A stretch of DNA of 35,335 nucleotides from the NCBI GenBank assembly GCA_016931115.1, contig JAFGFM010000236.1, forward strand, positions 1 to 35,335. Reading direction: 5' to 3'. The number at the start of each line of letters is the position of its first letter. The first letter of the stretch is position 1. A model generated the notes under the pieces. It ran no database searches and was not told the origin of the DNA. It was given only the letters and a program-made list of their open reading frames with translations. The DNA comes from Deltaproteobacteria bacterium (GTDB taxonomy: Bacteria; Desulfobacterota; DSM-4660; Desulfatiglandales; HGW-15). A program made the translations under genes and the position numbers. Of this stretch, positions 1-35,335 are shown one piece after another.

Positions 1-48
1 ATGGAGGATTATCAAAGCTTTGAAGATATTGAATCAAAGGATATTTAA
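1..48 (+). CDS. Possible 3' end of the gene before gspI (gspH tail?)
   Basis: The first frame reads 15 codons and ends with TAA at 46-48, overlapping the start of gspI. In T2SS operons gspH normally precedes gspI, so this may be the last codons of gspH. The stretch is too short to show any family feature, so the call rests on gene order alone. An ATG at position 1 is probably coincidental. Confidence 0.25.
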   Translation: MEDYQSFEDIESKDI

Positions 49-418
49 CAGCAGGGGTTTCAGCCTCATGGAGGTCATGTTTGCCCTTGCCCTGATCGGC
101 ATTGCGCTGACTACCCTCCTTGCCTCCCAGTCTCAGGGGCTTAGCCTTGCAAATGAGGCGAAGTTCTATACAACCGCTGCATTTCTGGCACAGGGTAAAA
201 TGGCCGAGATCGAGATCGCCGAGACAGAGAGCATCGCGGACGACTCAGGGGATTTCGGGGATGATTACCCTGATTATACCTGGGAGGTGGAGATAAACAG
301 CACCTCCATTGATGTGCTTGAAGAATATGCTGACCGCTTTAAACAGATAGACCTGCATGTCTATTTTGGAGAAAACAGGGTCTATCAATATGATATAAGG
401 CTGTACAAGCTTATTTAG
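20..418 (+). CDS. gspI: Type II secretion minor pseudopilin GspI
   Basis: This is a minor pseudopilin of the T2SS; with GspJ and GspK it forms the tip complex that starts pseudopilus assembly in the inner membrane. The 132-residue product has a short basic leader ending in Gly13, then the methylated-pilin signature FSLMEVMFAL with Glu at +5, and a hydrophobic helix to about residue 35. The prepilin peptidase would cut after Gly13 and methylate Phe14. The rest is a small acidic periplasmic domain typical of GspI in length. The start chosen is TTG at 20, with GGAGG at 3-7 about 12 bases upstream. The frame stays open to the left edge, so an earlier start outside the window cannot be excluded. 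A repeat-bearing gap of 109 bases separates it from gspJ. Confidence 0.88.
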   Translation: MKILNQRIFNSRGFSLMEVMFALALIGIALTTLLASQSQGLSLANEAKFYTTAAFLAQGKMAEIEIAETESIADDSGDFGDDYPDYTWEVEINSTSIDVLEEYADRFKQIDLHVYFGENRVYQYDIRLYKLI

Positions 419-420
419 AT

Positions 421-470
421 GAATGGTGAATGGTGAATGGTGAAAGCTCAAGGGTAAAAGCTGAAAGCTG
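421..470 (+). repeat. Two short heptamer tandem repeats between gspI and gspJ
   Basis: Just after the gspI stop, GAATGGT is repeated three times exactly (421-441). After a degenerate stretch, AAAGCTG is repeated twice (457-470). The second unit is the exact reverse complement of the CAGCTTT unit repeated at 2229-2254 beyond gspK. The arrays are non-coding and sit between co-directional genes of one operon. Confidence 0.7.
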
Positions 471-527
471 AAAAATATGTTATTGTATTTACGCCAATGT
501 ATAATAAGAAGTACCGGTAAGATATAG

Positions 528-1247
528 ATGATCACCTGCTTAAATAGATTCATGATGTTACTTCTTCTCCCGTCTGATCAAAAGAGGGTTAATGGCCAGT
601 ATGGCTTTACCCTGCTTGAGATAGTGGTGGCAATAGCCATATTTGCGGTAATAATCTCACTCATATACCCGGCCTATACAGGCACATACCGCAATATAGA
701 GATAGCAGAGACACAGTCAGAGATATATGAGATGGCCAGGACAGCCCTGATCAGGATAGTGGAAGACCTTGAATCAACCTATGTACCTGCACCATCAGAG
801 ATCGGGCAGGGTGAAACTGCCTCTGAACCACTGATTGGCCAGGATGATTTTATAGAGGGGAGGGATTCAGATCGAATCAGGTTTTTTTCCAGGTCTCACA
901 TAGATCTGGAGGAGTCTCAGGATGAGGCAGGTGAGGCAAAGATCGCCTACTACCCCATTTTAAAGGAGGATAAAAGCATCACCCTATACAGGTCAGACAC
1001 CAGGGCCAACCTTGAATGGCCTGAGGAAAATACAGGCGGGTGGCGTATATGCGAGGGGCTCTATTCAGTCAATTTTACATACAGGAATAAAGAGAGCAAC
1101 ACTTATGATACATGGGATGCGTCTGTCGCAGGCCAGGTAACAGGGCTCCCTCCAATGGTGACTGTTACGCTGGGATTTATTGACAAGGATGATCCTGAAA
1201 AACCATTAACCTTTTCCACATCTGTGGCGCTTCCTCTGGCAAACTGA
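528..1247 (+). CDS. gspJ: Type II secretion minor pseudopilin GspJ
   Basis: This minor pseudopilin of the T2SS pseudopilus tip binds GspI and GspK. The 239-residue product has the prepilin signature at residues 26-36 (Gly26 then FTLLEIVVAI, Glu at +5) and a single N-terminal hydrophobic helix. The periplasmic beta-rich domain that follows is of the usual GspJ length. The leader before the cleavage site is long (26 residues) if the ATG at 528 is used. In-frame ATGs at 552 and 555 would give leaders of 17-18 residues. None of these has a strong ribosome-binding site, so the start is uncertain. gspK begins three bases after the stop, so the two are probably translationally coupled. Confidence 0.9.
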   Translation: MITCLNRFMMLLLLPSDQKRVNGQYGFTLLEIVVAIAIFAVIISLIYPAYTGTYRNIEIAETQSEIYEMARTALIRIVEDLESTYVPAPSEIGQGETASEPLIGQDDFIEGRDSDRIRFFSRSHIDLEESQDEAGEAKIAYYPILKEDKSITLYRSDTRANLEWPEENTGGWRICEGLYSVNFTYRNKESNTYDTWDASVAGQVTGLPPMVTVTLGFIDKDDPEKPLTFSTSVALPLAN

Positions 1248-1250
1248 AAT

Positions 1251-2228
1251 ATGAAAACAACACTTACAAATAACAGGGGGGTCGCGCTGATAATAACCAT
1301 ACTGATGATGGCTATTATTGTGGTGCTTACCCTTCAATTCAACAGCTCCATGAGACATGAGCTGTATGGCGCTGTAAGCTCAAGGGATAATATCCTTTTA
1401 GGTTATATTGCAAAGTCCGGTTACAACCTTGCCATAACCCTTTTAAAGGAGGATGACCCTTCAAGCGATTCATTTCAGGATGACTGGGCCATGTTAGAGG
1501 AGGGTTCAGCCCTGTCAGAAGGGCTCTTTGATGGGGGGAGATTCCAGGTGAAGATATCTGACCTCTCAGGCAGAATACAGATAAACAGCCTGATAAAACA
1601 GGATGGTACATACAATGAGGATCAAAGGGATATCCTTTTAAGGCTGCTCATATCTGAGCCCTTTGAGCTTGAAGAAGAAGAGGCAGAGGATTTAGTGGAT
1701 AATATCAAGGACTGGATTGACGCGGACGGTGAGCCTACCAGGTTCGGGGCAGAGGACCTATACTATCAATCACTTGAAAACCCTTACCCCTGCGCAAACA
1801 GCCCTCTAAGATCAGTCAATGAGATGATAAATATAAGGGGCATAACGCGTAACCTGCTCTTTGGTACTAGAGAGGCCCCTGGATTAAAGGAGTTTATCAC
1901 GGTTTTCGGTGATCCTGGAGGCAGGATAAATATTAATACAGCAGACAGGCGCATCCTTTTAGCCATCTCTGAGGAGATGGACCTGGATATGGTGGATGAG
2001 ATTATTGCATACCGCAATAATGAGGATAATGACCTGATCAGCGACCTCTGGTACAAGGAGGCCCTTGGCACAGATGAGGAGATAATTAAACCAGCCCTCA
2101 TAACCATAAGGAGTTCATATTTTGAGATACTCTCCACAGGCATAAGGGATAGAGCGGTAAAGGAGCTGAAGGCGGTGGTTAAAAGGGCCCAAGGTGATTT
2201 TATAACAATGTCATGGGAGATAATATAA
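1251..2228 (+). CDS. gspK: Type II secretion minor pseudopilin GspK
   Basis: GspK is the large pseudopilin that caps the pseudopilus tip. The 325-residue protein has a short leader ending in Gly10 and a hydrophobic helix starting VALIITILMM. As in other GspK proteins, the usual Glu at +5 is absent, which fits its place at the very tip. The large periplasmic region is strongly acidic (a run EEEEAED near residues 140-146). It ends in a helix-hairpin-helix-like segment with the GGRININTADRR signature found in GspK. It is the third gene of the I-J-K set, three bases after gspJ and 102 bases before gspL. Confidence 0.93.
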   Translation: MKTTLTNNRGVALIITILMMAIIVVLTLQFNSSMRHELYGAVSSRDNILLGYIAKSGYNLAITLLKEDDPSSDSFQDDWAMLEEGSALSEGLFDGGRFQVKISDLSGRIQINSLIKQDGTYNEDQRDILLRLLISEPFELEEEEAEDLVDNIKDWIDADGEPTRFGAEDLYYQSLENPYPCANSPLRSVNEMINIRGITRNLLFGTREAPGLKEFITVFGDPGGRININTADRRILLAISEEMDLDMVDEIIAYRNNEDNDLISDLWYKEALGTDEEIIKPALITIRSSYFEILSTGIRDRAVKELKAVVKRAQGDFITMSWEII

Positions 2229-2254
2229 CAGCTTTCAGCTTTCAGCTTTCAGCT
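2229..2254 (+). repeat. CAGCTTT heptamer tandem repeat after gspK
   Basis: Immediately after the gspK stop, CAGCTTT is repeated three times and followed by a partial fourth copy (CAGCT). The reverse complement of this unit (AAAGCTG) is repeated at 457-470 in front of gspJ, so the two arrays flank gspJ-gspK in opposite orientation. The remaining gap to gspL (2255-2330) is very A+T rich. Confidence 0.75.
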
Positions 2255-2330
2255 ATTATAAGAATACATTGAGTTTTTTTAAATATTTATATATAGAGAA
2301 TAAAATCAATTTAATTTACATCAGGAATAA

Positions 2331-3791
2331 ATGATGCCCGGAAAGATATTAGGAATAGACATCTCAAATAGCTATATATCTGCGGTTCAGGTGATAAGCG
2401 GGTTAAAGGGGTATCAGGTGGTATCATGCTTTTCTGAACCTGTTACTGATAATAATCCACTAAACGCACTTGAAAAACTGGCTGGCCGCATTGACCTGAA
2501 AAGCGACAGGTCTCTTCTCTCTATCCCCCCATCCGGGATCTCCTTCAGAAATATAGAGACCCCTTTTAAAGATGCCAAAAAGATCAGACAGACCCTTCCC
2601 TTTGAGATGGAGAGCCATGTGCCCTTTTCTGTGGACGGGATGATAATAGATTACACCCACTCAGATGCTGAAAACCCCGCTGCCCTGCTTACCGCAGCAG
2701 TTGAAAAGCCCACTGTTTCAGGATATATTGACCTCCTTCAAAAGGCAGGGCTTGACCCTGATATAATAGATGTGAGGCCTGTACCGGTTGTTACATGGCT
2801 TCTGGATCAGGAAAAGAGCCCGTTAAACGGGATCTATCTTGACCTTGAACCGGAACACCCCTCCCTTGTGATCTTTAAGGGCAAAAGGATTGTTGTTATA
2901 AGGGAGTTACCCTGCTCTTTTGATCAAGGTATAGAAGGCCCTGAAGCTGTTGAAAATATCATAAAGGCCATATGCACTGAGACCTCAAAGACCCTCCATT
3001 CCTATAACACACGAGAAAGGAACGGCTTTAAGCCTGAAAGGATCTATTTTGGAGGCAGGCTCTCCGGTTACAGGGATGCACAGTCCATTATAAACAGCTT
3101 TTTTGAGACCCCTTCAGAGAGGTTAAATATCGCAAGAGAGGGTAAGCTCCGCATGGATCTTAACCTTTCTGCGATTTATGACCCGGCATTAATGGATAAC
3201 GCCCTTGCCCTTATTGTAAAGGAGACAGGGAAAAATAGCGGCTTTAATTTCAGGAGAGGTGAGTTCAAGAGTAACAAGAGCGTTCTGGGCCAGGTAAAAT
3301 ACATCAAGACCTCTATCATCATGCTTGCCCTCCTCTTTTTCATGCTGATCATAAACCTGGGCACGGATTACTATTTTGTGAGCAAACACCACTCAGAGGT
3401 TAACAGGGAATTTGATAAAAGGGTGCCCGAATTCAGCGGGATACAAAGCGCCAGGGGAAAGATAACCGCGGCCAGGCAGAAGCTGAAAACCCTCAGCAAC
3501 CCCTCATCAGATCTCTCAAACGAGATAAACCCTGACCAGAGGGTGCTGGATATAATCAGGGACCTGTCGATCAGTATAAATAGTCAATACCCTTTTGATA
3601 TAAACACATTAACAATAAGGAGCAGTGAGGTCACCATAACAGCAGAAACCGACAGCTTTGATACGGTCTCAAAGATAAAAAATGCCCTCAAGTCATCTGA
3701 CCTGTATAAAAACGTTGTAGAAATAAAGCGTGAACAGAAAGGTGATGGAGTGATACTTGACCTGAAGCTTGACATGGCTGATCAGTTATAA
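2331..3791 (+). CDS. gspL: Type II secretion inner-membrane protein GspL
   Basis: GspL recruits the ATPase GspE to the inner membrane and links it to GspM and the pseudopilus. The 486-residue protein begins with an actin-like cytoplasmic fold (KILGIDISNSYISAVQV at residues 5-21), as in GspL and PilM. This runs to about residue 325. A single transmembrane helix at about 327-349 follows, then a periplasmic part with a predicted coiled region and a C-terminal ferredoxin-like domain. Length and domain order fit the family. Either of two adjacent ATGs (2331, 2334) may be used, after an AGGAA sequence. It is 16 bases ahead of gspM. Confidence 0.9.
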   Translation: MMPGKILGIDISNSYISAVQVISGLKGYQVVSCFSEPVTDNNPLNALEKLAGRIDLKSDRSLLSIPPSGISFRNIETPFKDAKKIRQTLPFEMESHVPFSVDGMIIDYTHSDAENPAALLTAAVEKPTVSGYIDLLQKAGLDPDIIDVRPVPVVTWLLDQEKSPLNGIYLDLEPEHPSLVIFKGKRIVVIRELPCSFDQGIEGPEAVENIIKAICTETSKTLHSYNTRERNGFKPERIYFGGRLSGYRDAQSIINSFFETPSERLNIAREGKLRMDLNLSAIYDPALMDNALALIVKETGKNSGFNFRRGEFKSNKSVLGQVKYIKTSIIMLALLFFMLIINLGTDYYFVSKHHSEVNREFDKRVPEFSGIQSARGKITAARQKLKTLSNPSSDLSNEINPDQRVLDIIRDLSISINSQYPFDINTLTIRSSEVTITAETDSFDTVSKIKNALKSSDLYKNVVEIKREQKGDGVILDLKLDMADQL

Positions 3792-3807
3792 GGACAATGG
3801 ATAAGAT

Positions 3808-4326
3808 ATGAAACTTGCAAGGCGTGAAAAACTCTTTATAGGCGGAGCAGGGTTAATCCTGGTGGGCTTCCTGATCATTACACAGCTTGTTGTTCCATTT
3901 TTTAACAGGAAGGATCGACTGGAAAAGGAGGCCAAAGAGCTGGAACAGGTCATTCAGGAGTATGTGCAGGCAGGCGCCGGGGGCCAGGATATTGAGAGTA
4001 TATCAGGGAACCTGGAAAAGGTGCTCGCTGCCCGCGGGGATGAACCCCTTGACTCCTTTATAAACAAAGAGGCCAGCGCAATCGGAATAACGAAGAAAAT
4101 ACCGCGAATGAGGCCTTCAGAAGGCAAAAAACAGGGTGATTTTCTGGAAGATATAGTTGAACTGCCACTTGAGGCGGTGTCTTTAGCACAGCTCACAGAG
4201 TTTTTATACCGGATCGAGAAGCCGGAAAAGTTTATTTATATAAGCAGGATCACCATCAAGGATAACAAGAAGGAAGAGGGCTTTCTTGATGCAACTATCA
4301 GGGTGCTCACATATAAGAGAATATAG
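3808..4326 (+). CDS. gspM: Type II secretion protein GspM
   Basis: GspM is a bitopic inner-membrane protein that partners and stabilises GspL. The 172-residue product has a short cytoplasmic N-terminus (MKLARREKLF), one transmembrane helix at about residues 10-30, a charged heptad-like segment (residues 35-55) that probably forms a coiled coil, and a small C-terminal periplasmic ferredoxin-like domain ending in a beta-rich segment. Sequence conservation in this family is low. The call rests on size, topology and its place between gspL and gspN. Confidence 0.82.
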   Translation: MKLARREKLFIGGAGLILVGFLIITQLVVPFFNRKDRLEKEAKELEQVIQEYVQAGAGGQDIESISGNLEKVLAARGDEPLDSFINKEASAIGITKKIPRMRPSEGKKQGDFLEDIVELPLEAVSLAQLTEFLYRIEKPEKFIYISRITIKDNKKEEGFLDATIRVLTYKRI

Positions 4327-4347
4327 CAGGATATGAACTGAGTAATA

Positions 4348-5226
4348 ATGCAGGCTTTCAAGAGAAATAATAGATACTGGTACCTGGTATATATAGCGGT
4401 TCTGCTGATCCTCTTTTTATATGTCATGTTTCCTGACAGGGTCTTGAACAGCTTTTTGAGTGCACAGGCGGAAAAGAGATTCCCCGACCTGAATATCAGT
4501 TTTGAGGATACAGGGTTTATATTGCCCCTTGGCATTAAGATCAAAGGGCTTGAGGTCGCCTTGAAGGATAATCCTTATGTGCCCATATATGTATCTGAAA
4601 AGACATCCATAAGGGTTTCTATAACAGGCCTGTTTTTTGGCGGCAATAAAGTAACCTTTACAAGCAGGGTAAATGGCGGGGAGATATCAGGTGTTTTTGA
4701 GGAAAGGGACAAAGAGAGTTGTAACATTACAGTAGATATAGATGACATTATCCTTGATGGAAGGCCCTTTATACACCCGGATACAGGCAAATATATAGAG
4801 GGCATGGTATCAGGAAGGATCAGCTTTACAGGTAATCCTTCAGACTTTATAAAGGGAAAAGGGGATATCTCTCTTGAGGTAAATAAAGGCAGGATAAAAC
4901 CCGCCATGCCCCTGTTTGATATCAGGGATATAGGGTTTGAGAGGATAAGTATAGCAGGCGCCCTTGATAAGATGAGGTTTACAATAAAGGATATGTCGAT
5001 GAAAGGCGGCCCCTTTAATGGCAGCGCAAGGGGTGATGTGCAGTTAAACAGGGATATCTTTTCAAGCGGGTTAATGCTCTCCGCCAAGATAACCCCCGGC
5101 CCTTCAATGGAAAAGGATATACCCGATGTTGCAAGGGCAATAAAGTCATCAGGGATAATGAAAAATGGCAGGCTCATCTTTGATATAGAGGGTACTTTAA
5201 CAAAACCGCTACCAGTAATAAGGTGA
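4348..5226 (+). CDS. gspN: Type II secretion protein GspN
   Basis: GspN is an accessory inner-membrane T2SS protein found in some lineages, with a large periplasmic domain related to AsmA-type proteins. The 292-residue product has one N-terminal transmembrane helix (about residues 12-30). A beta-rich periplasmic part follows, with the family-like pattern of alternating hydrophobic strands and Gly/Asn turns (for example residues 165-180, KGKGDISLEVNKGRI). No catalytic motif is expected. It starts 21 bases after gspM and ends 7 bases before gspC, so it belongs to the operon. A gspN next to gspC is usual in Desulfobacterota-type loci. Confidence 0.82.
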   Translation: MQAFKRNNRYWYLVYIAVLLILFLYVMFPDRVLNSFLSAQAEKRFPDLNISFEDTGFILPLGIKIKGLEVALKDNPYVPIYVSEKTSIRVSITGLFFGGNKVTFTSRVNGGEISGVFEERDKESCNITVDIDDIILDGRPFIHPDTGKYIEGMVSGRISFTGNPSDFIKGKGDISLEVNKGRIKPAMPLFDIRDIGFERISIAGALDKMRFTIKDMSMKGGPFNGSARGDVQLNRDIFSSGLMLSAKITPGPSMEKDIPDVARAIKSSGIMKNGRLIFDIEGTLTKPLPVIR

Positions 5227-5233
5227 TACTCAT

Positions 5234-6130
5234 ATGCTGACAGATATCATGACAAAGAACATTTATACCATTATCAACATAATAGCCATAGCAGTGATAA
5301 TCTTTCTCGGCGTTGATACCTTTTACCGTGTTATTGAGGCCCGGTTTGAAAAACCTGTGGTCAAACAGTCTGCAACAGCGGTAAAGGCCGAGCCCCCAAA
5401 AAGAATTAACACCCGGAAGCTGAGCGACTATGAGGTGATCAACAGGAGAAGCATATTTGGAAAGGCAGGCGCAGGTATAACAGGCAAAATGGATGACCCC
5501 TCACAGGTGGAAAGCCTTGACCCTACCTCTCTTGATGTCATACTCCTTGGCACTGTTGCAGGGAGTGATGAGGATGCCTATGCGGTTATTGAAGATAAGT
5601 CAAAAAGGACACAGGATATCTACCACATTGGCGACAGCATAAAGGATGCAGTTCTGAAAAATATATACAGGAACAAGGTGGTAATAAGGTTCAATGGAAA
5701 GGATGAGATCCTGCTCAAGGATGAAAACCAGGGGCAGAAGGGTGCCTCTTCTTCATCCTTTCCAGGGTTTTCAGGTATGACCCCTCCGCCGGCCACAGGG
5801 GGAGAGCCTGTACAGACCATTACACTGAACAGGACAGAGCTTGACAGCGCCCTCTCTAATATCCAGGAGGTCATGACCCAGGCATCTATTCGGCCGCACA
5901 TGCAGGATGGGGTAGTTGATGGGATGACTATAACAGGGGTCAAGGCAAACTCCATTTTCAGGAAGGCAGGTTTAAGAAACGGTGATATTGTAAAGGGTAT
6001 TGAAGGCATGGAGATCAAAAGCGCGGAGGACCTGCTCTCTATTTATGGCAGTCTCAGGGATAGTGAATCAGTGGGGTTCCAGATTATACGAAGGGGAAGA
6101 GTAAGAAATATTCAGCTCAAGGTCAGATGA
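5234..6130 (+). CDS. gspC: Type II secretion protein GspC with PDZ domain
   Basis: GspC couples the inner-membrane platform to the secretin. The 298-residue protein has a transmembrane helix at about residues 11-30. A homology region (HR) domain at about 60-155 contains the conserved NRRSIFGK and a later LLGTVAG strand; this is the part that contacts the N0 domain of GspD. A Ser/Pro/Gly-rich linker (about 170-195) leads to a C-terminal PDZ domain (about 225-298, core DGMTITGVKANSIFRKAGL). Start ATG 5234 is used; an in-frame ATG at 5249 is possible. A gap of 51 bases precedes the gspA-like gene. Confidence 0.9.
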   Translation: MLTDIMTKNIYTIINIIAIAVIIFLGVDTFYRVIEARFEKPVVKQSATAVKAEPPKRINTRKLSDYEVINRRSIFGKAGAGITGKMDDPSQVESLDPTSLDVILLGTVAGSDEDAYAVIEDKSKRTQDIYHIGDSIKDAVLKNIYRNKVVIRFNGKDEILLKDENQGQKGASSSSFPGFSGMTPPPATGGEPVQTITLNRTELDSALSNIQEVMTQASIRPHMQDGVVDGMTITGVKANSIFRKAGLRNGDIVKGIEGMEIKSAEDLLSIYGSLRDSESVGFQIIRRGRVRNIQLKVR

Positions 6131-6181
6131 TGATTAATAAGTGCACATATATCAGATGCGGACAGAGGCCAGGGTAAAGGG

Positions 6182-7753
6182 ATGTACAATTCATTTTTCG
6201 GCCTGACAGAGACACCATTCAATCTGACGCCTGATCCCAGGTATCTTTACCTGAGTTCCAATCACAGGGAGGCGATTGACCACCTCCTGTACGGGATCAA
6301 TGAGAGGAAGGGGTTTATCCTTATTACAGGGGGCATAGGGGCCGGAAAGACCACCCTCTGCCGTGTACTCCTTGACAGGCTTGATGAAAAGACAAAGAGC
6401 GCACTTATACTCAATTCATTCATCTCCGATATGGAGCTTTTAAAACTTATTGTGCAGGAATTCGGTGTTGATATTGACACGAATGCTGGCAGGGAAATCA
6501 CTAAAAAGGACTATGTTGATGCCCTTAACCGGTTTCTTCTCACGAATTTCAGCAACGGGGGCAATGCTGTCCTGCTCATAGATGAGGCGCAGAATCTATC
6601 AAGGGAGGTGCTTGAACAGCTCAGGATGCTCTCAAACCTTGAGACAGAGAGGGAAAAGCTGATACAGATAGTCCTTATCGGTCAGCCTGAACTAAATGAT
6701 ATTATTGGCGCCCCATCGCTCAGGCAGCTTAATGACAGGATACTGGTGCGTTATTTTCTTAAACCCTTAGGCGACATGGATGTAAAGGGGTATGTGGAAC
6801 ACAGGCTTGTTGTTGCTGGCAGTCACGGTAATATCACCTTTACGAGCGGGGCATATAAGAGGTTATATTCAAGGTCTGAGGGGATACCGAGGAGGATAAA
6901 CAGCATCTGTGACAGGTCACTCCTTATAGCCTATACAAAAGGGGCATATACAGTAACCGGAACCATAATCGATAAGGCTGCGAATGACCTGTATGGGGCA
7001 GGTGATGTGATAAAAAAGGGGGGGCTGTTTTCATGGGTAAGGCCCCTGCATATAATCCTGATAGCCTTTATCCTGCTTGTGGCAGCCGGGATTACAGGGT
7101 TTATTTACCTGAAACATATGTATGAGGTCTCATTATCCAGGCAGGTAAAAGAGGTGGTCGCCGCTCAAAAAAAGGAGGAGACACCTGTGGTGAAGGAGGT
7201 CAAAAAGGAGGCTGAACTGTACCTTGACAGTGCAAACAGTATCTCAGCGCTTTTTTCCCTTTTTTACAGGAATAACCCTGATAAGAAAATAAATGATGCA
7301 GGGGGCCGCTTAAGCCTTGAGACATTTGAGCTTGCCCCTGAATATTACATAACACTAAAAAAACCCTTTGTGCTTAAAACAAACAGGGATATGACTAATA
7401 TAAAATATCTGCTCATTACAGGTGTGAATGAAAATGGGGCACGCTGTTCGGATGCAGAGGGAAACGAGAGAGAGATCAGTAAGGAGTTCCTCTTTGAAAA
7501 CTGGGGAGGTTCTGTATCGTGGATATTCCCTGTTTATGCCAGAGACCAGATATATAATATCGGCATGGAAGGCCCGGCTATCAGCCGGTTCCAGAAAACC
7601 CTTCAGTCAAAAGGTTATCTGGTGCAGGTGAACGGGATATATGACATAACCACGTTAAATGAAATGAAACGTTTTCAGGGTGATTTTGGCCTGCGTGTGG
7701 ATGGTGTTGCAGGGCCAAGGACAAATGCCCTTTTATATCAGATGGCGGAATAA
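6182..7753 (+). CDS. gspA: GspA/ExeA-type AAA ATPase with peptidoglycan-binding domain
   Basis: GspA (ExeA) is an inner-membrane ATPase that, with GspB, helps insert the secretin through the cell wall. The 523-residue protein has a cytoplasmic AAA domain with the family start YNSFFGLTETPFNLTPDP. Its Walker A is GGIGAGKTT (50-58), Walker B is AVLLIDEAQ (129-137), and a sensor-like IGQPEL lies at 166-171. A transmembrane helix spans about 289-310. The periplasmic part ends in a peptidoglycan_binding_1 domain (about 460-523, with GIYDITTLNEMKRFQ). It ends one base before the GspB-like gene, so translation is probably coupled. Confidence 0.92.
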   Translation: MYNSFFGLTETPFNLTPDPRYLYLSSNHREAIDHLLYGINERKGFILITGGIGAGKTTLCRVLLDRLDEKTKSALILNSFISDMELLKLIVQEFGVDIDTNAGREITKKDYVDALNRFLLTNFSNGGNAVLLIDEAQNLSREVLEQLRMLSNLETEREKLIQIVLIGQPELNDIIGAPSLRQLNDRILVRYFLKPLGDMDVKGYVEHRLVVAGSHGNITFTSGAYKRLYSRSEGIPRRINSICDRSLLIAYTKGAYTVTGTIIDKAANDLYGAGDVIKKGGLFSWVRPLHIILIAFILLVAAGITGFIYLKHMYEVSLSRQVKEVVAAQKKEETPVVKEVKKEAELYLDSANSISALFSLFYRNNPDKKINDAGGRLSLETFELAPEYYITLKKPFVLKTNRDMTNIKYLLITGVNENGARCSDAEGNEREISKEFLFENWGGSVSWIFPVYARDQIYNIGMEGPAISRFQKTLQSKGYLVQVNGIYDITTLNEMKRFQGDFGLRVDGVAGPRTNALLYQMAE

Positions 7754-7754
7754 G

Positions 7755-8483
7755 ATGAGTTATATCAATCAGGCACTCAAAAAAGCGCAGAAGGAGAAGG
7801 ATGCTGGAAGCATAGGCTACATCAGGTCTATCGGGGGGGGAGGCACGAGCGCAGAGAGGGTGTCAGGCAGGCAGTACATTTATGCGGCCCTGGCAGTTAT
7901 CATACTGGTTGCAGGGGGCATCTTTTATCTCATCAAGTTTAACAGTGAGAAGAGCCATGAAGCAGCTGTAAAACCTTCGTCAATCGAACATGCCGCTAAT
8001 ACGCAAAGGCAAAACAGGGATATTGCGGTTCAGGAAAAGGTAATCTCAGAGAAAGAAAAGGTTAAAGGGCCTGAGAACAATAAAAAAGTCATGACAGATG
8101 CAGTAGAAGAGTTGTATAAAAAGGCGGTTCTTCTGCTCAAGGAGAAGAGGGTAAAGGAGGCTTTAGCCATTTACATGGAAATACTTGATAAAGACCCTGG
8201 CCATTTTGCCTCCTTAAATGATATAGGGGTGCTCTACCTCCAGGAGGGCAAATATACCAGTGCAATTGATAACCTTGAAAAGGCGGTAAGGCTTAATCCA
8301 AGGTTTGTAAACCCCTGTTATAATCTGGCCTGCGCCTATGCCCTGAACAATCAGCCTGAAAAGGGTATGACCTATTTAGAAAAGGCCATTAGCATAAATA
8401 AAGAGGTAAAGGCATGGGCGAAAAATGACCCTGATCTTAAAAACCTCAGGGGTCAGAGCGGGTTTATTGCCCTGATTGAATGA
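7755..8483 (+). CDS. GspB-like membrane protein with TPR repeats
   Basis: The 242-residue protein begins MSYINQALKKAQ, matching the N-terminal signature of GspB/ExeB/PulB-type T2SS assembly proteins that pair with GspA. A transmembrane helix spans residues 41-61. The periplasmic part has a charged linker and about three TPR units (about 115-220), including LNDIGVLYLQEGKYTSAIDN and CYNLACAYALNNQPEKGM. Canonical GspB instead carries a GspB-type C-terminal domain, so this is a TPR variant. The ATG at 7755, one base after the gspA stop, was chosen over an upstream in-frame ATG at 7680 because the family motif starts here. It precedes gspD, which also carries TPRs. Confidence 0.8.
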   Translation: MSYINQALKKAQKEKDAGSIGYIRSIGGGGTSAERVSGRQYIYAALAVIILVAGGIFYLIKFNSEKSHEAAVKPSSIEHAANTQRQNRDIAVQEKVISEKEKVKGPENNKKVMTDAVEELYKKAVLLLKEKRVKEALAIYMEILDKDPGHFASLNDIGVLYLQEGKYTSAIDNLEKAVRLNPRFVNPCYNLACAYALNNQPEKGMTYLEKAISINKEVKAWAKNDPDLKNLRGQSGFIALIE

Positions 8484-8535
8484 TGAAATAATATATGATA
8501 AAAGGTGCAAATTCCATAAAACAGAAGGGTAAATT

Positions 8536-10917
8536 ATGAGAGTTAAAAATTTCGTAACAATCGGTGCTCTTTTTCTGATGGTCTCCATTTTTACCGCAGG
8601 CACAGTGTACAGCGCGCGTACGAGTGAAGGGGATGAGATAACCTCATCAACCGGTGAAGAGGCCGCATCAGATCAAACTCCCGCCATTAATGAAGATTTT
8701 TATCCACCTGCCATTCCCGCTTCCGAACAGGAAGTGGCGCCGGCTGCCCCTGAAAGGAAGGCAGCAGGGCCGGGGAGAAACACATCACGTGAGAAGGATG
8801 ACTCCCGCCTGATCTCCATTGATTTTGATAATGTGGATATCAACCTTCTGATCAAATTTATAAGTGAACTTACAGATAAAAATTTTCTGGTTGACCCCAA
8901 TGTCAAGGGAAAGGTCACCATCATTTCACCATCCAAGATATCTGTTGATGAGGCCTACAGGGTATTTGAATCTGTACTGGAGGTACATGGCTTCACAACC
9001 GTACCATCAGGGAGCGTTACAAAGATTGTCTCTTTAACAGAGGCTAGATCAAAAAATATCGATACCGTCTTTGGTGATGAAAATGTAAGGGCTGAAGACA
9101 AACTGGTGACCCAGATAATCCCACTTAAATATGCAAACCCGAAAGAGCTTGAAGCGGTATTCAAGCCACTTATTTCAAAGGGCAGCGTAATGGTGTCATA
9201 TGATCCTACAGGCATGCTTATCCTTACTGAAACCAAATCAAACATATCACGACTATTAAAGATAATAGAGGTGCTGGATGTGCCCGGTACAGGAGAGATG
9301 ATAACAGTTATCCCTCTTAAAAATGCATCCGCGCAGACAATGGCAACAAGCATAGGGACAGTTTTCAGGTCAAACACAGGAACAGCCAAAAGGACAGCAG
9401 CTTCTATCGCGGCCTCCCAGATAATCGCTGTACCGGATGAAAGGATGAATGCAATCATACTACTTGCATCAGAGGTTGATACCCTCAAGGTAAAGGGGCT
9501 TATTGACCTGCTTGACAGGGAGATACCAAGGGGTGATGGCGGCATACATGTTTACCCGCTCCAGAACGCAGATGCCGAGGAGATGTCAAAAACCCTGATG
9601 TCCATCCCAAAGGAGACTCCGAAGCAGGGTGAGCAGAAGGGGACAGCCCCTGTGCTATCAAAGGATATCCAGATAGTGTCAGACAAGGCCACAAACTCCC
9701 TGATCATAACCGCTGAAAAGGCCGATTACTTGATACTTGAGAATGTGATTCATGAACTGGACAGACCAAGAAGCATGGTCTACATAGAGGCCCTGATCAT
9801 GGAAGTGAGCATGAGTAACAAGCTTGAGATAGGGGTGCAGTGGCAGGTAGGAGATGTGGGTGACAACGCATCCGTATACAGCGCATCCAATCCCGGTGTT
9901 AATAATTTCCCCTCTCTTAATTCAGACGGAAGTGTGAGTTTGCCTACTGGTCTCACATACGGGGTTCTGGGTAATACTATCAAGATCGGGGGTATAGATT
10001 TTGCCGATATAGGCGCTGTTTTGAGGGCATATGCCAATGATTCCGATGTGCAGATACACTCATGGCCACAGATAATGACCCTTGATAATGAAGAGGCTAG
10101 CCTATCAGTGATCGATAATGTTCCCTATATAACCAGAAGGGATGAAAATACCTCTACCGGCACAACCGGTTACAGCAATTACGACTTCAAGGATGTTGGT
10201 GTAAAACTTACCATAACCCCCCAGATCAACCAGGAAAGGTTTGTCAGACTCAAGATCGATCAGACGGTAAGTCAGGTATTGAGCACAAACGAGGAAGGGC
10301 AGCCCACAACATTTGAAAGAAAAGCCAATACTGTAGTCAGGATAAAGGACGGTCAGACAGTGGTAATAGGCGGTCTTATAGATTCAAAGGACAACAGGAC
10401 AAATTACAGGGTGCCTTTATTAAGCCGGGTTCCGATTCTTGGATATCTCTTCAAATCAAAAACCAATTCACTTGATAAAAAGAATCTCTATATATTCATT
10501 ACTCCCCGCATTGTGACAAATCCCGGAGAGGCAACAGAATTATACGAGGAAAAAAAGGAGCATATTCGATCTATCCAGCAGGGTTCCATCAGGATGAATA
10601 ATGATGGCAAACTTTCTGAAGATATGAGGCTTGCCGGGATCGGTTATAAATATCTTGAACTCAAGGATTATGAAAAGGCCCTGAAATATTATGAAAAGGC
10701 CCTGAAAGAAAACCCAAATAACCCATATGCGATCCTGAATATCGGTTATATTAACCAGGTACAGGGCAACAGCGTAAAGGCGATTGAGATGTATGAAAAG
10801 CTAATAGCTATGGCGCCAAAGGATGTAGCGGATGCATCCACTGACCCTTTAAGGGCAGGTAAAAGGCTTACAGATATAGCAACAGAAAACCTGAAATCAT
10901 TAAAGACGAATAACTGA
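8536..10917 (+). CDS. gspD: T2SS secretin GspD with C-terminal TPR extension
   Basis: GspD is the outer-membrane channel of the T2SS. The 793-residue protein has a signal peptide (cleavage likely near residue 27) and a Pro/Ala-rich linker (45-85). Periplasmic domains follow: N0 (91-168), N1 (190-250), N2 (255-328) and N3 (335-410). The secretin domain spans about 412-650 and includes VPLLSRVPILGYLFKSKT. Instead of a usual C-terminal S-domain for pilotin binding, residues about 692-793 form two TPR-like helical repeats (YKYLELKDYEKALKYYEKAL and the following PYAILNIGYINQVQGNSVKA). The frame is continuous, with no sign of frameshift or recent fusion. It is 52 bases after the GspB-like gene and its stop lies one base before the gspE start. 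Confidence 0.95.
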   Translation: MRVKNFVTIGALFLMVSIFTAGTVYSARTSEGDEITSSTGEEAASDQTPAINEDFYPPAIPASEQEVAPAAPERKAAGPGRNTSREKDDSRLISIDFDNVDINLLIKFISELTDKNFLVDPNVKGKVTIISPSKISVDEAYRVFESVLEVHGFTTVPSGSVTKIVSLTEARSKNIDTVFGDENVRAEDKLVTQIIPLKYANPKELEAVFKPLISKGSVMVSYDPTGMLILTETKSNISRLLKIIEVLDVPGTGEMITVIPLKNASAQTMATSIGTVFRSNTGTAKRTAASIAASQIIAVPDERMNAIILLASEVDTLKVKGLIDLLDREIPRGDGGIHVYPLQNADAEEMSKTLMSIPKETPKQGEQKGTAPVLSKDIQIVSDKATNSLIITAEKADYLILENVIHELDRPRSMVYIEALIMEVSMSNKLEIGVQWQVGDVGDNASVYSASNPGVNNFPSLNSDGSVSLPTGLTYGVLGNTIKIGGIDFADIGAVLRAYANDSDVQIHSWPQIMTLDNEEASLSVIDNVPYITRRDENTSTGTTGYSNYDFKDVGVKLTITPQINQERFVRLKIDQTVSQVLSTNEEGQPTTFERKANTVVRIKDGQTVVIGGLIDSKDNRTNYRVPLLSRVPILGYLFKSKTNSLDKKNLYIFITPRIVTNPGEATELYEEKKEHIRSIQQGSIRMNNDGKLSEDMRLAGIGYKYLELKDYEKALKYYEKALKENPNNPYAILNIGYINQVQGNSVKAIEMYEKLIAMAPKDVADASTDPLRAGKRLTDIATENLKSLKTNN

Positions 10918-10918
10918 T

Positions 10919-12607
10919 ATGAAATCCCTCGGACAGATACTTCTTGAACTAAATCTGGTTACACAGGAACAGCTGGATGAAGGCATAAAGATCCAGGAGG
11001 AAAAGGGCGGCCTGATCGGTGAAATACTTGTCAAAAAAAAGCTTTTATCCGAGGCCGGTCTTCTAAAGGCACTTGGCATACAGTACAATATGGATTATCA
11101 CACTGCCATTTCTGTTAATGAGCTGAATACAGAATTTACAGAAAAGGTGCCCATACAGTATTTGAAAAAGTACTGCATGATACCGCTTATTGGCAGGGAC
11201 TCTAAAAAGATAGCCATAAACAACCCTGTAGACTTCCAGCCCCTGGATGACCTGAAGCTCCAGCTTGGCCTGAAGGATGCAGAGACTGTGCTTGCCCCAA
11301 AGGCTGAGATACTCTCTTCAATAAATTTCATATATGACAGCAGCCAGGACTCGGCAGAACAGGTGCTCCAGGATATGAATGATGAAAGCGGGGATTCCAT
11401 AATCTCGGCAATACAGGAGGCAGGCGACCTGCTGGATGACACAAGTGATGCCCCCATTATCAAGCTTGTAAATGTTATGCTCTCACAGGCGGTAAAAGAC
11501 AAGGCAAGCGACATCCATATAGAGCCGACCCAGAAAGGGCTCAAGATCAGGTACAGGCTTGATGGCATACTTTACGACATGATCTCCCCCCAGAAACAGA
11601 TACAGGCGGCCCTCATATCCCGCATCAAGGTTATGGCAGATATGAACATAGCTGAAAAGCGACTTCCCCAGGATGGTCGTATTGAGATAAGGATAGGCGA
11701 CAAAAACATAGACATCAGGGTTTCAACAATACCTACTGCCTATGGTGAGAGGGTGGTTTTAAGGCTGCTGGACAAAACAAAGATATTTATCAGCGTAACT
11801 GAGCTGGGTATGCCGGATGAAAGGCTTGGTGAATTCAATGAACTCATTAATGCCGCACACGGGATATTTCTTGTAACAGGGCCAACCGGGAGCGGTAAGA
11901 CAACCACGCTTTATGCAGCCCTCTCCCAGATTAACAGCACGGATAAAAATATTATTACCATTGAAGACCCTATAGAATACCAGCTTGAGGGGGTAGGGCA
12001 GATACAGGTAAACCCCAAGATAGACCTCACCTTTTCAAGGGGCTTACGTTCCATAGTAAGGCAGGACCCTGATGTCATCCTTGTAGGTGAGATAAGGGAC
12101 CTTGAGACAGCAGAGATTGCTATCCAGTCTGCCCTGACAGGCCACCTGGTTTTCTCTACCCTCCATACAAATGATGCTGCCAGTGCGGTTACAAGGCTGA
12201 TAGACATGGGCATAGAGCCATTTCTGATCACATCATCGGTTATAGCCATTCTGGCCCAGAGGCTTGTTCGTGTAATCTGCCCCTTATGCAAAGAGGCCTA
12301 TACCCCGGATGAACAATCCCTTTTAAAGGTGGGCATAACCCCTGAGATGCTTAAGGGAAGAAGCATATACAGGGGCAGGGGATGCCCCGCATGCCTTAAT
12401 ACCGGCTATTCCGGCAGGACAGGAATATTTGAACTGCTGATAGTGAATGAGTCAATACAGAACCTGATACTTAAGACCTCTGATTCAAATGCGATAACAC
12501 AAAAGGCGGTTGAGAACGGGATGGTTACCCTGAGACAGAACGGGGCACAGAAGGTGCTTAAAGGCATTACCACGATAGAGGAGGTTTTCAGGGTTACCTA
12601 CCAGTAG
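10919..12607 (+). CDS. gspE: Type II secretion ATPase GspE
   Basis: GspE is the cytoplasmic hexameric ATPase that drives pseudopilus assembly. The 562-residue protein has an N-terminal T2SSE_N/MshEN-type domain (LGQILLELNLVTQEQLDEGI) and then the CTE domain. Walker A is GPTGSGKTTT (321-330). An Asp box and Walker B lie around RQDPDVILVGEIRDLETAE, followed by a His box (STLHTNDA). The two CxxC pairs of the GspE zinc finger are at 454-457 (CPLC) and 489-492 (CPAC). All motifs needed for activity are present. No gspF follows, so gspF presumably lies upstream of the window with gspG and gspH. Confidence 0.96.
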   Translation: MKSLGQILLELNLVTQEQLDEGIKIQEEKGGLIGEILVKKKLLSEAGLLKALGIQYNMDYHTAISVNELNTEFTEKVPIQYLKKYCMIPLIGRDSKKIAINNPVDFQPLDDLKLQLGLKDAETVLAPKAEILSSINFIYDSSQDSAEQVLQDMNDESGDSIISAIQEAGDLLDDTSDAPIIKLVNVMLSQAVKDKASDIHIEPTQKGLKIRYRLDGILYDMISPQKQIQAALISRIKVMADMNIAEKRLPQDGRIEIRIGDKNIDIRVSTIPTAYGERVVLRLLDKTKIFISVTELGMPDERLGEFNELINAAHGIFLVTGPTGSGKTTTLYAALSQINSTDKNIITIEDPIEYQLEGVGQIQVNPKIDLTFSRGLRSIVRQDPDVILVGEIRDLETAEIAIQSALTGHLVFSTLHTNDAASAVTRLIDMGIEPFLITSSVIAILAQRLVRVICPLCKEAYTPDEQSLLKVGITPEMLKGRSIYRGRGCPACLNTGYSGRTGIFELLIVNESIQNLILKTSDSNAITQKAVENGMVTLRQNGAQKVLKGITTIEEVFRVTYQ

Positions 12608-12625
12608 GCAGGTATTTTTTATAAC

Positions 12626-12654
12626 TTGTATTTCAAAAAAATAAGTGCTATGTT
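12626..12654 (+). promoter_or_regulatory. Possible promoter for the zinc-ribbon gene
   Basis: TTGTAT (12626-12631) and TATGTT (12649-12654) are separated by 17 bases. Each matches the sigma-70 consensus at four of six positions. The predicted transcript start lies about 50 bases before the ATG at 12714. The match is modest and the region is A+T rich, so this is tentative. Confidence 0.3.
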
Positions 12655-12713
12655 TTCGCCAGTTTATGGACGGTTCAATAATATAAATCAATGATCAGTA
12701 TGGGTGCATTATC

Positions 12714-13004
12714 ATGAAAGTATATTGTCCCGAGTGTAAAACAAAATACAACCTGGATCCAGACAAGATCCCCGCTGCTTCGGATAAGGGAATAACTGTA
12801 ACATGTCCGAAATGTAAACATAAATTCCCTTTAACACTTGAACCAAAAGAATCCGCGGAAGAAAATAAGAGTACCGTACAGGAGATACTTATCCCGTGCC
12901 CGTCATGCGGCCATATCAGCATTTCACAGAAGAAATGTCCTGGCTGCGGAAAGGTATTTACCCGTGAAGATGTGGAAAAGTTAAAGATAACAATCAGCGG
13001 CTGA
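12714..13004 (+). CDS. Small zinc-ribbon protein (MJ0042-type plus second ribbon)
   Basis: This 96-residue protein starts KVYCPECKTKYNLDPDKIP and continues to CPKCKHKF, which is the MJ0042-type zinc-ribbon pattern (CxxC ... CxxC, residues about 5-43). A second zinc ribbon follows with CPSCGH and CPGCGKVF (about 62-82). There is no enzyme motif, signal peptide or membrane helix. Such domains occur at the N-terminus of many deltaproteobacterial regulators and membrane proteins, but here they make up the whole protein. It may bind nucleic acid or protein; the function is unknown. It lies between gspE and a response regulator, all on the plus strand. Confidence 0.75.
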   Translation: MKVYCPECKTKYNLDPDKIPAASDKGITVTCPKCKHKFPLTLEPKESAEENKSTVQEILIPCPSCGHISISQKKCPGCGKVFTREDVEKLKITISG

Positions 13005-13111
13005 CCATATCAAATCGGTAATATAAATCTGCCTTTCTGGCATGATATCCGCTTGCTTCTATAACTAAGAAAGCAATATTTATAAACCTGAACAGTTATA
13101 GGAAAATAATA

Positions 13112-13489
13112 ATGTCGGAAACAAAAAAAGAGATCCTGGTAGTAGATGATGAAGAACAGATGCGCCTTGCCCTTAGACGTATGCTTGAAAAAGAGGGCTA
13201 TTCTGTGAGAGAGGCTGAAAATGGTGAAAAGGCTATCAGGGCACACAGGGAAAAACAGGCTGACCTTATCATTACAGATATAATAATGCCTGATAAAGAG
13301 GGCCTTGGCACCATCGTTGAGCTTAAAGGTGAATTTCCCGATGTAAAGATATTCGCCATGTCTGGTGGCGGGAAAAACTCCCCTGATCAGTATCTGCGCA
13401 TGGCCAAGGGGCTTGGTGTTGACAGGGTATTTATAAAGCCATTTAACCGTGAAGATATACTTTCAGCAGTATCAGAGGTGCTTGCATAG
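13112..13489 (+). CDS. Stand-alone response regulator receiver protein
   Basis: This 125-residue protein is a single CheY-like receiver domain. The acidic pair is Asp12-Asp13 (LVVDDEEQ), the phospho-acceptor is Asp56 (LIITDIIMPDKEG), the switch Ser is Ser84 (FAMSGGG), and the conserved Lys is Lys109 (FIKPF). There is no output domain, so it must signal through protein contacts. No histidine kinase is adjacent; the nearest is the hybrid kinase at 30431-32515. It converges with the amidase gene, with 15 bases between the stop codons. Confidence 0.9.
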   Translation: MSETKKEILVVDDEEQMRLALRRMLEKEGYSVREAENGEKAIRAHREKQADLIITDIIMPDKEGLGTIVELKGEFPDVKIFAMSGGGKNSPDQYLRMAKGLGVDRVFIKPFNREDILSAVSEVLA

Positions 13490-13504
13490 AGAGACGGGGA
13501 GACA

Positions 13505-15244
13505 TTATCCCCCTGTGTATGCCATGTCTATGCTTTTTATGTATGACTCTATCCCTTTTGAAACGCCTTCAGAGAGAATCTCCTTATAATTATCGCTTAT
13601 AAGTTTCTTTCTTTCTATGCTGTTCGTAAGAAAACCTGTTTCTATGAGTATGGATGGCATCTCTGCGCCTATAAGCACATAGAAGGGGGCCTGTTTTACA
13701 CCCAGGCTCTTGTTCACCTGGTATTTTTTCTTTAAATCCCCCATTATCCCATCCTGTACGCTGTGGGCAAGCCTGCTTGATTCGCTTATTTTGGTATTCA
13801 GCATAAGGTCATTAAGTATTGACTGAAGATCACTTATGTTTTTTTCCGATGTGGCGTTTTCCCTTGCTGCAACCAGCACAGCCTGCTTGTCTGTGGCCAT
13901 ATTCAGGAAGTATGTCTCAATGCCATGTATGGCGCTCTCTTTATGGGCATTCACATGAAGTGAGATAAACAGGTCAGCCTTTTTTATGTTGGCAAAGGCG
14001 GTCCTTTCATCAAGTGGTATAAAGATATCAGTGGTTCTTGTAAGCAGCACCTCACAGCCAAGCCTTTTTTCAAGCTTGGTTTTAAGCCTTTTTGCCATAT
14101 CAAGGACTATATCCTTTTCCTTTATGCCTCCATTTATATAACATCCAGGGTCTTTACCACCGTGACCCGGGTCTATGACTATCCTTTTAACGGAGAGCCC
14201 CAGCTGCCTTGCGAGGGATACTGTTTCATCTGGTTTTTGGGGTTTTTTAATCCCCCTCTCCACAGTTCTTTTCTGCGCCTTCTTTTCACCGCCTGCGGTG
14301 GCCTTGTTATTTCCCTGCACATCTATAACTATCCTGAAGGGGTCATGGAGCCTGAATGTCTTGTAGCCGCTTATGCTTTCTATATCCAGTACAACCCTTA
14401 CAGTATCAGGGGTATACTGGCCTGCCCTCGCCGTCTTTAAAAGGCCGTCCTTTATCGGTATGGTGGTCTCTATATCTTTCCCTACCCGTGCGTTCTTGAT
14501 ATCAAGGTAGAGTCTTCTGGGTTTATCAAGGTCCGGGTCTTTTTTCAGGAGATGATCAATGTAGTCCACCGGTTTATCAAGATCAATTACCACCCTTGTA
14601 TAGGAAGGTGTTGACCAGTGGCGTATATCCTTTACCGTTCTAATTCCGGTCTCCTCTGTGCCGGCTGGTGCAGTGTTCTTTACTGCCTCCTTTTCCTGTT
14701 TTTCACCCAGAAGGACAGAGAGTTTTTCCAGCATGGCCTTTGCGGCAGGCCTCATATCGCCATTAGGGAACTTGATCTCCACCTTGAGAAATTCCACATA
14801 GGCCTGGGTCGTATCCTGTTTATTGGCATAATAGATCTCTCCCATTTTATACTGTGCATCATCAGCGAGCCTGTGATCAGGGTACTCCTTTACAATCCTT
14901 TCATACAGCAAAAGGGCTTCATCCAGATCCTTTTCAAGAGAGGATATCTTATTCAGCCTTGTGTACATCCCCGCAGAATGGAACAGTGCCCATGCTGCCT
15001 GGTCAGTTCCGGGGTAACCGGTATATATTTTCTCATATGCCTCAATACAGTTCTCCCAGTTATGCCTGAAATTCATTCGCTTTGATGACTGGTAGAGTGA
15101 TTCCCTGCTACTGTCAGCGTTCTTAAGTGCCTTTTCAGCTGAGGGGGCCGCACCTGTATTATCCACTGTACTGAAGACTATGAAAAATAACAGGATGTTG
15201 AGGAATAGTATAAAAACAGATCTTTTATTTGCCATATTTATCAT
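13505..15244 (-). CDS. N-acetylmuramoyl-L-alanine amidase (AMIN + Amidase_3) with TPR-like N-terminus
   Basis: This exported zinc amidase would cut the bond between N-acetylmuramic acid and the peptide stem in peptidoglycan. The 579-residue protein has an N-terminal hydrophobic export signal (about 9-32). Two or more TPR-like helical repeats follow (about 55-180, EAYEKIYTGYPGTDQAAWAL), then an AMIN domain (about 203-315) and an Amidase_3 catalytic domain (about 354-579). Likely zinc ligands are His361 (DPGHGG), Glu376 and His430 (SLHVNAH), with catalytic Glu535 (ILIETGFLTN). No LysM is present. The start overlaps the mutS stop by ATGA; an in-frame ATG three codons later is an alternative. Confidence 0.9.
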   Translation of the reverse strand: MINMANKRSVFILFLNILLFFIVFSTVDNTGAAPSAEKALKNADSSRESLYQSSKRMNFRHNWENCIEAYEKIYTGYPGTDQAAWALFHSAGMYTRLNKISSLEKDLDEALLLYERIVKEYPDHRLADDAQYKMGEIYYANKQDTTQAYVEFLKVEIKFPNGDMRPAAKAMLEKLSVLLGEKQEKEAVKNTAPAGTEETGIRTVKDIRHWSTPSYTRVVIDLDKPVDYIDHLLKKDPDLDKPRRLYLDIKNARVGKDIETTIPIKDGLLKTARAGQYTPDTVRVVLDIESISGYKTFRLHDPFRIVIDVQGNNKATAGGEKKAQKRTVERGIKKPQKPDETVSLARQLGLSVKRIVIDPGHGGKDPGCYINGGIKEKDIVLDMAKRLKTKLEKRLGCEVLLTRTTDIFIPLDERTAFANIKKADLFISLHVNAHKESAIHGIETYFLNMATDKQAVLVAARENATSEKNISDLQSILNDLMLNTKISESSRLAHSVQDGIMGDLKKKYQVNKSLGVKQAPFYVLIGAEMPSILIETGFLTNSIERKKLISDNYKEILSEGVSKGIESYIKSIDMAYTGG

Positions 15245-17850
15245 TTCAAACCATCCACATACTTCTTCAGCCTATCCAGTTCTATGAGCGCCTCAATGGG
15301 GGTGATCCCTGAGATATCAAGGTCCTTTATCAGCCTTATGACCTTTGACTCACTATTCCCGAAAAGGGAGAGCTGTACACCCTCGTTTTTCGGGGGCTTT
15401 GTATCTGACCTTGCTATCTTTGGCCTGCCAAGGTCGTCAAGGTCTTCATTTTCAAGGTTATTAAGTATCTCCTTTGCCCGGTTAATAACCTTTTCAGGGA
15501 TGCCTGCGATCCTTGCCACCTGTATCCCATAGCTCCGGCTGGTGCTTCCGGGCACCATCTTTCTTAGAAAAATAATTTTTTCCTTCCATTCCCTGACCGC
15601 AATATTGAAATTCTTGACCCTGGATTTAGCAGCAAGTAGTTCAGTAAGCTCATGATAATGGGTTGCAAAGATCGTCCTCACCCCTTTGTTATCAAGGTCA
15701 TGGAGCGCCTCTGCAACCGCCCAGGCAATGGAGAGGCCGTCATAGGTGCTTGTGCCGCGCCCTATTTCATCCAGTATGACAAGGCTTTTTGGTGTTGCAT
15801 GTCTGAGTATGTTGGCGGTTTCATCCATCTCAACCATGAATGTGCTCTGGCCCCTTGTAAGGTCATCAGAGGCCCCTATTCGGGTGAATATCCGGTCAAC
15901 AATGCCTATAACCGCCCTTGCAGCAGGGACAAAACAGCCCATCTGGGCCATAAGCACTGTAAGGGCTGTCTGTCTCAGTATTGTGGATTTGCCTGCCATG
16001 TTTGGGCCGGTAATGATCATGATCTGCTGGTCTGCATCATTCAGATAGATATCATTAGGGACAAAATCCTCCTCCTTTACGGTCTGCTCTATAACAGGGT
16101 GCCTTCCATCAATGATATTGATCGCCCCCTCTTCATTTATCTCAGGACATACATAGTTGTTCAATTCAGAGACCTCGGCAAGCCCTGCCAGTACATCTAT
16201 CTCACCGATCCCTGATGCGGTCTCCTTTATGCGGTGGTTTTCAAGGGCGACCTGTCCCCTTATCTTTTCAAACAGGCTGAATTCAAGCTCTATACGCCTC
16301 TCTTCAGCCCCCAGTACCTTCTCTTCATACTCCTTGAGTGATTCGGTGATATATCTTTCACAGTTAACAAGGGTCTGCTTCCTGATATAGTCAGAAGGGA
16401 CAAGGTGTATATTGGATTTTGTTATCTCTATGAAATATCCGAATACCTTGTTGAAGCCTATCTTAAGCTTTGGGATGCCTGTCCTCTCCTGTTCCTTTCT
16501 TTCAAGCTCACTGATCCATTTTTTACCATGCCTGGTAATGGATATCAGCTCATCAAGCTCAGGGTCATAACCCTCCCTTATAAGACCTCCCTCCCTCAGT
16601 GACACAGGCGGGTCATCATTAATAGCGGTTTCTATGATCTGTGCGATATCATCCAGAGTATCAAGCCCGTGGGCAATATCAGACAACAGATCGCTTATAG
16701 CCCCCTTCAGCCTCTCTTTTATTGATGGCAGCTTCAGGATGGATGCCTTTAATGCTATAAGGTCGCGGGCGTTTGCCCTGCCAAGCGAGACCTTGCCGTT
16801 CAGCCTTTCAAGGTCATATATCCCTTCAAGGTTTTCCCTTATATCCTCCCTGAATATCCTGTCATCACGAAGGTTTGATACTGCTGAGAGCCTCTGTTTT
16901 ATGCGTGTGATGTCAACCAGCGGATAACCTATCCACCTCTTGAGGAGCCTCGCACCCATTGGTGTGACTGTTTTGTCAATGACCCTGAAGAGGGATCCCC
17001 TGGATGATCTTCTTCTCATTGTCTCAAAGAGTTCAAGGCTCAGGGTGGTTGATTCATCAAGGAACATATAGTCGCCAAGGTGGTAGGTGGATATCTCCTT
17101 TATATGATCCGGGTCACCCTTTTGGGTCTCGCGCAAATACTGTGCAATGGCCCCTGCCGCTAATATCCCCTCCTTCATCCCCTCACAGCCAAAACCGGCA
17201 AGTGATTTAACACCCAGCTGATCCTTGAGTATCTGCTCGGACCGGTTCCTATCATAATCAGGCCCCTTTAACAGCTCTATCCTGTATCTTGAAAGCTCCC
17301 TGTGTTCCTTGAGCGGGTCATTATCATAAACAAGGAGCTCTGCCGGGTCTATCCTGCCAAGTTCATCAAACAGCTCCCGCCGCTCCTTCACCTCTGTGAC
17401 CCTGAAATCGCCGGTAGAGAGATCAACATGTGCAAGACCGTACATGCTGTCACCAGATGAGAGAGCAGCCATGTAAAGGTTACGGCCACCCTCTATATCA
17501 AGTTCAGCCACCACTGAGCCGGGGGTTACAACCCTTACCACATCTCTTTTTACTATGCCTTTGGCCAGTTTCGGGTCTTCAACCTGCTCGCACACAGCGA
17601 CCTTGCAGCCGTTCTCTATGAGTTTGGCAACGTATGACCTCGATGAATGGTGTGGTACCCCGCACATGGGCACCCTGCTCCCATTAAAGGAGCCCCTTGA
17701 TGTGAGGGTAATGCCGAGTATCTTTGATGCCTTTTCTGCATCCTCAAAGAACATCTCATAAAAGTCCCCCATCCTGAAAAAGAGTATACAATCAGGATAG
17801 GCGCTCTTGGTATCAATGAACTGCCTGAGCATGGGGGTCATTTCATTCAT
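15241..17850 (-). CDS. mutS: DNA mismatch repair protein MutS
   Basis: MutS recognises mismatches and small loops and recruits MutL. The 869-residue protein has the full MutS1 layout. The mismatch-binding Phe-x-Glu motif is in GDFYEMF (Phe30, Glu32). Connector, lever and clamp domains follow, then the ATPase with Walker A GPNMAGKST (615-623) and Walker B LDEIGRGTSTYDG (Asp694-Glu695). A helix-turn-helix dimerisation region and a C-terminal tail complete it. Length is close to other MutS1 proteins and no motif is missing. Its start overlaps the lapB stop (TAATG) and its stop overlaps the amidase start (ATGA), so the three are one translationally coupled unit. Confidence 0.98.
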   Translation of the reverse strand: MNEMTPMLRQFIDTKSAYPDCILFFRMGDFYEMFFEDAEKASKILGITLTSRGSFNGSRVPMCGVPHHSSRSYVAKLIENGCKVAVCEQVEDPKLAKGIVKRDVVRVVTPGSVVAELDIEGGRNLYMAALSSGDSMYGLAHVDLSTGDFRVTEVKERRELFDELGRIDPAELLVYDNDPLKEHRELSRYRIELLKGPDYDRNRSEQILKDQLGVKSLAGFGCEGMKEGILAAGAIAQYLRETQKGDPDHIKEISTYHLGDYMFLDESTTLSLELFETMRRRSSRGSLFRVIDKTVTPMGARLLKRWIGYPLVDITRIKQRLSAVSNLRDDRIFREDIRENLEGIYDLERLNGKVSLGRANARDLIALKASILKLPSIKERLKGAISDLLSDIAHGLDTLDDIAQIIETAINDDPPVSLREGGLIREGYDPELDELISITRHGKKWISELERKEQERTGIPKLKIGFNKVFGYFIEITKSNIHLVPSDYIRKQTLVNCERYITESLKEYEEKVLGAEERRIELEFSLFEKIRGQVALENHRIKETASGIGEIDVLAGLAEVSELNNYVCPEINEEGAINIIDGRHPVIEQTVKEEDFVPNDIYLNDADQQIMIITGPNMAGKSTILRQTALTVLMAQMGCFVPAARAVIGIVDRIFTRIGASDDLTRGQSTFMVEMDETANILRHATPKSLVILDEIGRGTSTYDGLSIAWAVAEALHDLDNKGVRTIFATHYHELTELLAAKSRVKNFNIAVREWKEKIIFLRKMVPGSTSRSYGIQVARIAGIPEKVINRAKEILNNLENEDLDDLGRPKIARSDTKPPKNEGVQLSLFGNSESKVIRLIKDLDISGITPIEALIELDRLKKYVDGLK

Positions 17851-19118
17851 TATTCTGCACCGCCACGGTCATAGGATTCTGCAAGGAGCAGTTCAGGTGT
17901 GGAAAGGCCATTTATCTTCTTGAATCCGGTGTCTGTGAGTGTAATGGTGTCCCATTTTTTGCACTGGGGGCATTGCCATTTAAGGGTTGCCGGATGAAAA
18001 CCGCAGTTTGTGCACTGAAACTCAAGGTATGGCACATTGAGATGCATCAGAAGGTCATTATAGGCATTAAGGGCATCCCCGGTATTACCTGTCTCAAGCA
18101 GGATCTCCCCCATGAGCCTGTGCGCCTCCCAGAAACAGGGATAATAATCAATGGCCTTTTTAAGTTCATCAATGGCCTCTTCATGTTTTTTCTCCCTGTA
18201 CATATGACGTGCAAGTGCAAGGTGGGTAAATGCATCAGTATTGTATTTTGCGCAGTCTTTGAGAAAGAGCTCTATCTGCTTTATGTCATGTGATCTGTTA
18301 TATACCTGCTCAAGCCTCTGATATGCGAGAAATGTAAAATGGGGAGATATGCTGACTATCTTTTTCCAGGTCGCCATTGCCTCTTTGGTGTCCCCCGTTG
18401 AAAAATATATATCACCCAGGTGAAGGTATGCGTCAATGCACTGCCTGTTTATGGTGATCGCCTTTTTGAGAAATGTCTTTGCCCTGGTTGCATCACCCTG
18501 TTCAAACAGCGCCTTTCCTGCCTCTGCCCTGTGATGGGCCATTATGCCGCTGCAATCTGTTTTTGAAAGTTTTGCGATCTTCTGGCGTGTCTCAAATGCG
18601 TTTTCCCAGTCCTTTACCTCCTCGTAGATCTTTTCAAGCTCTTCAAGGGTGGCAATGTCAGATGGCTTTTTTTTGATTACATTTAGAAATGCCTCAAGGC
18701 TGCGGTCAAGAAAACCGCCTTTTTTATAATCAAGGCCAAGGTCAAAGAGTGCCCTGACCTTTGTCTCTTCATCTATGTTTGGCCGAAGTATTATGCTCCT
18801 TCGGATATGTATGGCCCTGTCTATGGCCCCCTTTGACCTGTAGAGATTCCCGATGGCGGCATATGTCTCGATTGTATCCGAGTTGATCTGGACTGACTTT
18901 GTAAACTCCTCTATTGCATGATCAGGGTCATCTGAAAGCAGATATTGTATGCCTTTAAAAAGGGCGCTGTCCCCCTTGTCAAAAAAAGGCCTTCCTTTGC
19001 TGCTGCCTTTTCCAAGGTATCTTCCTGCAAGAAACCCTGCTATCAGCGCTATAAAAATATAGAGAAGGAGCCTCTGATTGGCAGGGTCAGCAAGATACTG
19101 CCAGACCTGTACATGCAT
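17850..19118 (-). CDS. lapB: Lipopolysaccharide assembly protein LapB (YciM)
   Basis: In gammaproteobacteria, LapB is an inner-membrane TPR protein that regulates LpxC turnover by FtsH and so balances lipopolysaccharide synthesis. This 422-residue protein has an N-terminal transmembrane helix (about 16-34). About nine TPR units follow (for example AIEEFTKSVQINSDTIETYA and AYLHLGDIYFSTGDTKEAMA). A C-terminal rubredoxin-like zinc ribbon has Cys369, Cys372, Cys383 and Cys386. This matches LapB end to end. It sits 13 bases after lapA, the usual partnership. Confidence 0.93.
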   Translation of the reverse strand: MHVQVWQYLADPANQRLLLYIFIALIAGFLAGRYLGKGSSKGRPFFDKGDSALFKGIQYLLSDDPDHAIEEFTKSVQINSDTIETYAAIGNLYRSKGAIDRAIHIRRSIILRPNIDEETKVRALFDLGLDYKKGGFLDRSLEAFLNVIKKKPSDIATLEELEKIYEEVKDWENAFETRQKIAKLSKTDCSGIMAHHRAEAGKALFEQGDATRAKTFLKKAITINRQCIDAYLHLGDIYFSTGDTKEAMATWKKIVSISPHFTFLAYQRLEQVYNRSHDIKQIELFLKDCAKYNTDAFTHLALARHMYREKKHEEAIDELKKAIDYYPCFWEAHRLMGEILLETGNTGDALNAYNDLLMHLNVPYLEFQCTNCGFHPATLKWQCPQCKKWDTITLTDTGFKKINGLSTPELLLAESYDRGGAE

Positions 19119-19131
19119 TTTTATTCCCCGA

Positions 19132-19488
19132 TTATGTCAAATCCATATCACTTTCACTCACACCCGGAGGGACATTTTCTGAAGTGATAGGTAAATTTCT
19201 TAATGAATTAAGTTCCTTATCCTTATTTTTTATTTCGTTCCTGAGCCTTGCTATTCCTCTTTTCAGTTGAAACCGGTCAAGCAGGTTATAGAGCCATGAG
19301 ATGATAAGCCCCAAGGTAAATGCTATGGCGGATATCAGATAGATCGTTATGCCGGTGGACTGATACTGAGCGAATTGCAGGTTCGCCCGGAAAACAACCC
19401 TTGTGTTAAATGCCTCATGGTTCTGGATAATAAGCGTCACTACAATGAATACTATAAAGACATAAATCAGAAATTTAATATGTTTCAT
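19132..19488 (-). CDS. lapA: LapA family (DUF1049) membrane protein
   Basis: This 118-residue protein has two transmembrane helices (about residues 5-22 and 47-68). The intervening segment carries the LapA-type QNHEAFNTRVVF sequence, and a basic, coiled-coil-like cytoplasmic tail follows (RFQLKRGIARLRNEIKNKDK). LapA works with LapB at the inner membrane. Start ATG at 19488 has AGGGAG upstream. It is 31 bases downstream of the HIT gene in the same operon. Confidence 0.88.
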   Translation of the reverse strand: MKHIKFLIYVFIVFIVVTLIIQNHEAFNTRVVFRANLQFAQYQSTGITIYLISAIAFTLGLIISWLYNLLDRFQLKRGIARLRNEIKNKDKELNSLRNLPITSENVPPGVSESDMDLT

Positions 19489-19519
19489 ACCCTAATCTCC
19501 CTTTTGCAGGTAAAAATAA

Positions 19520-20005
19520 TTATAAATCCTTAAAATATGGTTTCAACCTCATGTATGTCTCCCTGATATGTTGAGGTATTACCCGCACATCAGCCAGCAC
19601 AGTCATGAAATTGGAGTCACCGTACCAGCGTGGGACAACATGGAAGTGCATATGCTCCTCCACACCCGCTCCCGCCACCTTGCCGAGGTTGAGGCCCACA
19701 TTAAACCCTTCGGGGTTGAATGCCTTTTTCAGAATTTCTGTGGCACTGCTTACCATATTGATAAGATCGAGCCTCTCTTCATCATTGAGCATATCAAGCC
19801 CCTGACAGTGCTTGTGGGGCGCAACCAGCAGATGAGCGTTCACATAGGGGAACTTATTCATCATTACAAGGGTGTTTTTACCTGTATGCAATATCAGGCG
19901 CTCTTCGTCACAGGCGCTGTTATCATCAGTACAGAATATGCAGCAGGTCTCTTTACCTTCCGTGAGTATGTATTCCATTCGCCAGGGGGCCCAGAGCACT
20001 TCCAT
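19520..20005 (-). CDS. HIT family nucleotide hydrolase/phosphorylase
   Basis: The 161-residue protein belongs to the histidine triad superfamily and probably cleaves or transfers nucleotides, such as diadenosine polyphosphates. The triad is His118-x-His120-x-His122 in EEHMHFHVVPRW, with His122 region catalytic residues as in the family. The N-terminus (LWAPWRMEYI) and CIFC (22-25) resemble the Ap4A-phosphorylase-like HIT subgroup, and the later GDSNFM fits. The start at 20005 is chosen because AGGAGAG lies just upstream and the family motif begins here. The frame is open to 20188, but the extra 61 residues cross the inverted repeat and look non-coding. It appears to be the first gene of the operon to the amidase. 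Confidence 0.9.
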   Translation of the reverse strand: MEVLWAPWRMEYILTEGKETCCIFCTDDNSACDEERLILHTGKNTLVMMNKFPYVNAHLLVAPHKHCQGLDMLNDEERLDLINMVSSATEILKKAFNPEGFNVGLNLGKVAGAGVEEHMHFHVVPRWYGDSNFMTVLADVRVIPQHIRETYMRLKPYFKDL

Positions 20006-20023
20006 TTTTCTCTCCTTGAGTGT

Positions 20024-20060
20024 TCCTGATTCTCGAAGATTATAGTAATATCGTAAAAAA
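20024..20060 (-). promoter_or_regulatory. Possible promoter of the HIT-lapA-lapB-mutS-amidase operon
   Basis: On the minus strand a perfect TATAAT (plus-strand 20039-20044) lies about 34 bases before the HIT start codon. A TTGTAT 15 bases further upstream is the best -35 candidate, a spacing shorter than optimal. The position just below the terminator at 20139-20190 fits an operon start. Confidence 0.4.
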
Positions 20061-20138
20061 TACAAGTTGTAATCGGTTATCACCAATAGTCTTTTGATTG
20101 GATTGAAGCATAAGAGATTTATTTTTGATCTCAGAGAG

Positions 20139-20190
20139 AAATGCAAAAAAGCGCCTGTAGAATAACTCTGTTTGGCGCTTTTTTGCATTT
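20139..20190 (-). terminator. Rho-independent terminator after the SDR gene
   Basis: A perfect 17-bp inverted repeat has arms at 20139-20155 and 20174-20190. The core is GGCGC followed by six T on either strand, with an 18-base loop. It lies about 50 bases past the SDR stop on the minus strand and ahead of the HIT gene, so it ends the SDR transcript and insulates the HIT operon. The A/T runs on both sides would let it work in both directions. Confidence 0.85.
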
Positions 20191-20238
20191 ATTTTTATAA
20201 ATTGCCCTTAAACAGACGGCTAATCCAAGTGAAATACA

Positions 20239-21249
20239 CTATTTTTTTGCTATTTCATACATCTGCATGGTTGAGCTTTTATGCATGCCCATCAGGTTCA
20301 TGGGCACCTGCTTTTTTAGTTCATCGACTGTCCATCTCCCGCCATACTTGATAAGCGAACTCTGCCACTCAGCCTCTGAATAGAGATGTATACTCGGCCC
20401 GCCTACAAAAAATACAGACCCGCTTATCTGTGAGGCATCATCTGTTGAGAGGTAACAGATGAAAGGGGCCAGGTCATCAGGGCTCGGGCTCATATTGAGC
20501 GGTAACTTGTAATTATTGAAGACCCAGGGGCCCTGGCCCTCTGGCATGGCCTTTTCATATGCATCTATCTCAAAAGAGGCCCTTGTCAGGGCATTGGGGG
20601 CAAAGGCATTACAGGTGATGCCGTACTCTATCACCTCCTGGGCCACAGCAAACGTGAGACCCACAACACCGGCATTGGCAGCAGAATAATGGGCCTGGCG
20701 TATTCCCCCTCCCTTGAACGCCCCTGATGTGCAATTGACAATTCGCCCAGACCTCTGCTTCATCATATGGGGCAGGGCATGCCGGATAGTGTTAAAATAT
20801 GCCTTTGGCTTTACACCACAAACGTGATCCCACATCTCTTCGCTCATCTCCCAGATCGGGCTGAATGAAAATGTCCCTGCAACATTTATAAGGATATCGA
20901 TTTTGCCAAATCTGTCCACTGCGGTCTGGATCAACTCACCTGCGATTTTAAAATTACTGGCATCGCCAAAAAAGGCGACTGCTTCACCACCTGCGTCTCT
21001 TATGGCCTTTGCAGTGGTCTCAGCATCCCCTTTTGCCTCTTCGGATTTCTTTTTAAGCGTCTCTTTTTCTTCACTCTTGAGGTTTTTTACAAGGGATTCG
21101 TCCATGATCGCAAAACCTGTTGAACCGGGTTTGCGGTTATTTGTAACAACCTTTGCACCCTCTTTTGCCATTGCAATGGCAATGCTGCGGCCTATGCCCT
21201 GTCCTGAACCTGTTACTACCGCCACCTTTCCCTTCAGATTTTCACCCAT
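20239..21249 (-). CDS. SDR family oxidoreductase with YxxxN in place of YxxxK
   Basis: This is a short-chain dehydrogenase/reductase of 336 residues. The Rossmann nucleotide-binding motif is TGSGQGIG (13-20) and NVAG is at 122-125. The active-site Ser is probably Ser175 (NCTSGAF). The catalytic tetrad motif reads Y188-S-A-A-N192, so the usual lysine is asparagine (codon AAT). There is also a highly charged insertion at about residues 40-80, longer than in typical SDRs. The start at 21249 is chosen for GGAGG just upstream and because the Rossmann fold begins at once; the frame is open to 21333. It is monocistronic, with its own promoter (21299-21327) and terminator (20139-20190). The substrate is unknown. 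Confidence 0.88.
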   Translation of the reverse strand: MGENLKGKVAVVTGSGQGIGRSIAIAMAKEGAKVVTNNRKPGSTGFAIMDESLVKNLKSEEKETLKKKSEEAKGDAETTAKAIRDAGGEAVAFFGDASNFKIAGELIQTAVDRFGKIDILINVAGTFSFSPIWEMSEEMWDHVCGVKPKAYFNTIRHALPHMMKQRSGRIVNCTSGAFKGGGIRQAHYSAANAGVVGLTFAVAQEVIEYGITCNAFAPNALTRASFEIDAYEKAMPEGQGPWVFNNYKLPLNMSPSPDDLAPFICYLSTDDASQISGSVFFVGGPSIHLYSEAEWQSSLIKYGGRWTVDELKKQVPMNLMGMHKSSTMQMYEIAKK

Positions 21250-21298
21250 TTTTTTGCCTCCTTCGATTCTTTTCACATTACACCTCAAATCTATTTTT

Positions 21299-21327
21299 AA
21301 TATATAGAATTGACAGCAAGGTTTCAA
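21299..21327 (-). promoter_or_regulatory. Sigma-70-type promoter of the SDR gene
   Basis: On the minus strand, TTGAAA (plus-strand 21322-21327) and TATATT (21299-21304) are 17 bases apart, each matching consensus at five of six positions. The predicted start of transcription lies about 40 bases before the ATG at 21249. This is the best sigma-70 match noticed in the window. Confidence 0.55.
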
Positions 21328-21464
21328 CACCATAATCAGTCAAGATGTTTATTTGCAGGTTATAACAGGCATGTTTTCAGTAAATTTAATGGAAAATGGA
21401 GCCGTCTTATTAATATTTTTTATAAAACCAACAAGTTAAATCTGGAAGCCACCTGTCTTTTTCC

Positions 21465-21493
21465 TTCAAATTTTGTTTAATGTCAGATATACT
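21465..21493 (+). promoter_or_regulatory. Possible promoter of the glycosylglycerate cassette
   Basis: TTCAAA (21465-21470) and TATACT (21488-21493) are 17 bases apart, matching four and five consensus positions. Transcription would start near 21500, giving a leader of about 140 bases if translation starts at 21639. The region is A+T rich, so a chance match is possible. Confidence 0.4.
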
Positions 21494-21638
21494 CCTAGCA
21501 AAAAAATGATATTAAGCATTAACCGGTAATTTCATAATGGAATTCAGGATATACTCCTTTATCCGAAATATTCTGCTCTTAAACGGATGCGATGCTTTTA
21601 CTTTAACTGCAAAAGATGAAAAATCAGGGGCAAGAAAA

Positions 21639-22451
21639 ATGAATATCATTATTTTTACAGACCTGGATGGCACACTCTTAAACCACGAAGACTATTCATA
21701 TGCCGATGCATTGCCATCCCTTGAAAAAATCAGGCAGGCAGCAATACCTTTGGTACTCACCACAAGTAAGACTAACAGGGAAACCGATATCCTCCAGATG
21801 GAAATGGGGATAGATGATCCCTTTATTGTGGAAAACGGAGCTGCGATATGCTTTCCCGCCAAATACACTGATTTTTTACTGAAAGATATAAGCAGTGACC
21901 TCTCTTTTCAGATTACGCAGACCATTCAATTAGGTATAAGTTATGGCCGGATAAGGGCCTTTATTGAAGAAATCAGCGATCAATTCAATATCAGGGGTTT
22001 CGGTGACATGTCAGTCCGTGAAATTTCCGATATGACAGGTCTTACACCTAAAAGGGCGGAACAGGCAAAGGTTCGTCAATATACTGAACCTTTTCTTCTG
22101 GAAAGGGGTGAGGATATCCATATGCTTCAGGAGGCTGCAATAAAGCGTGGCATCAAGATTACAAAGGGCGGAAGGTTTTATCATATGATCGGCATGTATC
22201 AGGATAAGGGAGAGGCTGTAAAGATAGTCCGCAAAATATTTGATCAGAAAGTCGGAGCAAAACATCTGACCATTGGTCTGGGTGACAGCATTAATGACAT
22301 ACCAATGCTTAATAATGTTGATATCCCGGTTCTTATCCCTAACCCTGAGAAGGAGTCACCTAATATAATCCTGCCAGGCCTCATCAGGGCGACAGAAGCT
22401 GGGGCAAAGGGCTGGAATGATGTTATAGGGAGGCTACTGGACGAACTGTAA
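21639..22451 (+). CDS. HAD phosphatase, mannosyl/glucosyl-3-phosphoglycerate phosphatase-like
   Basis: The 270-residue product is a HAD-superfamily phosphatase of the MpgP type, which removes phosphate from mannosyl- or glucosyl-3-phosphoglycerate. Motif I is FTDLDGTLLN, with the nucleophile Asp8 and acid Asp10. Motif II is TTSKTNRE. VENGAAICFP is typical of the Cof/MpgP group, and motif IV is GLGDSINDIPML near residue 210. The start at 21639 is chosen because the protein fold begins immediately, although upstream ATG 21537 is open and closer to the candidate promoter. The two downstream glycosyltransferases support a role in glycosylglycerate synthesis. The sugar specificity cannot be read from the sequence. 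Confidence 0.82.
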   Translation: MNIIIFTDLDGTLLNHEDYSYADALPSLEKIRQAAIPLVLTTSKTNRETDILQMEMGIDDPFIVENGAAICFPAKYTDFLLKDISSDLSFQITQTIQLGISYGRIRAFIEEISDQFNIRGFGDMSVREISDMTGLTPKRAEQAKVRQYTEPFLLERGEDIHMLQEAAIKRGIKITKGGRFYHMIGMYQDKGEAVKIVRKIFDQKVGAKHLTIGLGDSINDIPMLNNVDIPVLIPNPEKESPNIILPGLIRATEAGAKGWNDVIGRLLDEL

Positions 22452-22470
22452 ATTAACCACAGGGGCGGCT

Positions 22471-22493
22471 CCGGTTATTAAGTATTTAACCGG
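22471..22493 (+). other. Hairpin between the phosphatase and the first glycosyltransferase
   Basis: CCGGTTA (22471-22477) and TAACCGG (22487-22493) form a perfect 7-bp stem with a 9-base loop in the 91-base gap between two cassette genes. No T-run follows, so it is not a classical terminator. It could mark mRNA processing or differential expression within the operon. Confidence 0.4.
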
Positions 22494-22542
22494 CACCAAT
22501 CTTACGTAATAACCTGAAATAATAACCTGGAGGTAAAAAAAG

Positions 22543-23802
22543 ATGACATCAGCTATGAGATTTTCCACAGCACTAAGGCAGCATGTACGAAACAAGATCG
22601 AACAGATGGATCATGCGGATATAGTAGTAGGAGTGCCATCATTTTCCAGCGCCCAGTCAATTGAAAATGTACTCAAAATGATCTTTAAGGGGATTAAACA
22701 ACATTACCCTGATCACAGGGCATTTATAGTTGTTTCCGATGGCGGTTCTACTGATGATACGAGAGAGGTAGCGAGATTAGTCGATCCAAAGTCCTATAAT
22801 ATTGACAGCATAGTAACCATTTACAGGGGGCTGCCAGGCAAGGGATCAGGTTTAAGGGCTGTCCTTGAGATAGCGGCCTTTCTAAAGGCAAGGGCAGTTG
22901 CATTTTTTGACTCTGACCTTATGTCCATCACCCCTGAGTGGATAAAAAACCTTATTGATCCTGTTATGGATGGATATGACTTTGTTGCGCCTGATTATAA
23001 CAGGTATAAACTGGATGGGACCATTACCAATACTATAGCATATAATCTTACAAGGGCGCTTTATGGACAGAAGATACGGCAGCCGATCGGGGGGGATTTC
23101 GGGGTATCACCAGCCCTTGTCAGGTATTACCTTAATCAGGATGTATGGGAAACCGACGTGGCCAAGTTTGGTATCGATATATGGATGACTACCTCGGCAA
23201 TTGTCGGGGGATTCAGGATCTGCCAGGCCAAACTCGGGGCAAAGATACATGGCCACAAGGATCCCACATCGGACCTTGGCCCCATGTTCCGGCAGGTTGT
23301 GGGGACAACATTCCAGCTTATGACACAGTACCAGGATTACTGGATGAATGTGAAAGGATCAAAGGAGGTGCCATCCATCGGCGAGGCGGCTGGCCAGGAG
23401 GCTGAGCCATTTGAGATTGACCATGCAGGCCTGATTGAATATTTCAGGGTTGGGATGAAAAATTTCAGCGGTGTATGGCAGAATATACTGGCTGAAGATG
23501 ACATAAGGTTGATAGGCGACCTCTCTCGTATCGATAAACCTGATCAGTTCAGCCTGCCGATTGAGACATGGGTGAGGATTGTTTATAAGTATGCAGGGAC
23601 ATTTCAGGAATCGCCCAGGCAGCGTTTTAAGCTGCTTGATACAATGATCCCTCTTTATTACGCACGCATAGCCTCGCTTGTAAATGAGTTGAAGGATAAA
23701 AATGCAAAGGAGGCAGAAGATCATTTCGAGGCACAGGCGAAATGTTTTGAAGATCTGAAGGGGTATATGGTTGAGATATGGAACAGGAAAGGGGGCGCAT
23801 AA
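22543..23802 (+). CDS. GT-A glycosyltransferase related to mannosylglycerate synthase
   Basis: The 419-residue protein is a retaining-type GT-A glycosyltransferase without a signal peptide or membrane helix. Visible motifs are SDGGSTDDT (65-73), GLPGKGSG (97-104) and the metal-binding DSD (123-125) in FFDSDLMSITPEWI. They continue with QPIGGDFG (180-187), FGIDIWMTT (about 208-216) and a downstream KIHGHKD. As far as I recall them, the order and form of these motifs parallel GT78 mannosylglycerate synthase and the mannosylglucosylglycerate synthase MggS. Between a phosphatase and GpgS, it may add a second sugar (for example mannose from GDP-mannose) to glucosylglycerate; this is inference. GGAGGT precedes the ATG. 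The GpgS-like gene starts one base after its stop. Confidence 0.75.
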   Translation: MTSAMRFSTALRQHVRNKIEQMDHADIVVGVPSFSSAQSIENVLKMIFKGIKQHYPDHRAFIVVSDGGSTDDTREVARLVDPKSYNIDSIVTIYRGLPGKGSGLRAVLEIAAFLKARAVAFFDSDLMSITPEWIKNLIDPVMDGYDFVAPDYNRYKLDGTITNTIAYNLTRALYGQKIRQPIGGDFGVSPALVRYYLNQDVWETDVAKFGIDIWMTTSAIVGGFRICQAKLGAKIHGHKDPTSDLGPMFRQVVGTTFQLMTQYQDYWMNVKGSKEVPSIGEAAGQEAEPFEIDHAGLIEYFRVGMKNFSGVWQNILAEDDIRLIGDLSRIDKPDQFSLPIETWVRIVYKYAGTFQESPRQRFKLLDTMIPLYYARIASLVNELKDKNAKEAEDHFEAQAKCFEDLKGYMVEIWNRKGGA

Positions 23803-23803
23803 A

Positions 23804-25012
23804 ATGACTGATTTCAATGAAAACGGCATTATCACCACACTTCAAAACCTGGTAAACAGGGATGCTACAGACTTTAACAGGGAGTTGAAAATCATTTCAA
23901 AAGATAAAAATATGGTACTGCTTCTGCCTGCCCTTGTCTCTGAATTTGACAGCCCTGCAATGCCCAATATTATTAAGAGCCTTATGGAGGTGGAGTATCT
24001 TCATAAAATCGTTTTATCTCTGGACAAGGCCGATGAGAGCCAGTTTAAAAAGGTCAAAGAGATAATGGCCCAATTACCTCCCGATGTAAGAATTGTCTGG
24101 CATGACGGGCCAAGAATAAAAACCCTCCTTCAGGAACTGAAGGATTCCGATTTCACACTTGGCCAGCAGGGTAAGGGTAGGTCTGTATGGATGACTATGG
24201 GTTATATACTTGCTGACCCCTATGTGGACGCCATTGCCCTTCATGACTGCGATATCCTGAATTACAGTAAGGAGATGCTCGCAAGATTAATCTACCCTGT
24301 TGTTCATCCGGCACTGGATTTTGAGTTCAGCAAGGGTTATTATGCAAGGGTGACTGACAGGCTTTATGGCCGTGTGACACGCCTGTTTTATACGCCACTT
24401 ATCATATCAATAAAACGTATTCTGGGTTATAATGCATTTATAGATTACCTTTCAGATTTTCGCTATGCCCTTTCAGGCGAGTTTGCCTTTGTATGTAACC
24501 TGGCGCGCAGGATCAGGATATCTCCTACCTGGGGCCTTGAGGTATCGATGTTAAGCGAGGTTTATCATATGACATCAGTAAACAGGATCTGCCAGGTGGA
24601 GATAAGCAACACATATGAACACAAGCATCAGGCCCTTGAAAAAAACAAGCCTGACAGGGGGCTTATCCGCATGGCCACAGATATTGCAATGGCACTCTTC
24701 AGGGTACTGAGCCAGGACGGTATAATTATCAGCCAATCCTTTTTCAGGACGCTTCTGACATCGTATATGCAGGAAGCGCGTATCGTAATCGAGAAATATA
24801 ATGCACTATCACTCCTGAACGGGCTTGCGTATGACCGCCATATGGAGATTGAGGCAATAGAGGCATTCATTGTCTGCCTGAAGGTGGCAATGGAAGAGTT
24901 TGTAAAGGACCCTGTAGGCATCCCAATGCTCAGTGCCTGGGTGAGAGTAGAGGCAGCGATCCCTGATTTTTCTGACAGGCTCAGGGATGCGGTTGAAGAG
25001 GATAATATGTAG
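23804..25012 (+). CDS. gpgS: Glucosyl-3-phosphoglycerate synthase-like glycosyltransferase (GpgS)
   Basis: The 402-residue protein resembles GT81 GpgS, which joins NDP-glucose and 3-phosphoglycerate. It shows the opening LLLPALVSEFDSPAMPNI (39-56), GQQGKGRS (120-127) and a DCD metal site (148-150) in ALHDCDILNYSKEM. Later conserved blocks are GYYARVTDRLYGRVTRLFYT and WGLEVSMLSEVY. No export signal is present. The ATG at 23804, one base after the previous stop with AAAGGGGG upstream, is chosen over an in-frame ATG at 23771 inside the previous gene. The last codon's G and the TAG stop lie inside a perfect palindrome (25009-25036), so the natural C-terminus may have been altered by its arrival. 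Confidence 0.78.
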   Translation: MTDFNENGIITTLQNLVNRDATDFNRELKIISKDKNMVLLLPALVSEFDSPAMPNIIKSLMEVEYLHKIVLSLDKADESQFKKVKEIMAQLPPDVRIVWHDGPRIKTLLQELKDSDFTLGQQGKGRSVWMTMGYILADPYVDAIALHDCDILNYSKEMLARLIYPVVHPALDFEFSKGYYARVTDRLYGRVTRLFYTPLIISIKRILGYNAFIDYLSDFRYALSGEFAFVCNLARRIRISPTWGLEVSMLSEVYHMTSVNRICQVEISNTYEHKHQALEKNKPDRGLIRMATDIAMALFRVLSQDGIIISQSFFRTLLTSYMQEARIVIEKYNALSLLNGLAYDRHMEIEAIEAFIVCLKVAMEEFVKDPVGIPMLSAWVRVEAAIPDFSDRLRDAVEEDNM

Positions 25013-25036
25013 AGACAAGGCATGCCTTGTCTCTAC
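25009..25036. repeat. Perfect 28-nt palindromic repeat containing the gpgS stop codon
   Basis: The two 14-base arms, beginning GTAGAGACAAGGCA and meeting at 25022/25023 with no loop, are exact reverse complements. Palindromes with GTAGAGAC...GTCTCTAC ends are, to my knowledge, a dispersed repeat type in several bacterial phyla, including cyanobacteria. The TAG stop of gpgS is made by bases 2-4 of the repeat. It could also fold in RNA as a stable hairpin at the 3' end of the cassette transcript. Confidence 0.8.
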
Positions 25037-25046
25037 GGATGGCCAT

Positions 25047-25076
25047 TCACACCTTCTCCATTATTTTTTGGTGTGA
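25047..25076. other. Second small inverted repeat between convergent genes
   Basis: TCACACC (25047-25053) and GGTGTGA (25070-25076) form a 7-bp stem with a 16-base loop containing six T. It lies between the ends of gpgS and the iron-sulfur gene. It may help to terminate transcription in either direction, but it is not a textbook terminator. Confidence 0.35.
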
Positions 25077-25092
25077 CGATTACGAAACAAAA

Positions 25093-26202
25093 CTATTTCA
25101 AATTATAATACCCCCACACCGGAAACTGGGGCGCCTCTGCCTCCTTGCCATCCTCGGGCGGTTTGGGTTTAAGGTATTCAGGCGGCCTTACTATCTCATA
25201 CCTCAGCGCATTGGGTTTACAGGTGATTATGCAGAGCCCGCACCCCTTACACTTTTCAGGTATCACGCGCGCCTTTACCTTTTTAGGGTTGCCCTCCACT
25301 GGTACAAATTCAATAGCCTCAAAATAGCAGCGTTTTTCACACTTTTTACAGCCGGTGCATTCTTCTTCATCCACCACTGCTGCATAGCGGTTAGGGGTCA
25401 TAAGGTCATAACGTTTTGCGCGAGTTATGGGAAAGAGGTTTTCGCAGCAGCAGTCACAGCAGTAACAGTCACCCCAGTGTACAAGGCCTGCCCTTTCCGC
25501 CTCTTTGGCCGTCTCAAGCGCCTCTTCAAGGCTTACCTCCTTTAACAATCGTCCTGGCAGGTTAAAATAGTATTCCCCTCGTGGCCTGTCAAAGGCGGCA
25601 AAGCAGGTCATAAGGGGTTTTTTACAGTCGTGCCCCCATGAGGTGCGGCACCCGCAAGGTGCAAGTATCCTCCTTTTTGCATTCTCTATCTTGAGTTTGA
25701 AATTTTCTTCAGGGAGTATATCCTCAGGTTTTATATTGGGGCTCAGCTCAAGTGCCAGTATGGATGGGGAGATGGGCAGGTTTTTGCCGAACCTTTCAAT
25801 CATCTCCTCTGTGTGTTTCATGAACTCGTGTGACCATTCGTTATAGAAAAAATCCTTCCACAGCGCTTTCTGCTCCTGAGTCATGGCATATGGGCCAGTA
25901 TGTGGCGCAGTATCAGCGCAGCACTCATGGTGAAAGGCAAGGAGTGTGGTGTGAAAGGCATACTGTGTTAACCCCCTTGTTATCATCCCCTTGTCCACCA
26001 GCACATCAAGATCTCTCTGGAGCCCCTTTTCATCGATTTTAAGCCGTGCTGACAATTTCGGGCATGTAGCAGGCTCAAACAGCTCCATGCATATCTTTGC
26101 CTCAACAGGTGTCATGGTTGCCTGCAATACCCTGAGAAATCGTTCTGATTCCCATACCCCCAGTTTATCTGACAGTTCTTTGTAAACAGGATCAAAAGAC
26201 AT
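25093..26202 (-). CDS. Winged-helix / cysteine-rich / 2x[4Fe-4S] ferredoxin-domain protein
   Basis: The 369-residue soluble protein seems to combine three parts. The N-terminal region (about 25-80) reads like a winged helix-turn-helix (TPVEAKICMELFEPATCPKL ... LVDKGMITRG). A middle region has scattered Cys (CGC at 183-185, Cys193, Cys200) and a dense cluster CYCCDCCC at 246-253. The C-terminal ferredoxin domain has two complete CxxCxxCxxxC sets (Cys282/285/288/292 and Cys318/321/324/328). Such proteins occur in anaerobic Desulfobacterota, but I know of no defined function. It starts one base after the hypB stop, so it is probably co-transcribed with hypAB. A redox-responsive or metal-handling role is possible. 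Confidence 0.75.
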   Translation of the reverse strand: MSFDPVYKELSDKLGVWESERFLRVLQATMTPVEAKICMELFEPATCPKLSARLKIDEKGLQRDLDVLVDKGMITRGLTQYAFHTTLLAFHHECCADTAPHTGPYAMTQEQKALWKDFFYNEWSHEFMKHTEEMIERFGKNLPISPSILALELSPNIKPEDILPEENFKLKIENAKRRILAPCGCRTSWGHDCKKPLMTCFAAFDRPRGEYYFNLPGRLLKEVSLEEALETAKEAERAGLVHWGDCYCCDCCCENLFPITRAKRYDLMTPNRYAAVVDEEECTGCKKCEKRCYFEAIEFVPVEGNPKKVKARVIPEKCKGCGLCIITCKPNALRYEIVRPPEYLKPKPPEDGKEAEAPQFPVWGYYNLK

Positions 26203-26203
26203 A

Positions 26204-26869
26204 TTAGTACCCCCTATTATTTAGCATACCTTCTACCCATGAAAACCAGTTATCCAACCCTTCGCCTGTTTTGGTGGAAACAGCTATAAGCTGTGCCTCA
26301 GGATTTAAACCCCTTATAACATCAGGAAAGCTGCTCAGATCAAAATCAAACCAGGGTGCAACATCAATTTTATTCACCAGCACAATATTTGCCTCCATAA
26401 AAATAAGAGGATACTTGTGGGGCTTGTCATCACCTTCCGGTATACTCAGAATAACAACGTTCTTATGTGCCCCCAGGTCAAAATCTGCTGTGCAGACAAG
26501 ATTGCCCACGTTTTCTACAATAATCAGGTCAAGCTGTTCAAGCCTTATATTTCCTGTGGCCTTTTCTATCATGAGGGCATCCAGATGGCAGCCTCCGCCA
26601 GTGTTGATCTGAACAGCCTGTATACCCATCCCTGTAATCCTGTCAGCATCTATTGATGATGCCACATCACCCTCAATCACAGCAATATGGTATTTATCCC
26701 TGAAATGATCCAGTGTCTTCATGATCAGGCTGGTCTTGCCTGACCCCGGGGATGACATGATATTGATCATCCTCACTTGATGTTTGTCCAGCAGGCCCCG
26801 GATATTGCAGGCAATCTCTCTATTGGCGTTCAGAATATCCTTTTTTATGGTTATTTGCCTTTTGTCCAA
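26204..26869 (-). CDS. hypB: Hydrogenase nickel incorporation GTPase HypB
   Basis: HypB is the GTPase that, with HypA, delivers nickel to [NiFe]-hydrogenase and sometimes to other nickel enzymes. The 221-residue protein has Walker A SSPGSGKT (39-46), the G-domain metal site Cys94-His95 in GGGCHLDA, and NKID for guanine recognition. The N-terminal His-rich stretch and the CxxCGC nickel site found in some HypB proteins are absent. The start is TTG at 26869, directly after and in frame with the hypA TGA stop, with GGAGG eight bases upstream. It is followed at one base by the iron-sulfur protein gene. Confidence 0.93.
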   Translation of the reverse strand: MDKRQITIKKDILNANREIACNIRGLLDKHQVRMINIMSSPGSGKTSLIMKTLDHFRDKYHIAVIEGDVASSIDADRITGMGIQAVQINTGGGCHLDALMIEKATGNIRLEQLDLIIVENVGNLVCTADFDLGAHKNVVILSIPEGDDKPHKYPLIFMEANIVLVNKIDVAPWFDFDLSSFPDVIRGLNPEAQLIAVSTKTGEGLDNWFSWVEGMLNNRGY

Positions 26870-27211
26870 TCAGATGACCTCCATACTCTCTATGTACAGC
26901 TCTCTTCCGCCAACAATCTCAACCACCTTTTTGTTACATTTCGGGCAGATGAAATCAGACCTATCCTTTGGAAAAATGATATCACACTCCCTGCATCTCA
27001 ACTGGGCCTTTGTATACTCAAATTCAAGGGTAGCCCCCTCTGCAATGGTTTTTTTTGATAAGAATCCGAAATAAAAAATAACCGAATCCTTTTCTATACC
27101 TGTAAGTTCACCCACAACCAGTTTTATGCTGAGTATCCTGGATGCCTTTTCCTTCCCTGCCTTTGATACCGCCTCAGATAACAGATATGTTACTATGCTT
27201 TGTTCATGCAT
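26870..27211 (-). CDS. hypA: Hydrogenase maturation nickel metallochaperone HypA
   Basis: HypA binds nickel through its N-terminal MHE and hands it to hydrogenase precursors with HypB. This 113-residue protein begins MHEQSIVTYLL, with nickel ligands at His2 and neighbouring residues. The structural zinc site has Cys73, Cys76, Cys89 and Cys92 (CRECD and CPKC). Length and motifs match the family fully. It is the first gene of a three-gene minus-strand operon. No hydrogenase structural gene or hypCDEF lies in the window. Confidence 0.95.
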   Translation of the reverse strand: MHEQSIVTYLLSEAVSKAGKEKASRILSIKLVVGELTGIEKDSVIFYFGFLSKKTIAEGATLEFEYTKAQLRCRECDIIFPKDRSDFICPKCNKKVVEIVGGRELYIESMEVI

Positions 27212-27258
27212 TTAAGGTTATAATTTCCTTTTCAATTTCTGAACATTATGTAGAATGA

Positions 27259-27287
27259 ACAATATGAGGCAGCCTGTTTTATGTCAA
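27259..27287 (-). promoter_or_regulatory. Promoter candidate for hypA-hypB-ferredoxin operon
   Basis: On the minus strand a perfect TTGACA (plus-strand 27282-27287) is followed after 17 bases by TATTGT (27259-27264). Transcription would start about 40 bases before the hypA ATG. It overlaps the leader of the divergent cupin gene. Confidence 0.45.
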
Positions 27288-27320
27288 GAACTTATGATCA
27301 TGATAAAAAAGGGGTATAAA

Positions 27321-28208
27321 ATGGAAAAGCAGCAAGAGCAAAATAAGTATGAAACCTATTTTTTCAGGGATGTAATCCGGGGGGCAATGAAAGAGGAGTG
27401 GGGTGGCCAGATGATCGGGCTTGGCTCAATACAGGGTGATATTATACCTTCTGACGTAAGGATGACATTAGGTGTAACAGCGGTCAGAAGGCCCTACATG
27501 TTTCATGAGCCGCTGCACAAACACCTGTTCACAGAATACTTTTACTTTTTCGGCTCAAACCCGCTCGATATGAATGAGTTTGACGCAGAGGTTCATTATA
27601 CCTTTGGCCCTGAGCGTGAAAAACATATTATAACATCTCCCACAATCGTGACCGCGGCGCCAGGGGTCTATCACTGCCCCCTTAATTATGCGAAGATCAA
27701 TAAGCCCATATATTGCCTTGAGGCCTTCATGACAAGAGGCTATTCCGGTGTGGATTTTGGTGAAGACCTGCTGGAGGTCCGCACAGATGAACCGGATTAT
27801 AACAGGTATTTCACACAGGGTGTTGTAAGGTATAACCAGTGGGGAGGCGAGATGATTAGTTTAAACACTGTACCCGAACATATCCTGCCTGCCGGTGCAA
27901 AACTGAATATGGATTTAACAGTGGTAAAAAAACCATATATATATAATGGCACAACTCACAAACACAATTTTACAGAGTTCTATCTCTTTTTCGGATCAAA
28001 CCCAATGGATATGAACCAGTTTGATGCGGAGGTGGAGTTCTGCTTTGGCAAAGAAAAGGAAAGATATTTGATCACAGGCCCGACAATAGTGGTGGTGCCG
28101 CCAGGTGTTTTTCATTCGCCATTGAATTTCAGCAGGGTCAATAAACCGATATATTTTCTGGAGGTTTCTCTTACATCCAGATACCGTGCGACTGATTTTA
28201 AAGGTTAA
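27321..28208 (+). CDS. Double-cupin protein made by internal duplication
   Basis: The 295-residue soluble protein contains two similar cupin halves (about 12-140 and 161-290). Each has a full set of likely metal ligands: His66, His68, Glu72 and His118 in the first, and His213, His215, Glu219 and His265 in the second. Shared blocks include FFGSNP, DMN-FDAEV, TIV---PGV-H-PLN and NKPIY, so the halves arose by tandem duplication. The ATG at 27321 is chosen because AAGGGG lies just upstream; an ATG at 27255 is open but adds a non-family stretch. I do not recognise the substrate. Bicupins include dioxygenases, decarboxylases and isomerases. It is divergent from hypA. Confidence 0.75.
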   Translation: MEKQQEQNKYETYFFRDVIRGAMKEEWGGQMIGLGSIQGDIIPSDVRMTLGVTAVRRPYMFHEPLHKHLFTEYFYFFGSNPLDMNEFDAEVHYTFGPEREKHIITSPTIVTAAPGVYHCPLNYAKINKPIYCLEAFMTRGYSGVDFGEDLLEVRTDEPDYNRYFTQGVVRYNQWGGEMISLNTVPEHILPAGAKLNMDLTVVKKPYIYNGTTHKHNFTEFYLFFGSNPMDMNQFDAEVEFCFGKEKERYLITGPTIVVVPPGVFHSPLNFSRVNKPIYFLEVSLTSRYRATDFKG

Positions 28209-28281
28209 TTAATTTACTCGATAAATCAATATGTTGCAATATAAGTCAAAAAGACCTTAATTTTTTTTAAGGAGCTAAATT

Positions 28282-30429
28282 ATGATAATAAAATCATTTC
28301 GCTTCATTGGACTTATTCAGGTTTCCATTTTTTTATCGATTATATTATTGGCTTTTTTTCACCCGGCTCAGGTTAAAGCCGAATCTGTTGTCTGTGACGA
28401 AGAGGGCAACCAGTATTACCCTAAGATTATTACAGATGGTTCCGAAGGATCGATAATCGTTTGGAGAGATGACCGCAGTTTTCATAGTGCAATCTATGCC
28501 CAACGTATGAATGCAGAGGGAGAAGCTCAGTGGGGTGAAAATGGCATACCTGTTACCGGTAATACAAATCACCAGGATTCCCCTCAAATTTTAAGCGATG
28601 GTTCAGGAGGGGCTTTTATCACATGGGAGGGCGGTGGTGGTGATGGTTATGAAGATATTTTTGCCCAACATATCAACAGTGCAGGATCTTTGCAGTGGGG
28701 AGCAGACGGGGTTCATGTCTGTGACCGGCCACGTGGACAGAGAGACATTCGCATAACTAGTGACGGTTCAGGAGGAATAATAATCACATGGGAGGATAAT
28801 AGAAACGATAGTTATCTTCAGATCTATGCACAGCGTATAAGCTCTGCAGGCATTTCTCAATGGACAGAAAACGGTGTATTAGTATGTGGGATTGATTATG
28901 GTCAACAAGATCCCACAATTACAAGTGATGGGTCTTGCGGTGCTATAATAGCCTGGTCAGATAATCGCAAAACCCCTGCCGGCTCAAAGGGCTTTTATGT
29001 ACAGAGGCTGAACAGCTCCGGCATAGCCCAATGGACCGCTAATGGCGTTGCCCTTTACCTTAATGATGATTATGGAGGAGAATCGGAGATCATTTCTGAT
29101 GGCTCAGGAGGGGCAATCATTACATGGTATGATGAACGAAATGGCAACTATGATATCTATGCACAGCGAATCAACTCAAGCGGTGAATCACTATGGACTG
29201 CAGGGGGAGTGGCTGTCTGCAACGAGGCTAATCCGCAGTATGCTCCCCGGATTGCCGGTGATGGCGGCGGCGGGGCTTTTATTATCTGGAATGACACTAG
29301 GGCATCCGGTGTTAATATCTATGCCCAGCGCTTAAGTTCAGAAGGAGTTTCTCAATGGACCGCAAATGGCGTTGCAGTGACAAATGTCTCAGGGGAAAAG
29401 CCACATCCGAGACCGAGATTCATAAGGTATGGCTCGGAAGATATTATAATAACCTGGGATGACTACAGGAGCGGCAATGCCGATGTCTATGCCCAGAGGG
29501 TAAATGGAAGCGGCGAGGCACAATGGACTATCAACGGGGTACAGGTTTCAGGCGGGCTTTCTGAACAGGATTATCCCGACCTTATAGGTGATGGCTCAGG
29601 CGGGGCTTATATTGTATGGGAAGATTTAAGATCAAATTCAGAATACGATATATATTTAAAGCGTGTATACAGTAACGGCCTTCTTACCCTTCCCGAAATA
29701 TCATTCACATCGGTAACTCAACAGGTAGATGAAAATGGTGTCTCAACAGATATCACGCTTCAACTATCTGCTGTTTCAGATATTGATGTCACTGTGCCCT
29801 TTACAATCAGTGGAATAGCAACAGAGGGGGCAGTCGCAGATTTTACAATTACAGAAAGCCCTGTTGTATTCAGCGCCGGAACAGACAGTGGAACCATAAC
29901 AATATATATTAATGATGATTCGGAGATTGAACCGAATGAGACAATAACCATTACGCTGGGAACACCAACAAATGCAATTCTGGGCACAACAACTATCCAT
30001 ACTATAACAATTATGGATAATGAACCATCTGCTGACATTGCGGTTAATAAATCGGCCTCATCAAGAAAGGTAAAGCTCAATGAGCAGGTTGTTTTTACAG
30101 TAGAGGTAAAAAACAACGGCCCGGATAATGCAACAGGTATTGTTGTATCAGACATACTTCCTGCCGGGTTAACCTATGTTTCTCATCAGGCAGCAAAAGG
30201 GAGCTATGATCAGGAGACAGGTCAATGGACTTTAGGTGCGCTTGATAATGGAGAGTCCTCTACGCTTACATTAACAATCACTGCTGTGCAAAAAGGGAGA
30301 ATAACAAACTCAGCAGTAAAAACGGCCTCAACGCCGGCTGACCCTAACACAGGAAATGACACTGACAGCAGTGTGCTTTTTGTTGGCATGAGTAACCTCT
30401 CATGGCTGATGCTTTTGCTGGAAGATTAG
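28282..30429 (+). CDS. Large exported repeat protein with Calx-beta and DUF11 domains
   Basis: The 715-residue protein has an N-terminal signal peptide (about 1-35). Eight repeats of about 50 residues follow (about 36-465), each with a core like SDGSGGAIITW-DDRNG-YDIYAQRINSSG. These probably form beta-propeller blades. A Calx-beta domain follows (about 475-580, ending HTITIMDNEP). A DUF11 domain then spans about 585-700 (DIAVNKSASSRKVKLNEQV ... ILPAGLTYV ... NSAVKTAS). The C-terminus is a short hydrophobic tail (LSWLMLLLED) without a clear sorting signal. The domain set is typical of secreted or surface proteins, so it is a reasonable T2SS client, but no direct link is visible. AAGGAG precedes the ATG. 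The ligand and function are unknown. Confidence 0.8.
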   Translation: MIIKSFRFIGLIQVSIFLSIILLAFFHPAQVKAESVVCDEEGNQYYPKIITDGSEGSIIVWRDDRSFHSAIYAQRMNAEGEAQWGENGIPVTGNTNHQDSPQILSDGSGGAFITWEGGGGDGYEDIFAQHINSAGSLQWGADGVHVCDRPRGQRDIRITSDGSGGIIITWEDNRNDSYLQIYAQRISSAGISQWTENGVLVCGIDYGQQDPTITSDGSCGAIIAWSDNRKTPAGSKGFYVQRLNSSGIAQWTANGVALYLNDDYGGESEIISDGSGGAIITWYDERNGNYDIYAQRINSSGESLWTAGGVAVCNEANPQYAPRIAGDGGGGAFIIWNDTRASGVNIYAQRLSSEGVSQWTANGVAVTNVSGEKPHPRPRFIRYGSEDIIITWDDYRSGNADVYAQRVNGSGEAQWTINGVQVSGGLSEQDYPDLIGDGSGGAYIVWEDLRSNSEYDIYLKRVYSNGLLTLPEISFTSVTQQVDENGVSTDITLQLSAVSDIDVTVPFTISGIATEGAVADFTITESPVVFSAGTDSGTITIYINDDSEIEPNETITITLGTPTNAILGTTTIHTITIMDNEPSADIAVNKSASSRKVKLNEQVVFTVEVKNNGPDNATGIVVSDILPAGLTYVSHQAAKGSYDQETGQWTLGALDNGESSTLTLTITAVQKGRITNSAVKTASTPADPNTGNDTDSSVLFVGMSNLSWLMLLLED

Positions 30430-30430
30430 A

Positions 30431-32515
30431 TCAGGGTTTATTCAACCTTAGGTAGGCATTTATCTTTTCCAGCATGAGATCTGGGTTAACAGGCTTTGTT
30501 ATATAGTCATCCATACCTGCATCCATGCAGATCTTTCTGTCTCCTGCCATTGCATGGGCGGTCATGGCTATTACAGGGATATTATGATCAAGCACATGTG
30601 ATTCAGGGCTCCTTATTATCTTAGTTGCCTCAAGGCCGTCCATTACAGGCATCTGGACATCCATAAGCACCAGGTTATATGGGATCATACTCAATAACCT
30701 GACCGCCTCTTCCCCGTTTGCAACCGCATCGGCCTTGTATCCGAATTTTTCAAGGAGCTTTAAGGCCAGCTTCTGGTTTATAATATTGTCTTCAGCGATC
30801 AGTATCTTTATACCCTGCTTTCTCGCATCTGTTATTGTATGCCGTGTTATGATGGTTTTGTCCTCTTGTTTTCTACCCTCTTTCTGGCTGAAGGCCATTA
30901 CAATACAGTCAAATAACTGGCTTCGCCTCACAGGTTTGGTAAGATAAGCGGCGAAACCCACTTCCCTGACTTCAGCAGAATCACCCCTCATTCCCCGTGA
31001 TGAGAGCATGATCATTATGGTGGACTTAAGAGCCTGGTCTGACTTTATTTTCCGGCCCAATTCTATGCCGTCCATATGGGGCATCTGCATATCAGATATC
31101 ACACAGTCATAGGGGGCATTTGCTTTGACTCCTGCCATCATGAGTATCAGCCCCATTTCACCGTTCCAGGCAGTGTCACATACAAAACCCCATGCCTCAA
31201 GATAGCGCTGAACAATTATAAGATTGGTTTTATTATCATCAACAACAAGAAATCTCTTACCCTTGATATCAGTTGGAGGTGTAAGAGCAGTCTCAACAAC
31301 CCCCTTTTGCTTTTCAATTACTGTGGTGAACCAGAAGTTTGAACCCTCTCCTTTTAAGCTCTCAACCCCTATACTGCCATTCATGAGTTCCACAAGCTTC
31401 TTGGATATGACAAGCCCAAGCCCTGTGCCTCCATATTTTCTGGTAGTGGATGCATCCACCTGATGGAAGGATTGAAAGAGCTTTGCCCTCTCCTCTTCGG
31501 ATATCCCTATGCCTGAGTCCCTGATGCTGAATTTGAGCTCTACCTCATTCTCATCTTCCCTCTCGCAGGAGACGTGAAGCAGTACATCACCATTCTCTGT
31601 AAACTTGACTGCATTACTGGTCAGATTGAGGACTATCTGACGAACCCTACCCGGGTCACCCCTTAGCAGTGAAGGCACATCCGGTTCTATCTCATAGATA
31701 AATTCAATACCTTTTTTATGGGCTGCAACAGCAGGCAAAGAGACTATCTCTTCAAGGGCATTACGCAGGTCAAAATCCAGTATCTCCAGATCCATTTTGC
31801 CTGCCTCTATCTTGGAGAAATCAAGTATATCATTAATAAGTCCGAGCAGGGCATCAGAGGACCTTCTGATAATTTCAAGATGGTCTGCCTGTTCTTCATC
31901 CAGCTTTGTGTCCAGAAGAAGGCCGGTCATCCCTATTATTGCATTCATGGGCGTCCTGATTTCATGACTCATATTTGCCAGGAATTCGCTCTTTGCCCTG
32001 TTGGCCCTGTCCGCCTCCTCCTTTGATTTTTTGAGTTCCATGTTGGCAATTTCAAGGGCCGATGTCCTCTCTTTTACCCTCTCTTCAAGCTCATTTTTTG
32101 ATTTGAGAAGCTCTTCCTGGAATCTTTTGTTTTCCGAGATATCCGAATAGATGGCAAACCCGCCAATCCTTTTACCATTTTTTGAAATCATGGATATCCT
32201 GCTCAGGACAGGGATTATGCTCCCGTCCTTTCTTGAACGAAGGGTCTCATACTCAACCCTGTCGCCATTTTCAAGGAGCTTTACCATCTCTCTGTGCTTT
32301 TCAAAGACCTCATCAGGAATAAACAGTGAATCGATTTTTTTGCCTGTCGCATCTTCGGCAGTAAATCCGAATATCCTGGTAAACTCTTGATTTATATGTA
32401 AAATATATCCATTAGCATCAGTTACAACGATCCCGACCTGTGCATTATCAAAGATATTTTTATATATAATATCCCTTTCCTCTTTTTCTGAATCAATGAT
32501 GCTGTAATCGTCCAT
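30431..32515 (-). CDS. Soluble hybrid histidine kinase (PAS-HisKA-HATPase-REC-REC)
   Basis: The 694-residue sensor kinase has no transmembrane helix, so it would sense a cytoplasmic signal. A PAS domain (about 14-130) is followed by a coiled coil (130-172) and HisKA with phospho-acceptor His184 (NMSHEIRTPMN). HATPase_c has an N box around Asn297, DSGIGI (333-338) and GGTGLGL (362-368). Two receiver domains follow, with Asp475 (CVISDMQMPHMDG) and Asp619 (LVLMDVQMPVMDG). No Hpt or output domain is present, so phosphate probably passes to a separate partner. The single-domain regulator at 13112 is one candidate by content only. Its stop is one base from that of the convergent repeat-protein gene. 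Confidence 0.93.
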   Translation of the reverse strand: MDDYSIIDSEKEERDIIYKNIFDNAQVGIVVTDANGYILHINQEFTRIFGFTAEDATGKKIDSLFIPDEVFEKHREMVKLLENGDRVEYETLRSRKDGSIIPVLSRISMISKNGKRIGGFAIYSDISENKRFQEELLKSKNELEERVKERTSALEIANMELKKSKEEADRANRAKSEFLANMSHEIRTPMNAIIGMTGLLLDTKLDEEQADHLEIIRRSSDALLGLINDILDFSKIEAGKMDLEILDFDLRNALEEIVSLPAVAAHKKGIEFIYEIEPDVPSLLRGDPGRVRQIVLNLTSNAVKFTENGDVLLHVSCEREDENEVELKFSIRDSGIGISEEERAKLFQSFHQVDASTTRKYGGTGLGLVISKKLVELMNGSIGVESLKGEGSNFWFTTVIEKQKGVVETALTPPTDIKGKRFLVVDDNKTNLIIVQRYLEAWGFVCDTAWNGEMGLILMMAGVKANAPYDCVISDMQMPHMDGIELGRKIKSDQALKSTIMIMLSSRGMRGDSAEVREVGFAAYLTKPVRRSQLFDCIVMAFSQKEGRKQEDKTIITRHTITDARKQGIKILIAEDNIINQKLALKLLEKFGYKADAVANGEEAVRLLSMIPYNLVLMDVQMPVMDGLEATKIIRSPESHVLDHNIPVIAMTAHAMAGDRKICMDAGMDDYITKPVNPDLMLEKINAYLRLNKP

Positions 32516-32795
32516 GTATCTTTACCTGCTGTTTTTTCACCAGAAAGAAGCCTTTTTTTATCAAATGCAATTGTTATGCCCTGTTTTAAAGCTGTTAATT
32601 GATAATATTTTCAATCAGATACAGATATTATATCTATTAAATGTCAAAATATATGCCAGCAAGGGCTATTTTTATGACTATGATAATCTTCAGTGAGTCA
32701 TTGAAATATTTTAAAGTTCAAAACATAGCCTGCCGATAGGGTTTTTAATTTTACGAAATTATTCTTAAAATTATTTTTGCTTGGAGGCAACAAAC
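32516..32795. other. A+T-rich intergenic region with a small bulged hairpin
   Basis: This 280-base region separates the divergent kinase and Ig-like protein genes. Most of it shows nothing recognisable. Near the plus-strand gene, AAAAC (32720-32724) can pair with GTTTT (32741-32745) around a CCT/AGG inner stem, and a short T-run follows. GGAGG at 32783-32787 is the ribosome-binding site of the gene at 32796. Confidence 0.4.
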
Positions 32796-33476
32796 ATGAG
32801 AAAAACAGGGTATATTTTTGGCATTTTATTTATCATAGGTTTAATGGTCAGCACTTCAAATACATTTGCAGACGGAAAATATAATATAGATGAACAGAGT
32901 ATCAAAAAGATAGCAGATAGCGCTCCTGATGATGGAAAAACAGAAATTGTCTGGAAGGCGACTGTAAAGAACAATACAGATCAGCCTGTAACATTTGATG
33001 TTTCGGTTGATTTTGTCAACAGTGAGAATGAAAAGGTCGGACAGGCAACAAAGACACGTAAGATCCCTGCAGGGGAATCAAAGGTTGTATCAAACAGGAT
33101 GGTTATTGATGGGGCAGATGCAAAGGACATCAATTCCGGATATGTTGTGATCTCTAAAGTAGAAGAAAGCGCTGATAAAAAGGGTCAGGTTCTGAGAGCA
33201 ACCCTTGGCGACAGCATCAAGGGAAAATTCAAGAAGATCTCTAATGATATGGTTGAGCTTGCCTACAGTGTAAAGTTAAGAAATAATACAGACAAGGCCA
33301 TGACCAAGGATATTACAGTAGCGTTCATGGATGAAAACAGCAACTCTGTTGGAAGCAAAACCAGGACAACCAGCTCCTTTAATGCTGGCGAATCAAAGGT
33401 TATAACCGATACAATTACCCTTACAGCGATAGAGGCTAACCGCATATCTACAGGGAATGTTACAATTAATGACTAG
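32796..33476 (+). CDS. Exported protein with two Ig-like (FxLYD-like) repeats
   Basis: The 226-residue protein has a signal peptide (about 1-25, likely cut after FA). Two homologous domains follow (about 45-125 and 140-226). Each has a V-NNTD-(P/A)-T strand-turn, a central D-N-(E/S)-(K/S)-VG-(A/K)-T segment and the near-identical AGESKV. The layout resembles FxLYD or other bacterial Ig-like domains that modify envelope proteins. No catalytic or metal site is visible, so it is probably a periplasmic binding or structural protein. The ATG at 32796 with GGAGG nine bases upstream is preferred to the in-frame TTG at 32781. A strong terminator follows at 33509-33543. Confidence 0.72.
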   Translation: MRKTGYIFGILFIIGLMVSTSNTFADGKYNIDEQSIKKIADSAPDDGKTEIVWKATVKNNTDQPVTFDVSVDFVNSENEKVGQATKTRKIPAGESKVVSNRMVIDGADAKDINSGYVVISKVEESADKKGQVLRATLGDSIKGKFKKISNDMVELAYSVKLRNNTDKAMTKDITVAFMDENSNSVGSKTRTTSSFNAGESKVITDTITLTAIEANRISTGNVTIND

Positions 33477-33508
33477 CATCTACCATTTATCAAGGTAGAG
33501 TATATATA

Positions 33509-33543
33509 AAAAAGGCATGGGAACAGGATTCTCATGCCTTTTT
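33509..33543. terminator. Bidirectional rho-independent terminator
   Basis: A 15-bp stem has arms at 33509-33523 and 33529-33543 (core GGCATG / CATGCC, one G-T pair) and a 5-base loop, flanked by A5 and T5 tracts. It lies between the ends of two convergent genes and should terminate both. Confidence 0.88.
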
Positions 33544-33562
33544 GCTATTTGTGCATCTCTGA

Positions 33563-33847
33563 TCATTCAACGTTTTTTGGAGTTACTTTTGCTATTCTGA
33601 TGAGAGATGAATCGCTAAAAGTTAAAATATAGGTTGGTTCATTATCCTTCCCTTTATAATGCAATTCATCACTGGTTGCAAAGTCAGGTTTACCCAAAAG
33701 CTCCTGGACCGTTGTCTGAGAGGTATGTACTCTTATCTCAGTCCCTTTTATAATGGCTGTTGTTAAAAACTCCATATTATTTGATGATGTTGTCACGCAG
33801 GCGCCAATGAAAAACAGCATCGCTATAAGTAGAACAACCCTTTTCAT
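33563..33847 (-). CDS. Small lipoprotein, BamE/SmpA-like
   Basis: The 94-residue protein has a lipoprotein signal ending in the lipobox IGAC, with lipidated Cys17. The mature part has VHTSQTTVQELLGKPDF and a later YILTFSDSSLIRI strand. This resembles the SmpA/OmlA (BamE) fold, in which a turn before the 'LLGKP' segment begins the domain. It may be an outer-membrane lipoprotein, but it is too short to assign to the Bam complex. AGGAGG-type sequence precedes the ATG. The preceding 135 bases (33848-33982) are A+T rich, with no further feature noticed. Confidence 0.7.
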   Translation of the reverse strand: MKRVVLLIAMLFFIGACVTTSSNNMEFLTTAIIKGTEIRVHTSQTTVQELLGKPDFATSDELHYKGKDNEPTYILTFSDSSLIRIAKVTPKNVE

Positions 33848-33982
33848 GCCTTTCCTCCATAATAAGAATTTAATAGATAGTAATTACCCAAGTTATGCTA
33901 TATAAAAACCATATATATATTTTCCTGTAAATGTTTTTTTTAAAAAACCATATTAAAAACATATAGTTTTAAAATTAGTTTT

Positions 33983-34966
33983 TCACAACAATGCCTTTGC
34001 AAGACTGAAATAGATCAGCACCGTTGAAATATCGGTTAATGCCAGAGTGAGCGGCCCGGCAGCAATCCTCATATCAAGTTTCAGCTTATGCAATAGAGAA
34101 GGTATGCTCAGGCCAAAAAAAACAGCAAGGCAGAGCGTTAGCATAATACTTGTGCCTATAGCAAATGCCTCAATCCCTTTACCGCGCCAGAGCCAGGCAA
34201 TGACACCAACTATAAACCCGCATGCAATGCCCAGTAATACAGCGGCGCCTACCTCACGATAAAATGATTTCAAGTACCACACCCAATCCGGTTTTTTTGA
34301 TCGCAAGCTATGGATACTTAATGTCATTGATTGAATGCTGACACTTTCACCTAATCCCAGCACCAGCGTCAGGAAAAAGGCCAGCATAAGAGTTTTAGCC
34401 AGGGTCATCTCGTAAATGCCAGCGAGTAATGCACACACAGTACCGCTTGCAATGGTGGCAAGAAGCCATGGCAGGCGGAAGCGAAAGGCCTTAAATGGAG
34501 ATGCCTCCTTGATCTGGGTGATGCTAAAACCGATTATCTCGAACTGCCTGTCCATATTTTCACGATCAGCTATATCAAAGGTATCATCTGCAAACATTGC
34601 TATATCAATCACACCAATCAAAGCCTTTTTTTCATCTACCACCGGAAATGCGAGAAATTTATAGAGTAAAAAAAATTCATAGGCATCCAGCACAGTTGCA
34701 TAATGCGGGATTGTTACAACAGGGGCAATCATTATTTCAGAAACCTTTTGATCCAGCGGTGCAGTGAGCAATCGCCGTGTCGGCAATACCCCCACCAGCC
34801 GGTCATCATCATCCACAACATAAAAATAGACTATTTTTTCACCAATCTCTTTTTGCCTTATATATTCCAGCGATTGCTGAATTGTAATGTTGGAGGGCAG
34901 TTTTGTCATATCCCTGCGTATAATATTGATGACAGGGGTATTTAGATGTGACAGGTTTCCGCTCAT
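33983..34966 (-). CDS. CBS-domain MgtE-like divalent cation transporter
   Basis: The 327-residue protein has two CBS domains (about 14-70 and 75-130), a linker helix (about 135-160) and a C-terminal membrane part with five predicted helices (about 165-325), as in MgtE magnesium channels. The N-terminal superhelical domain of canonical MgtE is missing. Key membrane motifs are present in altered form. GLGESVSIQSMTLSI (204-218) corresponds to the region GNAGxQS in MgtE. AAGPLTLALTDIST (302-315) keeps the GP...D pattern, with Asp312 the probable ion-pathway residue. AGGAG precedes the ATG. It may transport Mg2+ or another divalent cation. Confidence 0.85.
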   Translation of the reverse strand: MSGNLSHLNTPVINIIRRDMTKLPSNITIQQSLEYIRQKEIGEKIVYFYVVDDDDRLVGVLPTRRLLTAPLDQKVSEIMIAPVVTIPHYATVLDAYEFFLLYKFLAFPVVDEKKALIGVIDIAMFADDTFDIADRENMDRQFEIIGFSITQIKEASPFKAFRFRLPWLLATIASGTVCALLAGIYEMTLAKTLMLAFFLTLVLGLGESVSIQSMTLSIHSLRSKKPDWVWYLKSFYREVGAAVLLGIACGFIVGVIAWLWRGKGIEAFAIGTSIMLTLCLAVFFGLSIPSLLHKLKLDMRIAAGPLTLALTDISTVLIYFSLAKALL

Positions 34967-35335
34967 TTATTTTTTTTCTCCTTTGGCAATAATCTCAAGG
35001 TATTTCCGGTGATCATATCTAAAACTCGCTGGATTCACAATTTGAAAATCCCTTTACAACATAGCCTTTTGCCGCTCCTGAATATTCAAACCCATATCAT
35101 TTGATAAAGTCCTGGGTTAAGGACTTACCTCTATATTCCTATTTTTAATAGCTAATTTTACTGCTATTTACCCAAATTGCTATTCATGGCTTTTTCGGTG
35201 AACAGGATTTTTTACCTCGGATATTTATTTTTGATACTGATATTTTAACTTATGTTGTGAGTGCTCCTAACTCTCTGAAAGGATTGATTTTTTAGTGATT
35301 AAGGTTAGATGCCCCGAATCATATTAAAAAACAGG
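34967..35335. other. Non-coding stretch at the right edge
   Basis: I see no convincing gene in these 369 bases. They hold the MgtE-like gene's ribosome-binding site, its candidate promoter (35012-35040) and a small perfect inverted repeat (AAGTCC at 35107-35112, GGACTT at 35121-35126). The remainder is A+T rich with stops in all frames. Confidence 0.5.
35012..35040 (-). promoter_or_regulatory. Possible promoter of the CBS-MgtE-like gene
   Basis: On the minus strand TTGTGA (plus-strand 35035-35040) and TATGAT (35012-35017) are 17 bases apart, matching four and five of six consensus positions. Transcription would start about 40 bases ahead of the ATG at 34966. Confidence 0.42.

Follow-up and report, generated by a model that had tools for sequence, protein, structure and literature searches.

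The T2SS secretin GspD encoded in the window, the 35,335-nucleotide stretch analyzed here from the genome of a sulfate-reducer-like Deltaproteobacteria bacterium, ends in a tail that Pfam models and structure prediction identify as two true TPRs and a capping helix, following a full type II secretin. Purifying selection acts on the tail, so that it counts as a selected part of the protein. It probably helps to seat the pore in the envelope, and we put it slightly below an even chance that it gives the secretin a docking or stapling module of its own on the outer-membrane side. By analogy, the tail may do from within the secretin what a separate helper protein does for other secretion pores. 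GspD, TPRs, and the fusion of envelope modules to secretins are each known, and their combination is new; no TPR-tailed T2SS secretin was found in a literature search that had most subscription papers outside its reach. The tail is frequent in the lineages that have it and so has very likely entered sequence databases without remark.

A Full-Length GspD with Two Predicted C-Terminal TPRs

GspD of the window matches the equivalog model TIGR02517 over residues 95–669 (499 bits, cut-off 351) and has the complete domain set of a T2SS secretin, namely PF21305 (N0), three PF03958 domains (N1–N3 type), and PF00263 (secretin), with other gsp genes alongside in the order K, L, M, N, C, A-like, B-like, D, E (Table 1). 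Beyond this core, residues 701–766 exceed the Pfam gathering score (TPR_1, 45.1 bits versus 27.8; also TPR_2, TPR_8, and TPR_19), and in the AF2 model the predicted helices 695–708, 712–725, 730–742, and 746–759 pair as in TPRs, with a pLDDT of about 93–98 in the repeats, and are followed by a capping helix at 778–792. Models above the gathering score and paired helices together qualify the tail as a TPR domain. The initial annotation had described two TPR-like repeats over about 100 C-terminal residues and had proposed a structure prediction; the prediction, now run, places a TPR fold within residues 692–793 and, with the Pfam score, bears the description out.

The gspD open reading frame is unbroken, with its stop codon at 10915–10917 and the gspE start at 10919. 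The earlier view that the frame is continuous, with no assembly error, is upheld: the same tail, 88% identical, is present in a congeneric genome (G001), it recurs in dozens of genomes, and dN/dS between these two species is 0.15 for the tail, close to the 0.11 of the secretin domain and the 0.12 of the N domains. An assembly or frame error as the source of the tail is thus out. The GC and GC3 of the tail are slightly lower than those of the GspD core.

Conservation is 2.40 bits at the 10 TPR positions that we take to face the groove, versus 1.52 bits at 20 other exposed positions (Mann-Whitney p 0.002); Asn735 and position 741 are among the conserved groove residues. This better conservation of groove positions in the aligned sequences suggests that the tail's TPR groove has a constant ligand. 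A PDB fold search with the tail returned TPR proteins in general and pointed to no single function, because TPR folds resemble each other. The tandem-TPR domain of LpoP (6w5q) matches the tail with Z 12.0 and 1.9 Å over 89 residues, tied with many unrelated TPR chains; TadD was neither among the PDB fold matches listed for the tail nor in the first 60 of a further listing.

Table 1. Coordinates of the T2SS genes, GspD segments, and stand-alone tail relatives
Feature	Position	Strand	Evidence
gspK	1251-2228	+	NF037980, 142 bits (cut-off 130)
gspL/PilM-like	2331-3791	+	PF11104, PF05134
gspM-like	3808-4326	+	PF04612, 7.5e-06, slightly under cut-off
gspN	4348-5226	+	TIGR04411, 108 bits (cut-off 50)
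gspC	5234-6130	+	NF041515, 154.6 bits (cut-off 150)
GspA/ExeA-like AAA ATPase, C-terminal peptidoglycan-binding domain	6182-7753	+	PF13401, 1.1e-26; PF01471, 1.3e-10
MshN/GspB-like protein	7755-8483	+	Cytoplasmic start MSYINQALKKAQKEKD, one hydrophobic segment, periplasmic TPRs
gspD	8536-10917	+	793-aa secretin with TPR tail; N-terminal signal sequence, no lipobox
Secretin (C) domain, GspD residues 499-660	10030-10515	+	PF00263, E 3.9e-52
Retained S-domain-like helix, residues 663-687	10522-10596	+	AF2; alignments with solved secretins; shared with tailless GspDs
TPR tail, residues 692-793	10609-10914	+	Pfam TPR models; AF2 tail model; alignments
TPR 1, residues 695-725	10618-10710	+	Pfam and AF2 models
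TPR 2, residues 730-759	10723-10812	+	Conserved N-P-Y-A-x-x-N-x-G from residue 729
Capping helix, residues 778-792	10867-10911	+	Conserved L-x-x-x-A-x-x-N-L; outside TPR consensus
gspE	10919-12607	+	TIGR02533, 694 bits (cut-off 630)
TPR + SPOR lipoproteins of G013	L150:2277-3278, L151:1562-2467		

Stand-Alone Relatives of the Tail

A profile built from 15 GspD tails was run on 61 relatives and found three non-GspD proteins far above the generic TPR background. Two of them, both from G013 (E 5.9e-32 and 3.6e-24), combine a lipobox (by eye), a tail-like TPR pair, and a C-terminal SPOR domain, and the third, from G050 (E 2.0e-27), adjoins an AMIN+SPOR protein and by eye has no lipobox. Weaker matches in G154, G372, G162, and G024 (E 2.5e-17 to 8.5e-14) lie within the range of ordinary multi-TPR proteins; three of these (G154, G372, and G024) have a lipobox by eye, some being small lipoproteins, and that of G154 also has a CpoB/YbgF domain (TIGR02795, 9.4e-32). 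The genes beside the small TPR lipoproteins L199:5068-5823 (G154) and L202:3915-4376 (G024) look by eye like genes for polysaccharide export (Wza-like) and like FecR-like genes.

A model of the capping motif, made from GspD tails only, finds the G372 protein (0.005) and one G013 protein (C21; 0.024), reaches those of G050 and G024 only at 1.0 and that of G154 at 30, and leaves two of the seven relatives, G162 and the other G013 protein (C303), unmatched. The motif is thus clearly common to two of the seven and marginally to two more, and, since so few are recovered, only a few relatives have good support for homology outside the TPRs. The PilF/PilW family was considered as the source of the tail and rejected: TIGR02521 matches TPR proteins in all 61 genomes, with one match above cut-off, and a model that matches everywhere does not discriminate. 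We take these profile matches to mean that the tail is one of a small family of TPR modules on the outer-membrane side, a family that includes lipoproteins with domains that bind the cell wall.

LpoP and CpoB, TPR proteins of the outer membrane or the periplasm, regulate PBP1B, and the tail could be a cell-wall docking site of this kind, which would recruit or restrain a peptidoglycan enzyme and so fit the wide pore into the wall. The SPOR domains of the stand-alone relatives and the CpoB/YbgF domain of a weaker one are consistent with such a site, as are the C-terminal SPOR domains that some deltaproteobacterial GspD relatives have at the same place and the presence of LpoP among the fold matches, tied though it is with many TPR proteins. 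The four weaker relatives are, however, no better than generic TPR proteins, and in the window operon the GspA-like protein already supplies a peptidoglycan-binding domain; we consider cell-wall docking unlikely, though a serious candidate. The docking or stapling module proposed above also gains from the fact that, outside GspD, the tail as a whole is most closely related to envelope proteins (G013 and G050).

S-Domain, Distribution, and Operon Context of the Tail

In the window GspD, a predicted helix of 25 residues follows the last secretin strand and leads through a short linker into the TPRs. Alignments (phmmer) with solved secretins extend to residue 680 (XcpQ, 5wln) and residue 686 (E. 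coli, 5wq7), ends that cover the first S-domain helix. Its motif, N-P-x-E-A-x-x-x-Y-x-x-K, is found in most GspDs, tailed or tailless, and close tailless GspDs end 31–51 residues past the last secretin strand. Since the proximal S-domain helix aligns and is kept with or without the tail, the tail was added after it, in place of the distal segment. The claim that the tail stands in place of the usual S-domain is therefore right for the distal, pilotin-binding segment, which is missing, and wrong for the proximal helix, which is retained. In PulD, the S-domain is the last 60 residues after the secretin domain (PMC3542185).

Pilotin-dependent secretins carry a Hyd-x-Ala-Phe motif in S-domain helix 12 (PMC6532946). 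This motif was found in none of the 94 GspDs read, tailed or tailless, and pilotins of the AspS type (PF16549) or the PulS/OutS type (PF09691) in none of 61 genomes, the window's own included, again whether tailed or tailless. The window GspD, with neither the motif nor a pilotin in its genome, is thus no pilotin-dependent secretin by these marks. The initial annotation had proposed that the tail replaces pilotin-dependent targeting and that tail-bearing genomes be checked for gspS. The check found neither pilotin type, and none of the related secretins combined the tail with a normal S-domain/pilotin pair. The replacement itself predicts a pilotin in tailless relatives, and none was found. 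Because pilotins are absent even from tailless sisters, the tail cannot be named a substitute for something that those keep, and a contrast between tail and pilotin loss has no power in these 61 genomes; a tracking of pilotin loss by the tail was rejected, all 61 being without a pilotin whatever their tail state.

In the form of a fused pilotin, the tail would itself take over from a pilotin lipoprotein in targeting GspD to the outer membrane. It does occupy the pilotin-binding position on the secretin, TPR lipoproteins are pilotins elsewhere, and the PulS/OutS and AspS types are absent; but the tail has no lipid anchor, and a lipobox is found neither in the window GspD nor in 43 other GspD sequences (three cut at the N-terminus), so the tail alone cannot take the lipoprotein route, and we judge a fused pilotin to be improbable. 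Liposecretins (HxcQ type) are secretins with a lipidated N-terminus, to which the window GspD, without a lipobox, does not belong. Two other secretins of the same genome, PilQ-like (L215:6051-8066) and MshL-like (L214:7454-8929), have N-termini that by eye are lipobox-like, unlike GspD.

The initial annotation had also suggested a family search for secretins with TPR tails, and the tail proved to be conserved. Counting matches to a profile of the secretin end plus tail that reached at least position 207 of 239, we found it in 7 of 17 genomes of the window's family. It occurs in at least 51 of 146 genomes (at least 131 with any profile match at 1e-20) from the order of G146, a Desulfobacterota order other than the window's with tailed loci of the Desulfobulbaceae/Desulfocapsaceae type, where it is confined, among the matches listed, to families f20, f105, f120, and f118. 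Across the phylum, at least 11 of 395 genomes have it (at least 303 with any profile match at 1e-22), with f1, f20, and f105 among the matches listed. Named tailed relatives are Desulfobulbaceae, Desulfofustis (Desulfocapsaceae), and one Desulfobacterales record; the cultivable Desulfofustis glycolicus (L047) is among those with the tail on GspD. In a tree of 84 GspD cores, built by a quick method with the tail excluded and 10 of the 94 sequences dropped as short, duplicate, or redundant, the 39 tailed sequences do not form one clade, at least six changes of tail state are required, and several tailed members of the window's family group with tailless ones. Over 42 tailed sequences, tail identity rises with core identity (rho 0.59; none of 2000 permutations above 0.27). 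The window's family by itself shows no such correlation (rho 0.12, p 0.61); its tails are more alike than the cores would predict, and tail exchange within it is possible.

Other C-terminal extensions occur as well. One GspD (L168:7561-10041; G487, family f112) has a long linker and several TPRs with almost no similarity to the tail profile (domain E 0.15), which may have been acquired in a separate fusion. Two GspD relatives from deltaproteobacterial/myxobacterial genomes (L044:7905-10424 and L046:7881-10322) carry a SPOR domain in the place of the TPR tail (PF05036, 1.1e-8 and 5.3e-8), and L045 is similar by eye only.

Since many close relatives are tailless, the tail is not essential to this secretin type. 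The repeated changes of tail state and these tailless relatives would fit a lineage decoration of little function, easily gained and lost, but the dN/dS of the tail between the two species and the conservation of its groove positions speak against it, and we hold this to be decidedly improbable.

The gene just upstream of gspD had been described as GspB-like with TPRs. The TPRs (TPR_1, 61 bits), the position, and the topology are borne out, whereas membership of the GspB family is not, the GspB HR domain (PF16537, T2SSB) having no match at E up to 1. Furthermore, the start of the protein resembles that of an MshN-like protein (L214:1715-2767) in the MSHA-type locus of its own genome; "GspB-like" therefore holds for position and topology rather than family. 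Of the two components of a GspAB-assisted T2SS, the window thus has a GspA ATPase with a peptidoglycan-binding domain (283.6 bits to TIGR03015, under the cut-off of 324.5) and not a GspB with an HR domain. A TPR version of GspB in the gspB position is recurrent in the window's order. Elsewhere in the window, a gene for an AmiC-like cell-wall amidase with a long N-terminal extension (13505–15244, minus strand) is convergent to the T2SS operon, with mutS and a gene for a LapB-like TPR protein upstream of it on the same strand, and four sizeable open reading frames (22543–23802, 25093–26202, 27255–28208, and 28282–30429) have no NCBIfam match at E up to 1e-20.

The A/B-like pair lies upstream of gspD in all five assessable tailed loci of the window's family, in none of eight of the Desulfobulbaceae/Desulfocapsaceae type, and in 10 of 17 assessable loci without this tail (one, L166, starts at B). 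Of the long loci, 13 of the 23 tailed ones and 17 of the 19 without this tail (L152–L170) entered these counts, L168 being counted among the latter although it bears a different TPR extension. Left out were loci whose contig starts within gspD (L136, L161, and L162) and loci whose neighbors or gspD could not be read with a simple ORF caller (L037, L041, L047, L139, L141, L143, L144, L145, and L149); outside the counts, and without this tail, L043 has the pair and L044 and L046 do not. The idea that the tail tracks the TPR-bearing GspB-like gene was rejected on these counts, and the earlier suggestion that the tail binds this protein, favored by the adjacency of the genes in the five operons of the window's family, is unsupported and very improbable, given that the gene adjoins 10 of 17 GspDs without this tail and none of the eight tailed Desulfobulbaceae-type ones and that the known binding site of GspB on the secretin is at the N-terminal end (PMC9239104).

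Proposed Role and Comparison with Known Systems

Solved T2SS secretins are 15-mers with the S-domain outside the barrel just under the membrane, where bound pilotins staple neighboring subunits (PMC9239104, PMC6532946). Each window GspD subunit ends in the S-domain helix, a short linker, the two TPRs, and the capping helix, so that, from the location of solved S-domains outside the barrel near the membrane, about 15 TPR modules would ring the periplasmic rim of the assembled pore, the place that pilotins take in secretins dependent on them. As a docking or stapling module, the tail could use its conserved groove to grip a peptide of the neighboring subunit, stapling and stabilizing the barrel as bound pilotins do; alternatively, the ligand may be a peptide of an outer-membrane or cell-wall protein that helps to seat the pore. 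Having no lipid anchor, the tail is not a self-targeting pilotin. In the window operon, it would act beside the GspA-like/TPR-B pair, a kind of pair by which pilotin-independent secretins such as ExeD are assembled; the tail's share of the work may be larger in Desulfobulbaceae-type operons, in which gspD does not adjoin the pair.

The predicted TPR fold, its position after the S-domain helix, purifying selection, and conservation across families and in the groove all argue for docking or stapling. The GspAB route serves T2SS secretins that do without a pilotin (PMC6532946), and the window encodes an A-like/B-like pair. TPR lipoproteins serve other secretins, and the window's genome has a TPR lipoprotein gene directly after pilQ and another in its Tad locus (lipobox by eye). 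Together with the stand-alone relatives, the TPR lipoproteins of other secretin classes give indirect support to a TPR module with an envelope or pilotin-like job. Against docking or stapling, the presence of the tail follows neither GspAB presence nor pilotin absence, and two TPRs make a short groove compared with the five of TadD.

A broader reading joins these elements. The tail would be a TPR partner for assembly, covalently joined to the secretin, and the first equivalent in a T2SS of the TPR lipoproteins that serve the secretins of type IV pili, the Tad system, and a rhizobial type III system; its rim ring of about 15 modules would staple subunits or dock an envelope lipoprotein, and the pore would assemble without a pilotin and, in the Desulfobulbaceae type, without GspAB next to gspD. 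Taken jointly, this is an unlikely combination. How secretins with no known pilotin are targeted to and retained in the outer membrane is an open question for most T2SSs outside the well-studied proteobacteria, and the TPR-fused secretin is a compact natural experiment: GspDs with and without the tail occur in one bacterial family, so that removal or exchange of a single domain would reveal what it does for assembly.

Like Aeromonas ExeD, the window GspD has a full core, an S-domain helix without Hyd-x-Ala-Phe, and a GspA-like ATPase with a peptidoglycan-binding domain encoded nearby. ExeD, however, ends in a flexible S-domain tail rather than in two TPRs and a cap, and, unlike the GspAB of ExeD, the B-like protein here has TPRs and no match to the GspB HR domain.

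TPR proteins are recurring partners of secretins, a theme to which the tail ties the T2SS and for which we found no T2SS example in the part of the literature within reach. The TPR lipoprotein TadD assists the Tad secretin, its groove holding the last residues of RcpA (PMC10499894), TPR lipoproteins also assist type IV pilus secretins, and Y4yS, a TPR lipoprotein of 165 aa, was proposed to assist a rhizobial type III secretin (PMC4311626). The tail resembles PilF/PilW/Tgl, TadD, and, as proposed, Y4yS in placing a TPR module at the outer-membrane end of a secretin; those are separate lipoproteins, whereas the tail is covalently attached and unlipidated, and TadD has five TPRs to its two. Indeed, the tail has no lipobox and scores 26.5 bits to TIGR02521, far under the cut-off of 154 and over the TPRs only, as a protein outside the PilF/PilW/TadD type would. 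It may nevertheless work like these partners, by analogy, without being a member of their family.

LpoP, the tandem-TPR regulator of PBP1B, is anchored in the outer membrane (PMC7267771). The tail may be compared with LpoP and CpoB for its tandem TPRs and end helix, about 100 residues in all, although many unrelated TPR chains match its fold as well as LpoP does; those two are separate proteins that act on a penicillin-binding protein, and no sequence-level link between them and the tail was found. Finally, Legionella LspD has an N-terminal SPOR domain (PMC9239104) and the L044 and L046 secretins a C-terminal one, and in all of these, as in the window GspD, an accessory envelope module is built into the secretin, with the difference that SPOR binds peptidoglycan and TPRs bind proteins.
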